From Sphingorhabdus sp. SMR4y (GTDB taxonomy: Bacteria; Pseudomonadota; Alphaproteobacteria; Sphingomonadales; Sphingomonadaceae): a stretch of DNA of 64,000 bases. Of the stretch, positions 1 through 64,000 are shown one piece after another (positions within the stretch are counted from its first letter, which is position 1; every line of letters begins with the position of its first letter). The notes beneath the pieces are model-generated. The model made no database searches. It worked only from the letters and a program-made list of their open reading frames with translations, and was not told where the DNA came from. The stretch is from NCBI RefSeq assembly GCF_002218195.1, contig NZ_CP022336.1, positions 1,669,001 to 1,733,000 on the forward strand. The letters are read 5' to 3'. The position numbers and the translations under genes are program-made.

Positions 1-1
1 G

Positions 2-331
2 CGCGTCGATATGCCCGGACAGGTGTTCAGCCGCATCCATGTCGACGATATTGTCAGCGCCGTGATCGCATCCTACGATGGCCCGCCGGGCGTCTATAAT
101 ATTGCCGATAATCTGCCCGCGCCGCAGCACGAAATTGTCGCCGAGGCGGCGCGGCTGCTGGGCATGGATGTTCCGCCCCTGCTGTCGCTGGAAGAAGCCA
201 ATTTATCCAAAGCGGCACTCGGCTTCTATGAAGAGAATCGGCGCGTTGCCAACGGCAAGGCGAAGCGGTTGTTGAACTGGACGCCGCGCTATCCGGATTA
301 CAAAACGGGGCTGCAGTCGCTGCTCGATTGA
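2..331 (+). CDS. NAD-dependent epimerase/dehydratase family protein, C-terminal part
   Basis: The gene enters from the left edge, so only about the last 110 residues are visible. The stretch SRIHVDDIVSAV followed by GVYNIADN is the usual C-terminal substrate-domain signature of extended SDR proteins of the YeeZ/epimerase type, in which 'H-V-D-D' precedes a helix and 'YNI' a strand. The Rossmann domain and catalytic YxxxK would lie outside the window. The substrate cannot be told. It ends three bases before the convergent EamA gene. The family call is fairly safe; the precise function is unknown. Confidence 0.75.
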   Translation, partial: RVDMPGQVFSRIHVDDIVSAVIASYDGPPGVYNIADNLPAPQHEIVAEAARLLGMDVPPLLSLEEANLSKAALGFYEENRRVANGKAKRLLNWTPRYPDYKTGLQSLLD

Positions 332-334
332 TCG

Positions 335-1273
335 TCAGGCCGCGATCCGGGGTGTCTTCGGCTTGCGGGCGCGCAGCGCGACCAGCAATCCGGCCATCGC
401 CAGCACCGCGCCAACGGCGGGCAGCCAGGTCCAGACATAATCCTCGAAAATCGTCGACAATATCATCGCCACCACCGGTACCAAGACGCTGGAATAGGCC
501 GCCTTGCCCGGTCCGATTTCGCGGATCATCGCAAAATAAAGCGGGAAGGTCACCACCGAACCGATCACGCCGAGATAGACAATGCCGCCCCAATAGGCGG
601 CGCGCGTTTCATAGACCGGCGGACCGACGGTGACCCAGGACAGCACGATGTTGATCAGCGCCCCGAACAGCATCGCCCAGGCGAGGACGGTGATGATCGG
701 ATAGGATTTGAGCCGTTGCCCCGCCTGCATCACGTTCGCGATCGAGGCCGACATGATCCCGCCAAATGCCAGCGCCGCGCCGATCAGCACCTGTTCGAGA
801 CTGGCCGGGGAAGAGCGATATTCGTGCCAGAACAGAAGCGCGATGCCGACTGCGGCAATCGCCGAGCCGCCGAGAAAGGCGCCGGAGATCTTGTGGCCGA
901 GAAACACTCGCCCCATAATCGCATTGGGGACCATCAGCAGCGCGAACAGCACCGCAACCAGACCCGAGGTGATGAACAGTTCGGCGTTGTAGACGAAGTT
1001 GAAATTGAAGGTGAACTGGAACAGGCCGAGGATCAGAGCGAACAGATAGCCCGTACGATCGAGCCGGAAGGACAGGCGCTTGTAGGCGACCAGCACGAAC
1101 ATCGCCGCGGCGGCGATCAGGAAACGGTAGCTCACCGACCAGCCGGGCGGCACTTCGGAAATCTGGTCCTTGATCACCAGCCAGGTCGACCCCCAGATCA
1201 GCGAGACCAGCAGAAACGGGATCAATATACGGGGAGCGAGCAGGCTTGGCTCGCTCTCTTCACCGGCGTTCAT
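335..1273 (-). CDS. EamA/DMT-superfamily transporter
   Basis: A 312-residue, very hydrophobic protein with about ten predicted membrane segments in two repeated halves, as in drug/metabolite transporters of the EamA family. The first segment carries SLIWGSTWLVIK, close to the family's usual 'WGs.f' motif. It probably exports or imports a small metabolite at the inner membrane; the substrate cannot be read. Its start codon overlaps the stop of the upstream threonine-aldolase-like gene (ATGA, 1270-1273), so the two are probably one operon and may act on the same amino-acid-like metabolite, which is inference. Confidence 0.85.
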   Translation of the reverse strand: MNAGEESEPSLLAPRILIPFLLVSLIWGSTWLVIKDQISEVPPGWSVSYRFLIAAAAMFVLVAYKRLSFRLDRTGYLFALILGLFQFTFNFNFVYNAELFITSGLVAVLFALLMVPNAIMGRVFLGHKISGAFLGGSAIAAVGIALLFWHEYRSSPASLEQVLIGAALAFGGIMSASIANVMQAGQRLKSYPIITVLAWAMLFGALINIVLSWVTVGPPVYETRAAYWGGIVYLGVIGSVVTFPLYFAMIREIGPGKAAYSSVLVPVVAMILSTIFEDYVWTWLPAVGAVLAMAGLLVALRARKPKTPRIAA

Positions 1274-2271
1274 AGGGATGCAATCGCTTCGGCCAGCGGG
1301 CGGATATCATTCGCGCCCTGGTTCCAGCTGGTCACCAGCCGGGCCTGCCCCTCGCCCCAGTCGTAGAAATCCAATCCGGCGCCGCGCAGCCGGGCTGCTT
1401 CGTCTGCCGACAATCGGATGAAAATCTCGTTCGCTTCAACCGGGTAGAGCAGCCGGTCACCAGCGGCCTTGGCAATGATCTGAGCGCCATCATTGGCGGC
1501 GCGCGCATTGTCAAGCCACAGGTCGTCCTCGAGCATCGCCAATATCTGCGCGGCGAGGAAGCGGCCCTTGGACTGCAAATGGCCCGCACGCTTGCGGCGA
1601 TAATGGGTGTCGGCGGCCAGTTCGCGGTTGAAGAAGACGAGCGCCTCAGCGCTCATGCCGCCATTTTTGACAAAGCCGAAACTCAGCGCATCGACACCAG
1701 CTTGCCAGGACAGTTCGGCCGGCGAGCAACCGAGTGTCGCCACCGCATTGGCGAAACGCGCGCCGTCCATATGCAGGCCGAGCCCGCGCGCCTTGCAGAC
1801 TTCGGCAAGACCGGCGACTTCGTGCGGATGGTAGACCATGCCATATTCGCTGGCATTGGTGATCGACACCGCGGCGGGCTGGACCTGATGGACATCGTCG
1901 CGGATCGCCGCGCAACACGTCTCGACGCTTTCCGGCGACAATTTGGCACCCTCGCCGTCGAGCAGCATCAGCTTCGCGCCGCCGGTATAGAAACCGGGCG
2001 CCCCCGCCTCGTCCTGCTCGATATGGGCTTCGCGGTGGCAGATCACGCCCTGGTGCGGCTGGCACATCGCGGCGAGCGCCAGCGAATTGGCCGCGGTTCC
2101 GGTCGCTACCCACATCGCCTCGACGTCGGTCTCAAACAGATCGGAAAACGCCGCATTCAACCGCCCGCTCAGGGCATCGCCATCATAGGCCGTGTCCTGT
2201 CCATTGGCTGCTCCCAGCGCTTCCAGAACTTGGGGGTGCACCGAGGCTGCATTGTCAGAGAAAAATCGCAT
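1270..2271 (-). CDS. Threonine-aldolase-like PLP-dependent lyase
   Basis: About 333 residues when started at the ATG followed by RFFSDNA, the usual beginning of low-specificity threonine aldolases; an in-frame start at 2334 would add 21 residues that do not resemble the family. Visible landmarks are FSDNAASVHP near the N-terminus, VATGTAANSLAL, the LHMDGARFANA aspartate region and SFGFVKNGG, which should hold the PLP-binding lysine. Family members cleave L-threonine or allo-threonine to glycine and acetaldehyde, or act on related beta-hydroxy amino acids. It overlaps the downstream EamA transporter by 4 bp. The exact substrate is uncertain. Confidence 0.85.
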   Translation of the reverse strand: MRFFSDNAASVHPQVLEALGAANGQDTAYDGDALSGRLNAAFSDLFETDVEAMWVATGTAANSLALAAMCQPHQGVICHREAHIEQDEAGAPGFYTGGAKLMLLDGEGAKLSPESVETCCAAIRDDVHQVQPAAVSITNASEYGMVYHPHEVAGLAEVCKARGLGLHMDGARFANAVATLGCSPAELSWQAGVDALSFGFVKNGGMSAEALVFFNRELAADTHYRRKRAGHLQSKGRFLAAQILAMLEDDLWLDNARAANDGAQIIAKAAGDRLLYPVEANEIFIRLSADEAARLRGAGLDFYDWGEGQARLVTSWNQGANDIRPLAEAIASL

Positions 2272-2334
2272 GGCCAGCGCATGGCTCACGGGCTCTGGCG
2301 CGTCAAGATGGCTACTGTTCCGAGACCGCGACAA

Positions 2335-2609
2335 TATTGTCGTCGCTGGTCCGGTCGTCCGTTGAACAGGCCAATGTCGATTTCGTCGAGCAGATCGGTG
2401 GATATCGCGTAGGGAGGACCCTTGAACCTGTCGCGGATGAGCAGCACGGCAAGCATCTGGCTAACCTGTTTAAATTGATCTGGCTGAACAGGGTCTCGAC
2501 CGTAGCCTTGTGATCCGCTGCCGATAGACGTGGGTAACATTCTTGAGCTCGAGCATTTCCAAATCCCCGCCTTGGCCGGGGTTAGCTCCATGTGTGTTAG
2601 TTAATTAAC
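2335..2609. other. Gene-poor stretch, possibly a decayed gene
   Basis: No intact gene is convincing here. On the minus strand, near 2565, a ribosome-site-like GGA is followed by an ATG opening MLELKNVTHVYRQ, which resembles the start of an ABC transporter ATPase. The frame then loses all similarity: no Walker A or signature motif follows. A 101-codon minus ORF (2286-2591) is open but shows no recognisable family. This may be the eroded end of an old insertion or gene. Confidence 0.3.
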
Positions 2610-2765
2610 TCACCAGTTGTCATAGAATTTCTGGCTGCCGCTGGGAATGTCCAGTCGGCGGGCCGGCACATCACCGTTTATCCATCTGTTTGACGACGCG
2701 CCCTCTATGGCCGGCAAAAGCTCGATAATCGGGGGACGGACTTTGATATAGGCCCAGATGCAAAA
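2610..2765 (-). pseudogene. C-terminal remnant of an unidentified protein
   Basis: An open minus-strand frame of 51 codons with no usable start codon reads like the end of a real protein: it contains RPPIIELLPAIEG, then NGDVPARRLDIPSG, and ends FYDNW before a TGA. Upstream in the same frame there is an immediate stop at 2766-2768. The amino-acid pattern and good wobble-position GC suggest a 3' gene fragment left by deletion. The parent family is not recognised. The divergent methyltransferase begins 48 bp away. Confidence 0.4.
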
Positions 2766-2812
2766 TCACATATCCGGCTGAGCGATGGCGACCGTGACCC
2801 TATCGACAATCC

Positions 2813-3502
2813 ATGGAGAAGGACCTAACTGACCCTATGAACAAGGACAAGCTCGACCGGCTTTATCGCAATGCATCCTATCTGGAAGCCTATACCGAGC
2901 ACACGAACCAGCGGGTGCAATATGACACGGAGCAAGCGGTGGGCGGCTTTTGGGACCAGCTTGGTCAGCTGCAATTTCAATTTCTGCTGGAACAAGGATT
3001 GAAACCGCATCACCGACTTCTTGACATCGGATGCGGAACATTGCGCGGCGGACGGCATTTTATCAACTATCTGGATGCCGGCTGCTATCATGGCTTCGAC
3101 CTGTCGGAACAGGCGATTGCCGCGGCGAAAGGCCTTGTTTCAGCGGAACTATTGTCGGACAAATGCCCCACTCTTTATGTAAACAGGGAAAAAAATCTCA
3201 GATTCGCTGAATCTCTAGGCATGCAATTTGACTATTTGCTCGCCCAGTCGGTTTTTACTCATCTCATGCCCGATCATGTCGAAGAATGTTTTGCCCATAT
3301 TGGCAGCGTGATGGGCCCCAATAGCCTATTCTATTTTACCTATCAGGATTCAGAAAATTTCAAGCGAAACGGATATAAGCAGTTCAGCTATCCGTATTCC
3401 TATTTTCACGATCTCGCGGAACGACATGATTTCAAATTATCGGACCATTCCGAAGATTATAGCCACCCGCGGAGTCAAAGGATGTTGAGCCTGTCGCGGT
3501 AA
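2813..3502 (+). CDS. Class I SAM-dependent methyltransferase
   Basis: A 229-residue soluble protein. Motif I is plain at LLDIGCGTLRGG (about residues 68-79), followed by the acidic end of strand 2 in GFDLSEQAI and by a DYLLAQSVFTHL region equivalent to motif IV. This is the Rossmann fold that binds S-adenosylmethionine. The substrate is unknown; such isolated proteins act on small molecules, lipids or sugars. The start is uncertain: an ATG at 2837 gives an equally good N-terminus and has an AGAAGGA upstream. It stands alone, with no operon partner. Confidence 0.8.
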   Translation: MEKDLTDPMNKDKLDRLYRNASYLEAYTEHTNQRVQYDTEQAVGGFWDQLGQLQFQFLLEQGLKPHHRLLDIGCGTLRGGRHFINYLDAGCYHGFDLSEQAIAAAKGLVSAELLSDKCPTLYVNREKNLRFAESLGMQFDYLLAQSVFTHLMPDHVEECFAHIGSVMGPNSLFYFTYQDSENFKRNGYKQFSYPYSYFHDLAERHDFKLSDHSEDYSHPRSQRMLSLSR

Positions 3503-3613
3503 TGCGGGCGCCCCTATCGGCGACACCTTATACCTCTTGCAAACGAGCATCGGCTCAATCAACGGCCGAGACACACGCCTCGACCGTTGCACATCAATCG
3601 AAAACAAACAGCC

Positions 3614-4081
3614 CTATTCGCCGCGTACCTTGTTTGCGCCCTTGAACATGTCTTCATTATATTCGGTCGGCGCAGGCGCTGTTTCACCCTGCTCGCCTGC
3701 CGCGATTTCTTCTGCAGTCAGAAATTTCACTGCGAACGCCAATGCATTTGTTTTGCCCCAACTCATGGCTGATATGTGACTATCACCATAAGTAGCATTG
3801 ACGATGGCATCGGCTCCCATTTTTTCCCCGCGTTCCCAAAGCTCATTGTAAATTTTTTTTTGGGAAGGCTCTTTGCTGAAAATTGTGGCTTTGCGCACTC
3901 CAGCCTTCACTGGTCCAACTATTTTATATGGCTTGTCGGTAATATCATAAGGAAAGACTGGTACGCCCATCTCTTCGTTGACAACAACAAAATCTGCATT
4001 TTCGGCAGCTGAAACGGCTACAGGCTGCACGCTCAACAGTACACCCGCAGTCGTTAGTATTGCCAGCTTCATGGACCTCAT
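3614..4081 (-). CDS. Exported YbjQ-like hypothetical protein
   Basis: About 155 residues. The start at 4081 is preferred over 4111 because AGGGGAA lies just upstream. The N-terminus is a clear signal peptide (KLAILTTAGVLLS, cleavage near VSAAE). The mature part has PYKIVGPVKAG and EKMGADAIVNATYG, a pattern like the YbjQ/heavy-metal-binding-like small domain, where 'GADAIV' closes a beta-alpha unit. The tail is acidic and low-complexity. The function is not known. It lies divergent from the 4200-5298 pair and may share its promoter region. Confidence 0.6.
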   Translation of the reverse strand: MRSMKLAILTTAGVLLSVQPVAVSAAENADFVVVNEEMGVPVFPYDITDKPYKIVGPVKAGVRKATIFSKEPSQKKIYNELWERGEKMGADAIVNATYGDSHISAMSWGKTNALAFAVKFLTAEEIAAGEQGETAPAPTEYNEDMFKGANKVRGE

Positions 4082-4199
4082 ATGTATTCCCCTTGATTGA
4101 ACCAATTTCACGCTTCAATATGACCCCACATAAGTCAACGACAATTCGACACGAGACTTGTTTTTGATTTATAATCAGTTGCGTAGTCCGGGGGATAGT

Positions 4200-4790
4200 A
4201 TGAGTTTGGGATTGACATTATTGCTCGCGGTTCAGGCGTTTGAACCTGCCGGACCGAGCGAATTACATCCCGATCAGACTTTGATCGGGATTGCCAAAAA
4301 ATCTCCGAAAGCAGAAATCCAGGAAATGGAAATCCCGGAGACAGAAACCGAAGCAACTGCTCTTCAAATATTACCCAAGGACACCCCCGTACACCTGATG
4401 GTGCTCAATGAAGTAACGACCAAGACCCATCAAGCCGGCCACCGTTTCAAATTGAGAGTCAACAAACCCGTCATGCTAGACGGGCGAGTAATTATGCCGG
4501 TTGGAGCGCTGGCCTGGGGAGAAGTCACTGCTGCGGACGACAGCGGAAATGTCGGAAGGTCCGGGAAGATGGCTGCCAATCTTCTATATGTCGATGTGAA
4601 CGGAACACGATTTCCCATTTCCGGTGGTACAACGTCCAAGGGCAAGAGCGGGACAGCTGAAACGATCATGGGAGTGCTTGCATTGGGGCCATTGGGACTA
4701 TTTGCAAAAGGCAATAATGCCAAAATCAAGGCCGGTGAATTGATGACTGCGTTTACATCAGAATCAGTGACAGTTCCGAGTGCAAACTAG
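4200..4790 (+). CDS. Exported hypothetical protein, first of a tandem related pair
   Basis: About 196 residues from the ATG at 4200, which has GGGGGA just upstream; an earlier in-frame start at 4158 lacks this. A hydrophobic N-terminus (LGLTLLLAVQAF) suggests export. The core has PKDTPVHLMVLNEV, a HRFKLRVN segment, GALAWGEV, a GRSGKMAANLLYVDV strand pair, and ends with KAGELMTAF. The same order of blocks occurs in the next gene. The sequence looks like a periplasmic beta-rich protein of unknown function. The stop lies inside the next gene (11-bp overlap), so the two are co-translated. Confidence 0.65.
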   Translation: MSLGLTLLLAVQAFEPAGPSELHPDQTLIGIAKKSPKAEIQEMEIPETETEATALQILPKDTPVHLMVLNEVTTKTHQAGHRFKLRVNKPVMLDGRVIMPVGALAWGEVTAADDSGNVGRSGKMAANLLYVDVNGTRFPISGGTTSKGKSGTAETIMGVLALGPLGLFAKGNNAKIKAGELMTAFTSESVTVPSAN

Positions 4791-5298
4791 CGGATATATT
4801 CTAGCGCTTGCACTTGCTGTGATCCAATGCGTGATTGCCTCAAGTTCCAACGCTCAGGGCAGAGATGTCACCATTCCAGCGGGCACAGAAATACCACTCG
4901 TCATGGGTGAGACCATTTCATCAAAGACAAGTGTGAAAGGCGGTCTGTTTCATCTTTTCACGGTCGAAGATCTAAAAATCGATGGATTGGTGGCAATTCC
5001 TCAAGGCACCAAGGTTTTGGCAGAGCTTACCCGAGCAGAAAAAAAGGGGGCTTTTGGAAAATCAGGAAAACTGGAAGCACGGCTGTTATATGCCGAGCTG
5101 AAGAATGGAACGGTTAGGCTTAAAGGTTCAATCGGCAATCGTGGCAAAGGCGGCACGACCGAAACCGTATTAACCGCCCTCGCAATCGGAACACTCGCGT
5201 TTGTCGTAACCGGAAGAAGCGCGGAGATAAAAGCGGGAACTGAAATGAGTGGATATTTAACGTCCCAAACATCGGTGCGGAACATTTCCAGACCATAG
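4780..5298 (+). CDS. Exported hypothetical protein, second of a tandem related pair
   Basis: About 172 residues, starting at a GTG inside the end of the previous gene. A signal peptide (YILALALAVIQCVIASSSNAQG) is clear. The mature part repeats the neighbour's plan: PAGTEIPLVMGETI, FHLFTVED, AIPQGTKVLAELTRA, FGKSGKLEARLLYAEL, GKGGTTETVL and EIKAGTEMSGYL. The glycine/lysine-rich turn before the final hydrophobic segment is shared. The pair are therefore diverged duplicates. Function is not recognised; a periplasmic or outer-membrane-associated role is inferred from the signal peptides only. Confidence 0.65.
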   Translation: MQTSGYILALALAVIQCVIASSSNAQGRDVTIPAGTEIPLVMGETISSKTSVKGGLFHLFTVEDLKIDGLVAIPQGTKVLAELTRAEKKGAFGKSGKLEARLLYAELKNGTVRLKGSIGNRGKGGTTETVLTALAIGTLAFVVTGRSAEIKAGTEMSGYLTSQTSVRNISRP

Positions 5299-5509
5299 AC
5301 GTGCGCAGAGGAAACGCGCAACTGACACCATGGCTTAAATAACCGACTATAGTAGATTACCAGACGATCGGTCTTTTTTGCACAGGGCCAAACTGAAGAT
5401 AGAAAGCTGTTGCGAATCACCGCTTCGTAATAGGCGATATAGCCAATTCTCGCGTTCTTTCCCGGCGATATAACAGGAACTTTGAAAGGAAGCGAAAAGA
5501 CCCCGAGTG

Positions 5510-5530
5510 GGGATGGTGGACAGGATAGGA
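5510..5530. repeat. Left attachment site (direct repeat of the tRNA-Tyr 3' end)
   Basis: A 21-bp sequence identical to 18654-18674, where it comprises the last 17 bases of tRNA-Tyr including CCA plus 4 bp beyond. Identity stops on both sides (g/a before, g/t after). A repeat of a tRNA 3' end at the far edge of an integrase-bearing segment is the standard footprint of tyrosine-integrase insertion, so this is the distal att copy of the island. Confidence 0.85.
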
Positions 5531-5591
5531 GGAGTTCCTGTTTTCCACTTTCGATCAAAACCGGGAGAAATGCGTGACATATTTTACCTTT

Positions 5592-5620
5592 GTGTAGCAA
5601 GGTGTGTGGCAAAGTGTAGC
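5592..5620 (+). repeat. Candidate integrase arm-type sites, left end
   Basis: Two direct copies of GTGTAGC at 5592-5598 and 5614-5620, 22 bp apart; the first is embedded in TGTGTAGCAA. The identical ten bases recur at 18571-18580 near the other end of the island, followed by a variant ATGTAGCAA. Short repeated motifs flanking the core site at both ends are typical of integrase arm-binding sites. No binding evidence is available. Confidence 0.45.
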
Positions 5621-5627
5621 AGTCACA

Positions 5628-5683
5628 GCACTACACGGAAGGGGTGAAGTTAACTGCACTACACGGAAGGGGTGAAGTTAACT
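5628..5683. repeat. Two perfect tandem copies of a 28-bp unit
   Basis: The unit begins GCACTACACGGAAGGGG and is repeated head to tail without a mismatch (5628-5655 and 5656-5683), with four further bases of a third copy. Each unit carries CTACAC, the reverse complement of the GTGTAG core seen just to the left, so the repeat probably adds inverted copies of the putative arm-type motif. It is non-coding. Confidence 0.8.
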
Positions 5684-6080
5684 GCACCGGATCAATCAAT
5701 CCTTTGTCTCAAAACGGATAAAGCTATTAGTATTTCGAGAATTGGGTTCGATAAGTCTGGCAGAGATGGAGGGATTCGGTGGCTAGGGCTGTCAATTCTA
5801 TAAGTCCTTGAAATAATTGAACGTCAAAATTTCTTGCCGGAGAAATGTATGGCAGTTTGTTGCGCAATTTTGCCCTACAAAATGGGGACAGGGAAGAGGA
5901 AACGTGAGTTTTCCGAATTCTGAAGAGAATGCTTGATGCACAACAAATTTATGACCGCTTAGTCGCATGACACTAGCACTTCTGAGGCTTCTGATTTCCC
6001 CCTAATAATACTTTTATGGCGCGACGGCGCATGGCCTGCCATATGATAGAAGACTAATCGAAACTAAAAGGGCGCTAGGT

Positions 6081-6353
6081 TTGACGAAGAGTGCATCCGA
6101 GACCTTTTTGATGTCGCTTGCTGATCGCACCTTTCTAAAGCTGTGGGTGTTACCAAACACCTTCTATGCGCCGGGCAAAGAACTGACCGACCTGATAGTT
6201 CCGTTCGGTGACGACATCATCATCATCTCCGACAAAGCTTCCCGGTTCGACTTCACCCAACCCACGGAAGTGGCATGGCGTAGATGGTATTCCAGCGCAG
6301 TCGCGGGAGGAGTGCGGCAGCTCAAGACTGCTACCCGCCCGAATGATGTCTGA
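6081..6353 (+). pseudogene. Truncated N-terminus of an unidentified protein
   Basis: An ORF starting at TTG (AGGGCGCTAGG upstream) encodes a protein-like N-terminus: SLADRTFLKLW, ELTDLIVPFGDDIIIISDK and AWRRWYSSAV. This pattern, a strand with an acidic 'FGDD' turn followed by a W-rich helix, resembles the N-terminus of nuclease-like hypothetical proteins of larger size, though I cannot name the family. From about 6325 the frame runs antisense into a DUF262 remnant and stops. It appears to have been cut by a deletion that joined two unrelated gene starts end to end. Confidence 0.45.
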
Positions 6354-6467
6354 CCAGAGCTGGCGGCATTCCTTCTCGGTCCAAGAATAGGTTCGTTGAT
6401 AAATCGGGATCACGAATTGTGGTGACTTTTTGAGGAACGCCAACAGGCTTGCTTCGGTGGCTTTCAT
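6150..6467 (-). pseudogene. Truncated DUF262 (GmrSD-like) N-terminus
   Basis: From the ATG at 6467 (GGAGAAAGTC upstream) the first 47 residues are the DUF262 signature: FVIPIYQRTYSW followed by CRQLWSDI. DUF262 proteins such as GmrS and the ParB-like part of other modification-dependent nucleases normally exceed 400 residues. Here similarity stops at about 6327, where the frame enters the antisense of the convergent truncated gene. The remnant lies just downstream of the R-M genes on the same strand, so the intact ancestor was probably another defence gene. Confidence 0.6.
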
Positions 6468-6480
6468 GTTGACTTTCTCC

Positions 6481-7266
6481 TCAGGCGCAATGGTTGAGCA
6501 TAGTTCGGACCAGCTGATAGGCGGGTCCGTAGCAAGCGAGCGCGGCACTATGCGGAGCTAGCTCACCATGCAGTAGGGTGTTACGCATGCGATAAATCGT
6601 GATGACGACACCAGAGAATAGGTCCTGCGGAGGGCAACGGAAATTTATAGTGCCACATTGGATTGCTGGATCGTTGCCGTTCAAGAGGTTTGTCATTGGC
6701 CTTGGATTACAGTCTGAATAGAGAGCTCGTAATTGCCCTTGGCTCGCTTGAGACAGGGCTAGAAAGGCAGGTGTCGCTGTAAGAGCGAGCACGCCATAGG
6801 CCGGTTGTTCTATTCGGCAAATTTCCGTTCCGGCCCGATCAAAGACCTTGCTGATCCAAACTCGACTGACTTTTTCGACTTCATACCTGCGTCCGGCGCG
6901 TTCAGAATTCTGTGGTAGGGGTTGACCACGGCTCAGCGGCACACTCCGTAAGCTAATATGTTCCAAATTTCCGTTATGATCGCTCTCCAAACGATGCGCC
7001 TCCAACGCACCATGCAGGTCTGCAATATGCTGTTTAAATGCTGCTGATTCGGCATTATCGATGGTCTGCGAGTCTAAATAAGGCAGGACAGCGCCACGCA
7101 AACTATTTTGACGGTTTCGGATGTGAAGCAATCCTTCATTATCACGTCGTGAGCCGGAGACATGCCGATACCAAGCATTGAATGCGGCCCAAGCACTTAC
7201 AAATGGGCCGAGATAATCAATTTCAGCTCGGGCAATCCAATCGTTGACCTCTGCTGGTCTAGGCAT
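6481..7266 (-). CDS. HEPN-like protein linked to the R-M genes
   Basis: About 261 residues from the ATG at 7266 (AGGAGA eight bases upstream). The protein is helical, starts with WIARAEIDYLGPFVSAWAAFN, and near the C-terminus has RNTLLHG (R228, H233), which fits the R-x4-6-H motif of HEPN ribonucleases and nucleotidyltransferase partners. Its start overlaps the stop of the specificity-subunit gene, so it is the third gene of that operon. A role as RNase toxin or accessory effector coupled to restriction is inferred. The HEPN call rests on one motif plus helical context, so a structural role remains possible. Confidence 0.5.
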   Translation of the reverse strand: MPRPAEVNDWIARAEIDYLGPFVSAWAAFNAWYRHVSGSRRDNEGLLHIRNRQNSLRGAVLPYLDSQTIDNAESAAFKQHIADLHGALEAHRLESDHNGNLEHISLRSVPLSRGQPLPQNSERAGRRYEVEKVSRVWISKVFDRAGTEICRIEQPAYGVLALTATPAFLALSQASQGQLRALYSDCNPRPMTNLLNGNDPAIQCGTINFRCPPQDLFSGVVITIYRMRNTLLHGELAPHSAALACYGPAYQLVRTMLNHCA

Positions 7267-8647
7267 AAGCGGTCTCCTGTTCAGCGATATAGGCAAGTGC
7301 GGCGGCTTCGCTGCCCTCTATAGCGATTTCGACAGCACGTTTTGCATCGACTAAAAGTTGATTTGCCCGTCCCTCGAGTTCGAATGACTGTTGGATTGCT
7401 TCAGCGATTTCGATTTGAAGTGCTTCAGGTGCATTCCAAACCAATATCTGTTTTACATCATCTGGGTAGAGTTCGATTTGGCCGGATGAGCCAGAGATCA
7501 TGCGGTCAACCTGCATCTGCCCAACCGGACTGTTCAAGAATACGGAGAGGTAAAGTGGATCTATTCCAATTGGCCGAACAATCGTCACATGATTGTCGGG
7601 GACCGCTTGTTGATCTTCTAGATAGGGTGCAGCGCGTCCAATAGTCCCAACTCCGGTTCCATTGATGAGAACATCGCCTTTCTGAATAATGTGTTTTCCT
7701 GGTTGAGCCACGCGGTTAGCATCTGAGAGCAACACACGATTAACTCGAACGTGTTTGGAGTTAATCACAGGAAGCCCGACAATTCCATACTTCGGTTGCT
7801 GTCCGCGCGAAACCAGTTTGGTCAATCCGTCCCCTAACAAGTGCGCAGCGTTAGTGCTAATCAGCTTTTCCAAAACGGTTAGATATTTTGGCGCAAAATA
7901 ATTAGCGTCAAAGCGTTCCACCTCACGCACCTCATTAGCCGAAGCAGTGAAGGCTAGTGGTTCAGGCGGCGACCATTCTCGCAGCCCCAATGCGTCCAGA
8001 AGTAGGTCTTCTGCCTCGTTCCTTTTCTGACGCGCTGTGTCGGACTTGGAGTTGCTTTCAAAAAATAACCGAGAAATGCCTTCGTCAACCGCTTTTCCAA
8101 CAGGAACGATCGGTAAGTTGCCCAAACCGATGAGGCTTAGATAGGGGTTCATTTGTTCTGTTTGTTCTCGGTTCGCGAGGGCTTGCCCGATTGAACTTCC
8201 AAGGTACGCTGCCAAAAAAACCGCAGAAACCCTCTCATCGTTGGGAACCAAGAGAGCGATGTCTTGATTGAAGGCGAGATTTTCTTTTGGGTTTTCAATG
8301 AATGGATATGCTTGGCAAATTCGACGTTTTATTGTGCAGAGTACCGAACCTGCTGCAATACGACGAGTTTTTGAGAATCCGGCTTCATAGGCAGATAGGG
8401 GGATGTTCTTAAAACGCTCTTCATGAAGGCGAAGAGACGAGATGCAGTCGATAGTAATAAACTTTGCCTCTCCATCTTTCAGGTTCGGTAATTTGGGGGT
8501 AAAACCGGAAGTCTTCTTTAAGCAGATATCCTCGATACGAAGGGCGCGTGGATCGCGCTCAATCGCCTCTAATCTCTCAGTCTCAGGATGTGCAAAAAAA
8601 TCAGCGTCAAGACGCTTTCGCAAAATAGTAGCCTTTGCAGAAGCCAA
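7259..8647 (-). CDS. Specificity (S/B) subunit of a BcgI-like or type I R-M system
   Basis: 462 residues with two half-repeats, each opening with a target-recognition-like block: VLCTIKRRICQAYPF in the first, and KGDVLINGTGVGTIGRAA, VPDNHVTIVRP and YPDDVKQILV in the second. These are standard HsdS features. The region near residues 203-215 forms a conserved helical spacer. It would direct the methylase-nuclease subunit to a bipartite DNA site. The first available start is TTG at 8647; the frame is open further upstream, into the end of the methylase gene, with no ATG or GTG. It overlaps the HEPN-like gene downstream. Confidence 0.85.
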   Translation of the reverse strand: MASAKATILRKRLDADFFAHPETERLEAIERDPRALRIEDICLKKTSGFTPKLPNLKDGEAKFITIDCISSLRLHEERFKNIPLSAYEAGFSKTRRIAAGSVLCTIKRRICQAYPFIENPKENLAFNQDIALLVPNDERVSAVFLAAYLGSSIGQALANREQTEQMNPYLSLIGLGNLPIVPVGKAVDEGISRLFFESNSKSDTARQKRNEAEDLLLDALGLREWSPPEPLAFTASANEVREVERFDANYFAPKYLTVLEKLISTNAAHLLGDGLTKLVSRGQQPKYGIVGLPVINSKHVRVNRVLLSDANRVAQPGKHIIQKGDVLINGTGVGTIGRAAPYLEDQQAVPDNHVTIVRPIGIDPLYLSVFLNSPVGQMQVDRMISGSSGQIELYPDDVKQILVWNAPEALQIEIAEAIQQSFELEGRANQLLVDAKRAVEIAIEGSEAAALAYIAEQETAYA

Positions 8648-8700
8648 CCTAACCGCTAGCCCCTTCGTCAGCGCCGCAAAGCGGACGCTATCGAAGGGGC

Positions 8701-10698
8701 CTAGGGAAAAAAATTCAAATTCTCCCGTTTTGCAAATTCGATGAAAGCTTCGGCTATGCCGTCTCGGGTTTTACCTTCATGATTGAACAAATCATGCTGG
8801 ATAATGAAATGGCCATGGTCATCACGCAATGGCCCACCATCGGCATCCATTTCATATATCTTGTCGCCGCTATTGTCCTTGCTCGCGAGTTGCTGCGTAG
8901 CGAAGAATATTTCGTAGTCCTCGGTCTTTGGACAAAGCACCCCCGCCGCTTTGTTATCATTCCATTTTTGCACAAACAGTACGCTGGTTTTGGTGCCTGT
9001 ATGCGGTTTGAAACTGTTGAGGTGTAGGCCGACAACCGCCAAGATGCGGCAACGCTCCATAATATAGTCACGCAACCTCTTATCACTGGAGTTATTGAAT
9101 CGCCCCTGTGGCAACACAACCGCCATTCGCCCGCCGGGTTTCAACATATCCAGATTACGCTCAATAAATAGCAGGTCGCGACCAACTTTCTTTTCCAGTC
9201 GCCCCTTAACATTGTGGGCTAGGTCATATGGTGCAAGTAAAGCCGCTTGTTTGATGTCACCAGCGAATGGGGGATTAGCCATCAAAACGTCGAACCTAAA
9301 TTCACGATCATCTTTTGCTGCACGAAGGCGGCGTAAGCGTCGCCAACCCTCTCCGTAGGCATTGTCCCAATCCTCGTCCTTCGCCGTTTCAGACCAACTA
9401 CGCCAATCAAGCGAATTTAGGTGCAACACATTGGTCTCTCCGTCACCCGCGATCAGGTTAAGACAGCGCGAAACGCGAACACTCTTTTCATCAAAATCAA
9501 TCGCAAAGACTTTGTCCTTCACATAGTCAGTGCAACGGGCTGGTTTGGCATCCATTGTGAAGAGATGCGATTGTGCCAGTCCTTGATCATCCATAATCGA
9601 GCGCCAAACATGAAACATGCTGTGCACGGTGAATCCTGCTGATCCAGCAGCGGTATCTATCACGCTTTCATGCTCTTTCGGGTTGAGCATTTTTACACAC
9701 ATATCAATCACCCAGCGAGGCGTAAAATATTGCCCTTTCTCACCCTTTGACGTCTTGTTGACCAGATATTCAAAAGCATCATCAATGATGTCTAAATTGG
9801 AGTTGAAAAGTTTCCATTCCTCAAGACTACCAACGCAAATTTGAAGATGTTCTGGTGAGAGGCGGATGCGCTCATCCGTGGCAAAAACACCAGGCCATTT
9901 CTTTTTGGCCTCATCGAACAGTTCCGAGAGAGCATTTTTGACCTGTGACGCGCTGTCTTCGTTCCGAAAACGCAGATACTTATATCGTCCGCGATGGCAT
10001 TCCATTTCATCAAATAGCTTGATGAATATCAGCTTGAAAACTTCCTCGAAGACATCGACGCCTGCATTGGCAAGGACTTCATTCTCAAGGTCCATAATCA
10101 AATCGCGTAGTGTACGCGCTTGCTCGCGCTTGGCATTGCGTTCCACTTCCTTTGTGATCAAATCAACAATCGTCCAGGGCTGATTTACTATGGAGGCAAT
10201 GGTTTGAGAGGCCGTTGGGAGCTCGGCAATTTCAACAAAGAAGTTAGGATCTTTGCGATTCCATACGATGGTTTCTAAACCACGGCTCCAAATCGCTAAA
10301 GGGGCTCCAGTAGCGTTGGTATATGAGCGCAACTGCTCTTTGCCATCTTTTGCTTTGACCTGCTTAACTTCAATTACCGCATATAGAGCTTCGGGGCGAT
10401 GCTCATCAGTGATTACGATGTCAGCTTTTTTCGTGGCATCTCGACCTATCACGATTGGGTCTTCCACACGGATACGTGACAACGGATATCCGTAGCCGTT
10501 GATGAGGCGGTCCAGCCAAAGCTGCCTGACGATTTCTTCTGGAGTGACCTTAATATCTTTCTCACGCTTCAGGCAGCGAACGTAAAGCTTGTCATTCTTT
10601 TCACTCACTCTCGCTTCGAGCCGTTCAACTTCGATTTGAGTGAGCAGAGCGAGCGCACGCCCCACATCGCCAGCCATGTACCCGTCAAGAATTGCCAT
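8701..10698 (-). CDS. Fused nuclease-methyltransferase subunit (BcgI A-like / type IIG-like)
   Basis: About 665 residues from the ATG at 10698, chosen for GGAGA just upstream; an ATG at 10749 would add 17. Numbered from the longer form, the N-terminal 200 residues resemble the HsdR nuclease domain with a PD-(D/E)xK core: D110 in KADIVI and E127-V-K129 in AVIEVKQ. This is followed by an N6-adenine methylase with motif I DTAAGSAG (365-372) and the catalytic NPPF (492-495). There is no helicase domain and no separate hsdR gene, so cleavage and methylation are probably both carried by this subunit, as in BcgI. It is followed directly by the specificity gene. Confidence 0.85.
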   Translation of the reverse strand: MAILDGYMAGDVGRALALLTQIEVERLEARVSEKNDKLYVRCLKREKDIKVTPEEIVRQLWLDRLINGYGYPLSRIRVEDPIVIGRDATKKADIVITDEHRPEALYAVIEVKQVKAKDGKEQLRSYTNATGAPLAIWSRGLETIVWNRKDPNFFVEIAELPTASQTIASIVNQPWTIVDLITKEVERNAKREQARTLRDLIMDLENEVLANAGVDVFEEVFKLIFIKLFDEMECHRGRYKYLRFRNEDSASQVKNALSELFDEAKKKWPGVFATDERIRLSPEHLQICVGSLEEWKLFNSNLDIIDDAFEYLVNKTSKGEKGQYFTPRWVIDMCVKMLNPKEHESVIDTAAGSAGFTVHSMFHVWRSIMDDQGLAQSHLFTMDAKPARCTDYVKDKVFAIDFDEKSVRVSRCLNLIAGDGETNVLHLNSLDWRSWSETAKDEDWDNAYGEGWRRLRRLRAAKDDREFRFDVLMANPPFAGDIKQAALLAPYDLAHNVKGRLEKKVGRDLLFIERNLDMLKPGGRMAVVLPQGRFNNSSDKRLRDYIMERCRILAVVGLHLNSFKPHTGTKTSVLFVQKWNDNKAAGVLCPKTEDYEIFFATQQLASKDNSGDKIYEMDADGGPLRDDHGHFIIQHDLFNHEGKTRDGIAEAFIEFAKRENLNFFP

Positions 10699-10905
10699 CG
10701 ATTTCTCCATTGCCGTGGACAGAAAACCTGCCTCCGCAAGAACCCTCATAGATGCCAGAAGCCTAATCGTAAACGCGGCATCTCAGGTGCTAACTCACGC
10801 ATTATTCGACAGAAAGTTGGAAATCGGCTAAAATCGTTCTGTGGCGCTATTTTGTGCACGGGGAGAAGGGGTATAAGTAAACGCCACAAGCCTGCTGAAA
10901 TAGGC

Positions 10906-12090
10906 TTATTTCGCGAATTTTTGACGGTTTAAGTTCAAGAGGGGGAATAAACTACTCGTTGAACGGCACATGAGATTGAAATTTTCGACCGTTTTGGCCC
11001 CGACTTCCAACAGGCAGGTGTTCAAAGAAATAGTCGCGGACCAGTCCGTCGAGATTTCTGAATCTAAGAGTCCGCCTTCGAGCCGAAAAACTAGATTTTT
11101 CAGAGAGCCAACCCTCTGCCCAAGTCTAAAAAATTCGTCAGTGAAGTTAATTTCACAAGCGCGAATTGCATTCCTCCCTTCGCGCGTGTGCATATCGTAA
11201 GCTTCAGCTGGAAAATTGCCGATCATGGTGGACGACGGTAGGCCATTTTGTACCAGCCTAAATTCGCTCTCGTTTTTCACCAGAAACCAAATTTGCAGAT
11301 AAGAGCAGAATAGCGCGTCGCTCGTTCGAGCTGCACCACGGTCAGCAATGTAATAGACGATCAGCGGCATTCTTGCCTTTGCCATCTCTTCCATAAGTGG
11401 GGCGCGGGGGCGATAATTGGATTTTGGGAGCACGCCGCTTTGAAATCGGTGAGTACCGGCCAAAAGCCATGTCGCCAGCATTCTTTTTTCAATGGGGAGC
11501 GCTTCATCACTGACGCGCTTGGCAAGCTCATGGTCAGGTTCTTTGGCCCACTCAACGATAAGCGGTTTAAAGCCGAGGTTGTACTCCACCAGGCTGAGCA
11601 AATCACATGCTAATCGGCTTTTCGGACTCGCCGCCAATGTCTGGGCCAGATAGCCTGCAAATTCGGCTTCCCCGACCTCACGCCTCCGTCTGCGATCTCC
11701 AAGAACAGCTAAACAAGACGCCACAGCAAGTAGATTGCCAAGGCCCACATCTTCTAAAGCGCAAACTGCCAACCTGCGGAAGACATGATCCGCATCCAAC
11801 TGACACCCTTGTTTGGCAAACTGGATAGCCCTGCCCCCTTCACCTCGTCTGATTGCTTTTTGGAGCGCGCTGATATTGAGCCATTTTTGCGCCGGAGTCA
11901 GTTTAATCAGTTCATGCGGCGGAGCCTCACAATCTGAAAAAGAAGAGAGGGTATGCTCCCAAAGCAGCTCATCCATTGATTTGAGTAGGCTGGATTTTAC
12001 CAGACCATCCGACCCCAGAAAAGCTTCGGGCAAAGGTCGCGTCAAGCATAGTTGGCGCAATTCAGATACTGGCTGCCAAATATCGAACAT
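10906..12090 (-). CDS. Hypothetical protein resembling the C-terminal domain of MgsA/RarA
   Basis: 394 residues, ATG at 12090 with AAGGAG seven bases upstream. A helical block ISALQKAIRRGEGGRAIQFA followed by RLAVCALEDVGLGN resembles the cluster/tetramerisation region of RarA/MgsA ATPases ('...SEDVGLADP'), but there is no Walker A or B motif anywhere, so the ATPase part is absent. The rest, helical and rich in leucine, is not recognised. Stand-alone proteins of this kind occur in mobile elements, a recollection not checked here. Its role in the island is unknown. Confidence 0.5.
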   Translation of the reverse strand: MFDIWQPVSELRQLCLTRPLPEAFLGSDGLVKSSLLKSMDELLWEHTLSSFSDCEAPPHELIKLTPAQKWLNISALQKAIRRGEGGRAIQFAKQGCQLDADHVFRRLAVCALEDVGLGNLLAVASCLAVLGDRRRRREVGEAEFAGYLAQTLAASPKSRLACDLLSLVEYNLGFKPLIVEWAKEPDHELAKRVSDEALPIEKRMLATWLLAGTHRFQSGVLPKSNYRPRAPLMEEMAKARMPLIVYYIADRGAARTSDALFCSYLQIWFLVKNESEFRLVQNGLPSSTMIGNFPAEAYDMHTREGRNAIRACEINFTDEFFRLGQRVGSLKNLVFRLEGGLLDSEISTDWSATISLNTCLLEVGAKTVENFNLMCRSTSSLFPLLNLNRQKFAK

Positions 12091-12255
12091 GTTCTAACTC
12101 CTTGTTTTAGATACAAGAAGCGTAGTTCGTCACACTCGACACGATAGAGAAATCGGTCGCGCTGAATGTCAGCCAGCTCCTCTCGAGACTGGACTTCTCC
12201 GAGCGGACCTTGCAATTTGGAACTGCGTCACTAGGTCAGGTGAGGAGGTGCAATC

Positions 12256-12483
12256 ATGCCATCGGGAATCTGTGTGAATTTCGAGTTTAACGTGCCGCTC
12301 GCTATAGCGATTAGCCCCGGCGAGGCGCGGGTGCTTCACGGCAAATATATCGGACTTCCCAACAAGGAAGAGGCCGACGTCTACGACCTTTTCAAAATAG
12401 ATCCCGACGGTGAGGCGGTCGGCGAATGTCAGGGACGGATAGGCGCTACCATCGTTGAAGTGGGGCCGGTTGAGGATCGCTAA
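12256..12483 (+). CDS. Small hypothetical protein (75 aa)
   Basis: A 75-residue acidic protein with a very strong ribosome-binding site (GAGGAGG, ending seven bases before the ATG), which is the main reason to accept it. The sequence (NFEFNVPLAIAI, GEARVLHGKYIG, DVYDLFKIDPDGE) looks like a compact beta-rich domain. No family is recognised. It is the only plus-strand intact gene of the island and lies divergent from the MgsA-C-like gene and convergent with the TIR-like gene. Confidence 0.6.
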   Translation: MPSGICVNFEFNVPLAIAISPGEARVLHGKYIGLPNKEEADVYDLFKIDPDGEAVGECQGRIGATIVEVGPVEDR

Positions 12484-12502
12484 CCGCCGCCTAATTCGTT
12501 GC

Positions 12503-13822
12503 TCATTCCTCTTGGCTCAGGGATACCGCCGCCACTCGCTCAAAGGTATCAAGGTCGGGTGCTGGCGAATGACCGTATGCGTCCATCATCTCGTTCCAGA
12601 AGCGCAGCAGCAGGGCGTTCCGGCAACGCGCGGTCCAATCCTCGGCATCGTCGCGGACGCTGACACGATCCGCCAGCGCGGGCGTTCGGTGCGATCTATA
12701 TTCGCCGGGAATCGACGAGGCGAGTAAGCCGGCTGCGCCGAGTTCGATCTCTATCCTTCCCTCTGCATTGAACGAGCGTAGGCCGGCGATAGCCTCGCGC
12801 ACGAACCTAGCGAGGTATCCAAACGGGACTTGGTAAGAGAAGTACCAACCTGGGCTTTCGTTCTCTCGACCGAACGTGGTGGTATCCACGCCCCAGATTT
12901 CACCGCTAGCGGAGAACCACTGCGTGATCCCGCGCGCTCCGTAGTTTGCATCGTCGATCGTGCGGATGCCGCTGGCAGCGAAGCCGCCGTCGCCGTTGGA
13001 TCCTGACGATCCGTATCCCGACCGGACGGCCAACTTGATATCACGCTGGCTCATCCGCTGGGCGACGGCCTGCCGCGTCTGCGGCGTCCACCCATCGACC
13101 GCTAGGCGGACGTAGATCCTCGGCCCATCATCAAGGTGCGCGGTCTTGCGCTCGTCATGGATCAGCGACTCATTGAACGTGACGCCATGCTCCGCGCCCG
13201 CCCATACGGCTGGATCGCCCTCGCTCGGACACTGCATCAGCAACGGCGACATAGGCGGGAGCCTCGCTGCGGCACGGGCGAGGATCGGCGCGAGGTACGT
13301 GGCGAACTGTGCAGCCAGATCCTGTCTGACATGGCGGCGCTGGGCCGCGGTCGCGTCGTCGGCGAGAGTATAAAGCAACGGCCCCCGTCGATGGCGCCAA
13401 TCGAAAGGCAAGGCTTCTGGACCGGGATAGCGCGTCCGGTTCGCGACGAGGATGATGTTGTCCTGCCCAACCGCGTGGTCGGCGTAGCCAAGCTCGGACA
13501 TCACGTTCGGGTTCTGAAGATGCTTCACCGGCGGAAGTTCGTTGTCGGGTGTACCCGGCATAAGCTCGGCGGGAATTGTCTGCCCGATAGGCGTCATGTC
13601 GGCCACAAACGCCGCAGCGCTCTCGATCTTGCGCAGGATCCCGGTTACGATATCGGGCGTGCCCTCCATGCCAAGCGTATCGTGGTCGACCTCGGGCCGC
13701 ACCGGGCCGTCGATCTCGCTATCGTGTGCCAGTTGGTCACAGGCGTCGCGCAGTGCATCCCGCACCAGATATTGATGCAGACGTCGGTTAAGATCAGCCT
13801 GCCAAGACCAGAACACTTTCAT
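12503..13822 (-). CDS. TIR/deoxyribosyltransferase-fold-like protein, putative defence effector
   Basis: 439 residues; ATG at 13822 with GGAGGAAG upstream. The first 130 residues look like a TIR-like or nucleoside-2-deoxyribosyltransferase fold: KVFWSWQAD at strand 1, PDIVTGILRKIESAAAFVADM, then NPNVMSELGYA with E110 in the position of the catalytic glutamate of NAD- or nucleoside-cleaving enzymes. The larger C-terminal part (WYFSYQVPFGYLARFV) is unrecognised and may be a sensor. Its GC content is clearly higher than that of the neighbouring island genes, hinting at a separate acquisition. A defence role is inferred from fold and location only. Confidence 0.55.
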   Translation of the reverse strand: MKVFWSWQADLNRRLHQYLVRDALRDACDQLAHDSEIDGPVRPEVDHDTLGMEGTPDIVTGILRKIESAAAFVADMTPIGQTIPAELMPGTPDNELPPVKHLQNPNVMSELGYADHAVGQDNIILVANRTRYPGPEALPFDWRHRRGPLLYTLADDATAAQRRHVRQDLAAQFATYLAPILARAAARLPPMSPLLMQCPSEGDPAVWAGAEHGVTFNESLIHDERKTAHLDDGPRIYVRLAVDGWTPQTRQAVAQRMSQRDIKLAVRSGYGSSGSNGDGGFAASGIRTIDDANYGARGITQWFSASGEIWGVDTTTFGRENESPGWYFSYQVPFGYLARFVREAIAGLRSFNAEGRIEIELGAAGLLASSIPGEYRSHRTPALADRVSVRDDAEDWTARCRNALLLRFWNEMMDAYGHSPAPDLDTFERVAAVSLSQEE

Positions 13823-14373
13823 GCGCTTCCTCCGCAGGCGACCCTACGGACTGCAACGTTGGGTCTCAAGTCCCAATCACGAGATCGTACTTCGTAGATT
13901 CGTCGGCCGAAAGCCGTCAGCCTGCGACCGGCCAAAAAACGGTCGTCCATGTTGGGTCATTTGCATGACTGCTCTCTACCCAGTTGTTGCCATTCCCAAG
14001 CGCTTGAACAAGTAAAGAGACGATCGCTCTGATTGAGGCTGGCACGACAGGTGCGAGGCTCCGCATAATTGAACAGCTCTCTGTAGCGCTGAAAGGTGTC
14101 TCAACAGCCCTGCTTTCCAGTGAAGTGGTGACCAACGCAACTTCACGCGAAAAATACCAATTATTGACTTCGAGACTCTCTAAGCCGAGTGACAATGATC
14201 TGAAGTGGCTGTCAGGTATGGTGGATGCAGCGCTAGAAACGAAACGGTAAACAACCGCAGTAGACCCTGCTTCTATACAGCAGATGGGATTGCTGAGTTT
14301 GCCTTAGGAACTGCGAGTTTCCTCCAAAACCTGACAAACCTCCAGACTTGGTTTGGTAAAGAACTACTGAAGA
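13823..14373. other. Gene-poor stretch with one frame-disrupted ORF
   Basis: About 550 bp without an intact gene. The only coding-like signal is the plus-strand open frame at 14008-14250 described separately. The DNA from 14250 to 14373 and from 13823 to 13960 shows nothing I can support beyond short random ORFs. Confidence 0.6.
14008..14250 (+). pseudogene. Coding-like frame without a start, probable pseudogene
   Basis: An open frame of 80 codons reads like a helical protein: TSKETIALIEAGTTGAR, LRIIEQLSVALKGVSTALL, then SDNDLKWLSGMVDAALET and a stop. It has no ATG or GTG at its beginning, being preceded directly by TGA. A different frame just upstream (from ATG 13965) encodes MTALYPVVAIPKRLN and ends at the same place, so a small indel near 14008 may have split one gene. 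The family is not recognised. Confidence 0.35.
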
Positions 14374-15024
14374 TCAAGAGAACTTTATATCCAGTCTTTT
14401 CATGACCCGGCTGACCATTGTTGCTGACCAGGCTGTTCCTGCTCTGCTAGAGATTTCCTGCTCGTTTAAGCGCTCTGCGACTCCAGTGTATGTCGTTATG
14501 CTCTGATCCAGACAACATTCTATGTCTGTGCGCATTGTTTCGGCAAAATTTTTGGCTGCGAGACGGTTTTGCCGCGCCAAGACTTTGCCGTTATTACCTA
14601 ACTCGACTCCTCGCGCCTTTGCGGCAGCTAAGGCAACCTTGGTGCGCATAGAAATCTGCTCTCGTTCGTGCTCAGCAAATGCCGACAGGATGTGAAGCAT
14701 CAACTTGTTTGCGTAAGGAGCATCGACTGCAACAAAATCCACCCCTGTTTCCATCATTGAGGAAATGAAAGCTACGTTCCTCGCCAGCCTGTCCAGTTTG
14801 GCAATAACCAGCGTGGCCTTTTCCCTCCGGCATTGTGCCAATGCTTCGGCAAGAACGGGACGGCTGGATTTGGACCCGGATTCTACCTCGACCAACTCGT
14901 CAATATGCTCATGCGGGATGCAAGCTAGGTAGTTGCGAACCGCACCCCGCTGCGCCTCCAACCCGAGACCAGATTGGCCCTGCCTATTTGTGGATACACG
15001 AAGATATGAAACGAATTTTTGCAT
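14374..15024 (-). CDS. Serine site-specific recombinase (resolvase/invertase family)
   Basis: 216 residues, ATG at 15024. The resolvase catalytic domain is clear: YLRVSTNRQG with nucleophile Ser11, GLEAQR, then KLDRLARNVAF and AEHEREQIS. The C-terminal 60 residues (VAERLNEQEISSRAG, then WSATMVSRVMKRL) form the DNA-binding helix-turn-helix. It would catalyse strand exchange by a 5'-phosphoserine intermediate, as a resolvase, invertase or small transposon recombinase. It follows the reverse transcriptase on the same strand after 67 bp. No obvious inverted or res site was spotted beside it. Confidence 0.9.
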   Translation of the reverse strand: MQKFVSYLRVSTNRQGQSGLGLEAQRGAVRNYLACIPHEHIDELVEVESGSKSSRPVLAEALAQCRREKATLVIAKLDRLARNVAFISSMMETGVDFVAVDAPYANKLMLHILSAFAEHEREQISMRTKVALAAAKARGVELGNNGKVLARQNRLAAKNFAETMRTDIECCLDQSITTYTGVAERLNEQEISSRAGTAWSATMVSRVMKRLDIKFS

Positions 15025-15091
15025 TTAACTCAAACAGATAAAGGTTGGTTTATGTGTTAAACGCTATTCAAGTTGGCGTGGCAGGGAAGGA

Positions 15092-16312
15092 TTAATTGGA
15101 TTTTGTGTTTTTTGCTGCCTTGTGTTTCGCATAGGCGGCCCTTCGGGCTGGCATAACAACATGAGCACCAATATTTATCTCGACAAGATCATCCCCATTC
15201 TTCGAGCGATCCCAGATTGAAAACGCACTCATCCAACTTGTCCGATATTGTTTTTCTCTTTCTTCAATTTCCGATGGGTGGCTGTCAGACAGCCTTTCGA
15301 ACATCCTTGTTTCAAGTCGATTGAATGACTTAGGCGATGGAGTGAAACGAACCCCTCCTCCAAATTTTTTTGGTCTTTTGCGAACTCTATACCCCAGATA
15401 ATCGAGTGGAGTTCCAAATTCTGAAATTTCCGATTTTACTTTAAACGGCCCAGCAGGGTGTCCCGCACAAAGTGCGTGAACGACTCCTTCGTTTGCTTGA
15501 GCAACACACTCTCGATCATTCCCAATAATCACGTCGTCGCCATGGACAATTTTCGGATAACCCGAAACCTTGTCCAGAATTGACTCCATGATCTTAGAAG
15601 CAATGAAAGGTGATGCAAGCGAGCCTTGTGGGATCCCCACTTGAGCCGCTTGGAGTAAAGGAAATTCAATAAGAAACTTTTCCTCTCTTATACAAGGAAG
15701 GAAGATTACATTCTGTATCACTCTATCAGGGAGCGGAATGATCTCCTTCATACGATCTCTCGTTACAGAGCCATAAAAATTCTCAATATCATTTATGTTA
15801 TACCATCGAGGGCCTCCTTTCTGCTGTATTGCGTCTTTTATTAAATTCAGCGCTCGAACTGGACCTTTCCCTTTGCGAGCGAATTCATACCTGCTTTGAC
15901 CCAAAGCACTCGTCAGAATGAGTAAGACAAGTTTTTGTAGGACCCGTCGTTTGACGCCAAATGAGAATGTAAGCCTCATGCCACTGTCTTTCGGGACAGC
16001 GATTGGATGAATATACTCACCACAATCTACCCACGGATCAAGACCGTCTAACAGGGTATCGAGTTTTGTTCTTGTTATTGGGTGCTTGCCATTCCAGGCT
16101 AGGATAAATGCGATCAATTTTGCATCGTAGCTCTTTAGGAGTCGCTCAATTGCTGCTCTTTGTTGCCGCCGATCACACTTCTTCAGCGACCTAAGTTTCC
16201 TGATGAATCCCCTGCTTCGCTGGCCAACTTCTTCCCGAAGCTCATCATTCAAATTCCAATGTGAACCGAAAACGGCCTCGCCGCGACCCATCAAATCGGA
16301 CACGGCAATCAT
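15092..16312 (-). CDS. Reverse transcriptase (group unresolved, possibly defence-associated)
   Basis: 406 residues. Finger motifs appear as AVPKDSGMRLTFSFGVKRR; motif A is DIENFYGSV (D175); motif B is GIPQGSLASP (226-235); motif C is VHGDDVII with D259/D260 and histidine where Tyr or Phe is usual; then a PFKVKSE turn and LDYLGYRV (motif E). Both catalytic aspartates are present, so an active polymerase is expected. There is no maturase or HNH domain as in group II introns, and QGxxxSP argues against a diversity-generating type. No VTG motif typical of retrons was seen. The start overlaps the stop of the AlpA-like gene (ATGA). Confidence 0.85.
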   Translation of the reverse strand: MIAVSDLMGRGEAVFGSHWNLNDELREEVGQRSRGFIRKLRSLKKCDRRQQRAAIERLLKSYDAKLIAFILAWNGKHPITRTKLDTLLDGLDPWVDCGEYIHPIAVPKDSGMRLTFSFGVKRRVLQKLVLLILTSALGQSRYEFARKGKGPVRALNLIKDAIQQKGGPRWYNINDIENFYGSVTRDRMKEIIPLPDRVIQNVIFLPCIREEKFLIEFPLLQAAQVGIPQGSLASPFIASKIMESILDKVSGYPKIVHGDDVIIGNDRECVAQANEGVVHALCAGHPAGPFKVKSEISEFGTPLDYLGYRVRKRPKKFGGGVRFTPSPKSFNRLETRMFERLSDSHPSEIEEREKQYRTSWMSAFSIWDRSKNGDDLVEINIGAHVVMPARRAAYAKHKAAKNTKSN

Positions 16313-16497
16313 TGGAACGAGCCGTTCGCTTGAGCTTCGACATAGGAATCAAGATCGGCAGCTCTATAAATTACTCGCTTGAGACCTAACCGATACCACT
16401 TGGGACCAACTTGCTTTTTACGCCAGTTAACCAGTGTCGACGAACAAACGCCGAGATGATCCGCTGCTTCTTGAGTTGTTAGTGCTTTTTCCGTCAT
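16309..16497 (-). CDS. AlpA/excisionase-type HTH protein
   Basis: 62 residues; GGAG lies seven bases before the ATG. The pattern TTQEAADHLGVCSSTLVNW then VIYRAADLDSYV is the winged-helix MerR/excisionase fold of AlpA-like and Xis-like proteins. In satellites and integrative elements these regulate excision or integrase expression. Here it is translationally coupled to the reverse transcriptase, which suggests it controls, or is controlled with, that gene. The three TTTGCAATG-like repeats upstream are candidate operators. Confidence 0.85.
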   Translation of the reverse strand: MTEKALTTQEAADHLGVCSSTLVNWRKKQVGPKWYRLGLKRVIYRAADLDSYVEAQANGSFQ

Positions 16498-16605
16498 AAT
16501 TTACTCCATGGACAACAAACTCTTGCTGTGCTGCCGCTGGGCGTCTCACGACGGCCTTGAGCTTCCCTCCATGGAAATGACACAAAATCCTACTAGCTCA
16601 AACCA

Positions 16606-16650
16606 TTTGCAATGTCAATAACTATCTATTGTTTGCAATGGGTTACAATG
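16606..16650 (-). promoter_or_regulatory. Candidate promoter and operator repeats for the alpA-like/RT operon
   Basis: On the plus strand TTTGCAATG occurs at 16606-16614 and 16632-16640, and the variant GTTACAATG at 16642-16650. On the minus strand a perfect TTGACA (16613-16618 as TGTCAA) overlaps the first copy, followed 17 bases later by TAGTAG, a weak -10. Repeats overlapping a -35 box upstream of a small HTH gene suggest autoregulation. The -10 is poor, so the promoter call is tentative. Confidence 0.4.
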
Positions 16651-16745
16651 AAATCAAACGAAAGTGAAGTTATTCGCGTGAGCTTGGTAACAATTACGAG
16701 TCAAATCAACTGGTTAGCCAATCTGTCGTTCGAGTGAGATTGTTT

Positions 16746-18461
16746 TCAACTGATAACACCTACCAACGACGGCCGAAATGTTGCCCTCTGCATCGAAGCA
16801 GATAGAACTCCGATTGAACTGCCTTTTCCATATTGCGCATTCATTGTGCCGCTATCGTGTCCCAATATGCGGTCGATCTCGTAAAGAGGTATTTCTGCAT
16901 CTCTTAAGATGTCAGCCATTCCATGTCTGAAACTGTGAAATGTCAATGCAGGGTCATCTAGACCAACCTTATCAAGGCACCGCGCAAAGATTTTGGAAAA
17001 CTCAGTGGATGCTTGACCATCGCTGCCAAACTTCATTTCAGAAAACAAACGTCTGGATGAATGTTTCCATTTTCGTCTTTGCGCCACAAAATCTGCAAAC
17101 CCCAATTGGAGAATGTCGGGATGAAGCGGAACCTGCCTTATCCCCGCGCTGGACTTGATATGTTTCTTGTCCCCCAACCCCTGCTTCTCATTGAGATCAA
17201 GGTAGGGCATGTCCTCGTCCAGTTTGACGTCGGTTACATGAAGCTGGACCAATTCTCCTAATCTGGCGCCGGTGTAGTAACCGAGAATGGGTATCCAGTA
17301 TTTCGCATCCTTGAACACATTTTCCCCAAGTAAGAAACGACGATGCTTGGATTTGCATCCGGTGAAAAGTGGGGAACCGAATAGTATCAACAACTCGGCC
17401 TCGGTATATGGTCGGCGCGCGAGCTCTCCCTTCGGAGTTTTTTGCGCAATCCATTTAATATCTTCCGCTGGATTTACGGCTATCAGCCCTTCTTCTGATT
17501 TCGCCCATCTGAAAAAGGCCTGAGTTGGTTCATAAATCAACCTCGCCGTCTTGTTCTTTATCTGCGCGTTTTCATTCTCCGTAAGCTTCTCGAAAAAACC
17601 CTGAGATTTACCCTGCCCGTGTTTGGCTCTTAACGTTATAAGCTTTTTTCTATATTCCCGGATATCGGCTGGCATCACATCGGAAAGCCTTTTTCCTTCC
17701 TCCAGAAACTCAACCAAATACCCCAACTGCCAGACGCGCGCTTTGTGTGTTTTGGCAATCCAAGATTTCTTTTTTGACGCAAGATAGTCGCTAACAGCTT
17801 GACTTAAAGTCGGCCCCTGAAATCCCGTTTCCGACATAGACGACGGGATTGCCGCAGAGTTTAGAGCTTCTGCGTTTTGAAAAATTGAGTTCTGGGCGTG
17901 GTAAGCAGAAAGTGGGCTACGCAAGCGATGCTGAAAGTACCTTTGTTCTTCAACTAAAGCTTGGGCGAAGCCGTGCAGTAGCTTTAGCTGATCTTGATCC
18001 CCTTGGGTTTCAAACGAGATACCTCGCTTTTGCAGATACCTAGAGGCTTTCCGAGAAATATCCGATCCAAAATTCCAAGATACAATCCGTCCCTGCAGTT
18101 CATTTATTTTATCTTCTGCCAGAGCTTCCTGTTCCAAGACCTCCAAATCTGGATAGTCGCTGGTCAGCACCAGCAGACAATGTTGATCCACTCGGTCGGA
18201 CAATTCTACAAAGCAAGACTGGATCAACTCCCTTGCTTCTAATGGGGTAATTTTGACATTATTCTCAATCACGACAAACGTCTCCTGCACCTGTGCCGAA
18301 ACTTTTGCAGCAAGCCGTCGCGCTATCACGCTGGAATAGGTTTTGAGTGACCTGTTGATCTCCATGCGTTCGACGCGAGGCCGCAATCTATCAGGCACAC
18401 GTATGCGCAAGTGATAGATGCCGTTCCGGCGTTGAAGGTGAGGAGCATGTCTTCCGCTCAT
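16746..18461 (-). CDS. Tyrosine-type integrase of the tRNA-Tyr island
   Basis: About 571 residues from the ATG at 18461; a GTG at 18488 adds nine residues without an upstream ribosome site at proper spacing. The N-terminus (HLQRRNGIYHLRIRVPDRLR) is the DUF6538-type arm domain. The catalytic set is visible (long-form numbering): R409 in TGARLGEL, H518/R521 in FHSFRHG, H544 in LGHDS and Y553 in NAQYGKG. It would recombine the island with the tRNA-Tyr 3' end. Its 5' end points at the right attachment site about 190 bp away, the usual arrangement. Tail tyrosine and all pocket residues are present, so it looks functional. Confidence 0.92.
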   Translation of the reverse strand: MSGRHAPHLQRRNGIYHLRIRVPDRLRPRVERMEINRSLKTYSSVIARRLAAKVSAQVQETFVVIENNVKITPLEARELIQSCFVELSDRVDQHCLLVLTSDYPDLEVLEQEALAEDKINELQGRIVSWNFGSDISRKASRYLQKRGISFETQGDQDQLKLLHGFAQALVEEQRYFQHRLRSPLSAYHAQNSIFQNAEALNSAAIPSSMSETGFQGPTLSQAVSDYLASKKKSWIAKTHKARVWQLGYLVEFLEEGKRLSDVMPADIREYRKKLITLRAKHGQGKSQGFFEKLTENENAQIKNKTARLIYEPTQAFFRWAKSEEGLIAVNPAEDIKWIAQKTPKGELARRPYTEAELLILFGSPLFTGCKSKHRRFLLGENVFKDAKYWIPILGYYTGARLGELVQLHVTDVKLDEDMPYLDLNEKQGLGDKKHIKSSAGIRQVPLHPDILQLGFADFVAQRRKWKHSSRRLFSEMKFGSDGQASTEFSKIFARCLDKVGLDDPALTFHSFRHGMADILRDAEIPLYEIDRILGHDSGTMNAQYGKGSSIGVLSASMQRATFRPSLVGVIS

Positions 18462-18570
18462 TGCGGCACGCCCCGGTTCCGGCCCCACCTGAAAGCTTGG
18501 ACCGTCCCTGCTGATATTATTCCCTCAGCAAAAGGGGACCGAACAGCTTTTTCCAAAACAGTTTGGCCGT

Positions 18571-18592
18571 TGTGTAGCAATGTTATGTAGCA
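18571..18592 (+). repeat. Candidate integrase arm-type sites, right end
   Basis: TGTGTAGCAA at 18571-18580 is identical to 5591-5600 at the opposite end, and ATGTAGCAA follows at 18585. They lie between the integrase start and the right attachment core. The matched pair at both ends of the island suggests binding sites for the integrase N-terminal domain. Confidence 0.45.
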
Positions 18593-18653
18593 AAAATGAT
18601 GAAGACAGGAAACCCACTTTGTCAAAGCAGCGGAGTTGTGGCGTTTTCTGAAA

Positions 18654-18674
18654 GGGATGGTGGACAGGATAGGA
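18654..18674. repeat. Right attachment site inside the tRNA-Tyr 3' end
   Basis: The 21-bp partner of 5510-5530. It spans the last 17 bases of the tRNA, including the encoded CCA, and 4 bp beyond. The tRNA on this side is complete, so the host gene was preserved by the insertion. Confidence 0.85.
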
Positions 18675-18743
18675 TTCGAACCTATGTACGCTTACGCGGG
18701 CAGATTTACAGTCTGCTGCCTTTAACCACTCGGCCACCTGTCC
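18658..18743 (-). tRNA. tRNA-Tyr (GTA)
   Basis: On the minus strand the sequence starts GGACAGGTGGCCGAGTGG and ends CCTGTCCACCA, giving a seven-pair acceptor stem (GGACAGG/CCTGTCC), discriminator A and an encoded CCA. The anticodon loop reads ACTGTAAATCT, anticodon GTA, for tyrosine. A long variable arm (CCGCGTAAGCG) and the TTCGAATCC T-loop fit the class II bacterial tRNA-Tyr. It is the integration target of the adjacent island. Confidence 0.97.
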
Positions 18744-18877
18744 ATTTGGTACCCAAGGCCGCCATCGGCGACAAGAGCGGCTCAATGACGAAGGGATGAC
18801 AAACTGTCAATGCCTCCTCATTGAAATTTGAAGAAAAAAAGGCTGTCGGCAGCAGCCATAGCGTCTAGAGAGCCAAT

Positions 18878-19624
18878 ATGGCACGCAAGAACAGATCTAT
18901 TAAGAAAACCGGTGGTGGTCTCAAATTCTGGGGACGGCACGCAGTGGAAGCCGCGCTCGACAATCCGAGACGGGTGATCAAGAAAATCTCAATCACGCGC
19001 GAGGCCTTGGCAACGCTGGAGATTCCCGATGATATCGCGGTTGTCATCAGCGATGTCGCCGATCTCGGGCGGGTGATTCCGCGCGATGCGCCACATCAGG
19101 GCATGGTTGCCGATGTCGACCCCCTGCCCGATATCTGGCTCGGCGATATTCTCGACCAGCAGAGCGACCGGCCGCTGCTGCTGCTCGATCAGGTGACCGA
19201 TCCGCATAATGTCGGCGCGATATTGCGCTCCGCCGCGGCCTTCGATGCAGCTGCGATCATCACCCAGGACCGGCATGCGCCGCCCGAATCGGGTGTCGTG
19301 GCGAAATCGGCCTCGGGTGCGCTGGAAATCGTGCCGTGGATCCGCGTAGTCAACCTGTCCCGCGCGCTCGATGATATTGCCGAAGCCGGCTACTGGCGAA
19401 TCGGCCTCGACGGCGATGCGGTCGACGAACTCGAGCCGGCCATGGGCACCGGCAAGATCGCGTTGGTCATGGGGGCGGAGGGCGAAGGCCTGCGACAGAA
19501 TGTCGCAGCCCATTGCGATACATTGGCCCGCCTGCCGATGAGCAGCAAGATGGAAAGCCTGAATGTTTCCAATGCCGCTGCCATTGCCCTATATGCGGAG
19601 TATACCAGAAAACAGGGGGAATAG
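18878..19624 (+). CDS. rlmB: 23S rRNA (guanosine-2'-O)-methyltransferase, TrmH/SpoU family
   Basis: 248 residues. The N-terminal substrate-binding domain starts FWGRHAVEAAL. The SPOUT catalytic domain has the three expected motifs: LDQVTDPHNVGAILRSA, ALVMGAEGEGLR and LPMSSKMESLNVSNAAAI, which form the trefoil knot that binds S-adenosylmethionine. RlmB methylates G2251 in the 23S P loop. Close relatives methylate tRNA, so the exact nucleotide is inferred. It starts 135 bp beyond the tRNA and is followed directly by a lipoprotein gene. Confidence 0.9.
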   Translation: MARKNRSIKKTGGGLKFWGRHAVEAALDNPRRVIKKISITREALATLEIPDDIAVVISDVADLGRVIPRDAPHQGMVADVDPLPDIWLGDILDQQSDRPLLLLDQVTDPHNVGAILRSAAAFDAAAIITQDRHAPPESGVVAKSASGALEIVPWIRVVNLSRALDDIAEAGYWRIGLDGDAVDELEPAMGTGKIALVMGAEGEGLRQNVAAHCDTLARLPMSSKMESLNVSNAAAIALYAEYTRKQGE

Positions 19625-19626
19625 CC

Positions 19627-20370
19627 GTGGAGAAATTTTGCAAAGGGATGCTGGCCCTGATCGCGCCGATGCTGCTGGCCGGCTGTCTGCTCGTTCCGGG
19701 AAAATTCGATTCGCAATTGCGGCTGATGAATGACGGCACCTATAGCTTCACCTATATCGGACAGATGCAACTGGCCGAAGGCAAAGGCGATGCTGTGGCT
19801 TCGCAAAGCGCGTCGGCGGATGACGAGGAGACTGACAGCAACAGCAGCGACGATGATCAGAAAAACGCCGCGATGCGCTCGATTTTCGGAGGCGCCGTGC
19901 CCGGTGATGATGAAGGCCTGACAATTTTCGCGGAAAAACTCGCCAAATATGACGGCTGGAACAAGGTCGAATATATGGGCAATAATCTGTTCGAGGTCGA
20001 ATATGCGGTCAGCGGAACATTCGACCGGATGCTGGCTTTTCCGACGATACCGGGTGCGATCATGCAATTCCCTTTCGTCCAGATTATCCGGCGCGACGAT
20101 GGCGAACTGGAAGTGCTGACACCGGCCATGGCGGGCGCGGGCGGGCTGGCAAGTACCATGGGGCCATTGGCGATGGGCAGCGCAAACGCCAAATCGAAGG
20201 CGCAGCCGATCGACGGAACCTTTACCATCGTCACTGACGGTGCAGTGCTGTCCAACAATACCGAAGACGGTCTGACCCTCGAAGGCAGGATGAAAAAGAT
20301 GCGCTGGAAGGTCGACGCCACGAGCGTTGCGGACGGCAGCCCGCGCGCGATCATCAAATTGACGAACTAG
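19627..20370 (+). CDS. Hypothetical lipoprotein
   Basis: 247 residues from GTG 19627, which has AGGGGGAA six bases upstream; longer in-frame starts overlap rlmB. The N-terminus has a clear lipobox, MLLAGC, so it is anchored to a membrane. The mature part has SYTFTYIGQMQLAEG, a very acidic serine-rich stretch (about residues 60-75), then a folded region ending with a WKVDATSV strand. This is not a family I can name with confidence. It lies 2 bp after rlmB and before a strong terminator. Confidence 0.7.
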   Translation: MEKFCKGMLALIAPMLLAGCLLVPGKFDSQLRLMNDGTYSFTYIGQMQLAEGKGDAVASQSASADDEETDSNSSDDDQKNAAMRSIFGGAVPGDDEGLTIFAEKLAKYDGWNKVEYMGNNLFEVEYAVSGTFDRMLAFPTIPGAIMQFPFVQIIRRDDGELEVLTPAMAGAGGLASTMGPLAMGSANAKSKAQPIDGTFTIVTDGAVLSNNTEDGLTLEGRMKKMRWKVDATSVADGSPRAIIKLTN

Positions 20371-20383
20371 TTTCCCGACCGGC

Positions 20384-20420
20384 AAAAAAAAGGGGCTGCT
20401 ATCCAGCAGCCCCTTTTTTA
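20384..20420. terminator. Bidirectional rho-independent terminator
   Basis: A perfect nine-pair stem (GGGGCTGCT at 20392-20400, AGCAGCCCC at 20405-20413) with a four-base ATCC loop, an A-run on the left and six Ts on the right. It can end the lipoprotein transcript on the plus strand and the ferredoxin transcript on the minus strand. Confidence 0.9.
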
Positions 20421-20437
20421 TCATCTGCCGAAAGACA

Positions 20438-20755
20438 TCAGTCTTCTTCGGCGATCCGGACTTTCAATCCGTCCAGTTCATCGGACAGTTCGATCTGGCA
20501 GCTGAGACGGGAAAACTCGTCGCGATGGTCGCTGCTTTCCAGCAGGTCATCTTCGTCTTCGCTCATTTCCGGCAATTTGCCTTTCCAGTCGGCGTCGATA
20601 TGGACATGGCAGGTCGCGCAGGAGCAGCAGCCGCCGCACAACGCCAGCAATTCATCGAAGCCGTTGTCGCGGATCGCTTCCATGACGCTCGTTCCGGCAT
20701 CGACGGAAACTGCTTTTTCTTCGCCATCGCGGCCGGTTACATGAATCGTTGGCAT
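20438..20755 (-). CDS. [2Fe-2S] ferredoxin
   Basis: 105 residues of adrenodoxin type. The cluster ligands are in CGGCCSCATCHV plus a later cysteine in RLSCQIEL. Acidic C-terminus (SEDEDDLLESSDH). It is an electron carrier, possibly for cytochrome P450 or Fe-S cluster assembly; the partner is not in the window. It stands alone, with the terminator behind it and a divergent glycosylase gene in front. Confidence 0.9.
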   Translation of the reverse strand: MPTIHVTGRDGEEKAVSVDAGTSVMEAIRDNGFDELLALCGGCCSCATCHVHIDADWKGKLPEMSEDEDDLLESSDHRDEFSRLSCQIELSDELDGLKVRIAEED

Positions 20756-20778
20756 AGCTACCCCTTAGTGACTGTTCA

Positions 20779-21465
20779 TTGAAAATCCCGCACGCTATGT
20801 CTCGACCTTTAAAAAGAATCAAGGGCCGAAACGAGGACCGATATTCGATGGGCCTATCAAAAGAAGGAATCAAAGCGGGTCTCGACCATGCCGCTGCCGT
20901 CGAACCCCGGCTGGCGGCCGCCATTGAAACGTCCGGCTATCCCGAGCCGCGCATCCGGCCGGAAGGCTATGAAACTTTGCTCCGCACCATAGTCGGACAG
21001 CAGGTTAGCGTGGCATCGGCAGCGGCGGTCTGGAACAAGCTGGAGGCGCGGCTGGGCGACGGCTGTCCCCCCGAGGCGCTGCTTGCCACGGAATTTGACG
21101 AACTGCGCGCCTGCGGGCTTTCGCGGCAGAAACAGGGCTATGCCAGAAGCCTTGCGGAGCTCATTCTCTCCGGTGGAGTGGATCTCGGAAATTTGCCGCA
21201 GGATGATGAAGAGGCGATCGCGCTGCTCACCAGAATAAGGGGCATTGGCCGATGGTCAGCGGAAATCTATCTGCTGTTCGCGCAGGGCCGCCCGGATATC
21301 TGGCCGGCGGGTGATCTTGCGATACAGGTCGGCGTCGGAGATTTTCTCGGCCTGCCGGAGCGCCCTTCGGAAAAGGACGTTCGAGACATCGCGCAAAGCT
21401 GGTCCCCGCATCGCGGCGCCGTCGCGATTTTCACCTGGCACCATTATCATGTGATGGTGATGTAG
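20779..21465 (+). CDS. DNA-3-methyladenine glycosylase II (AlkA-type HhH-GPD)
   Basis: 228 residues. The helix-hairpin-helix is LLTRIRGIGRWSAEIYLL and the catalytic aspartate is in IWPAGDLAIQ, the usual GPD loop. An upstream TIVGQQVSVASAAAVW matches the AlkA core. It removes alkylated purines from DNA. It is shorter than E. coli AlkA and lacks the Ada-like N-terminal extension. The first 23 residues are basic and may not be translated; an ATG at 20848 is an alternative start. Confidence 0.85.
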   Translation: MKIPHAMSRPLKRIKGRNEDRYSMGLSKEGIKAGLDHAAAVEPRLAAAIETSGYPEPRIRPEGYETLLRTIVGQQVSVASAAAVWNKLEARLGDGCPPEALLATEFDELRACGLSRQKQGYARSLAELILSGGVDLGNLPQDDEEAIALLTRIRGIGRWSAEIYLLFAQGRPDIWPAGDLAIQVGVGDFLGLPERPSEKDVRDIAQSWSPHRGAVAIFTWHHYHVMVM

Positions 21466-21559
21466 CGGTAACGGCCGCCGTCATTGCTAGGAACCAAATG
21501 GATGCTGAAACACGTTCAGCATGACGAAGCGCGTTGCCGCGCGTTTTCAGTCCACCGTA

Positions 21560-22336
21560 TCAGAGATCCAGCGGATGATTCCACCAGGCGGTATCGGTGA
21601 AAGCACGCATGTCGAGTTCGAAGGTCCAGGCCGAGCGGTGCTGGTGAGCGATATGAAAATAGGTGTCGGCAATCGCCGAGGGCTCCATGATCTCGTCCTT
21701 GCCGTTGGCCTTGGCTTCCTGCAATCGGGCAAATCGTTCCGGTCCGAGCAGCTTGCCCAGCGTATCCGGCGCGTTGACCGCGCTGTCGATCAAGATATGC
21801 GCGACGTGAATGTTCTGCGGCGCGAATTCGGCGTTGAGCGTCTGGCAGAGCATTCGCCGCCCGCCCATGGCTGCGGCATGGCTATGCTGTCCGGCATTGC
21901 CGCGCATCGCGGACGTGGCCGATGTCACCAGCAGCGCGCCGCCACCACGGGCCACCATTTTCGGAAACAGTTTCTGCGCTACCCGGAAAACACCGAGCGT
22001 ACCCATCCGCCAGCCCAGTTCAAAGGTCTTCAGCGGTGTATCCTCCAGTGTCCGGTTGCCGATCTGCGCGCCGAGATTGTAAACCACGACATTGATCGGC
22101 CCGATATCGGCTTCGACATCGTCGATCAGCCGCTCGATCGCCCCTTCGTCCACCGCGTTAAGCAAATGGCCGGAGGCCTTGCCCCCTGAGGCCTCTATTG
22201 CGGAGACCATTCTGTCGAGTCCGTCCTGGTCGCTGCGGCGGCACAATGCGACATGATAGCCATCCCGCGCAAAACGCTTGCCGACGTGACCGCCAATACC
22301 GGCGCCTGCCCCGATTATCATGCAAACGTCCGTCAT
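21560..22336 (-). CDS. SDR-family protein with a degenerate active site
   Basis: 258 residues. The dinucleotide loop is IIGAGAGIGGHVG and RRSDQDG suggests NADP preference. A serine lies in VTSATSAMRG, but where Tyr-x-x-x-Lys is expected the sequence is HAAAMGG, so both catalytic tyrosine and lysine are missing. Relatives with this gap exist. It may bind a nucleotide without ordinary dehydrogenase activity. No operon partner is evident. Confidence 0.8.
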   Translation of the reverse strand: MTDVCMIIGAGAGIGGHVGKRFARDGYHVALCRRSDQDGLDRMVSAIEASGGKASGHLLNAVDEGAIERLIDDVEADIGPINVVVYNLGAQIGNRTLEDTPLKTFELGWRMGTLGVFRVAQKLFPKMVARGGGALLVTSATSAMRGNAGQHSHAAAMGGRRMLCQTLNAEFAPQNIHVAHILIDSAVNAPDTLGKLLGPERFARLQEAKANGKDEIMEPSAIADTYFHIAHQHRSAWTFELDMRAFTDTAWWNHPLDL

Positions 22337-22350
22337 AGTGCGCGCCTTGT

Positions 22351-22881
22351 CTATTTGAGGAAAGGATTGAGCTTCATCACTTCTTCCATGAAGGACCTGG
22401 GCTTCTTCCAGTTGGCCGTTTTCAAATTGGTCTTGAGATCGAGCGTCTTGATCACATCATTGATGAAATGCACGCAATTGCGTTTGTTGAGGCTGTAACT
22501 TTTCTGTGGAATGGCTTGCCATTTCTGCACCACAGCCAGCAGTTCGCGATATTTCTTGTCGCTGACCTTGACGGTAAAATGCGGGTTGCTGCTGGCGATA
22601 TAGTCGGCGGAGGGGGCCTTGACATGGCCCTTGACCGAGCCGAACAAAATGCCCGGCGAGACATTGATCGCGGTAAAGCCGAAGCCGGTATCGACCTTCT
22701 TGCCATCGGACAGTTCCCCTTTCGCGACAAAGAAAGCGTGTGGAAAATTCTTGCCGAAATCGTGGGAATAGAATGTGACTGTCACCTCCGCATGCGCCGC
22801 GTACGAGAAGCTTGCCATGACCAGACACACGGCCAGACCGGCCATTCTCAACAGATATGCAAAAGCAGATTTCACGTTCAT
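22351..22881 (-). CDS. Exported hypothetical protein, possibly papain-like
   Basis: 176 residues with a signal peptide (AGLAVCLVMASFSYAAHA). The mature part contains FYSHDFGKNFPHAFFVAKG and later NKRNCVHFINDVIKTLDL; a cysteine and histidine in such NC-x-x-F segments recall NlpC/P60 or DUF4105-like papain folds. I do not assign a family. It overlaps the osmoprotectant transporter gene by 4 bp and is therefore co-transcribed with it. Confidence 0.5.
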   Translation of the reverse strand: MNVKSAFAYLLRMAGLAVCLVMASFSYAAHAEVTVTFYSHDFGKNFPHAFFVAKGELSDGKKVDTGFGFTAINVSPGILFGSVKGHVKAPSADYIASSNPHFTVKVSDKKYRELLAVVQKWQAIPQKSYSLNKRNCVHFINDVIKTLDLKTNLKTANWKKPRSFMEEVMKLNPFLK

Positions 22882-24413
22882 TCCCTCAATTCATCATCCA
22901 GCCAGCGAGCGGCCTGCCGGGGTGTTTTCTTGTCTTCATTCCGATCGACCATATAATTGGCCTCGCGCATATTTTCTACCGTGATTGCACCGATCAGGGG
23001 TTTTAGCGCGGCGACAAATTTGTCGTCCTCGCCCCGCTCCGGTGCCAGCAGCAGCACTGCTTCATAAGAGGGTACTGCGCCCTTCGGATCGTCCAACACG
23101 ACAAACCCGTTCGCGGCAATCCGGCCGTCGGACGAGAAGGCGGAGATCACATCGACTTCTCCGCTGGCCAGAGCCGGATACATGAAAGTGGGGCTGAAGG
23201 AGCGGGCATCCTTGAAGCGGATCGGATAAACATCGCGCACCATCTGCCACTCGGGCCGCTCGAGAAATTCGACATCGGTGCCGAAATTGAAATCGCTCGA
23301 TACCCGCGCCAGATCGTCGAGGGAGCGGAGCGCCTTTGTCCGGGCGTCTTCCGGCCGCACGGCAAAGGCATAGGTATTTTCAAATCCCAGCGCGCCGAGC
23401 ATTTTGACCCCGTGACTGGCGCTGGTCCATTGCGCGATCGTCTCAAGCATCGCCGATTTGGGCTGATTGTCGCTGCGCTGCATCTGGTTGGTCCAGATCG
23501 TTCCGGAATAGTCGACATAGACATCGACATCGCCCTGCGAGAGCGCCTGGTAGACCACGGCCGAGCCCAGCCCGTCGCGGTAGCGAACCGTATAGCCCGA
23601 TTCTTCCAGCCGCGACCCGATCAGCCGCGCGAGTATATATTGTTCGGAAAAGCCCTTGGCCCCGATCACCACGATATTGACACGGGCGATCATCAGCGGC
23701 AGCGTTGCGACCAATAATCCCGCCGCAATCATCGCCATCCCGGCCCATGCCAAAATCCGCCGGCGTTCGCGAATGCCGCGCTCGATCAGGCCGAGCAACA
23801 GGTCGACCGAAATGGCGAGCGCCGCCGAAAACAGACAGCCTGCCAGCACCAGCGTCCAGTTTTGCGTCTGCAGTCCGGCAAAGATCAGATCGCCAAGGCT
23901 GGGCTGGCCGACGGTGGTGGACAATGTCGCCGCGCCAATGGTCCAGACGGCAGCGGTGCGGATTCCGGCCATGATCGTCGGCGCCGCCAGTGGGGCCTCG
24001 ACAAGATATAACTTCTGACGGCTGGTCATGCCGAGACCATCTGCCGCCTGCTTTGCCGCCGGGTCGACACCGGTCAATCCGGTCACCGCATTGCGCAGGA
24101 TCGGTAGCAGAGCATAGAGTGTCAGCGCGAGCAGCGCCGGCAGAAAGCCGAATGCTGATATACCGTCGCCGACCAGCGCCGACACGCCGAGAAGCAGCGG
24201 ATAGAAGAGGGCGAGCAGGGCCAGTCCGGGGATCGTCTGAATCAGGCTGGCAACAGCCAGCGCGACCCCAGCCACCCGCGGCGAACGTGCGGCCCAGATC
24301 GCCAACGGCAGACAGATGAGCATTGCCAGAGCCAGCGCGGACACGCTGATCTGCACATGGGCTGCGAGCAATTCCGGTACTCGCAACAGGGCCTGTTGCC
24401 ATACCTCGGTCAC
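22878..24413 (-). CDS. Osmoprotectant ABC transporter: permease fused to substrate-binding protein
   Basis: 511 residues starting at GTG. The N-terminal half is a permease: VQISVSALALAMLICLPLAI, a TIPGLALLALF segment and the EAA loop QAADGLGMTSRQKLYLVEAPLA. After a last membrane helix the C-terminal half is a glycine-betaine/choline-type binding domain (IVVIGAKGFSEQYILARLIG, YRDGLGSAVVY, DVDVYVDYSGT). Such fusions are typical of OpuC/OsmU-type importers. The stop is overlapped by the next gene and its start overlaps the ATPase gene (GTGA). Confidence 0.9.
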   Translation of the reverse strand: MTEVWQQALLRVPELLAAHVQISVSALALAMLICLPLAIWAARSPRVAGVALAVASLIQTIPGLALLALFYPLLLGVSALVGDGISAFGFLPALLALTLYALLPILRNAVTGLTGVDPAAKQAADGLGMTSRQKLYLVEAPLAAPTIMAGIRTAAVWTIGAATLSTTVGQPSLGDLIFAGLQTQNWTLVLAGCLFSAALAISVDLLLGLIERGIRERRRILAWAGMAMIAAGLLVATLPLMIARVNIVVIGAKGFSEQYILARLIGSRLEESGYTVRYRDGLGSAVVYQALSQGDVDVYVDYSGTIWTNQMQRSDNQPKSAMLETIAQWTSASHGVKMLGALGFENTYAFAVRPEDARTKALRSLDDLARVSSDFNFGTDVEFLERPEWQMVRDVYPIRFKDARSFSPTFMYPALASGEVDVISAFSSDGRIAANGFVVLDDPKGAVPSYEAVLLLAPERGEDDKFVAALKPLIGAITVENMREANYMVDRNEDKKTPRQAARWLDDELRE

Positions 24414-25183
24414 GGTTTCTTGCCCAAAGCGATCAGATGGGCGGCCTGCGCGCGGGGAATGGCGACCAGCGCTTCGGCTTCTTCACCGACATTGCCGGAC
24501 AGGAGCTCGGCGGGGGTGGCATCGGCCTTGATCTGGCCGCCCTCCATCACGAGGATGCGGTCGGCAAGATAAAGCGCTTCGGCCATATCATGGGTGACGA
24601 TGATCGTGGTCAGACCGAGCCGCTGGTGCAGCGCCTTATATTGATCGGTCAGACTGTCGCGGGTCACCGGGTCGAGCGCGCCAAAAGGTTCGTCCATCAG
24701 CATCAGTCCGGGCCGGGTTGCCAGAGCACGAGCGACACCCACACGCTGCTGCTGACCGCCGCTCAACTGATCCGGCATGCGCGCGGCCATGTCCTGCGGC
24801 AGTTCGACCAAATCAAGCAGTTCGGCGACCCGATCGGCCCTGCCCTCTGTCTCGCCAGTCAGTTCCAGCCCGATGGCGATATTGCGGGCGATCGTCATAT
24901 GCGGGAACAGGCCAATATTCTGGAACACATAGCCGATGCGACGGCGCAGGATATGGGGATCGACCGAGTCGACCGGCTCATCTGCGACAAGGATAGTGCC
25001 GCTGTCCGGATCGACCAGACGGTTGATCATTTTCAGCAAGGTCGATTTCCCGGAGCCGGACAGGCCGACCAGAGCCACCATGCTACCCGCCGCGATGTCC
25101 AGCGAGACCCCGTCAACAGCACGAAGCGCGCCATAGTGCCGGCTGACGTTTCGGAGACTTAGGGAGGGACCGGAGACTGGCAT
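24410..25183 (-). CDS. Osmoprotectant ABC transporter ATP-binding protein
   Basis: 257 residues from ATG 25183; the frame is open to 25243 but without a family-like sequence. Walker A is GLSGSGKST, the Q-loop follows in GYVFQNIGLFPH, the signature is LSGGQQQR, Walker B is LMLMDEPFGALD and the H-loop is IIVTHDMAEAL. It energises the fused permease/binding protein encoded next. The C-terminus lacks the CBS pair of ProV-type ATPases and is short. Substrate betaine/choline/ectoine is inferred from the partner. Confidence 0.9.
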   Translation of the reverse strand: MPVSGPSLSLRNVSRHYGALRAVDGVSLDIAAGSMVALVGLSGSGKSTLLKMINRLVDPDSGTILVADEPVDSVDPHILRRRIGYVFQNIGLFPHMTIARNIAIGLELTGETEGRADRVAELLDLVELPQDMAARMPDQLSGGQQQRVGVARALATRPGLMLMDEPFGALDPVTRDSLTDQYKALHQRLGLTTIIVTHDMAEALYLADRILVMEGGQIKADATPAELLSGNVGEEAEALVAIPRAQAAHLIALGKKP

Positions 25184-25292
25184 CGGAATATATTGTGACG
25201 CGCTTTGCCGCGCATGTCCAACTTCACTTGACCTTGGCAGCAAAAACGGCTCGAATGAACATCAATGTTAATAACGATGTGGGAGCGGATTC

Positions 25293-26126
25293 ATGGGCTA
25301 TCAAAACGGGCAAAAAGCGATTTTCATTACCGGAGGTGCATCCGGACTTGGCCGTGAAGTTGGCCGCTATTTCGCCGAGAAGGGCTGGTTTATCGGGATC
25401 GCCGATATCAACGAGAAAGGTATGGCCGAAACGGCCGCGCTGATCCCCGAGGGGCAAAGCTCGATCCACAAGCTCGATGTGACCGACCGGGCGCAATGGA
25501 AACAGGCGGTTGCCGAATTTGGGGCAGTTACCGGCGGCAGGATGAATGTCCTGTTCAACAATGCCGGGATCGGCGAAGGCGGTCCGATCCAGGACATGGA
25601 AGATGCCGATATCGATCTGATGATCGCGATCAACCTGACCGGCGTGATCAGCGGCACGCGTGCCTGCTTCGACATTCTCAAAAACACGCCGGACAGCTGC
25701 ATTCTCTACACCGCATCGGCCGCCGGCATCTACGGGGTCGGCGATCTCAGTGTCTATAGCGCCACCAAATTTGCCGTGCGCGGGCTGGCTGAATCGCATG
25801 ATATCGAACTGCGCAAATATGGCATCAAATCACGGTCGCTGATGCCCGGCTTCATCGACACCAATATCATTTCCAATGTCGTCGAGGGCACCAACCAGAG
25901 CGGCAAGGAACGGCTGCAAGAAGCAGGCGTCATGGTCAGCCCGGTTTCCATTATCGGGCCGGCTGCCTGGGCCGCGGTACATGGTGACAAGCTTCATACA
26001 CCGGTCAACAAAATGGCGAAACAGCTGGCCTTCGCCGCGCGGTGGATGCCGGGCCGGGTGCGCAAACAATCGGTCAGTCTGGCCAGCAATCTTGGCGATG
26101 TACTGGCCGGATCGGAAGAGAAATAG
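25293..26126 (+). CDS. SDR-family oxidoreductase
   Basis: 277 residues; GGGAG upstream of the ATG. A full set of classical SDR features: TGGASGLGRE, DINEKG (NAD-type acidic residue), NNAGIGEGG, and YSATKFAVRG with the catalytic tyrosine and lysine. A helix at the end (RWMPGRVRKQSVS) is basic. It catalyses an NAD(P)-dependent alcohol/ketone conversion of unknown substrate. It lies divergent from the ABC transporter and convergent with phhB. Confidence 0.9.
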   Translation: MGYQNGQKAIFITGGASGLGREVGRYFAEKGWFIGIADINEKGMAETAALIPEGQSSIHKLDVTDRAQWKQAVAEFGAVTGGRMNVLFNNAGIGEGGPIQDMEDADIDLMIAINLTGVISGTRACFDILKNTPDSCILYTASAAGIYGVGDLSVYSATKFAVRGLAESHDIELRKYGIKSRSLMPGFIDTNIISNVVEGTNQSGKERLQEAGVMVSPVSIIGPAAWAAVHGDKLHTPVNKMAKQLAFAARWMPGRVRKQSVSLASNLGDVLAGSEEK

Positions 26127-26129
26127 GGT

Positions 26130-26426
26130 CTAGGCGCAGCGCTCGATGATCTGTGCCAGGTCGATGTCGCGCTGAGACAAGCCGCCGTTTTCACCCGCAT
26201 CGTGAGTCGTCAGCACGATGTCGACACGGTTGTAGACATTGAACCATTCGGGATGATGATCGGCCTTTTCCGCATGCAGGGCAACACGGGTCATGAAGGC
26301 GAAGGCTTCGGTGAAATCGGAAAATTTGAACGAGCGGCTGATCGCGTCCCTGTCGGCATCATATTGCCAGTCGGAAAGCCTGGCGAGAACCGCCTTGCGC
26401 TCTGCGTCATTCAATTGCGCCACCAT
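26130..26426 (-). CDS. phhB: Pterin-4a-carbinolamine dehydratase
   Basis: 98 residues from the ATG at 26426 with AAGGAG upstream. The family motif is intact in [12 protein letters not shown] and [20 protein letters not shown] with the catalytic His pair 'DHHPEW'. It dehydrates 4a-hydroxy-tetrahydrobiopterin after aromatic hydroxylation or assists as a DCoH-like protein. No phenylalanine hydroxylase gene is in the window. Fifty-three bases separate its start from the divergent ccmA start. Confidence 0.95.
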
Positions 26427-26479
26427 ATTTATCGCTCCTTGCTTGGCTTTCGCGCCAATCCATGTCTTAAGTCTGTGCG

Positions 26480-27106
26480 ATGAGCAAGACCCAGTCAACC
26501 GGAAGCAATGATCGGCTAGTCGCCGATGCCGTGAGCTGCGCGCGGGGAGGGCGAATATTGTTCCGGGACCTGCGTTTTTCGCTGGAACCGGGCCAGGCCG
26601 GATTGCTGACCGGCCCCAATGGTGTCGGCAAATCAAGCCTGTTGCGCTTGCTCGCCGGATTGCTCGAGCCATCAGCCGGATCCTATAGCGCGCCGGAGAC
26701 CAGAGCCCTGTGCGACGACCGGCTGGCGCTCGACGAATATCTGCCGCTGGATCAGGCCCTCGGTTTCTGGGCAAAGCTGGATGGCAAAGGCGCAACCGAC
26801 ACAGAAACTGCCATGGAGCGAGCGGGTCTGCGCCATCTTGCGGAAGTGCCGGTGCGCTATTTTTCGACCGGCCAGCGACAGCGTGCGCGACTGGCACGCA
26901 CCTATCAGGCCGGCGCAAGTCTGTGGCTGCTCGACGAACCGGCCAATGGGCTCGACACGGATTCGGTCAGTCGACTGGGAGAGGCGCTGCAAAAGCATCT
27001 CGACAATGGCGGGATCATTCTAGCGGCCAGCCATATCCCCTTGCCGATCGCATTCGATTTCAGCCTGAAGCTCGAACCCCTGGAAGAATTGGAGGCATGT
27101 TCGTGA
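26480..27106 (+). CDS. ccmA: Haem exporter ATP-binding protein
   Basis: 208 residues. Walker A is [11 protein letters not shown], the signature is [14 protein letters not shown], and Walker B is [12 protein letters not shown]. The small size, the N-terminal '[12 protein letters not shown]' and the partner gene fit CcmA of cytochrome c maturation system I, which with CcmB drives haem/CcmE release. The stop overlaps the ccmB start. Other ccm genes are not beside it. Confidence 0.93.
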
Positions 27107-27753
27107 TGAACGGCATCGCAACCATCATCTGGCGCGATGTGCGACAGAGCTACGCCAGCGGCGGGACCTGGCTGCCGGTCATATTTTACCTTTCTGCTGC
27201 GACTTTATTCCCCTTTGCGGTTGGACCGGACCGGGCGCTGCTGCTGCAAACCGGCGGGGGGATCTTGTGGATAGCGGCGCTGCTTGCGACCTTGCTGCCA
27301 CTCGACCGACTGATCCAGCCCGATCTGGATAATGGCATCTATGACCAGATGATCGTGCGGGGCCTGTCCGACGAAGCCATCGCGGCGGCGCGGCTGATAT
27401 CGCACTGGCTGGCATTCGGCCCGCCACTGCTGCTCGCCGCCTTTTTGGCCAGTGGGCTGATGGGACTGGAGGGGCCTGCCCTTGGCACGTTGCTGGCGAG
27501 CCTTGCGATTGCGACACCGGCTCTTGCCGGTCTGGCCGTGATGATCGCGGCACTGACTGCCGGAATGAAGGGCGCCGGCGCGCTGGGCGGATTATTGCTT
27601 GTTCCGCTGGCCATCCCGCTGCTGATTTTCGGCGCCGGTAGCCTCTCTGCCCCCGGCAACAGTGCGTTGCTGTTTCTGTCAGCAATTTCGCTGTTGCTGG
27701 TTGCGGTCGCGCCTCTTGCCGCCGGAGCGGCGCTGCGTGCAGTTCGCGAATAA
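27106..27753 (+). CDS. ccmB: Haem exporter membrane protein
   Basis: 215 residues from the ATG at 27106, overlapping the ccmA TGA by one base; GGAGG at 27091 also serves in-frame GTG 27103 and ATG 27097. Six membrane segments, with GPDRALLLQTGGGILWIAALLA and PLDRLIQPDLDNGIYDQM typical of CcmB. It pairs with CcmA at the inner membrane for cytochrome c haem handling. It is followed by a gap of 14 bp to a convergent TetR gene. Confidence 0.93.
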   Translation: MNGIATIIWRDVRQSYASGGTWLPVIFYLSAATLFPFAVGPDRALLLQTGGGILWIAALLATLLPLDRLIQPDLDNGIYDQMIVRGLSDEAIAAARLISHWLAFGPPLLLAAFLASGLMGLEGPALGTLLASLAIATPALAGLAVMIAALTAGMKGAGALGGLLLVPLAIPLLIFGAGSLSAPGNSALLFLSAISLLLVAVAPLAAGAALRAVRE

Positions 27754-27767
27754 GGCGGCGGAAATCT

Positions 27768-28409
27768 CTATTTTTTGTGGATCAGCATCCAGGCGTCAAC
27801 CGCCCGTTCCGCGCGTTCGCGGCGTTCCTGCGTGGTAAGCCTGAAATTCTCGCCATAGCGGATAAAAAAGTCGAGCCTGCCCAAGACCAGACCGACGAAC
27901 ATTTCCGAAGACCATGTCAAATTGGTCGTCTGGATTTCCCCTCTTTCCTGTGACTTTTTCAATAGATTCATTAGATTTTTCAGTAACATCCGGGGGCCGT
28001 TGTCGAGGAAATATTTTCCGACCTTGGGGTCCCTGTTCACCTCTGCAGCCAATATGCGATCGAAGCGGATTCGTTCTTCCACCATCATGGTGTCCAGCAT
28101 ATTTTCTGCGGTAAACAGCAAAGTTTCGCGGAGACTTCTGGTCTTCGAATTCTCGTCGACCAGAGTCTCGCTCATTACGCGACATTGTTCCTTCACCACT
28201 TCGGCAAAAAGATTCTCCTTGGTTTTAAACCAGTTGTAGATGGTGACTTTCGAGACTTCCGCGCGTGCGGCGATCGCTTCAATGCTCGCCCCGGTAAAAC
28301 CGGCGGTGAAAAATTCGCTACGGGCAGCGGCAAGAATCTTGGCGATTTTGCGCTGACTCGATGGCCGGTCGGCCCGCTCCTTCAGAATTTCCACATCCGT
28401 GTTTTCCAC
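27768..28409 (-). CDS. TetR-family repressor of the adjacent efflux operon
   Basis: About 213 residues from GTG 28409, which has AGGAAGGGG upstream; an upstream start would extend into the operator. The HTH is SIEAIAARAEVSKVTIYNWF; the helix before it is ARSEFFTAGFTGA. The C-terminal ligand domain (FDRILAAEVNRDPKVG) is variable. It lies divergent from the RND operon, with a near-perfect palindrome between, so it almost certainly represses both that operon and itself. Confidence 0.9.
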   Translation of the reverse strand: MENTDVEILKERADRPSSQRKIAKILAAARSEFFTAGFTGASIEAIAARAEVSKVTIYNWFKTKENLFAEVVKEQCRVMSETLVDENSKTRSLRETLLFTAENMLDTMMVEERIRFDRILAAEVNRDPKVGKYFLDNGPRMLLKNLMNLLKKSQERGEIQTTNLTWSSEMFVGLVLGRLDFFIRYGENFRLTTQERRERAERAVDAWMLIHKK

Positions 28410-28442
28410 GATTTTCCCCTTCCTCGTCCTGCAACCAGACAT

Positions 28443-28485
28443 AAATTGAACGGTCACGTTCAATTTAAACGTTGACGTTCAATTT
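28443..28485. promoter_or_regulatory. Palindromic TetR-type operator between repressor and efflux operon
   Basis: AAATTGAACG, four bases GTCA, then CGTTCAATTT (28443-28466): a perfect ten-base inverted repeat. A further half-site CGTTCAATTT is repeated at 28476-28485, 19 bp downstream of the second arm. This is the pattern expected for two repressor dimers bound side by side. Assignment to the adjacent TetR protein is inferred from position. Confidence 0.75.
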
Positions 28486-28546
28486 CTCTGATGCCATATT
28501 ATTGATGCTTGGTAAAGACCCAGCCGATTCAACCGCGGACAAAAAT

Positions 28547-30031
28547 GTGACAAAACAGTACAAGAACTCCCGATTCTTGCTTCTTGCTATGGCATTCGCT
28601 GTCAGCGGCTGCGCAAGTCTTGCGCCCGATTCGACGGCCCCCGACATTGCCGCCGGCATCCCTGCGACCTTTGACCAGGGAGACGCCGACGGCCGCTATC
28701 AACCTGCGGGCTGGTGGAAGGCGTTCGAAGATCCGGTGCTGGACAATCTGCTGGAAGAGGCGCTCAGCAAGAATCTTGATCTCGCAGAAGCATCAGCCAG
28801 ACTGCGCGCCGCCGAAGCGCAAGCACGCCTTTCCAAGAGCGGTCTGTTCCCGCAACTCAATGCCGGGCTCGACGGCAGCTATTCCGAGTCTCCGGCCGGA
28901 GGCACCAGCTTTGGCGCGATTGCCGGCGGCGGGCGGCTGGAAAATGAAACCTATTCCTCCAGCCTGGCCTTGTCCTATGAAATCGATATCTGGGGCAAGA
29001 TCCGCGATGGAGCCCGTGCCGGTCGGGCCGACGCGATCGCAGCGTCCGCCGATCTGCACGCCGTGCGGCTGGCGGTGCTGGCGGAATCGATTACCAGCTA
29101 TTTTGATATCGTCGATGCGCGGCACCAGATTGCCCTGACCACCAAGATTATCGATGTTCTCGCCGACCGCGTCGGACAGACAGAAGACCGCTATGGTCGC
29201 GGGCTGGTAACATCCTTCGAACTCTATCAGGTGCGGCAGGATTTCCGGAACATACAGGCCAGCTTGCCGCAGCGGGAAGCCCAGCTGGCAGCGACCGAAG
29301 GGCAACTCGCGGTCCTGGTCGGGCGATATGCAAACAATATGCAGACGCTGCTTGGCGATACGCTGACACCCAAGCTGGTTTTTGAACCGGTTCCGGCGGG
29401 CCTGCCGATCGATCTTCTGGCCCAGCGGCCGGACGTATTTGCCGAAAGCCAACGGCTCGAATCCGCCCGCTTCAATCTGGGCGCGCGACGCGCAGAACGG
29501 TTTCCATCGCTCAGTCTGTCTGCCGGCACCGGGACCCAGGCCGGCGAGCCGTCGGGTATCTTCGAGATCATGGACAACTGGGTTCTCAGCCTAGGCGCCG
29601 GTTTGACCGCACCGCTGTTCCAGGGCGGCAGGATCAAGGCCAATATCGATATTGCAGACGCCCAATATGCACAGCAGACAGCGGTCTATGCACGCACCGT
29701 GCTGACCGCCTATCAGGAAGTGCGAACCGCGATCGAACGCTATGAAGAAGAACGCCAGCGCTACCGCTTTCTGTTTTCCCAGCTCGACGAAGCGGAGGCG
29801 ACGACAGCATTGCAGTCGCGCCGGTTTGCCAATGGTGTCGGCAGCTATATCGACTATCTCGACGCCTTGCGCGCGCAATATCAGGTCGAATCATCCCTGT
29901 CGTCTGCCGCGCGTGACGTTGCGCTCGCGCGGCTCGGCGTTCACCGTGCCCTCGGTGGCAGCTGGGATACGCCGGCAATCCAAATATCAGATGCAATCGC
30001 TGATCCTTCCCATACGCAAGGAGATAATTAA
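28547..30031 (+). CDS. RND efflux outer-membrane lipoprotein (NodT/OprM-type)
   Basis: About 494 residues from GTG 28547, which gives a compact lipoprotein signal ending AVSGC; starts at 28472 and 28505 are possible. The outer-membrane efflux duplicates are visible as WWKAFEDPVLDNLLEEAL, the tandem coiled coils and LDYLDALRAQYQVESSL near the end. It forms the outer-membrane channel of a tripartite pump with the next two genes. Start choice is the only uncertainty. Confidence 0.9.
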   Translation: MTKQYKNSRFLLLAMAFAVSGCASLAPDSTAPDIAAGIPATFDQGDADGRYQPAGWWKAFEDPVLDNLLEEALSKNLDLAEASARLRAAEAQARLSKSGLFPQLNAGLDGSYSESPAGGTSFGAIAGGGRLENETYSSSLALSYEIDIWGKIRDGARAGRADAIAASADLHAVRLAVLAESITSYFDIVDARHQIALTTKIIDVLADRVGQTEDRYGRGLVTSFELYQVRQDFRNIQASLPQREAQLAATEGQLAVLVGRYANNMQTLLGDTLTPKLVFEPVPAGLPIDLLAQRPDVFAESQRLESARFNLGARRAERFPSLSLSAGTGTQAGEPSGIFEIMDNWVLSLGAGLTAPLFQGGRIKANIDIADAQYAQQTAVYARTVLTAYQEVRTAIERYEEERQRYRFLFSQLDEAEATTALQSRRFANGVGSYIDYLDALRAQYQVESSLSSAARDVALARLGVHRALGGSWDTPAIQISDAIADPSHTQGDN

Positions 30032-31411
30032 GTGCAGAGGCAACGCGTCATCGGCGGTCTGATCCTGCTCGGGGCAATATTGATTGCCGCGATCCTGATC
30101 ATGTTGCGTTCCGACCCCGAAGAGAAGCCGCCAGAGGACCTGATCCCCTTGGTGCAGGCTGAAACGCTGGAAATCCGTTCCGGCAATTTGATGGTCAGTG
30201 GCGCCGGCACGGTGCGTGCGCGGGAAGAACTGACACTGGCCGCAGAAGTTGCGGGCAAGCTGGTCTATGTCAATCCTGATCTGCGGGAGGGCCAGCGCAT
30301 TCAGCAGGGTGCTGTTCTCTTTCGGATAGATTCGGCCAATTATCGCAACGCGGTGCAAACCGCGCAGGCCGATGTGGCATCGCAATCCGTGTCCGTCTTG
30401 CAGGCAAAGGAAGAAGTCGCTTTGGCAAAGGCTGAACTGGACCGGTTCCAGCAGCGTGGCAGCAGCGGCAGCAGTGCCTATGCGAGCGTCGACAGCAGCG
30501 ATTATGCCGCACGCATTCTCCCGCCCGATGCCTTGGCGCAAAAGGCGGCACCCGGAGAACCGGCAGCAAAACAGCCTATAGTCCCCAACGGTCTGGCCAC
30601 CCGGAAACCACAGCTGCAATCCGCGCAGGCGGGTCTGCGGCGGGCCCAGGCCAATCTTGCCGATGCCCGGACCGCGCTGGAACGCACCGTGGTTCGCGCG
30701 CCATTTTCCGGGATTGTCCGGGCCGAAGACATTGCCTTGGGCAGCTATGTGCAGCCGGGACAAAGCCTGGGTTCGATGGTTGGAACGGCTGATTATGAAG
30801 CGGTGATTCCGCTGTCGGAAAGCGAAGCCGCGCTGATCCCTCAACTGTTTGACGCTGGCAAAGGAAGCCGGATTCAAGCATCGATATTCTCCGACTATGG
30901 CGGTGTCCGTTATCGCTGGGCGGCCTATGTCGATCGCGTCAACGGCGTGCTCAATCCCCAGACCCGCACGATTGACGTGTTCCTGCGCATACCTCGCCCG
31001 ACCGGCGGCGGCTCGCCGGCGGCAGATGCTGCCAACGCCGGGAAATCGGCAACCGCAGCCTCCGCGCCGCCATTATTTGTCGGCAGCTTTGTCGATGCCG
31101 AAATTACCGGCATGGCGCTGGACAGCTATGCGGTGCTGCCGCTGGCTGCGCTGCGCGCTGGCAACAAGGTGTGGCTGGTCGAAAACGGGCGACTGCGCAT
31201 TGTCACGGTCGAGATCTATCAGCGCACCGACACGGCCGCGCTGGTCAGCCCAAGAGGGCTCGGCACCAAGCCAGTGGCCGTAACCGGAAATCTGAAAATC
31301 GCAACAGAGGGCCTGCGCGTCCGGGTCGCAGAGCCGCGCCCGGCGGCCACGTCCGCGAAAAACGGTTCGACCGGTGCCACCTCCGATTCGAAAGCCAAAA
31401 CGGTTAAATGA
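30032..31411 (+). CDS. RND efflux periplasmic adaptor (HlyD/AcrA-type)
   Basis: 459 residues, GTG start directly after the previous stop, with AAGGAG about 9 bases upstream. One N-terminal membrane anchor (GGLILLGAILIAAILIML), a lipoyl half (TLAAEVAGKLVYV and FSGIVRAEDIALG), a long coiled coil and a beta-barrel with GSFVDAEITG. It bridges pump and outer-membrane channel. An Ala/Ser-rich insertion (about residues 330-350) is unusual. Confidence 0.93.
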   Translation: MQRQRVIGGLILLGAILIAAILIMLRSDPEEKPPEDLIPLVQAETLEIRSGNLMVSGAGTVRAREELTLAAEVAGKLVYVNPDLREGQRIQQGAVLFRIDSANYRNAVQTAQADVASQSVSVLQAKEEVALAKAELDRFQQRGSSGSSAYASVDSSDYAARILPPDALAQKAAPGEPAAKQPIVPNGLATRKPQLQSAQAGLRRAQANLADARTALERTVVRAPFSGIVRAEDIALGSYVQPGQSLGSMVGTADYEAVIPLSESEAALIPQLFDAGKGSRIQASIFSDYGGVRYRWAAYVDRVNGVLNPQTRTIDVFLRIPRPTGGGSPAADAANAGKSATAASAPPLFVGSFVDAEITGMALDSYAVLPLAALRAGNKVWLVENGRLRIVTVEIYQRTDTAALVSPRGLGTKPVAVTGNLKIATEGLRVRVAEPRPAATSAKNGSTGATSDSKAKTVK

Positions 31412-34400
31412 CCAGCACAACCGACCTTGATTCCCCCCAGGTGGAACAACCGAGCAAGGCAGTAATGGAGCAAAGCGGCATTGTCGCCTTCATGGCGCGC
31501 AATGGTGTCGCGGCCAATCTGCTGATGATTTTCCTGTTTGTCGCCGGCATCGCCTCTTACCGGACGATCGTCCAGGAGGTGTTTGCGGAAAATAGCCTCG
31601 ACACGATTCAGGTCAGCGTCGCCTATCCCGGCGCAACGCCCGACGAGGTCGAGGAATCGATCGTTCAGAAAATCGAAGAAGCGGTCGAAGCAGTCGAAAA
31701 TGTCAAAGAGATCAAATCCAATGCCGCGGAGAATACCGGCACCGTATCGATCGAGCTGGAGCTGGGGACCGATATTGACCGGGCGCTGGACGATATCAAA
31801 GCCGAAATAGACCAGATCCAGTCCTTCCCCGATGAGGCCGAAGAACCCAGTGTTCGGGAACTGACCACAAGGCAGAGCGTGATCCGGATCGCAATTTTCG
31901 GAGATGTTTCGGAAAAAGCCCTGAAGGAAACCGCCTATCGGCTGGAAGATTCCCTCGCCGCCCTGCCCGAAATTTCCTTTGTCGATACCAGTTCGATCCG
32001 CAACTACGAAGTTTCGATCGAAGTGCCACAGGATACGCTGCAAGCCTTTGGCCTGTCGCTCAACGACGTATCGCGCACGGTTGCCGCCAGCAGTCTGGAC
32101 AGCCCGGCAGGCTCGATCGATACCGACAACGAAGAAGTGCGCGTGCGAACCATCGGGCAAAATTACAACCAGCAGAATTTCGAGGATATCGTGCTGGTCA
32201 GCAATGAGAATGGCGCGATGATCCGGCTCGGAGAGATTGCCAATATCCGGGACGAGTTCGAGGATACGGATCTCGTGTCGCTGTACAATGGCAAGCCCGT
32301 GGCATTTGTCGAAGTCTTCCGCACCAGCGACGAACGCGTGCTTGACGTGTCGCGCGCCACCAAGGAATTTCTGGAGGGGGAGTTTGCACATTCCCTGCCC
32401 GAGGGTATTTCCTACGCGATCTGGAGCGATGACAGCGAATTGCTCAACGATCGCCTCAGCCTGTTGCTGAAAAACGCAGCGATCGGCCTGTTCCTGGTTT
32501 TGATCGCCCTCACCCTGTTCCTCGACATCCGCCTCGCAGGCTGGACGGCGCTGGGAATCGGGATTACCTTTGTCGGGGCGATTTTCATCCTCGATCTGGC
32601 TGGGTCGAGCATCAACATGTTCTCGCTGTTCGGCTTCATTCTCGCTCTCGGCCTTGTGGTTGACGATGCCATTGTCGTGGGCGAAAGCGTCTATGCCCGA
32701 CGCGAAGCCGGGCGCACCGGAATGGGTGCGGCAGTGACCGGCGCACGACGGGTCACCGTGCCGGTAATCTTCGCAGTGCTGACAACAGTCGCTGCCTTTT
32801 CACCGCTGTTCGCGGTTGGTGGTATCATGGGCAAGATTTTGGCCGACGTCCCTCTGGTGGTGGTCGCCGTCCTGTTTCTCTCACTGGTTGAAAGCCTGCT
32901 GATCCTGCCCAGTCACCTCAGCCATTTGCCGGCTCCCGGAACGCCGACGCGCAATTCGGTCACCCGCTTTTTCGAAAGAGTTCAGGCCAAGGTCGACGTG
33001 CAATATCAGCGGTTCGTCGACGGACCGCTTGATCGGGCCGTGCGCTACGCCATTCGCATGCCGTTCGTCATATTGGCCGCTAACGTTGCGCTGCTCATCC
33101 TTATCGCATCCCTGATCCCGGCGGGCATTATCAAAAACTCCTTTTTCCCCGCCATCGAGGCCGATGTCGTTACGGCCAATCTGGAAATGCCGGCCGGCAC
33201 AACGATTGCGGAAACCGAGAAAATCGCCCGCCTGATCGAGCAAAAGGGCCGCGAGACCTATGCGAAGTTCGACGCCGGGCAGGATGCCGATGAACCATCA
33301 GCGTTACGGGGCATATTCACGCTTGTCGGACAGGAACCGCGCACCAACGGACCCAATCTGCCCAGTAACGGCTTTTCGGCCAATATTGCCAGCGTGCAGT
33401 TCAGCTTCATTCCCGGCGACCAGCGCGAACTCGCCTCGCGGGATTTTGAAAATGCATGGCGCGAGAATGTCGGGCCGATTGTCGAAGCCCGCTCATTGGT
33501 CTTTGCCTCGGACCTTCTGTCCATTGGCGCTCCGGTCGACGTGCAACTGTCCGACCCTGATCCTGCGGTGGTGGAAGCCGCTGCGTCGGACTTGATGGCC
33601 AGACTGAACCGCTTTGCCGGTGTTTTCGATATCGAGAGCGATCAGGATCAGGGCCTGAAGGAAATCCAGCTCCGGCTGAAACCCGAGGCCCGCTCTCTCG
33701 GGGTCACCTTGCAGGATGTCGCGCTGCAGGTACGGGCGGCTTTTTTTGGCAGTGAAGCGCTACGCGTCCAGCGCGGGGATGAAGATATGCGTGTCTATAT
33801 CCGCCTGCCCGAAGAGGAACGCAATTCGATCGTAGACGTCGAACGGTTCCGGGTCCGCGTGCCGGGCGGAGAAGTCCCGCTCGCCACCCTGGCCGAGGTA
33901 TCTTTTGGTCAGGCCCCTGCCGTTATCCGTCGTACCGATGGCCGGCGGATCACGACCGTTACCGCCGATATCGATACCAATATCGTCACCAGCCAGGAAA
34001 TTGCCAAGGCGCTGACCAACGAGATCATGCCGCAACTGCAAGCCGACTATCCGCAATTGCAGTATAGCTTCGGTGGTGAACAGCAGGAGCAAGAAGATTC
34101 CTTTGGTGATCTCGGCATCGCTTTTGGCGCCGCCCTGCTGATGATCTATGCGCTGCTCGCGATACCGTTCCGCTCCTATATGCAGCCGCTGATAATCATG
34201 GCCGTGATTCCTTTCGGCATCATCGGTGCGCTGATCGGGCATCTTCTGCTCGGCCTGCCGCTGGGCGTGCTCAGCATGTTCGGAATGATCGCCTTGTCCG
34301 GCGTGATCGTGAACGGCTCGCTGATCCTGATTGACTTCATCAACGAGAATCTGCGCGACGGCATGCCGATTGAAGAGGCCATTCTTGCCGGCGCCAAGTC

Positions 34401-34644
34401 AAGATTCCGGCCGATCATGCTGACGTCGCTGACGACCTTTCTGGGGGTTGCTCCGATCACTTTCGAGACCAGCGTGCAAGCCCAGTTCCTGATCCCGATG
34501 TCGGCCAGCCTTGGCTTTGGCGTATTGTTTGGCGCGGTCATCCTGCAATTGCTGATTCCGGCACTGACGATATTGGAATATTCTGGAAAGCGGCGGTTCA
34601 AGCAATATTGGCACCGCTTATTTGCCCATCCTGTCGGAACCTGA
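31408..34644 (+). CDS. RND multidrug/efflux permease (AcrB family)
   Basis: 1078 residues, start overlapping the adaptor stop (ATGA). Twelve transmembrane segments in two halves, large periplasmic loops, and the proton-relay aspartates in the fourth segment (LVVDDAIVVGES). The N-terminus MARNGVAANLLMIFLF is characteristic of the HAE-type pumps near the MdtF/AcrB group lacking a strong basic anchor. It would drive proton-coupled export of drugs or metabolites; the substrate cannot be inferred. Confidence 0.95.
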   Translation: MTSTTDLDSPQVEQPSKAVMEQSGIVAFMARNGVAANLLMIFLFVAGIASYRTIVQEVFAENSLDTIQVSVAYPGATPDEVEESIVQKIEEAVEAVENVKEIKSNAAENTGTVSIELELGTDIDRALDDIKAEIDQIQSFPDEAEEPSVRELTTRQSVIRIAIFGDVSEKALKETAYRLEDSLAALPEISFVDTSSIRNYEVSIEVPQDTLQAFGLSLNDVSRTVAASSLDSPAGSIDTDNEEVRVRTIGQNYNQQNFEDIVLVSNENGAMIRLGEIANIRDEFEDTDLVSLYNGKPVAFVEVFRTSDERVLDVSRATKEFLEGEFAHSLPEGISYAIWSDDSELLNDRLSLLLKNAAIGLFLVLIALTLFLDIRLAGWTALGIGITFVGAIFILDLAGSSINMFSLFGFILALGLVVDDAIVVGESVYARREAGRTGMGAAVTGARRVTVPVIFAVLTTVAAFSPLFAVGGIMGKILADVPLVVVAVLFLSLVESLLILPSHLSHLPAPGTPTRNSVTRFFERVQAKVDVQYQRFVDGPLDRAVRYAIRMPFVILAANVALLILIASLIPAGIIKNSFFPAIEADVVTANLEMPAGTTIAETEKIARLIEQKGRETYAKFDAGQDADEPSALRGIFTLVGQEPRTNGPNLPSNGFSANIASVQFSFIPGDQRELASRDFENAWRENVGPIVEARSLVFASDLLSIGAPVDVQLSDPDPAVVEAAASDLMARLNRFAGVFDIESDQDQGLKEIQLRLKPEARSLGVTLQDVALQVRAAFFGSEALRVQRGDEDMRVYIRLPEEERNSIVDVERFRVRVPGGEVPLATLAEVSFGQAPAVIRRTDGRRITTVTADIDTNIVTSQEIAKALTNEIMPQLQADYPQLQYSFGGEQQEQEDSFGDLGIAFGAALLMIYALLAIPFRSYMQPLIIMAVIPFGIIGALIGHLLLGLPLGVLSMFGMIALSGVIVNGSLILIDFINENLRDGMPIEEAILAGAKSRFRPIMLTSLTTFLGVAPITFETSVQAQFLIPMSASLGFGVLFGAVILQLLIPALTILEYSGKRRFKQYWHRLFAHPVGT

Positions 34645-34747
34645 TGGCCCCCGGCTGATATGCAGCTTATGCTGGCGATAGCACCGGGACAGCCACCGAA
34701 GCTGCCCGGGACAGAAACGACGATTAGAAGAGACGAAGAGAAATATC

Positions 34748-35500
34748 ATGGCCCGACCCGAACCACGAACTCTGACTGTGATGGCCAGCATGCGCCTGAC
34801 CCCCAATATGCACCGGGTGACGCTGGGCGGTGAAGGGATTGCCGGCTTTCCGGCCGATCGGAACGGCGGCTATGTCAAGCTGATGCTGCCCGGTCCGGCG
34901 GGTGACCGCCCTCTGGTGCGGACCTATACCATCCGCAGCCAGGCGGAGGACAGCATATCGGTCGACTTTGCGCTACATGGGTCGGACGAGGATTCCGGCC
35001 CCGCGACAAGCTGGGCGATCAACGCGCAAGCGGGCGATATGATCAAGCTGGGCGGGCCGGGCGACGCCAAACCGCTGCCTGAAGGACCCGGGCCGTTTCT
35101 GCTGGTCGGCGACATGACGGCGTTGCCTGCCATATCGGTCAATCTGGAAGCTCTGCCGGAAGATGCAACCGGGGATGCTATCCTCCTCGTCCGGGACAAA
35201 GAGGACCGGCAACCGCTGGTCAAACCGGCAGGCGTGAATATCCACTGGCTGATAGATGCCGACCTGGGCGCCGATCCCACACTTCTCGCGGACGCTGCGC
35301 GTGGTTTATCGGATGTGGACAGACTGGCTTATGCCTGGGTCGCGTGCGAATTCGAGGCGATGAAGCTGTTGCGGCAATATCTGCGCGTCGAACAGGGCTT
35401 CGGTCCCGACCGCCTCTATATTTCAAGCTACTGGAAACGCGGCCTGATCGAGGATGACCACAAGCAGATCAAGCGCGCCGACACGCAAGCCAGCGGCTGA
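34748..35500 (+). CDS. Siderophore-interacting protein (FAD-dependent ferric-siderophore reductase)
   Basis: 250 residues. The FAD-binding half shows LVRTYTIRSQ (RxYTxR) and GPATSWA, the C-terminal half YAWVACEFEAMKLLR, which is the classical SIP signature before the end helix YLRVEQGF. The enzyme reduces ferric siderophores in the cytoplasm. It lies in a 100-bp gap after the RND operon and convergent with the DUF1971 gene. It probably belongs functionally with the iron cluster 5 kb away. Confidence 0.9.
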   Translation: MARPEPRTLTVMASMRLTPNMHRVTLGGEGIAGFPADRNGGYVKLMLPGPAGDRPLVRTYTIRSQAEDSISVDFALHGSDEDSGPATSWAINAQAGDMIKLGGPGDAKPLPEGPGPFLLVGDMTALPAISVNLEALPEDATGDAILLVRDKEDRQPLVKPAGVNIHWLIDADLGADPTLLADAARGLSDVDRLAYAWVACEFEAMKLLRQYLRVEQGFGPDRLYISSYWKRGLIEDDHKQIKRADTQASG

Positions 35501-35503
35501 TCA

Positions 35504-35806
35504 TCATTCGGCTGGCTTGTCCCGGGTCAAGGGATAGTCCCGGTAAAATTCGACCTGCATTTTCATCGGGCCGGTCAGCCTGACAAGATGTGGCGCCTGC
35601 GGCGGGATCGGTGCGGGATCATTGATAGTGACGTGCCGCCGGGACGGCGGATCGATGAAGACCAGTTCGACCTCGCCTTCCAGCACCCGCAACAGACCCC
35701 ATGTCCCGTCCTTCGTGCTATGCGCGTTGCGGAGCTTGTCCGGCAGGCTGTTTTCATCGAATATCGGCGATGCGCTATAAGGAGCGATAATATTCTTGTT
35801 GGCCAT
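35504..35806 (-). CDS. DUF1971 (YeaR/TehB-type) protein
   Basis: 100 residues of a single cupin-like DUF1971 domain: WGLLRVLEGEVELVFI, PAPIPPQAPHLVR and MKMQVEFYRDYP. E. coli YeaR, a relative, is induced by nitrate/nitric oxide, which fits the neighbourhood of an NsrR regulator and haemoglobin. The function of the domain is not established. It overlaps the previous gene's end (TGATG) and is the last gene of that operon. Confidence 0.8.
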   Translation of the reverse strand: MANKNIIAPYSASPIFDENSLPDKLRNAHSTKDGTWGLLRVLEGEVELVFIDPPSRRHVTINDPAPIPPQAPHLVRLTGPMKMQVEFYRDYPLTRDKPAE

Positions 35807-36249
35807 CAGACCAGCGCCCGGATGACGGCAAAGGCACAGCCAAAAAGGGCCAGCACTATGGGTACGGTCAAAATCTGGGCATATATGGCCATATTGTCCA
35901 TCCAGCCGGTCTGCGTTTCCATGCCGCTCGCAGAAACAGCCGGTGGCAGCGCCTGTCTTTCGCTTGCACTGACATGGTTCAACACAGCCGCCGCAGCAAA
36001 ATACATGATGGTATAGGCAATGCTGATCAGCAGCGCGAATACGGCGGCCGCGTCCCGGCCGGTGGCGATGAACAAGGCGGTGAAGAAGACAGCATAAGAG
36101 CCGAACATCATCACCCAGACCACAGCTGGCAATTCAAACGTACGGCTTTCGTGCACCGGGCCGCGGTATCGCCGGGACACGTCCTGCATTTCTGCATTGA
36201 TTTCTGCGGCGAGCGTCTGACCGCCTTCAACCTGAAAATCCATCAGCAT
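35806..36249 (-). CDS. Inner-membrane hypothetical protein
   Basis: 147 residues with three hydrophobic helices (VWVMMFGSYAVFFTALFIA, FALLISIAYTIMYFAAAAVL, QILTVPIVLALFGCAFA) after a 40-residue polar N-terminus. No family is recognised. It is sandwiched between the haemoglobin and DUF1971 genes with overlapping ends (ATG inside the haemoglobin gene), so it is part of the nitric-oxide module. A role in respiratory or NO handling is inferred from this placement only. Confidence 0.6.
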   Translation of the reverse strand: MLMDFQVEGGQTLAAEINAEMQDVSRRYRGPVHESRTFELPAVVWVMMFGSYAVFFTALFIATGRDAAAVFALLISIAYTIMYFAAAAVLNHVSASERQALPPAVSASGMETQTGWMDNMAIYAQILTVPIVLALFGCAFAVIRALV

Positions 36250-36707
36250 GATTGCTGCTCCTCTGATTTGGGAATAGCGTCGAGGTCACCGCGCTGAACC
36301 GCGATGCCGGTGAGCAGGCTTGCGGCAATCCGCTCGGCTGCTTCCCGGAAAAGCCGGGCCGCCGCATCATTCGGTGCCACGTCATCGACAGTGCGGGTCC
36401 AGAGCAGCAGCCAGCGGTCGAAATGTCCCGCGTCCAGACCATCGATCGCGATATGCTTGCGCATCGGATTGCCGCGGAAGCGGCCGGACTCCAGAGTGAC
36501 TGACGCCCAGAAGTCCTTCATTCTCGCCAGATGGGGCTGCCAGTCGGCAATATGCGAGGCAAAAATCGGACCAAGCAGAGCATCATTGCGGATGGCGCGA
36601 TAGAATGTCTCTACCAGCTCGGAGATCAGCGCATCATTGATGCCCAGCGCATGGGCTTGCGCCATTTTCTTCGCTCTCGCGCGTTCTGCATAGCTGACCT
36701 CGGTCAT
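36243..36707 (-). CDS. Group III truncated haemoglobin
   Basis: 154 residues; typical group III truncated globin with LISELVETFYRAIRNDALLGPIF, MKDFWASVTL, and proximal His in PMRKHIAI followed by HFDRWLLLWTRTV. These globins are implicated in detoxification of nitric oxide or peroxynitrite. It is the first gene of a three-gene operon (globin, membrane protein, DUF1971), divergent from nsrR, and preceded by NsrR-like boxes. Confidence 0.88.
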   Translation of the reverse strand: MTEVSYAERARAKKMAQAHALGINDALISELVETFYRAIRNDALLGPIFASHIADWQPHLARMKDFWASVTLESGRFRGNPMRKHIAIDGLDAGHFDRWLLLWTRTVDDVAPNDAAARLFREAAERIAASLLTGIAVQRGDLDAIPKSEEQQSC

Positions 36708-36722
36708 GGTCTCGACTCACTT

Positions 36723-36788
36723 AAGATGCATTTGATATGCACTATTTATGCCGCTTGGCATTTAAATGCAATATATGATATGCATCTT
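36723..36788. promoter_or_regulatory. NsrR-like operator pair in the divergent promoter region
   Basis: AAGATGCATTTGATATGCAC at 36723-36742 and, inverted, ATATGCATCTTTT at 36778-36790 match the known NsrR consensus half-site AAGATGCATTT. Between them is a perfect palindrome GCATTTAAATGC (36758-36769). The second box abuts the nsrR start codon. A dyad on each side of the intergenic region suggests NsrR controls both the haemoglobin operon and itself. Confidence 0.75.
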
Positions 36789-36790
36789 TT

Positions 36791-37216
36791 ATGAGATTAT
36801 CTGTCCAAACCGACTATGCATTGCGCACCCTGATGTATCTTGCCGCGCACAAGGGTCAGCATTCGATCACCGAAATCGCCCGGCAATACGGGATTTCGAA
36901 AAACCATCTGATGAAGGTCGCCCAGCGTCTGGCGGCAGAGGGATTTGTCGACAGCGTGCGCGGCCGCAGCGGCGGATTGTTGCTCAACCAGCCAGCAGAC
37001 AAGATCAATGTCGGCCATGTGGTCCGCACTTTTGAGGAACTGGGCGGCTTCGTGGAATGTTTTAACGCCGCGGATGGCGGCTGTATTGTCACGCCGGTCT
37101 GCGGTCTGCGTCATGTGCTCGCCGACGGAGTCGAGGCTTTTCTCCGCCATCTCGACGGATTTACGCTTGCCGACCTGGTCGGAGACAAGGCGCAGTTCAT
37201 ATCGGTCTGGGAATGA
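36791..37216 (+). CDS. nsrR: Rrf2-family NO-responsive repressor
   Basis: 141 residues. The N-terminus RLSVQTDYALRTLMYLAAH and the HTH SITEIARQYGISKNHLMKVA are standard Rrf2/NsrR. Cluster-binding cysteines occur in VECFNAADGGC and TPVCGL, the spacing used by NsrR. Binding of nitric oxide to the Fe-S cluster relieves repression. Neighbouring boxes and the haemoglobin operon support the name. Confidence 0.9.
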   Translation: MRLSVQTDYALRTLMYLAAHKGQHSITEIARQYGISKNHLMKVAQRLAAEGFVDSVRGRSGGLLLNQPADKINVGHVVRTFEELGGFVECFNAADGGCIVTPVCGLRHVLADGVEAFLRHLDGFTLADLVGDKAQFISVWE

Positions 37217-37292
37217 TCAGGCCATTCGCCCGCTTGCCAAGAAATATGCAATAGTCTGGGCCATTGACGGAAAAATCTGTATCAGTGTCGGC

Positions 37293-37757
37293 ATGTCAAA
37301 TTCAAACGCACTTTTGGTCGCCTTGCGGCAGATTAACCGGGCGATCGACTTGCAGTCCAAAAAACTGGAACGGGAAACCGGCCAGACGACTCCGCAACTG
37401 CTGCTGCTGAAGGCGCTGGAAAAAGACGGTCGGGCAAAGCCGTCGGTGATCGCAAAATCGGTGCACCTGTCGCATGCCACGGTCACTTCGATCGTCGACC
37501 GGCTGGAAAAATCCGGAATGGTCACTCGCGAACGCAGTGAAGACGACCGGCGCTCCGTTGAAATCGTACTAACCCAAAAAGGCCGCACCTGCATCGAAAA
37601 TGCGCCGGAGCTGCTGCAGGAAGATTTTCTGGTGGCGCTGTCGAAACTCGAACCCTGGGAACAGAATCTGCTGATCTCCTCGGTCCAGCGTATTGCTGTA
37701 ATGATGGACGCGAACCAGATCGAATCTGCCCCCATTCTCGAGATCGGCGAAATCTAG
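37293..37757 (+). CDS. MarR-family transcriptional regulator
   Basis: 154 residues. The winged helix is PSVIAKSVHLSHATVTSIVDRLEKSG with the wing ERSEDDRRSVEIVLT. The effector is unknown. It ends 4 bp inside the convergent proB gene. The next gene on either side shows no obvious target: proB and nsrR are both unrelated families. A regulatory link to proB is possible but not shown. Confidence 0.88.
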   Translation: MSNSNALLVALRQINRAIDLQSKKLERETGQTTPQLLLLKALEKDGRAKPSVIAKSVHLSHATVTSIVDRLEKSGMVTRERSEDDRRSVEIVLTQKGRTCIENAPELLQEDFLVALSKLEPWEQNLLISSVQRIAVMMDANQIESAPILEIGEI

Positions 37758-38920
37758 CTCTGTGGTATGACCTCGGTCATGACATCATCTGCCGGCAAGT
37801 CCCACGTCAGATGGCGGTCGTCCAGAACGACCATATTCTTGTCCGTGATCAGCGTACCAAGCGTTTTATAACCCAGCAGCTGCATGGCGGACAAACCCGG
37901 GTTGCGGGCCAGGGCCATGGTTTCGTCGGATGAGAAATTGGTCAGGCCTCTGGCCAGTTCGTCGCCGGATTCTCCGTATATATGAATAACATCGCCTTTG
38001 ACATAGGGGCCCTGAATGGACAGCACATCTTCCCGGCCGATATTCCGCCGACCGGATTTGAACGCTTCCGCGGTCGCCTCGTTGACAACAATGCTGCCCG
38101 CCATCTGCAAACGATCTGACAACCAGTTGGCCCAGGCCGATTCCGGCCGTTCGCTGGCGTGGATTCGTGTGTGCCGCCGTTCATCATTCAAGACCGACGT
38201 GACAGGATGTTCATATTCGCCGTGGGCAATCCGCGTTTCACATCCGGCATTCTGCGCCATGTGCGCGGCCTGGATCTTCGTCAGCATGCCCCCGCTGCCA
38301 AGACTGCTCACGCCTTCGGTCACGGCAAGATAAGGCGAGACATCAGCAACTTCCTCCACCAAGCGGGCATCGGGTTCGGAAGGATCCTTGTCGTACAGGC
38401 CGTCAACCTGCGTCAGAATGATCAGTTCGTCGGCCTGCAGCATCTGCGCGACTTTCGCAGACAGGCGGTCATTGTCCCCCACGCGTATTTCTTCGGTGGT
38501 GATCGTGTCATTCTCGTTGATGATCGGCATGATATTGGCATCCAGCAGCCGGTCGACCGTATTCTTGGTATTCAGGAACCGTTTGCGGTCTTCCAGATCA
38601 CGCAATGTCACCAGAACCTGGGCAATTTCAAAGCTATATTCGTGAGCCACCTGCTTATAGGCATTGAGCAGGAGTGGCATGCCGCATGCCGCTGCGGCCT
38701 GCTTGTCACGCAAACCGGCGGTCTCCGGCCGCTCGCCGATCATGTTCATGCCCAGCGCTACGGATCCGGACGAACATAAGATGACTTTCGCGCCGCCTTC
38801 CCGGAGCCGGGCGATATCTTCGAGCAGATTATGCATGAAAGCCCAACGCGGCGTGAGCCTCTGTTCGTTGGCAAGCAAACTGGAGCCAACTTTTACAACG
38901 ATTGTTTTGCCTTGTATCAT
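37754..38920 (-). CDS. proB: Glutamate 5-kinase with C-terminal PUA domain
   Basis: 388 residues. The kinase domain has VVKVGSSLL, LCSSGSVALG, IINENDTI and GSGGMLTKIQAA. The C-terminal 100 residues (GSIVVNEATAEAFKSGR, SIQGPYVKGDVIHIYG) form the PUA domain. It catalyses the first step of proline synthesis, glutamate to gamma-glutamyl phosphate. proA is not in the window; proC lies divergent 183 bp away. Confidence 0.95.
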   Translation of the reverse strand: MIQGKTIVVKVGSSLLANEQRLTPRWAFMHNLLEDIARLREGGAKVILCSSGSVALGMNMIGERPETAGLRDKQAAAACGMPLLLNAYKQVAHEYSFEIAQVLVTLRDLEDRKRFLNTKNTVDRLLDANIMPIINENDTITTEEIRVGDNDRLSAKVAQMLQADELIILTQVDGLYDKDPSEPDARLVEEVADVSPYLAVTEGVSSLGSGGMLTKIQAAHMAQNAGCETRIAHGEYEHPVTSVLNDERRHTRIHASERPESAWANWLSDRLQMAGSIVVNEATAEAFKSGRRNIGREDVLSIQGPYVKGDVIHIYGESGDELARGLTNFSSDETMALARNPGLSAMQLLGYKTLGTLITDKNMVVLDDRHLTWDLPADDVMTEVIPQS

Positions 38921-39103
38921 GTACCGTGGTGCCCTTATTACTCAGCGATGGAGGTAGGGATTGATCCATACCAGTGCAATAATTTAGTGATCAAAATATT
39001 AAATTTTGCGCAAAAGCTGCATAAAATAAGCATTTGTTGACATATCTGTTTTGAATACTAAGCATATCGCACACCCCCTGACCATTAACAGCAAGAGATT
39101 GAA

Positions 39104-39886
39104 TTGACAAAAATATTGCTCCTCGGATGCGGAAACATGGGCGGTGCGCTGCTCAAGGCATGGGCCGCCAACACCGATCATGAATTTACCGTGGCAGACC
39201 CGGCCAGGCCCGATCTCCCGGAAGGCGTATCGCAGGTCGGTTCGGTCGAGGATCTGGGCGAGCAACTATTTGATTATCTCATCGTCGCCCTGAAACCGCA
39301 GCTGATCGATAATGTGCTTCCGGACTATCTGCCACGGCTGAAGCCGTCTGGCGTTATCAGTTCGATAGCGGCCGGATATGCAGCGGCAAAGCTGGCCGAA
39401 CATGCGCCGGGCCGGTCGGTGATCCGGATCATGCCGAACCTGCCTGCTGTCATCGGCAAGGGCGTCAGCGGCCTATATGCGCACGGCCCCGTCCCGGAAA
39501 CGGCATCGAGCGAAATCGAGCGGCTGGCTCTGTGTTCGAGCGATATCGTCTGGGTCGACAGCGAGGATATGCTGGATCGCCTGACGGCAGTGGCGGGAAG
39601 CGGGCCCGGCTATGTGTTCGAGATATTGCGCGCCTATGTCGAAGCCGCTGAAAAACTGGGCTTCAGCAAGCAGGATTCGCTGAATCTGGTTCTGGGAACC
39701 GTCCGCGGCACGTTGGAGCTGGCGCTGGACTCCGACCTGTCGCTTGAAGATTTGCGCAAAAATGTCACCAGCAAGGGCGGCACCACGGCGGCCGGTCTCC
39801 ATGCGCTGAATGGCGAGGAAGAATTTTCCGCGCTGATCGGCAGGACGCTCCAGGCCGCCTATGAGCGCGCCGTCGAGCTGCGATAG
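39104..39886 (+). CDS. proC: Pyrroline-5-carboxylate reductase
   Basis: 260 residues from TTG 39104; the N-terminus TKILLLGCGNMGGALL is the NADP loop. RIMPNLPA and the C-terminal TVRGTLELAL, VTSKGGTTAAGLHAL are family hallmarks. It catalyses the last step in proline formation. The proB/proC divergent intergenic region is AT-rich and includes TTGACA at 39037-39042. No in-frame ATG gives a better start. Confidence 0.95.
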   Translation: MTKILLLGCGNMGGALLKAWAANTDHEFTVADPARPDLPEGVSQVGSVEDLGEQLFDYLIVALKPQLIDNVLPDYLPRLKPSGVISSIAAGYAAAKLAEHAPGRSVIRIMPNLPAVIGKGVSGLYAHGPVPETASSEIERLALCSSDIVWVDSEDMLDRLTAVAGSGPGYVFEILRAYVEAAEKLGFSKQDSLNLVLGTVRGTLELALDSDLSLEDLRKNVTSKGGTTAAGLHALNGEEEFSALIGRTLQAAYERAVELR

Positions 39887-39928
39887 GACATCGCGCAAGG
39901 CGAGCGCTCTGCTCGCGATTGTTGCAGC

Positions 39929-40255
39929 CTAGCCCTTGAAGCCCGGAGCCCGGTAAATTTCGGTGCCGCGCCGGAAGACGACCAGCTTCTTGAGCGTGAC
40001 GGGATGGAAAAAGGCTTCGATCGCCTGGCCGCTTTCGGTGCGGGCATAGACTTCATAGCAGTCGCCTTCAACCTGGGTCTTGAGCAATTCCCAGCCTTCC
40101 ATCCAGGCCTTTTTCTTCAGTTTCTTGATCGACTTCCAGTCCTTGGTCGGGCCGGCATCGCATTTGATATCGCCGTCCGCATAGGCCGGTTGCGCCAGCA
40201 TCATGGTGGCAAGAACGGCGGCTACAGCCGTATATTTACGGGAAATTTTTCTCAT
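39929..40255 (-). CDS. PepSY-like exported protein
   Basis: 108 residues with a signal peptide (AAVLATMMLAQPAYADG). The mature part KDWKSIKKLKKKAWMEGWELLKTQVEGDC with the C-terminal EIYRAP recalls PepSY domains of exported regulators. It follows the ferric-reductase-like membrane protein gene with 4-bp overlap. In such gene pairs PepSY partners with a ferric-reductase-like cytochrome; function here is inferred. Confidence 0.7.
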   Translation of the reverse strand: MRKISRKYTAVAAVLATMMLAQPAYADGDIKCDAGPTKDWKSIKKLKKKAWMEGWELLKTQVEGDCYEVYARTESGQAIEAFFHPVTLKKLVVFRRGTEIYRAPGFKG

Positions 40256-40842
40256 GTCATACTCCGTTGCCTGCGGTGTCGCCGTGTGCGGCCGATATAG
40301 CGTAAAATCCATGCGATTATGAGCGGTGCGAGATGAACCATTGCTGGCTGCCAGGCCCAATCCAGCAAAATCCAGTGGACCAGCCCGATGATCAGCGCGG
40401 GATAGACCAGCCGCTGGATATTTTTCCAGTTCCGGCCCAGCCGGCGCATGGCCACGTCGAAACTGATCAGCGCCGGGAGCAGCATCAGCACCAGCGACAG
40501 CCAGCCGGTCCAGATTCCCGGAATGCCGAATTCTTCGAGCATCGCAGCAAGGCTGTTCATATCGAATATGTAGAATAGCAGATGGAGCATGGCATAGCCG
40601 AAGGCCGCCACACCAAGATTGCGCCGGATTTTCATCCATCCGCGGAAGAAGCGGTTGAGACCGAAAAATTCGGAAAGCGGCCCTGGCAGCATGGCGAGGA
40701 TCATCAGTCGAACCGACATTTCACCGCTGGGATGGAGCATGTCCATCGCCAGAGCGTCGCCTTGCAAGAAGGAGCGGAACATCAACAAGCCGGGGAGCGA
40801 AAGGAGCAGCCAGAACAGTCCCTTTGTCAGATAGCCCTTCAT
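40252..40842 (-). CDS. Ferric-reductase-like/MsrQ-like transmembrane protein
   Basis: 196 residues with about five transmembrane helices (FWLLLSLPGLLMF, LGVAAFGYAMLHLLFYIF, GWLSLVLMLLPALISFDVAM, LIIGLVHWILLDWAW). Histidines in MLHLLFY and LVHWILL fit haem binding by ferric-reductase-like domains. The gene overlaps piuC at the start (4 bp) and the PepSY gene at its end. A membrane electron-transfer role in iron uptake is inferred. Confidence 0.75.
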   Translation of the reverse strand: MKGYLTKGLFWLLLSLPGLLMFRSFLQGDALAMDMLHPSGEMSVRLMILAMLPGPLSEFFGLNRFFRGWMKIRRNLGVAAFGYAMLHLLFYIFDMNSLAAMLEEFGIPGIWTGWLSLVLMLLPALISFDVAMRRLGRNWKNIQRLVYPALIIGLVHWILLDWAWQPAMVHLAPLIIAWILRYIGRTRRHRRQRSMT

Positions 40843-41522
40843 ACCGTTGCCCAGCGCCGCAGCAGATTATGATAGACATGGATCAGCCGATCGATTTCCG
40901 GATCGTCATGGGGCCGGTCGGGCGTCAGCGACTGGATCGACTGGTCGAGGTCGAACAGCAGCTCCCGCGCCGAAGCATCGGCCACCGCGCTCTGCATCCA
41001 GGTGATCGCACAAATCCGCTTGCCGCGCGTGACCGGGGTGACCTGATGCAGGCTGGACGAGGGATATAGCACCATGTCTCCGGCCGCCAGCTTGACCGGC
41101 TGCGCGCCATATTGCTGTTCTATCACCAGTTCGCCGCCATCATATTCGTCCGGATCCGACAGGAATATCGTGGCCGAAAGATCACTGCGGATGGTCATAT
41201 TGGCTTCGGGAAGCCGCATCAGAGCGGCATCACTATGCGTGCCGTAATGACCGCCGTCCTGATAGAGATTGAAAATGGGAGGCCAGATTTTCTCGGCCAG
41301 AGAGGCGGAGATGAACAGGGGGTCGTTGCCAAGCCTGCGCAAGATCAGATTGCCCAGCTCGACCGACAACGCGTTCTGGCGAGGCAGTTGCAGATTCTGC
41401 TTCACCTTGACCGAGCGCGTACCGGCTGAATCGGCACCGTCTGCCCATTCCGCGGACTCCAGCTTCTGTCGGAAATCCCGGACCTGTTCTTCGTCCAGAA
41501 TATTTTCGATGATTGCGAGCAT
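40839..41522 (-). CDS. piuC: PKHD-type Fe(II)/2-oxoglutarate hydroxylase
   Basis: 227 residues. The facial triad is H-x-D in HYGTHSDAAL and the distal H in SSSLHQVTPVTRG, followed by RKI-type 'GKRICAITW'. The N-terminus ENILDEEQVRDFRQ is typical of PiuC/YbiX, found beside iron-siderophore receptors. It is last-but-two in the iron cluster and separated from the receptor gene by a hairpin. Confidence 0.92.
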   Translation of the reverse strand: MLAIIENILDEEQVRDFRQKLESAEWADGADSAGTRSVKVKQNLQLPRQNALSVELGNLILRRLGNDPLFISASLAEKIWPPIFNLYQDGGHYGTHSDAALMRLPEANMTIRSDLSATIFLSDPDEYDGGELVIEQQYGAQPVKLAAGDMVLYPSSSLHQVTPVTRGKRICAITWMQSAVADASARELLFDLDQSIQSLTPDRPHDDPEIDRLIHVYHNLLRRWATV

Positions 41523-41544
41523 TGGGTCAGCCGTTTGTTGGATT

Positions 41545-41577
41545 GAAGAAGGGGCGACGAATCGCCGCCCCTTCTTC
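41545..41577 (-). terminator. Hairpin between the TonB receptor and piuC
   Basis: A strong stem (GAAGAAGGGGCG with CGCCCCTTCTTC) followed on the minus strand by TTCAATCC. It may terminate or attenuate transcription after the receptor gene, letting piuC be transcribed at a lower level. There is no long T-run, so it may not be a pure terminator. Confidence 0.5.
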
Positions 41578-41582
41578 TCGTA

Positions 41583-43946
41583 TCAGAAACGTCCGGTGAG
41601 CGTTAGCGTCGCACGGCGTTCATCGCCCTTGTAGAGGAAATGGCCGCTGCGATAACCGGCAAGATAATAATCCTTGTTGCCGACATTGGTCATATTGACC
41701 CGGGCTGACAGATTCTCGTTTACCTTGTAGCTCGCGAAGGCGTCGAAGGTCCAATAATCCGGAACCCGGTAGGTGTAGATTTCCAGCGTGCTGTCATAGC
41801 TTGCCGCATCATCCGGCTGGCCGGTGAACATCTCTCCCTTGTAGGTAGCGGTGCCGCCAAAGGCGAAAGCCTCTGTCGCCTGATAGCGCAGCTGCGCCGA
41901 GGCCTGGGTGTTGGAGAAGTTGCTCAGACGGCGACCGATTTTGTCGGCATCGTTCGAATCTGTAATTTCCGAGTCCATGAAAGTGACCGATGCCTGACCG
42001 GACAGTTTCGGCGTGATATTGCCGACCAGCCCCAGTTCGATGCCGCGTACGCGGTTTTCGCCGGTGTTCAGGCTGCCACCGGCCGTATAACCGTCACCAG
42101 CCGATTCAAACACGTCACTCTTGGTGATCTGGAAGGCAGCGGCCGTGAGCAGCAGATGATCGTCGAACAGATCCGCTTTCACACCCAGTTCATAGCTGGT
42201 CGAACTTTCCGGACGACCGTCACCGATGTCCGTTCCGTCATCGACGCAGATACCGCCGTAGCCGCAGTTTCCGCCCAGATCGGACTCACCGCCATTGATA
42301 TTCTTGGCCGTGCCCCAGTTGAAATAGACATAGACCTCGTCCATTGGCTTCACACCAATGCCGGCATGTCCGTTCCACAATGTGTCCTTGTAGCGATAGC
42401 CGGTTTCGGTGCCACGGCTGACAACATCATTGCTATAGTCGAACGCATCGACGCGAACGCCGCCGTGGATGGACAGCCAGGGATTGATGTCGACCGTATC
42501 CATCAGATAGACGGACATGGTTTCCACCTGCCAATTGCTGTCGATGGAACCGAAGGCGATATCACGTTGCAATATATCGTGGATATCGGTGACGATCAGC
42601 TCCCGGTTTTCATCGGTGATGCAGTAGGACGGGCTCAATCCGCCGCGTCCGGCAGTCACACAATTGGTGGCACCGTTGTTTGTGAGGTCATAGGTGCCGT
42701 TGGCGACCTTGAGATCGGAATATTCGACACCGGCGACCAGATTGTGCGCGATCGATCCGGTTTCAAACTCGCCGAGAATATTCAGCTGATTGACGAAATA
42801 TTCGACTTCCTGATTGCCCTGGTGGGTGCTCAGCGTGACCGGCGCGAAGGTGTCAGTGTCGGCATCATAAGCGCCGCCCCGAAGACCGGTCAGCACATAG
42901 CCGTTGGACGTTTCACCATAGCGGGTGGAATTGACGATCGTGAAACCCTCGAACGGTGTAATGAAGATACGTCCGGTAAAGGTATCGACAGTCGTGTTGA
43001 GAAAGTCTCCGGTCTGGGTGTAGTTCGGAACATCATCCCATGGACCATATACGGTCACATCGTTCGGACCCGTGCCGGTCGGCCGCGGTACATAGCCGCC
43101 CAGATCAGGCGTGTCGTCGGCTTCGAGGTGATAATAGTCGAGCAGCACGCGCACCGTATCGTTCAGCCGGAAGCTGCCCGAGACCGCCGCCCCGATACGC
43201 TCGCGATCCGAGAAATTGCGGTTCGGCGCCTCCTCATAGCCGTAAAGCAGATTGGCGCGCACAGCGATATCGTCGCTCAGCGCCCAGTTGCTGTCCAGAG
43301 TGACGCGATAAAAATCGTCGGTACCGATGCCGAGATCGATCCGGTTAAAATTATAGTCGGTGCTGGCCTGTTTGGTGATCGAGTTCACCGCGCCACCGGT
43401 CGAACCGCGACCGGCAAAAGAAGAGCTCGGGCCCTTGGTGATTTCAATCTGCTCGACCGCAAAGGTTTCGCGGGTGGTCATGCCCGGGTCGCGCAAACCA
43501 TCGACAAAAACGTCACTGCGCGCTTCGTGGCCGCGAATGATATAACGGTCACCAAAAGCGTTGCCGTTTTCGCCGGTACCGACGGTGACGCCGGGCTGGT
43601 TATCGAGAATATCGCGCAAATTGGTGGCGCCCTGTTCATCGAGCTGGCTTTCGGTCAGCACAGTGATCGTTGCCGGCGTTTCCGACAGCGGCTTCACTCG
43701 GCGCGGATCACCCGAAATACGGGCTTTATAGGGCGCGCCTTTCTGCGTGTAGGGATTGACGTCGGCCGCATTGTCTTCGATCTCGAGCGTTTCCAGTTCA
43801 ACCTCTTCAGGCTCGACCTCCTGTGCCAAAACGGGAGCGCTGGTCAGCGCCGTGGTCAGGCCCAATGCCATGACGGCACTGCGTTTACCAAAGCTCGAGG
43901 ACCGCAGGCTTGCTGGTCTTTGCATTTGGGACATGGTTTTTTTCAT
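41583..43946 (-). CDS. TonB-dependent siderophore receptor
   Basis: About 787 residues from ATG 43946. Signal peptide (VMALGLTTALTSAPVLAQ), plug domain (LRDILDNQPGVTVGTGENG, EITKGPSSSFAGRGSTGGAV) and a 22-strand barrel ending ATLTLTGRF with terminal phenylalanine. Neighbouring tonB/exbBD and piuC identify a ferric (catecholate-type) siderophore receptor close to PiuA/Fiu. The ligand cannot be read. Confidence 0.93.
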   Translation of the reverse strand: MKKTMSQMQRPASLRSSSFGKRSAVMALGLTTALTSAPVLAQEVEPEEVELETLEIEDNAADVNPYTQKGAPYKARISGDPRRVKPLSETPATITVLTESQLDEQGATNLRDILDNQPGVTVGTGENGNAFGDRYIIRGHEARSDVFVDGLRDPGMTTRETFAVEQIEITKGPSSSFAGRGSTGGAVNSITKQASTDYNFNRIDLGIGTDDFYRVTLDSNWALSDDIAVRANLLYGYEEAPNRNFSDRERIGAAVSGSFRLNDTVRVLLDYYHLEADDTPDLGGYVPRPTGTGPNDVTVYGPWDDVPNYTQTGDFLNTTVDTFTGRIFITPFEGFTIVNSTRYGETSNGYVLTGLRGGAYDADTDTFAPVTLSTHQGNQEVEYFVNQLNILGEFETGSIAHNLVAGVEYSDLKVANGTYDLTNNGATNCVTAGRGGLSPSYCITDENRELIVTDIHDILQRDIAFGSIDSNWQVETMSVYLMDTVDINPWLSIHGGVRVDAFDYSNDVVSRGTETGYRYKDTLWNGHAGIGVKPMDEVYVYFNWGTAKNINGGESDLGGNCGYGGICVDDGTDIGDGRPESSTSYELGVKADLFDDHLLLTAAAFQITKSDVFESAGDGYTAGGSLNTGENRVRGIELGLVGNITPKLSGQASVTFMDSEITDSNDADKIGRRLSNFSNTQASAQLRYQATEAFAFGGTATYKGEMFTGQPDDAASYDSTLEIYTYRVPDYWTFDAFASYKVNENLSARVNMTNVGNKDYYLAGYRSGHFLYKGDERRATLTLTGRF

Positions 43947-43963
43947 CGTCAATCTACCTTTTT

Positions 43964-44713
43964 TCAACGCGTTCGGAGGGAATAATCAATGGGCAGCGAG
44001 ATCGTCACTCGGTCTCGCTGCATGGATGCGGGCATCGCCGGCAAGGGCGCGACGCGCTGCATCAGTGCCAAGGTGGCCTGATCCAGGATATCGTGGCCAC
44101 TCGAACCGGTGATCGACACGTTTGAAATATTGCCGGTGCGATCAACGGTGAACCGGACCTTGACCACGCCTTGCTCTCGGGCCTTGCGGGCTTCGGTCGG
44201 ATATTTTTTGCGTTTGTTCAGATGTGCACTGACCATCGCATAATAATTGGCCCGCTCTTTCCTGGCTTTCGGGCTGTTGCCGGAAGTAGTGCTGGGCGCA
44301 GATCGCGCCGCGACGGTGGGGGGCGCCTCGCTAGTGGCGGGAGCCGCCACTGCAACGGGCGTGCCTTCCGCGTGCTGCACCGGCGTCACCGTGGATGGCG
44401 GCTGTTTGGTCTCGGTCGGCAATTTGATCGCGTCGTCCGGCAATGGCGCGCGCATCGGCGGAACCTCGAACGGCAGCGCTTGCTGTTGCGGCGGACTATA
44501 TTCCGGCTGCGATGCGGGCGTGGGCTCGGACAGCACCTCGCTCGCACTCGCAGGGGGAAGTTCCACGAGAACCACCGGTTCAGGGATGGGACGGTCATGT
44601 GGAGGCTTCCACGCCATGGCAGCCACGGCCAAGAAGGCATGTGCTGCCACAGCAATGGCTGCAGCGGTTGCCCAGCGACGTTTCTCGTCTGTGCCGAGCA
44701 GCCCCTCGTTCAT
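43964..44713 (-). CDS. tonB: TonB energy-transducing protein
   Basis: 249 residues. One N-terminal anchor (ATAAAIAVAAHAFLAVAAMAW), a proline-rich spacer (EPTPASQPEYSPP, PPMRAPLPDD) and the C-terminal TonB domain (YPTEARKAREQGVVKVRFTVDRTG). It connects the inner-membrane ExbBD motor with the receptor encoded downstream. Its start overlaps the exbD stop. Confidence 0.93.
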   Translation of the reverse strand: MNEGLLGTDEKRRWATAAAIAVAAHAFLAVAAMAWKPPHDRPIPEPVVLVELPPASASEVLSEPTPASQPEYSPPQQQALPFEVPPMRAPLPDDAIKLPTETKQPPSTVTPVQHAEGTPVAVAAPATSEAPPTVAARSAPSTTSGNSPKARKERANYYAMVSAHLNKRKKYPTEARKAREQGVVKVRFTVDRTGNISNVSITGSSGHDILDQATLALMQRVAPLPAMPASMQRDRVTISLPIDYSLRTR

Positions 44714-45135
44714 TTTGCAGAGCCCGATTCCGCGCCCACCAGAGCGACATGTAGATAACCGGCCGAGCGCAGGGAATTCATTGCACCCATGATCGTGTCA
44801 TAAGTAATGCTCTTGTCGGCGCGCAGAAAGATGCGCTGTTCTCTGTCGGACCGGGTCGCGGTCTCGATCGCGGCCCCGAGGGCAGCCTGGGAAACCGGTG
44901 TCTCGTTGACCAGAATATTGCCATCAGCCTGAATCGACAGGAAAACCGGCTTGTCGGGCTTGGGTGCCGCGTTAGCGGTAGATACCGGCAGATCAACTTT
45001 GACATCGACCGTCGCCAGTGGTGCGGCCACCATGAAGATGATCAGCAGCACCAGCATCACGTCGATGAAGGGCGTGACGTTGATGTCGTGATTGACCGGA
45101 AGGTCATCGCTGTTGTCGTTGAGCCGGATCGACAT
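44710..45135 (-). CDS. exbD: ExbD biopolymer transport protein
   Basis: 141 residues. One transmembrane helix, DVMLVLLIIFMVAAPLA, with the essential aspartate in INVTPFIDVMLVL, and a periplasmic domain. Forms the proton channel with ExbB and energises TonB. It overlaps tonB and follows exbB after 4 bp. Confidence 0.95.
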   Translation of the reverse strand: MSIRLNDNSDDLPVNHDINVTPFIDVMLVLLIIFMVAAPLATVDVKVDLPVSTANAAPKPDKPVFLSIQADGNILVNETPVSQAALGAAIETATRSDREQRIFLRADKSITYDTIMGAMNSLRSAGYLHVALVGAESGSAK

Positions 45136-45139
45136 CGAT

Positions 45140-45919
45140 TCAATCCTTTTTGACGATCACGGTGCCGCGGCTGAGATCACGGGACACCAGCCGCAAGATG
45201 GCCGAAGCAGTGTCTGATACAAGCGCGCGATAGGCGGAAATCTGGCGAGAGAAATGGTTGTACATGACCACCGCGGGGATAGCCGCAACGAGGCCCAGCG
45301 CCGTGGCAAGCAATGCCTCGGCAATACCGGGAGCAACCACGGCCAGATTGGTCGTCTGTTTTTCAGCAATACCGATGAAGCTGTTCATGATACCCCAGAC
45401 CGTGCCGAACAATCCGACGAAGGGCGCGGTCGCCCCGATCGTCGCCAGAATATTGACGCCGCGTGTCATCTTGCGGGACAGAGCCGCTTCAAAGCGTTCG
45501 AACCGGGACACGATGCGCTCCTTGATACCATCGCCATCCTGCAGGGCATCAGCGGACAGCGCGAGTTCTGCCGACGCTTCCCCTACCAGAACCGATTTGG
45601 ACAACGCGGGATCACTGTTGGCGTCTTCCAGCGAGCGCAGCTTGGCGACCTCCGCGTGGATGATCCTCTCTGCTGCCATCGCCTTGCGCAGTTCCGCGAG
45701 CTTGGCGATGAAAATTGTCCAGCTAACCAGCGAGGCGATGATCAGGCCAATGATGACGAGCTTTACGATCCAGTCCGCCTGCGCAAACATGCCACCGACG
45801 CTCAGATCGACGGGGATGGTCGAAGAAGAAGAAGAAGAAGCAACAGCAGCGCTTGCGGGTGTCAGCACTGCCGCCACTGCCATGGATTTACAAATATATC
45901 CGATACGTCTCTCGGCCAA
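45140..45919 (-). CDS. exbB: ExbB/TolQ-type proton channel protein
   Basis: 259 residues from TTG 45919 (AGGGGG six bases upstream; ATG 45883 has none). A signal-like N-terminus ends in a run of serines encoded by a (GAA)n tract read in reverse (45822-45840). Three membrane helices, with IGATAPFVGLFGTVWGIMNSF and EALLATALGLVAAIPAVVMYN as the MotA/TolQ/ExbB core. It starts the iron-uptake operon and lies beneath a Fur-like palindrome. Confidence 0.93.
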   Translation of the reverse strand: MAERRIGYICKSMAVAAVLTPASAAVASSSSSSTIPVDLSVGGMFAQADWIVKLVIIGLIIASLVSWTIFIAKLAELRKAMAAERIIHAEVAKLRSLEDANSDPALSKSVLVGEASAELALSADALQDGDGIKERIVSRFERFEAALSRKMTRGVNILATIGATAPFVGLFGTVWGIMNSFIGIAEKQTTNLAVVAPGIAEALLATALGLVAAIPAVVMYNHFSRQISAYRALVSDTASAILRLVSRDLSRGTVIVKKD

Positions 45920-45940
45920 AATCGCCCCCTGCTATGTTTC

Positions 45941-46011
45941 ATGCGAATCATTCGCATCACGGAGGAGGCAATTACAGCTTCTTATTGCTATTGCAAGTGA
46001 TTCTCATTATT
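45941..46011 (-). promoter_or_regulatory. Candidate Fur boxes upstream of exbB
   Basis: ATGCGAATCATTCGCAT (45941-45957) is a perfect palindrome, and TGATTCTCATTA, embedded in 45991-46011, resembles the GATAATGATAATCATTATC Fur consensus. Both sit directly upstream of the iron-cluster first gene. This is a pattern match only. Confidence 0.55.
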
Positions 46012-46090
46012 TACTGATCGTGAACCGGGAGATATATCCGATCTCCGGTCATTTGGTCGGATATTATACTGATCAGGCCTTCCTGTCCGC

Positions 46091-46243
46091 TCACTTGCAC
46101 CATCTCTGCAACCACCTGGAGCAGATCGGCCCCGGCTGCGGATGAATTTTGAGTTTCTGCCCATCGACTTCGATTTCACGTTGATGCAGACATCCGGACT
46201 TGATTGCCTGGTGCAATTCTCTAGGGCTTGCTAATCCAAACAC
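46091..46243 (-). CDS. Possible small protein (50 aa)
   Basis: A minus-strand frame from GTG 46243 encodes 50 residues with plausible composition: LASPRELHQAIKSG, then REIEVDGQKLKIHPQPG and a W/C-rich end. There is no clear ribosome-binding site and no family is recognised. A plus-strand 30-codon ORF overlaps it. It could be a leader or an eroded gene and is recorded because the codon pattern looks coding. Confidence 0.3.
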   Translation of the reverse strand: MFGLASPRELHQAIKSGCLHQREIEVDGQKLKIHPQPGPICSRWLQRWCK

Positions 46244-46280
46244 CCAATTTTCGCAAAATAGTATAAAGAACCAGACGTCG

Positions 46281-47186
46281 ATGACCCATTTTTACAGATG
46301 TTATAATCTCGCCATCGAAAGTGACATGGCATTGTCCGAAATGGTCGCTCTGACCGAAAAACCGGAAGCCATAGATGTGCGGATAACAGAGGGCGTGGTT
46401 AACCCGGACGGTTTGGACGGCGCAGAGCAGATTGGCCCCTTCATGTGGGCTTCTCCGACTGCCCTGCAATTACACATACCGGATGTTGCCCGGTTTCTGG
46501 TCAGCGACGGCGAGAGCATTGTTTATGATCCGGAACCCGGCATTGATGACGACAGCGTCCGGGTGTTCATGCTCGGCTCGGCACTGGGCGCGCTTCTGTT
46601 CCAGCGCGGCTATCTGGTTCTGCACGGCAATGCGGTACAAATCGGGGACAGCTGCATCATCTGTGTTGGCCACTCGGGTGCCGGAAAGTCCACACTCGCA
46701 GCCGCGTTCATGCAGCGCGGCTATAATCTGCTGGCCGATGATGTTGTGCCGATCGACAATGACTGCCTGGCGATTCCTGGTTTCCCCCGGATCAAGTTGT
46801 GGCAGGATGCCGCTGACAAGCTGGAAATCGATACAGAGCCTCTCAACCGGATCCGTCCGGATATGGAAAAATTCAATCTGCCGATAACGGAAAATTTCGT
46901 ATCCAAGCCGCTGCCGGTCAAGCATATTTATATTTTGCGCAGCGATGATGATGAAAACGGTTTCTCATCGACTTCCATCAAAGGCCTGCAAAAATTCCCT
47001 GCCCTCCATGCCAATACATATCGCCAGAAGTTTCTCGACAGCATGGATTTGCGGCCCGATCACCTCAATCTTTGCGGTAAACTCGCCGGGCAAACCGCGA
47101 TTACGCGTGTTGTGCGTCCGCGCCAGGGTTTTGAAATCGATCAACTGGTCGACCATATACTGTCTGACCTGTCCGAAAGCGTTTAA
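46281..47186 (+). CDS. HPr-kinase-like protein of a RiPP cluster
   Basis: 301 residues from ATG 46281. The C-terminal half is an HprK-type kinase: LHGNAVQIGDSCIICVGHSG with Walker A GHSGAGKST (130-138) and DDVVPIDND as the second nucleotide motif. In lasso-peptide clusters such kinases phosphorylate the precursor's terminal serine or act as regulators. The N-terminal 100 residues (VALTEKPEAIDVRITEGVV) resemble the PqqD-like RiPP recognition domain only weakly. It starts a two-gene plus-strand unit with the sulfotransferase. Confidence 0.8.
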   Translation: MTHFYRCYNLAIESDMALSEMVALTEKPEAIDVRITEGVVNPDGLDGAEQIGPFMWASPTALQLHIPDVARFLVSDGESIVYDPEPGIDDDSVRVFMLGSALGALLFQRGYLVLHGNAVQIGDSCIICVGHSGAGKSTLAAAFMQRGYNLLADDVVPIDNDCLAIPGFPRIKLWQDAADKLEIDTEPLNRIRPDMEKFNLPITENFVSKPLPVKHIYILRSDDDENGFSSTSIKGLQKFPALHANTYRQKFLDSMDLRPDHLNLCGKLAGQTAITRVVRPRQGFEIDQLVDHILSDLSESV

Positions 47187-47188
47187 AC

Positions 47189-48043
47189 ATGGGCGCGATA
47201 TACTGGCTGTCCTCCTATCCGAAATCCGGCAACACATGGTTCCGCACGTTCCTGCAGAATCTGCAACAGGACGGCGATGCACCGGTCGACATCAACGAGT
47301 TGCATACCGGATCGATCGCCAGCGGCCGCGGCTGGCTGGATGAAGTCCTGGGCTTTGATACCGCCGACATGCCGCATGACGATATCGATGCCTTGCGGCC
47401 CGCGGTTTACGAGTGGAGCCTGCAGCATCCTGATCTCGAATATCACAAGATCCATGATGCTTACACATTCCTGCCGTCCGGAGAACCTCTGGTCAGCAGC
47501 AAGGCAACGCGCGGCGCGGTCTATTTTATACGCAATCCGCTTGATGTGGCTTCTTCCTTCGCCAATCATTTGCAGTGCAGCGTCGACCAGGCGATCGAGC
47601 GGATGGCGTCGCCGGAAATGTCGTTTGTAAAATCAGCGAAAAAGCTGAACAATCAAGTGCGGCAGAAATTGCTCAGCTGGTCCGACCATGTGCTTAGCTG
47701 GGTCGATGCTCCCGGGCTCAATCTCGAGATTCTTCGCTATGAAGACATGCTCTCCGACAGCCTCGCAACATTTACCCGGGCCGCACGCTTTCTGGAGCTT
47801 CCCCATGACCAGCCGCGGGTTGAAAAAGCGCTCCATTTCAGCCGTTTTGACCGTTTGCAGGAGCAGGAAAAATCGGGAGGGTTCAAAGAGAAGCCAGCCA
47901 ATACGCCTTCCTTTTTTCGGCAAGGCAAGAGCGGCGGCTGGCGGGAGGAACTCAACGACGAACAGATTGCCAAAATCATTGCCGATCATGGACCGGTGAT
48001 GCGGCGCTTCGACTATCTCGACCAGAACGATAACCCCCTATAG
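47189..48043 (+). CDS. Sulfotransferase-domain protein
   Basis: 284 residues. The 5'-phosphosulfate loop is YPKSGNTW (residues 10-17) and the 3'-phosphate-binding region follows at FIRNPLDVASSFANHL. GKSGGWREELN at the end fits the C-terminal PAPS-binding loop. It transfers sulfate from PAPS to a hydroxyl or amine. Coupled by a two-base gap to the kinase, it may tailor the cluster's product, which would be unusual for a lasso-type cluster. Confidence 0.85.
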   Translation: MGAIYWLSSYPKSGNTWFRTFLQNLQQDGDAPVDINELHTGSIASGRGWLDEVLGFDTADMPHDDIDALRPAVYEWSLQHPDLEYHKIHDAYTFLPSGEPLVSSKATRGAVYFIRNPLDVASSFANHLQCSVDQAIERMASPEMSFVKSAKKLNNQVRQKLLSWSDHVLSWVDAPGLNLEILRYEDMLSDSLATFTRAARFLELPHDQPRVEKALHFSRFDRLQEQEKSGGFKEKPANTPSFFRQGKSGGWREELNDEQIAKIIADHGPVMRRFDYLDQNDNPL

Positions 48044-48100
48044 AGCAATGCGGTCCGCCCCCCGCTGCTGGCTGAGAGGGCAGCCAAGCGATTGCCCATG

Positions 48101-49363
48101 CTAAAGCTCTGCCAGAAACCCGCCCGTCAGGACTTGCGGAAGACTGCCGCCAAAACCGTTATTGCCCTCGAGCAATATTGGGCCGCTGGGGGTTAACACC
48201 CAATCCCATGCGATCGCCCAGAAACCGGGAAACTGGCGATGCGCCAATCGGCTGTAATCGATCAGCGCTTGCCAATCGGGCAGTGGCCGTTGTTCACCCA
48301 ATTCCGCCAGCACATCCCGCTGTTTCTGCCGCGCCTGCTCATTCAGAAACATTTTGCCGGGAAGCGGGCGCGCCAGTCCACTGCCCGTGTCGATTGGCAA
48401 GATAACATATATCTCGTGCTTGTCCGTCGGACTCCGTTCGGTGGGGACTTCCAGTGAAGCGCATAAAATGGCGATGTCCTGTCCGTTCTGACGCGTGATA
48501 CAGCGGACGGTGACGGCACGCCCGTCCGGCACCAGAGGAGCAAGCTGCGGATGATTTTGCAACGCCGGTTGTATCAGAGCATGGTCGCGTTGCATCAAGG
48601 CGTCCCACGCCGCAGTCACCGATTGTTGATCGGGCAGCGCATCTCCCTCGAACATCCGGCCTTCTATGGTCTGCCCATCTTGCCAGCATTCAAACGCCCC
48701 GAGCCCGCGATTGCCGGATCTGCTTTTGCAAAACAGACGGCGATGCGCTCTCAAAGCATCAAGAAAATCAAAATCGTCTGTTTTGGCAACGGTTGCCAAA
48801 ATCGGCGCCATCGGTATCCCGCTGGACAGCAGGATATCGGTCGCCTCGGCTTTGTCTCCCAGCCGGGGCGTCAACTGCGAAGCGGCAGGCTGACGACCGT
48901 TCTGCCACCTGTGAAAAGCGGCAACATGACGGTCGCTGACAAAGTTCCACAGGCGCGCGGGATGTTCGATCAACCCGAAACGATAGACATCACCGGGCGG
49001 CATGCACGCTCCGATGCTGAGCCGGACGAGCCGAGAAAACTGGCGAGCAATGGAAATGCCGTGCCGGTCACGGGTCACAACGCCCTGTCGGCGCAAGATC
49101 CGGAACAGGGCCGGCCAGCCGAACAGTCCGGACCATTTCAGCCACAACAGGGCTTCAAGCGCCAGATAAAGCGGTTTCGGCACGCCGGGCAATGCATTCC
49201 AGAATATTTGCCTGTGCGCTGCCACATTTGGGCTCCCCTCAAACAAATAACGCCAACTGATCAACCCATGAGGGATATTGCGCCCCCAGAGTTCCCGGCG
49301 GAGCACCTTCAACAATTTTGCCGCCTTGCTAAGCAACCGACAGCCCGTGCAGCCAGGCATTAA
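48101..49363 (-). CDS. ATP-grasp protein (sugar-transfer-associated type)
   Basis: About 420 residues from ATG 49363, inside the end of the asparagine-synthetase-like gene (35-bp overlap); longer in-frame starts lie in that gene. The C-terminal half matches the ATP-grasp fold of sugar-transfer-associated proteins: FCKSRSGNRGLGAF, IQPALQNHPQL and WDWVLTPSGPILLEGNNGFGG with the metal-binding E-x-N. It may ligate a carboxylate and an amine. Translational coupling to asnB supports joint action. Confidence 0.75.
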   Translation of the reverse strand, partial: LMPGCTGCRLLSKAAKLLKVLRRELWGRNIPHGLISWRYLFEGSPNVAAHRQIFWNALPGVPKPLYLALEALLWLKWSGLFGWPALFRILRRQGVVTRDRHGISIARQFSRLVRLSIGACMPPGDVYRFGLIEHPARLWNFVSDRHVAAFHRWQNGRQPAASQLTPRLGDKAEATDILLSSGIPMAPILATVAKTDDFDFLDALRAHRRLFCKSRSGNRGLGAFECWQDGQTIEGRMFEGDALPDQQSVTAAWDALMQRDHALIQPALQNHPQLAPLVPDGRAVTVRCITRQNGQDIAILCASLEVPTERSPTDKHEIYVILPIDTGSGLARPLPGKMFLNEQARQKQRDVLAELGEQRPLPDWQALIDYSRLAHRQFPGFWAIAWDWVLTPSGPILLEGNNGFGGSLPQVLTGGFLAEL

Positions 49364-51215
49364 GCCACTGCAATGCGTGTATGTGCCGCATGGTCTGGAA
49401 ATCCCGAATGTCATCGAAGCCGCCCGCCTCAATCCGCTCGATCTTCGTGCGCCATTTGTCACGGTCGATCATGTCGACCAGCATCGGGTGCAGGTCGGCA
49501 TCGATTTGCTTCATGCTGGCGACAAGTTCGCCGGTATCGCGCATTGAAGGCGATTGCCGTTCCCCCATATATTTGGATCTTTTCCATGCCACCCGGTCCG
49601 GCACCGTTCCCGTAATCGCTCGACGATGCAGATATCGTCCCATTCCGCCCGGCCCCGCGCGCTCAATTATCGGCGTGGACAGATATTGCTGTACCAGCCG
49701 CTTGTCCCAAAGCGGCCAACGATAATCAATGCCGTAGGATGCAGCCATCAATGTGCAATTCTCGAGCCGCGTCGGCACATAGGCCATCTTCAACAGTCCG
49801 CTGATGATCCAGTCATTATGTTTGCGATGAACAGCATCATAGCGGGCCGTTTCCATATATTCCCGCTGCAGATCATAGCGTTCAACAATCTCGTCGCGCA
49901 GCGGCTGCTCCGGCCATCTTTCTCTCCAGGCCGTCAGGAAATTGGGATTATATCCGGCATTTTTCCGCTCGGCATATATCCGTCTGAGCAGCCGGTATAT
50001 CCGCATCGGCAAATTGCCTTTCATCAGGTCAATCGCGGCCTTGTAAGCTCCCTTGTCGACCAGTTCCCGCTGGATGTGATTGGCATAGTTGGTCACCACT
50101 TCATCGCCGCCATATCCGGAGAACAATGTCCTGATCCCGTAGGTACGACATTGATCGTAGAAAGGCCGGTGCGACGTAGCATTGCCATGTTCTTCCGGAT
50201 AACCAAGTATCTGGAGATCCTCCTGCATCTGATCTGTCGAGTAAACAGCATATCCATAATGTGAAGTATTGATGTGATTATGGGCGATTGACGCGGCCTG
50301 ACTGGTTTCCAGAATATAGGCAGGCTCTTCTGCCGAAAGCGCGAAGCCAAAACTGTGCAGCCGGTCACCCGGAACACCGAGAAACTTCCCGAGATATGCT
50401 GTAATGGTTGCGGAATCGATGCCGCCGCTATTCTCCGTTCCGAGCGTATAGTCGCTGACCATCTGGGAGCGCATCGTCTCTTCCAGAACCGCGCGATAGG
50501 CCTCCACTCGGGCCGGGTCGCGGGTAAAAATATCCGGCGCATCATCGCGCCATTGATGATAGCGCCGCAACGCATATTTGCCGTCGGACACGCTCATCGC
50601 ATGCCCGCCCGGCAATTTCATGATTTCATTATAGGCCGTTCGGTCCTGGCTCTTGGACTGCCCTATGACATAACGCGCAATCCACGCGGGATCTGGCGTT
50701 GGCCTGGCATTTTTCAGCTTCAGCAGAGCCGCCGGCGTGGATGCGAAGATCAGGCCTTTTTCGTGTGGCCAATAGTAGAAGGGTTTGACGCCGACCGGGT
50801 CGCGGGCCAGAAATGCGGTTTGCTTTTCGCTGTCGATAATTGCCAGTGCAAAGTCCCCGGCAAGTCTTTCAGGCAGGTCCTCTCCCCATTCAAGCCATCC
50901 GGCCAGAACAAGCCTGGCATCAGGAGTTTCATCCAGCGGCCGGTCCAGCGCAAGCTGTGCTGCAAGTTCATCGCGATTGTCGAGCCGCCCCCAGAAGGCA
51001 ACGCGGAACCGGCCCGCCACCAATGGCACTGCGTCGATATGATGCGATGACGGCGTATTGAAAATGTCGGCCTCTACCAGCAAACTGCGTTGATCACGCT
51101 GAAAACCGCTCACATCCGGTTTACACCGGGGATAGAGAGACGAAATCCAGGTTTCCGGTTCAACCCATGCTTCGACCGGTGGAGCATTTTCAAAACACAG
51201 CAGACCTGCGAACAT
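49329..51215 (-). CDS. Asparagine-synthetase-like cyclase (lasso C-type)
   Basis: 628 residues. The N-terminal glutaminase-like domain starts MFAGLLCF; the catalytic cysteine at position 2 is replaced by phenylalanine, so glutamine hydrolysis is not expected. The synthetase domain has the PP-loop ENSGGIDSATI (262-271). Lasso cyclases have just this arrangement and activate an Asp/Glu side chain to close the ring. The YLRR/GRYLHRRAITG end is typical of the family. Its divergent partner genes are pqqD and B2. Confidence 0.85.
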   Translation of the reverse strand: MFAGLLCFENAPPVEAWVEPETWISSLYPRCKPDVSGFQRDQRSLLVEADIFNTPSSHHIDAVPLVAGRFRVAFWGRLDNRDELAAQLALDRPLDETPDARLVLAGWLEWGEDLPERLAGDFALAIIDSEKQTAFLARDPVGVKPFYYWPHEKGLIFASTPAALLKLKNARPTPDPAWIARYVIGQSKSQDRTAYNEIMKLPGGHAMSVSDGKYALRRYHQWRDDAPDIFTRDPARVEAYRAVLEETMRSQMVSDYTLGTENSGGIDSATITAYLGKFLGVPGDRLHSFGFALSAEEPAYILETSQAASIAHNHINTSHYGYAVYSTDQMQEDLQILGYPEEHGNATSHRPFYDQCRTYGIRTLFSGYGGDEVVTNYANHIQRELVDKGAYKAAIDLMKGNLPMRIYRLLRRIYAERKNAGYNPNFLTAWRERWPEQPLRDEIVERYDLQREYMETARYDAVHRKHNDWIISGLLKMAYVPTRLENCTLMAASYGIDYRWPLWDKRLVQQYLSTPIIERAGPGGMGRYLHRRAITGTVPDRVAWKRSKYMGERQSPSMRDTGELVASMKQIDADLHPMLVDMIDRDKWRTKIERIEAGGFDDIRDFQTMRHIHALQWLNAWLHGLSVA

Positions 51216-51391
51216 ATTCTGGATTGGCCCCTTGTTGATTATTCCGTTGGGACCACTAGGGTGATATCGAATTGCATGCCAGTGCTTTTCACGTTGTCCT
51301 GCGCCTCATGCTCCTATCCCGCTTGTATCGTTTGCCAGCCAGACTTCCCTTTGATAATGCCATTAGAAATTCAACCACATGAGACTTATTT
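51216..51391. other. Divergent intergenic region of the RiPP cluster
   Basis: 176 bp between asnB-like (minus) and pqqD-like (plus) genes; AT-richer than its neighbours and a natural place for a divergent promoter and a precursor gene. An ORF at 51276-51395 encodes 39 residues with four cysteines (TLSCASCSYPACIVC), ending in an ATGA overlap with the pqqD start. It has no good ribosome site, so it is only a candidate. Confidence 0.35.
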
Positions 51392-51676
51392 ATGAGCGAA
51401 TTGACCCTCGACAGTGTCGTACAGCGCAATCCTGAGATGGTAGCCGCCGAAATGGACGGCGAAATGGTAATGATGAGTATCGAAGACAGTGCCTATTACG
51501 GGCTGAACGCAGTGGGTTCCGATCTGTGGGACGCCATGGAAAAGCCGGTTAGCATCGCCGCCCTGTGTGATCAGGTGACCAAGAATTTTGACGTCGACCT
51601 CGCGACTTGCCAGAGCGATGTCATGGAATTGCTGACGGATTTGCGCGAACGCAATCTGGTGCAGCTGGCAGAGTAG
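51392..51676 (+). CDS. PqqD-family RiPP recognition protein (lasso B1-type)
   Basis: 94 residues. PqqD/B1 features are VQRNPEMVAAEMDGEMVMMS, DSAYYGLNAVGSDLWDAME and a terminal VMELLTDLRERNL helix. It should bind a precursor leader and bring it to the B2 protease and the cyclase. It is followed three bases later by the B2 gene. Confidence 0.85.
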   Translation: MSELTLDSVVQRNPEMVAAEMDGEMVMMSIEDSAYYGLNAVGSDLWDAMEKPVSIAALCDQVTKNFDVDLATCQSDVMELLTDLRERNLVQLAE

Positions 51677-51679
51677 AAA

Positions 51680-52183
51680 ATGGAGGGTTTCTCTCCCGTC
51701 GCAACGGACATGATCAAGACCCTGAAACGAAAATTTGTGACGGCAAAGCAGATGCCGCCGTTATTCTACCTCTGGCTGGGCCCTGCATGGGTGCTCCTGG
51801 GGCTGAGCCGTCTGGTCATCCTCACCGTGACCTTCAAGCGTTTCGCCCATTGGCTCGGAATGCACGACGGCCTGGCCCCGCGCACCCCGGTGACGACAGA
51901 GGAACAGGCGAAGCGCGCACGCGCTATAAGCAGCGCCATTATTGTCGCAGCCAAATTTGCGCCATGGAAAGCCAATTGCTTTCCCCAGGCGATCACCGCC
52001 CGTCTGATTCTGGGTGTACACAATATCCCCTACGCCCTCTTTTTCGGCCTGATGCGCAGCAAGCAGGAGGAAGACCTGGGCGAGATCAAGGCCCATGCCT
52101 GGGTGGTGTCGGGCCGGGTAAATGTCACAGGCGGCCGCAGCTTCGGGCAATTCACATCGGTGGGCTGCTTCGTCTCGAAATAA
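51680..52183 (+). CDS. Lasso-peptide biosynthesis B2-type protease
   Basis: 167 residues. The transglutaminase-like catalytic residues are C100 in PWKANCFPQA and H139 in IKAHAWVV, the standard B2 motifs. It would remove the leader peptide before cyclisation. Two membrane-like stretches (LWLGPAWVLLGLSRLVIL) precede the domain, a common feature of B2 proteins. Start uncertain by a few codons. Confidence 0.88.
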   Translation: MEGFSPVATDMIKTLKRKFVTAKQMPPLFYLWLGPAWVLLGLSRLVILTVTFKRFAHWLGMHDGLAPRTPVTTEEQAKRARAISSAIIVAAKFAPWKANCFPQAITARLILGVHNIPYALFFGLMRSKQEEDLGEIKAHAWVVSGRVNVTGGRSFGQFTSVGCFVSK

Positions 52184-52215
52184 GCCTGCGCCGTTGATAC
52201 CGGAGATATTTTCTC

Positions 52216-52380
52216 GTGAAACCAAACGATAAGCCGACTGAGGATAGCCACCCTGCGGACAATATCCCGATATTGCTGTTGCACAAGCGCCGGTTCGTGC
52301 ACTCATGTTCCCGGATTTATTCTCCGCCGTTCAATCCGATTTCAGGCAAAAACCTTATGAGCCGATCGTGTCGCCAGTGA
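52216..52380 (+). CDS. Possible short ORF after B2, alternative precursor candidate
   Basis: A 54-residue frame from GTG 52216 with GGAG about ten bases upstream: it starts KPNDKPTEDSHPADNIP and ends with a basic C-terminus. A second frame, from ATG 52305 to 52424, encodes 39 residues including KPYEPIVSP, faintly like the lasso-leader YxxPxL, and ends GGQFEPF. Neither has clear support. Only one of the two can be real, if any. Confidence 0.25.
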   Translation: MKPNDKPTEDSHPADNIPILLLHKRRFVHSCSRIYSPPFNPISGKNLMSRSCRQ

Positions 52381-52401
52381 TCAATCGCCTGCAAAGGCAG
52401 G

Positions 52402-53640
52402 GTGGCCAATTTGAACCATTCTAAAGGATTCCTCGGAGAAGCCTTCAGCGGCGGGTGGAGAATTCTGCTGGCTGGCGTGATGGGCATGGCACTGGGGATC
52501 AGCGCGCTGCCCTTCTACACATTAGGCGTTTTTGCGCAGCCGGTTGCCGATGATTTCGCCTGGTCGCGAACGATGGTTGTATCCGGTCTGTCCTTCCAGA
52601 TGGTCGGCACCGTGCTGGTTGCCTGGCTGGCAGGCTGGATGATCGACCGCTATAGCGTTCGGAAGATCGCGCTGTTCAGCCAGGCAGGACTTGCTCTGGC
52701 TTTCTTCTTGCTGGCTTTGCAGAACGGATCGCTCTGGCTGTGGCAGCTGAACTGGTTCATGCTGGCGCTGCTCGGTATAGGGACCTCTCCGATGAGCTGG
52801 TCCCGCGGCATTGTCGAAAAGTTCGAGAGCGGTCGTGGCCTTGCTCTCGGCATTGCCCTGTCGGGCAGCGGTATCACCGCTTTTGCCGGACCGCCGCTAA
52901 TTGAAACCATTATCGAGGCATATGGCTGGCGCGCGGGCTATTTTGCCCTGGCTGGCGCCATCACGCTGGTCGGGATTCCCTCCACATGGTTTCTTTTCCG
53001 GATTTCCGCCCAGCAAAACGCCGGCTCGCCTGCGAAAACAACCAGCCTGCTGACCGGCCTGAGCTTCAGACAGGCACTTTCAACGCGCCATTTCTGGCTG
53101 ATTCTTCTGGCATTTTGCACGATCACTTTCGCGATAAGCGGAACCATTCCCAATCTTGTGCCGATCATGCAGACAATGGGCATCAGGCAGGCTGCTTATT
53201 ATGTGAGCCTGATCGGCATTGCGATTATCTTCAGCCGTCTGATCAGCGGTTATCTGATCGACCGCTTCTGGGCTCCCGGAGTGGCAGCCACGCTTGTGCT
53301 GATTGCAGCGGGTGCCTGCGGGCTGCTTTCTCAGGGCATTGCGCCGGCTTTCGCCGTTATCGCTATCGGCGTGGCCGCCGGCGCCGAGTTTGACCTGATC
53401 GCTTTCCTCTGCGTCCGCTATTTTGGCATGCGCGCCTATGGTCGCATCTATTCTTGGCTCTGGGCCGGATTTGCCCTTGCAACAGGCATGGGCTCAATCA
53501 CGATCGCCTATTTCGTCGAGACGGGCCTCGGTCCGGCCGGCGTCATGCTCGCCGTTGTCGGTGCCCTGGTTATCGCGGCAGCAGCGCTGCTGGCACTGGG
53601 CCGCTATCCGGATCCCCGGGAATGGGACCATTCCGCCTGA
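52402..53640 (+). CDS. MFS transporter of the RiPP cluster
   Basis: 412 residues from GTG 52402, with twelve membrane segments. Hallmarks are the loop-2/3 signature AWLAGWMIDRYSVRKIAL and GRGLALGIALSGSG in the middle. The family is OFA/monocarboxylate-like in overall shape. It follows the B2 gene and may export the cluster product, but common MFS families cannot be told apart by eye. Confidence 0.85.
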   Translation: MANLNHSKGFLGEAFSGGWRILLAGVMGMALGISALPFYTLGVFAQPVADDFAWSRTMVVSGLSFQMVGTVLVAWLAGWMIDRYSVRKIALFSQAGLALAFFLLALQNGSLWLWQLNWFMLALLGIGTSPMSWSRGIVEKFESGRGLALGIALSGSGITAFAGPPLIETIIEAYGWRAGYFALAGAITLVGIPSTWFLFRISAQQNAGSPAKTTSLLTGLSFRQALSTRHFWLILLAFCTITFAISGTIPNLVPIMQTMGIRQAAYYVSLIGIAIIFSRLISGYLIDRFWAPGVAATLVLIAAGACGLLSQGIAPAFAVIAIGVAAGAEFDLIAFLCVRYFGMRAYGRIYSWLWAGFALATGMGSITIAYFVETGLGPAGVMLAVVGALVIAAAALLALGRYPDPREWDHSA

Positions 53641-53752
53641 CCGGCGAGAAAAGCCCGCGAAATCAGCGCAGATCTTTCTGCTTGCCTATCCAAAAACGCT
53701 GCACAAACGGAAACACCGTCTCCAGACATATCCCGCGGAGCAATCGGTACAA

Positions 53753-54763
53753 TCACTCTGCCGCCAAGACCCCGGTCCCGAATATTTTTTCCGCCTCCTC
53801 GTACAGGCCTTGGCTGTTCAAGCTTGCGATCAGGCTCTCCTTGCTCTGCTCGGTCGCGCGATCATCCTTGCCCAATTTGTTCTGACGCCGCGTCCATGCA
53901 TGGTAGAAATAGGGTTCAGCTTCGCTATATTTTTTCTGTTCAAACAGATTGGTTCCCAGTCGCTGCAGACAACTCATGGTGTCAACATGATAGGGGCCGT
54001 TGACGGCAGTTAGCGTCTTCAAGGCTTCCCTGAGATAGGCTTCTGACTTCGGAGCATCTTCTCTGTTGCCGAGTATATCAGCGAACAGGACCATCAGTTT
54101 GGCGCTTTCGGGGTGATCACGCCCGCGTGTTTCAATACTTAAATTCACCGCGCGGTCCAGCAAATCCCGGGCCTTGTCCGACAGACCCAGCCGATTATAT
54201 GTGTAGCCTAGGTTGGCCAGGCTATCAATTGTCGCAGAGTGCCGCGATCCGAGGATCAAAGTGCGGAAGCGCAACACTTTCTCGTAATGAGTCGCTGCAT
54301 CCGCAAAGCGTTCTTGCGCATTGAGATTAGATGCCAGATTGTTGAGACTGGACAGTGTAAAAGGATGATATTCCCCGACCTCGGTGGCATTGATCCGGTA
54401 AGCAGAATAAAACAACTGTTCCGCAGCGAAAAAAAATCCGGCCTTATGCAAATCGAATGCATAGGATTTATATACACCGGCGCTGTCTTGGGCATTCTTG
54501 TCCGCTTCGTTTTTGACTATAATAGAAATTTTGTCCGACGCCTCCACAGCAGGCAAAATTTCAAGCTGATCATAAGCGACTTGCGCGGCTTTTCCGAGCT
54601 TGAGAACTTTCTCTTTGATCAAGTCTCGATTGATTTCCGCAAGCGGATCAGGTTCCAGCGATTGCGCAGCCCATGACGGAAATGCCCAAATCAGCGTCAC
54701 GACAAGCCAGAATTTAAAACCGAAGATGTGGCGTCCGGTGACGATGGCCTTCTCTCCTCTCAC
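53753..54763 (-). CDS. Exported TPR-repeat protein
   Basis: 336 residues; GTG start, with a signal-like hydrophobic segment (FWLVVTLIWAFPSWA). Repeats of the NPHR/TPR-10 type run from about residue 120: NNLASNLNAQERFADAATHYEKVL, GYTYNRLGLSDKARDLLDRA, GTNLFEQKKYSEAEPYFYHAW. Probably a periplasmic scaffold. It lies convergent with MFS and divergent from the LapG-like gene. Function unknown. Confidence 0.7.
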   Translation of the reverse strand: MRGEKAIVTGRHIFGFKFWLVVTLIWAFPSWAAQSLEPDPLAEINRDLIKEKVLKLGKAAQVAYDQLEILPAVEASDKISIIVKNEADKNAQDSAGVYKSYAFDLHKAGFFFAAEQLFYSAYRINATEVGEYHPFTLSSLNNLASNLNAQERFADAATHYEKVLRFRTLILGSRHSATIDSLANLGYTYNRLGLSDKARDLLDRAVNLSIETRGRDHPESAKLMVLFADILGNREDAPKSEAYLREALKTLTAVNGPYHVDTMSCLQRLGTNLFEQKKYSEAEPYFYHAWTRRQNKLGKDDRATEQSKESLIASLNSQGLYEEAEKIFGTGVLAAE

Positions 54764-54924
54764 GAGCCGCGGAGATTAGCAGAAAATCGCCATGATGTCA
54801 AAACGGCTTTCATGCACAAATAGCTGAAAATTATACATTATTTAGCTGTTAACCAGGCTTTTTCAAAACTCGCTAACTACGTGTATGAACCGAAATTTAT
54901 CGCAGTTCTGCAAAAGCGTGTGGG

Positions 54925-56172
54925 ATGAGCAGAACCCGATCCATTGGCAGTGCCAAAAGCACTTCGCTGGCGACAGTTGCGATATCGGCCCGGCCCTCCC
55001 GCATCGGGTGGACCGGCGCGGTAGCGGCATTTGCATTTCAATTCGGCCTGTCCACTCCTGCCGCGGCCTCCTTCTTTGATATCGAAAAGGATAATGCCGC
55101 TCCATGCGAGTCTGCCGTGAAGCCGGTTGCCAGTAAATCCGAGGCCATATTGGGCCGCGAGATGAGCGCATTGGAAGCCGTGCAGGCTAACCAGCGTCTG
55201 GATGCCAAATCGGCCTGCCGCGGCGCGTCAATCGTTGCCTCTGAACCGGTTGTTGTGGTTTCTCCCAAAATAGCAGTTAACACAATTTCCGCCGGTGCTG
55301 ATTTCGACAAGGCGGCAGAGGCATTGGCTATCACAGCAAATCCATCTGTACTGGCAGAGACGTTAGCCAATTTGAGCGGGAAGCAGTTTCGCGGACGGTC
55401 CGGCCCCTTTTCCGGTTTTGCATCCGCCAGGTTCATGGCTCCCCTTAAAGCCGGACCCGCCGTACCTCGAAAAGCAACCCCCGATCCAACGGTTCATAGA
55501 TTCGCGAGTGTAGCAACGTCCAACGAGGACAAATTAACTGCGGCAACGAAAACAAGAGTGCCCCGGGGCATGCCTGCAGCAACTCGGCCATTTAGCGGCA
55601 AACCTGACATTTTCGGTTCTGTGGCCTTGAGAGTCAGTCACACTCCGCTGGATAGGAAATGGCGCGACGCACAAAGCGGCGGAGGAACGGCCATGGCCAG
55701 AGCGGCGTTGGTCAGGGCCGGTGCGACCCTTGGCGCCAATTACAAAGAAGAGAATATCCGGGCGGTGAACCGCTGGATAAACGCCAATATAACATATGTC
55801 GAGGACCGCAAACTCTATGGACGGGAGGATCACTGGGCAAGCGCCGGAACAACGTTGAAAGCGGGACGCGGCGATTGCGAAGACTTTGCCATCGCCAAAA
55901 TGCAGCTGCTGCAGGCCAGCGGCGTAAAGGCATCTGATATGTTTCTGGTCATTGCCAAAGATCTGGTTCGCCGGTCCGATCATTCCTTGCTCGTCATCCG
56001 TGTCGGAAACCAGATGCTGGTGCTGGACAACGAGACGGACCAGATACTGGACGCCGACGATATCCGCGATTACCGGCCGATCATGAGCTACAGCGCGAAC
56101 GGGAAATGGCTACACGGCTATCCGGCCAAGCCAAGCGGAACCCAGATCGCGTCGCTTGCTATCGGAAGATAG
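54925..56172 (+). CDS. LapG-like transglutaminase cysteine protease (BTLCP family)
   Basis: 415 residues. The catalytic triad is C318 in GRGDCEDFAIAK, H353 in RRSDHSLLVIR and D368 in VLDNETD, which are the hallmarks of periplasmic BTLCP proteases. LapG cleaves large adhesins at the cell surface. The N-terminal 240 residues, Ala/Pro-rich, are longer than in LapG and unrecognised. It lies convergent with the type I secretion operon, which makes an adhesin-processing role likely. Confidence 0.85.
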   Translation: MSRTRSIGSAKSTSLATVAISARPSRIGWTGAVAAFAFQFGLSTPAAASFFDIEKDNAAPCESAVKPVASKSEAILGREMSALEAVQANQRLDAKSACRGASIVASEPVVVVSPKIAVNTISAGADFDKAAEALAITANPSVLAETLANLSGKQFRGRSGPFSGFASARFMAPLKAGPAVPRKATPDPTVHRFASVATSNEDKLTAATKTRVPRGMPAATRPFSGKPDIFGSVALRVSHTPLDRKWRDAQSGGGTAMARAALVRAGATLGANYKEENIRAVNRWINANITYVEDRKLYGREDHWASAGTTLKAGRGDCEDFAIAKMQLLQASGVKASDMFLVIAKDLVRRSDHSLLVIRVGNQMLVLDNETDQILDADDIRDYRPIMSYSANGKWLHGYPAKPSGTQIASLAIGR

Positions 56173-56180
56173 CCACTGCC

Positions 56181-57449
56181 TCAGCGTTCGGTCAGTGCCT
56201 GCGATCTCGCCCGCAGTACCGGCTTGAGCAAGTAGCTCAATATGCTTTTCCGGCCGGTCAGTATTTCGACATCGCATATCATGCCGGGAGTGATGGGCAA
56301 TTTTTTGCCGCCGGATTGCAGCCATGCCTGGTCGGTTTCAACGATGACAGTAAAATAGGCTTCCTGCTTTACTTCGTCGTAAATGCTGTCCGCCGAGACT
56401 TGCACGACATTGCCCTGCAGGCCACCGTAAATCGAGAAATCATAAGCTGTCACTTTGACATTGGCGCGATCCCTGACCCGGATAAAAGCAATATCGCTGG
56501 GCCGAACTCTCGCCTCTATCAACAATTTGTCACCGATTGGAACCACCTGCATGATTTTTTCACCAGGCCCAACAAATCCGCCGATTGTCGTTATTTGTAC
56601 ATCGTTGACAATACCATCCACCGGAGACCGGATTTCGGAACGTTCCAGACGGCCCTGCGCCCCTCGAATGGATTCCTGATTTACGGCTATTTTTGCAGCA
56701 ATCTGGCTCCGTTCGTTCAGTGCTTCCTGACGGAACTGGAGATTTGCTTCGGACAATTGCGCCTGAGCCTCCCGTACTGCCGCACCTGCACGCGCTACGC
56801 TTTGACGGGCGGCCGCAAGGCGGCCTTGCAGATCAACCAATTCGCGCTGTGCTGTCATCAACTCGGTTTGCGGGATGATCGATTTTGCCGCGAGAGGTTG
56901 CAACAGATTGACCTGATCTTGCGCCAATTTGACACTGCCCTGCAGGCTAGACACTGTGGCCTGCGCCTCGCTCTGGTCCCGTCGCCGTTGTTCGATAGCG
57001 GCAGATAGTCCGGACAATCTGGAACGCAAAGCTGCCTGACGAGCTTGTTGCAACACGGCCTCCTCGGCACAGGGCGCGCCGGGCGGACAGTCGCTAACCG
57101 TCCCGCGACCTTCCTGCCCCAGACGCGCAGCCCTTGCCGACAGGGATCTGTTCTCGGCCTGGATTTGTCCAAGCTCCGAGGAGGAGTCTGTATCATCCAG
57201 TCTAGCGAGCAATTGCCCTTTTTTGACCTGTTCACCTGACCGAACGAGAATGTCGGATACGGTCGACGGATCACTCGCCTGTACCACTTGCACCTTGCTC
57301 GAAGGTATTACCCGTCCCTGACCACGGGTAATTTCATCGACCTGCGCGAGGCTCGCCCAGACGATGAACAGGAACATGCCCAGCGCTCCAATCAACAGGA
57401 TACGCTGACTACCGTTTAACGCGCTCAGCGAAGACAGCAGCGACTTCAT
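56181..57449 (-). CDS. Type I secretion membrane-fusion protein (HlyD family)
   Basis: About 422 residues from ATG 57449, overlapping the upstream hydrolase stop (ATGA). One membrane anchor (ILLIGALGMFLFIVWASLAQ), a long coiled coil and LRSGEQVKKGQLLARLDDTD, with a C-terminal RIRSPVDGIVNDVQ-like lipoyl part. It connects the ABC exporter and TolC. Confidence 0.92.
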   Translation of the reverse strand: MKSLLSSLSALNGSQRILLIGALGMFLFIVWASLAQVDEITRGQGRVIPSSKVQVVQASDPSTVSDILVRSGEQVKKGQLLARLDDTDSSSELGQIQAENRSLSARAARLGQEGRGTVSDCPPGAPCAEEAVLQQARQAALRSRLSGLSAAIEQRRRDQSEAQATVSSLQGSVKLAQDQVNLLQPLAAKSIIPQTELMTAQRELVDLQGRLAAARQSVARAGAAVREAQAQLSEANLQFRQEALNERSQIAAKIAVNQESIRGAQGRLERSEIRSPVDGIVNDVQITTIGGFVGPGEKIMQVVPIGDKLLIEARVRPSDIAFIRVRDRANVKVTAYDFSIYGGLQGNVVQVSADSIYDEVKQEAYFTVIVETDQAWLQSGGKKLPITPGMICDVEILTGRKSILSYLLKPVLRARSQALTER

Positions 57450-58549
57450 TGACCGACGCCTTCCGAACCCGTTTTGGCCGCCGGTGCGGGCGCATGCTGA
57501 ATATTTGTCAATTTGGCGAAATTCCCTCTTGTTTCCGAAGGCTCTGGTATCCGCAACGTCCAACCCTTATTGACATCAAGCCGTCCGCCAACGTCGGTTT
57601 TTGCGTGACGGTCTGTCACCGCGGGCGGCACCGAGAGGCCGGTTTTTGCGAAATCGATAACAGCCGCGTCTTCGATCTCTTCGGACGGCTTTCTAATCAA
57701 GTCCAGCGACGGAATATATTCGCGACCCGAATATCGACTGCTGAACGCCGCGCGCTGTCCCCATGCACCGGGCCAAGCATAGAAAATATGCGCACCCAGC
57801 TGTTTGATCTTGGCGAGCTTGGGAGCCCAGTAAGGCGATACATAGTCGGCATGGTAATGGGTTGCCGTTCCTACGCTGGCTTCGACGAAGCCGGCCAGCG
57901 CGGCTTCTGCAACCGATCTCGAAACGGCCCAAGCAGCTTTTTGTGGTTTACGAAACAAGGCACCGTCGCAGGTAAAGCTGAATTGGCAAACACGCGCCTG
58001 ATGTCCCTGGTATATGACCCCGCATACCGACGAAGGAAAAGCGGGATGGCGCACGCGGTTCAACACCACCTGGGCGACGGCTCGCTTGCCACCAAGTGGT
58101 TCAAAGCCCGCTTCGTAATAGATCGCCTGCGTGAGACAAATCTCGGCGCGCGCGACTTCGTTGGCAGCGATATCAGCCAACCTGAAAGGCCGAGCGACAG
58201 GAACAAGTTGATCGGAAAATGGCAATGCCTCATTTGCGACCTTCGCATTTTCACCTGTTACAACAGCTTCCGCAAGCTCACCTTGTGTAGCTTCGATAAG
58301 CATTTTCTGTTCCGCTGTTCTTTCAGCAGACATCGCTGCTGCTTCCGGCAGAATTGCGCTATCGGCATCCAGCAAGCTAAGGATCGGACCACTCCAGCGG
58401 TCATGGGTAGCCCAGGTTATCACGGCGATGGCCAGCAACAGCGATAACAGAAAGAATACGGGACGTTGGCCTATGTTTTGGCCGCTGTCCGAACCGACCA
58501 GAGCCGTGCGCATCGGTTTCGCCGCTCCGAGTTTGGGTTGGTGAATCAT
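57446..58549 (-). CDS. SleB-type cell-wall hydrolase
   Basis: 367 residues. One N-terminal membrane helix (FFLLSLLLAIAVITWA), then the Hydrolase_2 domain: CLTQAIYYEAGFEPLGGKRA, VLNRVRHPAFPSSVCGVIYQG and QFSFTCDG, with the catalytic glutamate in YYEAGFE. It would cleave peptidoglycan in the periplasm. It is translationally coupled both to the ABC exporter (58546-58549) and to HlyD, an unusual position. Confidence 0.88.
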   Translation of the reverse strand: MIHQPKLGAAKPMRTALVGSDSGQNIGQRPVFFLLSLLLAIAVITWATHDRWSGPILSLLDADSAILPEAAAMSAERTAEQKMLIEATQGELAEAVVTGENAKVANEALPFSDQLVPVARPFRLADIAANEVARAEICLTQAIYYEAGFEPLGGKRAVAQVVLNRVRHPAFPSSVCGVIYQGHQARVCQFSFTCDGALFRKPQKAAWAVSRSVAEAALAGFVEASVGTATHYHADYVSPYWAPKLAKIKQLGAHIFYAWPGAWGQRAAFSSRYSGREYIPSLDLIRKPSEEIEDAAVIDFAKTGLSVPPAVTDRHAKTDVGGRLDVNKGWTLRIPEPSETRGNFAKLTNIQHAPAPAAKTGSEGVGQ

Positions 58550-60696
58550 GATAGTTTCCCGCCATTGCCAACCCGCGACAAAATTTCGTCCCGCGGGCCG
58601 TCCGCGACGATGCGGCCATGGTCCATCACGATGATCCGATCAACAATCGACAAAATCGCTTGCCGGTGCGTGGATATTACCAGTGTCTGGTCGGGTTCGA
58701 GCGCGCTTTTGAGATGATCAATGAACTGGCGTTCCGTCTCGACGTCCATCGCGCCAGTCGGTTCGTCAAGATAGAGCAACTTAAACGGACTCATCAAGGC
58801 ACGGGCGAGAACAAGGAAGCTGCGCTGTCCGCCAGACAAGCTTGCACCGCGTTCTCCCGCAAGCCGGTCAAAGCCGACGGCATCACGGGCAAGAAACTTG
58901 TCAGCACCGGATTTGCGCAATACCGCCATCATATGGTCCTGATCGCTCTTTGCAGCGCCAAGCGTCAGGTTTTCCTTGATGGAGCCGCTGAAAAGTTCGG
59001 AATCCTGACCGACGTACCGAAAGACGGATCGCAGTCCCCGCGGAGGATATTGCCGGCTGTCCAGACTGTCGACCAATATTGCGCCGGACGCCGGTGGATA
59101 TAGTCCGCAGATCAATCGGCCCAATGTAGACTTGCCGGAAGCAACACGACCGATCACCGCGACCCTTTCGCCTGGCCGGAACGTGACGTTCAGGCTCGAC
59201 AGAGATTCAGTATCCGCTTCCGGATAGGCAAAACTGACGTTGTCAAAAACAATCTCACCCGCGCTGACTTCTGGCGTTATCGAGCGACTGCCCAAACCGC
59301 GTTCATCGACTTGCTCGGTCATTGTCTGAATACTGTCCAGTGTCAAAAATGCCTGGCGGCCCCGCGTCATCAGGAACGCCAGCTGACCGACCGGGCTCAA
59401 TGAGCGTCCGGCAAGCATGACGATGGCGATGATCGCGCCCATCGAGATGACGCCTGCGTTGAACAGGTAAAATCCCCCGATTATCAGGCTGATGCTGGTG
59501 ATCTGCTGGCACAGGGAAGCCAGATTGATCGCGACGGCGCCCAATCGCCGCATTTTTTCCTGCGTATCGGCGCTCATCTGCGCGTAGTTTCTCCACCGCG
59601 ACAGCATCCGGCCTTCGGCGCCACAGGCCTTCAATGTTTCAATACCAGCGATGGACTCAACCAGCATCGAATGCTGCAAGCTGGAATCCGCCTGCGCCTC
59701 AAAAGCCGCAACTCCCATTTTCTTCTGCAGGACATAGCCTGCAACCAGCATGATGAGGATCATCACGACCGGCACCAGCGCGAGCCAGCCAGCCAGCACT
59801 GCAATCAGCGCGACGAAGATGACCAGAAACAGCATATCGATGATGAGAACAATCGTCGTTGACGCAAAAAAGTCGCGGACGATTTCATATTCCGACACCC
59901 GACGCACCATCGCTCCGGTACTACCGGAGCGGCTACCCAGCGGGATGTTAACGATTTTCTCGAACAGCTTCTGCGACAGTTTGGTATCAAGCTTGCGGCC
60001 GGTCTCGTCGATAAGCCGCGCCCGGGCCAGCCGCATGCCAAATTCGAGAACGAAGGCAAGAAAAACGCCGACGGCGAGCACCCAGAGGCTTGCTGATGCT
60101 TTGTTCGGGATGACCCGATCATAGACATTCATCGTAAAAAGCGGGAGCGCAAAGCCAAGCATGTTAATGAACAGGGCCGCGCCCGCAACCTGCTTGAATG
60201 CACCGCTTTCCTTGCGCATTTCATCCCAGAACCAATGGCTCTTTCGTGCAGCATCCCACGGCCGTTCATGTTGACGAATTTTTGTAGCATCCGGCGCTAC
60301 AGAAATTATTTCTCCATCTTGTTCAGCCGCAAGTTCGCTGACCGATATCGATTGCATACCGTTCGCAGATGGTCGGAATATGAGGAATTCATCGTCATTC
60401 TGCTCGAGCACTACGGCAGCGTTGCCATCCTGCAACGAAATCATGGCCGGCAGATGCTTGTCCGAAAGTCGCGCCAGTTTGCGCGCCACGGGAGTGGCTT
60501 TGAGTCCCAGAAGTTCAAGTGCCGGTTCTACCTGATGAAACGGCAGACAGCCGGCTTCGTCAACGGCCAGTCCCGAGCGCAGGATAGGCGCAGATGTAGT
60601 CTGACCAAAATGTTCGGCCAGAAACACCAAGCAATTCAGAACTTCGTCGCTACGAGTTTCATCATCACCTGGCATGTCAGGCATTTCCATGTTCAA
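58546..60696 (-). CDS. Type I secretion ABC exporter (LapB-like)
   Basis: 716 residues from TTG 60696 with AAGGAA upstream. The N-terminal C39-like domain (LNCLVFLAEHFGQT...) lacks the catalytic Cys-His pattern, as in LapB-type exporters for adhesins. A six-helix membrane domain follows, then the ATPase: Walker A GRVASGKST, signature LSGGQ, Walker B LLYLDEPTGAMD. It probably exports an RTX-like adhesin. Confidence 0.9.
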   Translation of the reverse strand: MNMEMPDMPGDDETRSDEVLNCLVFLAEHFGQTTSAPILRSGLAVDEAGCLPFHQVEPALELLGLKATPVARKLARLSDKHLPAMISLQDGNAAVVLEQNDDEFLIFRPSANGMQSISVSELAAEQDGEIISVAPDATKIRQHERPWDAARKSHWFWDEMRKESGAFKQVAGAALFINMLGFALPLFTMNVYDRVIPNKASASLWVLAVGVFLAFVLEFGMRLARARLIDETGRKLDTKLSQKLFEKIVNIPLGSRSGSTGAMVRRVSEYEIVRDFFASTTIVLIIDMLFLVIFVALIAVLAGWLALVPVVMILIMLVAGYVLQKKMGVAAFEAQADSSLQHSMLVESIAGIETLKACGAEGRMLSRWRNYAQMSADTQEKMRRLGAVAINLASLCQQITSISLIIGGFYLFNAGVISMGAIIAIVMLAGRSLSPVGQLAFLMTRGRQAFLTLDSIQTMTEQVDERGLGSRSITPEVSAGEIVFDNVSFAYPEADTESLSSLNVTFRPGERVAVIGRVASGKSTLGRLICGLYPPASGAILVDSLDSRQYPPRGLRSVFRYVGQDSELFSGSIKENLTLGAAKSDQDHMMAVLRKSGADKFLARDAVGFDRLAGERGASLSGGQRSFLVLARALMSPFKLLYLDEPTGAMDVETERQFIDHLKSALEPDQTLVISTHRQAILSIVDRIIVMDHGRIVADGPRDEILSRVGNGGKLS

Positions 60697-60742
60697 CGCA
60701 GGTTCCTTGTCATCAAACTACTAAAATACAACGCAAACCATA

Positions 60743-62140
60743 TTATTTCGGATACCGACGATAGTCAGTTTCAGCGGGAGGCGTGGGGCCAACATTATAA
60801 CGCTCTCTCGCATAAGCTCTGGCCGCATCAGGCGCCCCCAAATTCAGGGCTTCGAGCAACTGGTTGGTCGCGGCCAGCAGCTGGAACTCCGCAAACATTT
60901 CGGAAAAACGCGCCGTTTCGGTGCGAACCTGCACATTATAGCGGGTGTTTTGTGCATCCAGTACATCGAGCAGCGAGCGCCTGCCGACATTAAACTGCTC
61001 GCGATAGGAGATCAGCAGATCGTCGGAAACCCGACCTTGCTGGCTCAGCTCTTCCAGTAGCTTGCCCTGCGTGGTGAGACGGTTCCAGGATGTTCTTGCT
61101 TCGCTCTCGGCTTCACGGTCCATCTCATGCAGGCGGAAGCGAGCTTCGCTGGCGCGACGGACCATTTCCTGCACTTTTGCGCGATTGATGCCGCCGTCAA
61201 ATATGTTCCATCGCATTACGACCATCGCCATATAATCGCTGGTGGTCCCGCGGAAGCCGTCGACATCATCACCGGCTCGTGCTCTGGCTTCAACGCCAAT
61301 GGTTGGCGCGAGATCTGCTTTTGCTTTCTGTACCATAGCGTGCGCCGCATCTACATCCGCCTTGGCTTCCTGCACCTTCGGATTACTCGTGCGGGCCAGC
61401 GAAACAGCATCCGCCAGCGTCGGAGCCACATAGGAACGGCTCGAACCAGGCATTGCGACATCGGAAATCGAGAGACCAGTGAGACTGCGGAGCGCAATCA
61501 TTGCATTCACCATGTCTTCCTCGGCCTCGGTCCTCCGGACAAGTGCCGCCTGCATCCGCTCTTCGGCCTGCTGCTGATCGGCAATGCTGATCGATCCCTG
61601 GCGTACGCCTTCGGAAAGATCGGTAACCAGGTTGCGGTGGAAGGTGATGTTGTCATCAGAAGCCGCAACAATTCGTTGTTGCAACAAGAGATCAAGATAC
61701 TGCCTAGCGACCTGAAGGGCTATAAATTCTGATCTCTCTTCCACGCGCAACGCCGCACCATCGGTGCGGGCTGCCTGACGTTTCAGTTCGCCACTCCGGC
61801 GACCGCCGTCAAGAATTGTCCACTCGCCGGAAATACTCAGTTCCGCCGGATAGAGTGTCTGGTTGGCAATGCCAAGCGCGCGGCGCGTCACGTTTTTCAG
61901 CTTGCGCGCGCCGGCCTGCCCCTCCACCGAGATTCGGGGCCAGAACAGACCCTGAGCCTGCTCCCGCTCGAACTCGATGGCTTCCTTGTTCTGGATTGCC
62001 TGATTGATCTCAGGATTGGATTCCAGAGCCGCTTCTACTGCCTGCACCAGTTCGACGGTTTGCGCCGAAACCGGATTGGATGCAACGAGCGCCGATATTG
62101 CGGAACCGACTGCCAACCATTTCATTTTGCTATTTCTCAT
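60743..62140 (-). CDS. TolC-family outer-membrane secretion protein
   Basis: 465 residues with a signal peptide (GSAISALVASNPVSAQ). Typical features are VEAALESNPEINQAIQNKEA, the TILDGGRR turn and LLDVLDAQNTRYNVQVR near the C-terminus. The protein forms the outer-membrane channel for the ABC/HlyD pair downstream. It lies between an OmpA-like gene and the exporter. Confidence 0.92.
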   Translation of the reverse strand: MRNSKMKWLAVGSAISALVASNPVSAQTVELVQAVEAALESNPEINQAIQNKEAIEFEREQAQGLFWPRISVEGQAGARKLKNVTRRALGIANQTLYPAELSISGEWTILDGGRRSGELKRQAARTDGAALRVEERSEFIALQVARQYLDLLLQQRIVAASDDNITFHRNLVTDLSEGVRQGSISIADQQQAEERMQAALVRRTEAEEDMVNAMIALRSLTGLSISDVAMPGSSRSYVAPTLADAVSLARTSNPKVQEAKADVDAAHAMVQKAKADLAPTIGVEARARAGDDVDGFRGTTSDYMAMVVMRWNIFDGGINRAKVQEMVRRASEARFRLHEMDREAESEARTSWNRLTTQGKLLEELSQQGRVSDDLLISYREQFNVGRRSLLDVLDAQNTRYNVQVRTETARFSEMFAEFQLLAATNQLLEALNLGAPDAARAYARERYNVGPTPPAETDYRRYPK

Positions 62141-62156
62141 TTTTCATCCCCCCTGC

Positions 62157-62879
62157 TTAACGAGTCGCAGGCACTGTATTGATTTCCACCCGGCGATTGG
62201 ACGGGTTGCGTTCACCATCGAGCGTTTCGACCTTGCGTTCGGTTTCTCCCCGGCCGTCTATTGTCATCGACGACGCTGAGATACCGGCACCTTCCATCAT
62301 CCGCGCGACGGCTTGTGCACGTTCAACAGAGAGCGGGAAGTTGTAGCTGTCCGAACCGGACCGGTCGGTATGACCGACGACGGAAAAGGCATTCCATCCG
62401 CAAACGGCCCTGTTTTCAGCAATCAGCGAGACCGTTGCCGAAGCGTCGGGTGGTGGTGTCGCCGAATCCCAGTCGAAATAGACGTACATGGGCATTTGCT
62501 CGGCACATTGAATCTCGTTGACCGGCGGCGGAGGAGGAGGCGGTGGCGGCGGTGGCAATGGATCGCCGACCATGCGCAACGCAAATTTCTCGCACTTGTT
62601 GACACTGTCGGCATCTTTGGTTCCGCTCTTCAGAAATCCCATCGCGATACCGCACTGGACCTTGGTCTCCGAAGCCCAATAATAGCGGGAATCCGTTGAC
62701 CTCAGGACAGTTTCATCAAGCGTCGCCGCAACAGCAGAATTGTATCGGCTTTCCACTTCTCCGCGCAATTCGGCTTTACCCAATGACATCAGCGCGCCTT
62801 CCTGCGCCAGCGCCATGCTCGGGAGTGCGATCGCACATCCGCCGATAAACATGGTTAATATTTTTGTCTTCTTGTTCAT
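62157..62879 (-). CDS. OmpA-domain protein with poly-proline linker
   Basis: 240 residues. Signal peptide (GGCAIALPSMALA), an unrecognised middle domain with cysteines, a run of about thirteen prolines (near residues 111-125), then an OmpA C-terminal domain: YVFDWDSA-like AMVYFDWDS, NAFSVVGHTDRSGSD and NPSNRRVEINTV. It may tether the outer membrane to peptidoglycan. It precedes tolC in the same operon. Confidence 0.88.
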   Translation of the reverse strand: MNKKTKILTMFIGGCAIALPSMALAQEGALMSLGKAELRGEVESRYNSAVAATLDETVLRSTDSRYYWASETKVQCGIAMGFLKSGTKDADSVNKCEKFALRMVGDPLPPPPPPPPPPPVNEIQCAEQMPMYVYFDWDSATPPPDASATVSLIAENRAVCGWNAFSVVGHTDRSGSDSYNFPLSVERAQAVARMMEGAGISASSMTIDGRGETERKVETLDGERNPSNRRVEINTVPATR

Positions 62880-62924
62880 TTTGCCCTCCGGAAAGTCGGT
62901 TTCCCAATCATTATCTGCTTTTTG

Positions 62925-64000
62925 CTAACCTGCCGCTTGGCCGGCATCTGCCATATCGATCTGCGTTTGCAGGCCGTCTGATACGACCGGCGACAACGGT
63001 CCGACATCACCCAGCACGAACATGTCCAGTACCTGTTCCGGAAGCGAATGCTCCGGAAGATGCTCGATCGCTCCACGACCGCCTTCGGTTTCATTGCCCG
63101 CGAAGGTATCGATCACCGCGTCAATCGAAACAATCTCCGGTGAACCACCATCAATCGCATCGGCAACAATCTCCTCAACAGTTGCCGGTGGGGTATCGGG
63201 GGCCGGGATGTCGAGCTGCACTGGTGCAGGCGTTTCGCCAACCGGAGCCAGCGCTTCCACGTTCATAGCAATACCCATGTCGAGCTGCAGGCCAGAGGCG
63301 GGCTGGAACTCGCTCGCATCGAAGCCGGGCTGCGCGTCGTTGCCGCCCGAACTTTCTTCGGCAAACATCTCTTCGCCGGCGTCAACCGCAGCTTCCGCCA
63401 ATGCTTCGCCAGATCCGCCGCTATAGTTACCGGACGCGGTATCTTGACCGGCAGGGCCGCTTTCGTCATTCGCGACCTCTCCACCATCAAGCTGGACGGC
63501 TTCGGGTTGCGGCTGATTATCAGCGGCCTGGAAATCCAGAGCCGCTTGATTGCCGACCTCTGCAAGCGGCGCATCCCTGCTACCGGCCGACTCCTCGGGC
63601 CTGCTATTTGCAGCCAGCAGGGTTGCAGCCAGTGCGATCGGCGCCGTTGCCGGTGCTTTCACTCCGGCTCGAGCCGCCTGTGCTTCGTTGGAATTGGCCA
63701 GCATGGTCTTGGCAGCCGGTGTTGTTTCGACTTTTGCCGGCTCGATCAGAGCGACATTTTCCCCCAGGCCACTGATATTCTGCAGCATCAGGCCGCCATT
63801 GTCGTTGGAGGCAATCCGCTCGCCGCTATCTGCCGACTGGAGAACCGGCTCATTCTCGACACCGAGGAAGTTAACTGGCGCGAGAGGAGCCATTGGAGCC
63901 AGCGGAAGAACCATGGAAGTGATCGAGGCGTCGATCAGCACATCGATCGTCGACAGCGATGTTTCATCACCATCTCCATCGATACCAACAATACCAAATT
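62925..64000 (-). CDS. Acidic Ala-rich protein, C-terminal part (runs off the window)
   Basis: At least 358 residues, open through 64000, so the start lies beyond the right edge. Opening GIDGDGDETS suggests a calcium-like acidic loop; the rest is Ala/Glu/Asp-rich with little order (PLAPMAPLAPVNFLG, AVDAGEEMFAEESSGGNDA). The end is a folded-looking EQVLDMFVLGDVG. No family is recognised. It is the first known gene of the type I secretion strand and might be a surface or secreted protein. Confidence 0.55.
   Translation of the reverse strand, partial: FGIVGIDGDGDETSLSTIDVLIDASITSMVLPLAPMAPLAPVNFLGVENEPVLQSADSGERIASNDNGGLMLQNISGLGENVALIEPAKVETTPAAKTMLANSNEAQAARAGVKAPATAPIALAATLLAANSRPEESAGSRDAPLAEVGNQAALDFQAADNQPQPEAVQLDGGEVANDESGPAGQDTASGNYSGGSGEALAEAAVDAGEEMFAEESSGGNDAQPGFDASEFQPASGLQLDMGIAMNVEALAPVGETPAPVQLDIPAPDTPPATVEEIVADAIDGGSPEIVSIDAVIDTFAGNETEGGRGAIEHLPEHSLPEQVLDMFVLGDVGPLSPVVSDGLQTQIDMADAGQAAG

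Follow-up and report, generated by a model that had tools for sequence, protein, structure and literature searches.

Retrons place a reverse transcriptase (RT) beside an accessory gene in mobile elements, and in type VI retrons the RT is paired with an HTH protein. The RTs of the group II intron and CRISPR lineage have an RT fold with an N-terminal region. Small HTH_17-type proteins near a tyrosine integrase are described as RdfS-type excisionases or recombination directionality factors. For DRT10 (UG17), PMC12632851 describes a 137-nt RNA, and a tyrosine recombinase that is carried by some loci and is dispensable for defence. The locus of Sphingorhabdus sp. SMR4y analysed here resembles each of these systems in part. 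It was found in a window of 64,000 nucleotides, by which we mean the whole stretch of DNA analysed, and its features are as follows.

5510-5530: attachment repeat, distal copy, 21 bp, identical to the tRNA-side copy
6150-6548, minus strand: GmrSD_N fragment, a short relic of a type IV restriction gene
7259-8647, minus strand: cargo protein of 462 aa beside the methyltransferase, a putative specificity subunit by eye, with no Pfam match
8701-10749, minus strand: cargo N6 methyltransferase with an HSDR_N-like N terminus (PADLOC MTase_I, 1376 bits)
10906-12090, minus strand: cargo protein of 394 aa, weakly matching MgsA_C and resembling a protein of the L022 locus
12503-13822, minus strand: cargo protein of 439 aa, with no Pfam, NCBIfam or PADLOC match
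14374-15024, minus strand: small serine recombinase of the resolvase/invertase type, 216 aa
15092-16312, minus strand: reverse transcriptase, 406 aa, RVT_1, with intact motifs and fingers-palm-thumb length
16309-16497, minus strand: HTH_17 (excisionase/MerR-like) protein by Pfam and PHROGs, 62 aa
16498-16745, minus strand: integrase-HTH intergenic region, 248 nt, with two CATTGCAAA near or around TTGACA and two TCCATGGA
16746-18488, minus strand: tyrosine integrase with an N-terminal DUF6538, 580 aa, upstream of the HTH-RT pair and adjoining tRNA-Tyr
18654-18674: attachment repeat, tRNA-side copy, 21 bp, at the 3' end of tRNA-Tyr
18658-18743, minus strand: tRNA-Tyr, the integration target

The RT matches RVT_1 in Pfam with E=1.6e-8 (35 bits against a cut-off of 29.6), and it is the sole RVT_1 match in the whole 3.48-Mb genome. 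Motif A reads NDIENFYGS with its Asp at D175, motif B reads GIPQGSLAS (QGSLASP), and motif C reads VHGDDVIIG with GDD at 258-260, so that the catalytic aspartates D175, D259 and D260 are all present, as the sequence-only reading had claimed. The G+C content of the gene is 0.451. The protein shows no match to a maturase, to an endonuclease or to a fused effector domain, and no recognised effector gene is fused or adjacent to it; an AlphaFold2 run on two sequences gave a pLDDT of 40, and the model was left unused. The partner protein finds HTH_17 as its best Pfam family (E=3.2e-10) and phrog_66, "excisionase and transcriptional regulator", in PHROGs (2e-7), while the AlpA model is absent from the 11 Pfam families matched at E<=1; the earlier label "AlpA-like" is thus imprecise, and excisionase-like describes the protein better. 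The direct coupling claimed for the two genes agrees with the reading frames, in which the HTH stop and the RT start share ATGA, and this overlap suggests that the genes are translationally coupled. The serine recombinase likewise follows the RT on the same strand, 67 nt downstream, with a Resolvase match of E=2.7e-29.

We then compare the RT with the known types. Its best PADLOC match is UG17 with 41.6 bits, whereas the true UG17 RTs of L087 and L091 (L numbers denote loci and G numbers genomes) score 439 and 460 bits with that profile, and with the UG4 profile two RTs of that type reach 362 and 458 bits; these true members serve as yardsticks. Ten RTs called group II-like, a label taken from their PADLOC profile pattern (L122 and L093 are among them), reach about 67.7-141 bits with UG17, above the window RT, and the UG17 match is therefore a generic RT signal. 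The resemblance to DRT10 consists of this best profile and of the tyrosine recombinase that some DRT10 loci also have. However, the score is far under that of true members, the RT is not with UG17 in the tree, the ORFs neighbouring it have no Pfam or PADLOC match to a SLATT protein, and a test of little power for RNA gave no structured RNA; membership in UG17/DRT10 is rejected. The other PADLOC UG/DRT scores are lower (Drt3a 19.6, UG19 14.3 and Drt9 10.8 bits), no Abi profile is among the PADLOC matches, and eight relatives of the window RT score at most 62.4 bits with any PADLOC RT profile. Closest in structure is the group II and CRISPR lineage: the best NCBIfam model is TIGR04416 with 42.5 bits, and the family profile finds the group II maturase 6me0 (3.7e-27) and the Cas6-RT-Cas1 protein 7kft (1.3e-21) as the nearest solved structures, while a search with just the window RT yields 7kft (1.6e-4) and no other. 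Unlike those RTs, the window RT lies far below the family cut-offs (300 for TIGR04416) and in a separate clade, and the window has no maturase or endonuclease match, no intron RNA in Rfam, and no Cas gene among the ORFs scanned; a group II intron is rejected on the missing Pfam maturase match, the TIGR04416 score and the missing Rfam intron. A diversity-generating RT is rejected as well, since the island has no template/variable repeats (its longest direct-repeat family is 28 nt), motif B of the RT reads QGSLASP and the BPP-1 RT stands apart in the tree. The retron is set aside because no msr/msd-like RNA was found at the window, in a search of limited power, and because the clade excludes the distant Ec86 RT, the sole retron reference, with support 98/95. 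On the whole, the view that the RT is neither of group II intron nor of diversity-generating kind holds, and no named defence RT type is matched by PADLOC, NCBIfam and the yardstick scores.

The surrounding genes form an island of about 13.1 kb bounded by the two 21-bp repeats. With an integrase beside the tRNA gene and, at the opposite edge, a direct copy of the tRNA 3' end, it is a tRNA-targeted integrative island. Its G+C content is 0.500; the left flank has 0.550 and the right flank 0.574. It was earlier taken for a defence-type island, which the direct repeat, the MTase_I methyltransferase and the GmrSD_N fragment confirm. The N terminus of the 439-aa cargo protein looks TIR-like in its pattern by eye. 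A further cargo protein of 271 aa at 6481-7296, with no Pfam match, has an RNTLLHGE stretch, reminiscent of HEPN domains. Among genomes of the same genus, G1000 has ordinary genes in its tRNA-Tyr region and a single copy of the repeat; it is not a perfect empty site, since it differs from the window also to the left of the repeat, over about 2.3-5.5 kb. G931 has another tRNA-Tyr island with an integrase and a serine recombinase, without an RT and with the repeat at both edges. In L162, from another genome of the genus, this tRNA-Tyr bears an island of 8.2 kb (6146-14476) different from that of the window, with the repeat at both edges, which shows that this site is an island hotspot. The L162 island holds an integrase, a serine recombinase and a large gene that is restriction-like by eye.

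Relatives of the RT are few and concentrated. At E<=0.001, a search with the window RT hits 15 of the 396 genomes scanned in the order and 6 of the 385 in the class; several of these matches are to generic RTs. With the profile A1, built from 13 relatives, matches are found in 56 of 397 genomes of the family, and above 100 bits in 16 genomes. Above that threshold, the same profile finds only the own genome and G238 among 289 genomes of the class, and only the own genome among 249 genomes of the phylum; the weaker matches are mostly generic RTs. The clade resides mainly in Sphingomonadaceae-like genomes, and the single relative from a contig scan (L066) also comes from an uncultured Sphingomonadaceae bacterium. 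The viral contigs scanned with the family RTs and the plasmids and phages searched by tblastn gave no relative, showing that the phages and plasmids of those collections do not commonly carry the RT. The family as studied here consists of 24 loci that exceed 100 bits on the 13-relative profile and were collected through their similarity to the window RT and to the relatives that it found first; the frameshifted L131 RT is counted as a locus. In a tree of 47 rows, 22 of them from the family, a single branch (support 98/95) separates the family from the other rows. The references include the ten group II-like RTs, two UG17, two UG4, one DGR (BPP-1) and one retron (Ec86), and L028 (a near copy of L027), the short L127 and three surplus reference rows were left out. 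In this phylogenetic placement, of the kind asked for earlier, the family stands apart from the group II-like, DGR (BPP-1), retron (Ec86), UG4 and UG17 RTs; the tree has no Abi, DRT2 or DRT9 reference. The nearest relative of the window RT is that of L022, which is 37% identical and likewise lies at tRNA-Tyr. The clade is apparently a diverse, undescribed enzyme family beside the integration genes of small mobile islands. The open-licence PMC text yielded no description of the gene set or of a bacterial RT family with xDN sites; PMC8934634 and PMC4244168 deal with unclassified bacterial RTs, so that single members may sit under that label.

The active site varies at one position. The Asp of motif A and the first Asp of motif C are kept in all 22 tree rows, and the second motif C residue is only D or N, with the window RT keeping the Asp. 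Asn takes this position in 14 of the 22 tree rows, or in 16 of the 24 loci when L028 and L127 are included (the residue of L026 and L032 was read from the tree alignment), and the change from Asp to Asn occurs at least four times on the tree. The dN/dS ratio is 0.23 for L033/L123 (GDN), 0.29 for L027/L028 (SDN) and 0.25 for L030/L032 (CDN), where synonymous changes are near saturation, and 0.42 for a fourth pair, L027/L125. These values show that the xDN forms are under purifying selection and are not decaying. The polymerases of negative-strand RNA viruses use GDN, which makes activity of the xDN RTs plausible; DNA synthesis by most members is uncertain owing to the Asn in motif C. As a separate observation, YADA replaces YADD in the group II-like RT of L093 (1042-2382), which is apparently inactive.

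The neighbours of the RT recur across the family. A tyrosine integrase lies within 9 kb in 22 of the 24 loci, a count from integrase profiles partly seeded from these loci (the window integrase alone gives 13 of 24), and in 18 of those 22 it lies within 3 kb (binomial P 4e-6 on a uniform null). Serine recombinases below 300 aa occur in 18 loci, and both recombination genes together in 16. Neither gene is found in the controls, namely 20 stretches elsewhere in the family-bearing genomes and nine generic RT loci. The integrase is at most 200 nt from a tRNA gene in 14 of the 24 loci (Tyr, Glu, Leu, Ser, Ala or Met), and in seven loci the RT is flanked on both sides by a repeat of the tRNA 3' end, 17-34 bp in length, which gives elements of 8.4-13.1 kb; L028 is excluded from the seven because its 16-bp repeat lies inside the tRNA and not at the 3' end. 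Nine DUF6538 matches above cut-off are found in 12 family-bearing genomes, seven of them RT-side integrases and two elsewhere, one of the latter in a 77-aa frame. The cargo of the window island and of several relatives includes restriction/methylation genes, several of which were read by eye. In L025 (8475-9053) and L031 (8475-9032), a protein of 185-192 aa near the serine recombinase and the RT has a CxxC/CxxCH-like pattern, HNH-like by eye, and no PHROG match. An HTH gene stands directly upstream of the RT on the same strand in 11 loci (the window, L021, L023, L024, L027, L028, L029, L030, L032, L130 and L131) that spread over several subclades, and is missing there in 13; the overlap with the RT gene also occurs in several subclades.

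Related islands without an RT show what else can occupy its place. Between the integrase and the serine recombinase, L167 (7796-8890) and L168 (10973-12064) carry a protein of 363-364 aa with no Pfam, PHROG or PADLOC match, which may be a functional counterpart of the HTH-RT pair. When L024, which has the RT, is compared with L167, which has none, both the integrase DNA (69%) and a block of cargo (79%) are shared, and the slot between differs. Since RT-less relatives have another gene in the same slot, the HTH-RT pair is seen as an exchangeable module. Moreover, the integrase type varies among the RT-bearing members, and RT similarity is uncorrelated with integrase or recombinase similarity (Mantel r 0.05 and 0.01, with n=17 and 15 and low power). 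Together with the RT-less islands, this makes the pair look like a portable accessory in the integration-gene cluster.

The sequences show an intact window RT in a clade of its own, a pairing with HTH_17 proteins in several subclades, a position in the integration cluster of islands with tRNA repeats at their edges, purifying selection, and replacement by another gene in RT-less relatives. We tentatively prefer, with a confidence a little short of even, the explanation that the two genes, HTH and RT, form an exchangeable accessory carried by small integrative islands that target tRNA genes, a probably protective, DNA-synthesising module of a separate RT lineage. Judged from its sequence, the excisionase-like HTH protein would control the operon and perhaps excision, and it may be a directionality factor; under such control, induction of the island or a challenge to the cell would switch on the RT. 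The enzyme is then predicted to make DNA, and by analogy with DRT and retron systems this DNA may shield the host, or may shield the island from phages and competing elements. Counting against a protective module are the negative searches for a known effector and for a structured or conserved RNA, the 13 loci of 24 missing the HTH gene upstream, the Asn in motif C of most members, and the low-power test in which RT similarity did not correlate with that of integrase or recombinase. The earlier suggestion of a new type stands as far as the own RT clade and the recurring HTH-RT pairing go; its defence role is putative, and the conserved partners are recombination genes of integrative islands.

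The main rival, which we consider somewhat unlikely, is that the RT serves the island's own cycle, being made together with a putative recombination directionality factor and aiding excision, replication or re-establishment of the excised circle. The HTH protein is excisionase-like, as RdfS-type factors are, and its gene overlaps the RT in several subclades, an overlap in which it is unlike RdfS-type factors; the RT lies among the recombination genes and not deeper in the cargo, and such a role predicts the same neighbours as are seen here. However, the RT is found with unlike integrase types, and it is not needed for integration, as shown by the RT-less islands of L162, with its flanking repeats, and of L167, which shares integrase DNA with an RT island. 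A related and quite unlikely possibility is that the excisionase-like HTH protein and the RT, often D-D-N and not D-D-D, form a distinct mobile-element module, in which mobility by a tyrosine recombinase is linked with DNA synthesis on an RNA template in the island cycle.

It is unlikely that the locus is a retron-like or DRT-like system with a template RNA nearby that was missed. In other RT-based defence systems of bacteria, the RNA that is used lies adjacent, and 248 nt upstream of the HTH gene are intergenic. Against this, Rfam gives no match apart from the tRNA, no fold z-score falls below -1.4 (that of 16498-16745 is -1.1), the PADLOC retron-type profiles score at most 18.1 bits on the window RT, and no long conserved noncoding block appears in the 14 locus pairs compared. 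In L033 and L123, whose RT DNA is 77% identical, conservation is limited to the RT, 49-109 nt upstream of it, and a neighbouring stretch, about 600 nt long and overlapping with a reading frame. The intergenic region 16498-16745 is possibly a control region with putative operator sites; a search for HTH-site motifs gave only weak leads. Upstream of the RT, L033 and L123 have a GTTGCACCAGTTGCAAAAT element in common, possibly a candidate operator site.

Finally, a functionless passenger, namely a degraded group II intron RT, is very improbable. In its favour, the closest solved relatives by profile are group II and CRISPR RTs (6me0 and 7kft), the N-terminal half can be aligned with a group II maturase, most members have an altered motif C and one member, L131, is frameshifted, whereas the two invariant aspartates in 22 of 22 rows, the restriction of the other residue to D or N, the dN/dS of 0.23-0.29 in three pairs and the recurrent neighbours all speak against it.

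Much new defence chemistry has come from bacterial RTs, and RT modules as such are known already; what appears to be new in searchable sources is the lineage, the HTH partner and the xDN sites. If true, the preferred reading of an exchangeable, probably protective module adds an RT lineage that PADLOC, NCBIfam, PHROG and Pfam do not assign to known types, with a recurrent gene partner. The repeated change from Asp to Asn at an active-site position that binds metal makes the activity of the xDN RTs directly testable, and the family makes it testable whether an RT can serve the own cycle of an integrative element.

Follow-up and report, generated by a model that had tools for sequence, protein, structure and literature searches.

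A cluster of peptide-maturation genes within the 64-kb stretch of DNA analyzed here (the window, which spans 1669.0–1733.0 kb of G000:C1) is probably a system for maturing lasso peptides that receives its substrates in trans from a dispersed family of precursors, and many peptides appear to share a single set of enzymes. There is good support for its assignment as a lasso-peptide cluster in which a kinase and a sulfotransferase act as tailoring enzymes. All six enzymes named in the first-pass annotation, that is, an HprK-like kinase, a sulfotransferase, an ATP-grasp protein, a cyclase, B1, and B2, are present at coordinates that agree, and the features of the locus are as follows.

46024–46029, no strand: left edge of the inserted block, where DNA homology to cluster-less congeners stops
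46281–47186, plus strand: HprK-like peptide kinase (K; PF07475, E 1.2e-8)
47189–48043, plus strand: PAPS-dependent sulfotransferase (ST; PF00685, E 6e-22)
48101–49462, minus strand: ATP-grasp ligase (PF14397, E 4e-16)
49329–51215, minus strand: lasso-type macrolactam cyclase C, without Cys2 (PF00733 and PF13537)
51216–51391, no strand: divergent C/B1 intergenic region, without a conserved small ORF
51392–51676, plus strand: B1, PqqD-like leader-binding protein (RRE; NF033536)
51680–52183, plus strand: B2, lasso leader peptidase (Transglut_core3; NF033537)
52402–53640, plus strand: MFS transporter (PF07690)

Both leader-processing proteins passed the curated lasso models, B1 with 85.5 bits for NF033536 (cut-off, 80) and B2 with 70 bits for NF033537 (cut-off, 33), and B1 also matched the solved lasso B1 proteins 9x90 (PDB) and TbiB1. 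The Cys and the His-Ala-Trp of B2 are kept in nine aligned homologues; the third catalytic residue (Asp) was not identified in the alignment with homologues. In the kinase, the H...GHSGAGKS...DD residues of lasso kinases are present and intact, as judged by alignment against the H-G-G-G-K-S-D-D motif taken from PMC10368454. Among aligned relatives of the sulfotransferase, the SYPKSGNTW motif is conserved, as is RNPLDV, except for RDPWDV in L111. For the ATP-grasp protein, Lys203, Asp377, Glu389, and Asn391 are invariant across six orthologues; its true start is uncertain (about 49333–49462), and its gene overlaps the end of C. The predicted structure of this PF14397 protein (mean pLDDT 67, a weak model) resembles Ddl, RimK, and PsnB, a predicted likeness of fold that identifies it only as an ATP-grasp ligase. 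The MFS transporter is a possible accessory exporter with a weak link to the cluster. Although PF14397 is named after an association with sugar transfer, as might be expected for an exopolysaccharide or cofactor locus that makes no peptide, the cluster contains neither a glycosyltransferase nor a polymerase, B1 and B2 passed the lasso models, and precursors exist in related clusters and in trans; we therefore consider such a locus extremely improbable.

The cyclase lacks the glutaminase cysteine, as was noted in the first-pass annotation, its N-terminus being MFAG and thus without Cys2, and it carries an SGGIDS ATP loop. With the model NF033535, it scored 239.7 bits, under the curated lasso-cyclase cut-off of 525, which is a model threshold and not a biochemical criterion. 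This low score counts against the lasso assignment and would fit products that are linear or otherwise cross-linked phosphorylated or sulfated RiPPs, with the cyclase being degenerate or having another chemistry; indeed, related linear polyphosphorylated peptides share the kinase and the YxxP leaders (PMC13381572). Nevertheless, the linear systems have been described with an SpI peptidase, whereas B2 and a cyclase with the SGGxDS motif are conserved here, and an acid occurs at core position 8 or 9 in all the precursors described below. Non-lasso products are thus unlikely, and the lasso-peptide reading is preferred.

Pattern and profile searches of the 64-kb window found no lasso-type precursor, and the earlier statement that the locus has no precursor accordingly holds. 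No ORF in the cluster combines a [Y/W]xxP leader, the usual T (or I/V) at position −2, and an acid at core positions 7–9, and the small ORFs of the intergenic gaps have no conserved counterparts in the clusters of the congeners. Candidates at 46011–46115 (minus strand), 46091–46243 (minus), 46142–46234 (plus), and 51289–51429 (minus), among others, were rejected, being not conserved in congeneric clusters and having no leader motif. Directly upstream of the kinase, a precursor was found in none of the related clusters.

The block is also present in two congeners, G308 (L012) and G316, with about 79–84% DNA identity; the G316 assembly splits the cyclase into two parts (L104/L105). The MFS gene occurs in two of the three cluster copies, beside B2 in the window's genome (G000) and in G316, and is absent from G308. 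Homology to cluster-less congeners ends upstream of the kinase, at 46023 for G305 and at 46011 for G313, so that the block behaves as an insertion, and the alignment with G308 breaks at 46029. The insertion site adjoins a conserved receptor-tonB-exbD-exbB block, which includes a TonB-dependent receptor at 41583–43967 and which, being kept in the cluster-less G305, is not specific to the cluster. No isopeptidase was found among the neighboring genes scanned. The locus had been described as differing from the usual sphingomonad cluster with TonB receptor and isopeptidase; this description stands as to the isopeptidase and a cluster-specific receptor, but a TonB receptor does occur nearby. Relatives of the ATP-grasp protein and of the trans precursor tested were not found in the plasmid collection, nor were relatives of the cyclase among viral contigs. 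The nearest homologues of B2 and C are from Chromatiaceae and those of K and ST from sphingomonads. A scheme in which C and the ATP-grasp gene were inserted in inverted orientation into an older K-ST-B1-B2-C cluster was only partly supported and was set aside.

Related clusters do contain their own precursors. Two other genera supply four genomes (L014–L017) in which K, ST, B1, B2, and C, of the same families as in the window, form a single operon, and an ORF of 48–55 residues directly 3′ of C has lasso-precursor features, as in MTQHGSSKQLENSAKRPYRKPELTCLDADQTATGPATFTQEVLIYYTPPS. These sphingomonad clusters differ from that in the window in having one cis precursor after C, cores without the Gly-Lys motif, and no ATP-grasp gene detected nearby. 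In the tree, the window cyclase falls in a well-supported clade with cyclases of Chromatiaceae, each with an ATP-grasp gene next to it, and the sister group of this clade consists of the four cyclases of L014–L017. Three Chromatiaceae loci with C, ATP-grasp, B1, B2, and HprK genes were compared (L005, L111, and L112; the L005 contig is short, and part of the gene set was not seen on it). The cyclase and ATP-grasp orthologues adjoin as in the window, but in two of these loci the precursor is in cis: a small ORF adjoining the ATP-grasp gene ends with GGKHRTPFELPDVSSYGPS or AGKNNAGFEAGVGMSLVRS, and both ORFs have an upstream YxxP and the Gly-Lys...Glu...Ser layout. Hence, the conserved neighborhood is not the peptide-less exopolysaccharide type that would have spoken against the first-pass annotation, as clear cis lasso precursors occur in the related clusters. 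Taken together with B1 and B2 passing the lasso models, the cis precursors in the sister clusters support a lasso system with trans precursors.

A profile (A1) built from the four cis precursors of the related clusters weakly matched other sites in the three cluster-bearing congeners, and eight of the matches, which could be read as full precursors, were used to build a second profile (A2). A2 added nine precursors on which it had not been trained; L056 scored E 0.11, and the other eight had E 6e-13 to 1e-5. The genome-wide claims on precursors rest on these profile searches; E-values are inflated once matches enter a profile, and weight was placed on the non-training matches and on the cluster-negative genomes. 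In total, 17 complete precursors were obtained: the window's genome has at least 10, G308 four, and G316 three. Those of the window's genome lie on G000:C1, 31 kb to more than 1 Mb beyond the window edges, as follows.

Near 1564.0, 1573.1, 1764.5, 1768.4, 1847.9, 1969.3, 2778.0, 2809.4, 2809.9, and 2810.3 kb: trans precursors

Thus, the earlier proposal of several tailoring steps on one peptide survives as to a lasso cluster with kinase and sulfotransferase but not as to a single hidden precursor at 46–54 kb, the precursors being in trans. All the trans precursors, exemplified by MTRENKPMPASRDRKRKYEKPSLVLLSDTTRVEGKTSLSYETTTVGLSFGPS, MNRNEAKTHEATMKRAYEKPVVVLLDIQESEGKVYNATESAGDFAGPS, and MKTSNKSEATPAKRIYEKPELTEIVLEDYTEGKKSVGIEAGTLVGAS, share the leader motif Y/W-x-K-P and match no family in Pfam or NCBIfam. 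In 17/17, the core has Lys2, Glu8 or Glu9, and Ser as its last residue, and it opens with Gly, Ser, or, in a single case, Ala. At −2, most have Thr, Ser, or Val, and three have Ala; Val(−2) is already known for Sphingomonadales lasso precursors (PMC10368454). The cores, of about 16–20 residues with a predicted ring of 8 or 9, are very different from one another, and many carry no acid besides Glu8/9. The genes stand singly or in tandem amid ordinary genes, with the exception of L052 and L056, one on each side of a tailoring locus.

One recurrent location is 3′ of a Sir2-like gene, where the window's genome carries three copies, G308 two, and G316 one. In a syntenic pair at this locus (L051/L040), the leader (92% DNA identity) and the 3′ flank (91%) are conserved around a hypervariable core (60%), a pattern that, on the sequences compared, is the one expected for a precursor with a diversifying core; the contrast between leader and core was weaker in three other syntenic or near-syntenic pairs. 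A k-mer search upstream of the precursors and the cluster gave no convincing shared promoter motif. Another family of small ORFs, with LTSLFRAS at the end, was set aside, as it has no Gly-Lys, is nearly invariant, and occurs in the cluster-less G317.

The distribution of the precursors follows that of the window-type cyclase. Among 33 genomes of the genus, complete precursors were found in 3/3 with this cyclase and in 0/30 without it; the cluster-less G313 (67% complete) has one atypical copy that lacks the terminal Ser. Neither cluster nor precursors occur in G305, whose ExbB matches that of the window at 88%, as closely as do those of G308 and G316. When 401 genomes of the family were sampled, the sole other matches were two genomes' own cis precursors. 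Since the cluster-bearing genomes are congeners, these co-occurrences do not represent three independent events and constitute an association, not proof.

At 0.33 Mb, the window's genome also has a second lasso-type locus, whose cyclase is distant and which carries a cis precursor of its own, and at 1.765 Mb it has a locus with kinase, PqqD, and sulfotransferase genes, which is the one flanked by L052 and L056; a further cyclase-like gene is present in G316. These second and third loci count against the preferred explanation, and either of them may use some of the precursors, jointly with the window cluster or on its own. They would also accommodate the alternative that a precursor of the window locus, at or near it, escaped detection and that the scattered ORFs serve the systems at 0.33 or 1.765 Mb. 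On the other hand, G308 possesses four precursors yet, at E<=1e-30, the window-type cyclase only, whereas G312, with a cyclase-like gene of another type, has no such precursors; moreover, the gaps of the cluster hold no conserved small ORF, and in Chromatiaceae the same cyclase/ATP-grasp clade has cis precursors of the same layout as the scattered ones. An overlooked cis precursor is hence rather improbable, and supply in trans from the dispersed family remains the preferred explanation. The precursors also vary with the ATP-grasp gene: a core beginning with Gly/Ser/Ala-Lys was found in 19/19 precursors with this gene in the genome and in 0/4 without it, which suggests, for samples that are small and related, that the core Lys may be the ATP-grasp substrate.

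From the gene content, the precursor sequences, and the cyclase-clade association, all of which were observed directly, we infer the following chemical steps. B1 would bind the common Y/W-x-K-P leader, YxxP being a known RRE contact (PMC13381572), and the HprK-like kinase would phosphorylate, most likely, the invariant C-terminal Ser (cf. PMC9266682), while the sulfotransferase would put sulfate on a hydroxyl. B2 would then remove the leader, usually leaving Thr, Ser, or Val at position −2, and C would close the ring between Glu8 or Glu9 and the N-terminal residue so exposed (Gly/Ser/Ala1). In the least certain step, the ATP-grasp ligase may form an additional amide, for which the invariant Lys of Gly-Lys is a possible site.

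Lasso clusters with kinase and sulfotransferase genes have already been reported (PMC8498205), so that the combination is less unusual than was thought in the first-pass annotation, and multiple precursors within one lasso cluster are also known (PMC13381572). The window system resembles the paeninodin-type and proteobacterial phosphorylated lasso peptides (PadeK, ThcoK, SyanK; PMC9266682, PMC8498205) in its separate B1 and B2, HprK-like kinase, and C-terminal Ser, and in the sulfotransferase genes reported for some of them, but differs in the dispersed precursors, the extra ATP-grasp enzyme, the Gly-Lys core start, and the lack of an ABC exporter in the cluster. With the graspetides (PsnB and relatives; PMC8939145), it has in common the ATP-grasp ligase fold; it differs in the protein family (PF14397) and in the presence of a lasso cyclase, B1, and B2, and no graspetide precursor was identified. 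In precursor arrangement, the window system resembles another group of peptides, although the chemistry is different. In the prochlorosins, which are lanthipeptides, one enzyme set acts on many precursors with a shared leader and diverging core, many of them unlinked to the enzymes, and the chemistry is that of a LanM dehydratase/cyclase. We tentatively raise the possibility, in our view less likely than not to hold in full, of a lasso counterpart of the prochlorosins that combines a dispersed precursor repertoire with an ATP-grasp amide on the conserved Lys of Gly-Lys.

In the literature searched, which largely left out subscription journals and preprints, no prior report of lasso precursors dispersed from their enzymes was found. 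Genome mining expects the precursor beside the enzymes and would therefore call the cluster here an orphan, missing all of its precursors; should enzymes and precursors prove unlinked, far-off substrates may exist for other orphan lasso clusters as well. The pairing of an ATP-grasp gene with the cyclase points to a modification that is unreported for lasso peptides in that literature and that can be tested directly through its link with the conserved Lys. A natural enzyme set that tolerates at least 10 very different cores would be useful for lasso libraries. If the tentative reading with an ATP-grasp amide is true, the peptides would form a lasso family that bears phosphate, sulfate, and an ATP-grasp modification and that is undescribed in the literature searched.

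The chromosome that carries the window holds two further loci of related gene content, which are listed here with a tailwards block of the window and an ORF from a congener.

G000:C1 323000+ (L110:8680-17334): second lasso-type locus, at 0.33 Mb
G000:C1 1758000+ (L059:5312-10502): tailoring locus, at 1.765 Mb
window 54925-63941: BTLCP protease, type I secretion genes (HlyD, C39-like ABC transporter, OEP) and OmpA
G313 C165:3210-3320 (L072): single precursor-like ORF, congener genome 67% complete

The locus at 0.33 Mb encodes B1, a distant cyclase and a cis precursor ending in GGANLRTTDDVAGDNYRAS, together with two HprK-like kinases, two sulfotransferases, a 2OG oxygenase and two Asp/Asn-hydroxylase-like proteins; B2 gave no match there at the search threshold applied. 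An additional cyclase-like family of asparagine-synthase type, with a start lacking MCG, is represented in two genomes (L121 in G316, beside a glycosyltransferase-like gene, and L117 in G312). A second lasso locus of G251, on contig C8 (L076, L080), contains at least two cis precursors, VEGGSMNGPETAGPGFFSGS and VEGGASPATETISPGAFSLS, and cyclase, PqqD-like and sulfotransferase-like ORFs.

Outside the dispersed precursor family, a small ORF, YEKPELIQLSEIHEKTDALLTSLFRAS, with a lasso-like leader and a core without Gly-Lys, is almost unchanging in G000, G308, G316 and G317 (L055, L047, L049, L034), the last a genome without the cluster. L072 has HGK and lacks the terminal Ser, reflecting either a decayed copy or incomplete assembly. 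In all four related clusters with a cis precursor (L014-L017), genes for putative phage-tail-collar/microcystin-dependent proteins adjoin the precursor downstream.

The secretion block in the window resembles a Lap-type adhesin system and probably has no connection with the lasso-type cluster. In the tailoring locus, neither cyclase nor B2 was seen among genes for an Asp/Asn hydroxylase, HprK-like kinase, PqqD, sulfotransferase, CxxCxxCC protein and GT8; dispersed precursors L056 and L052 lie on either side of it.
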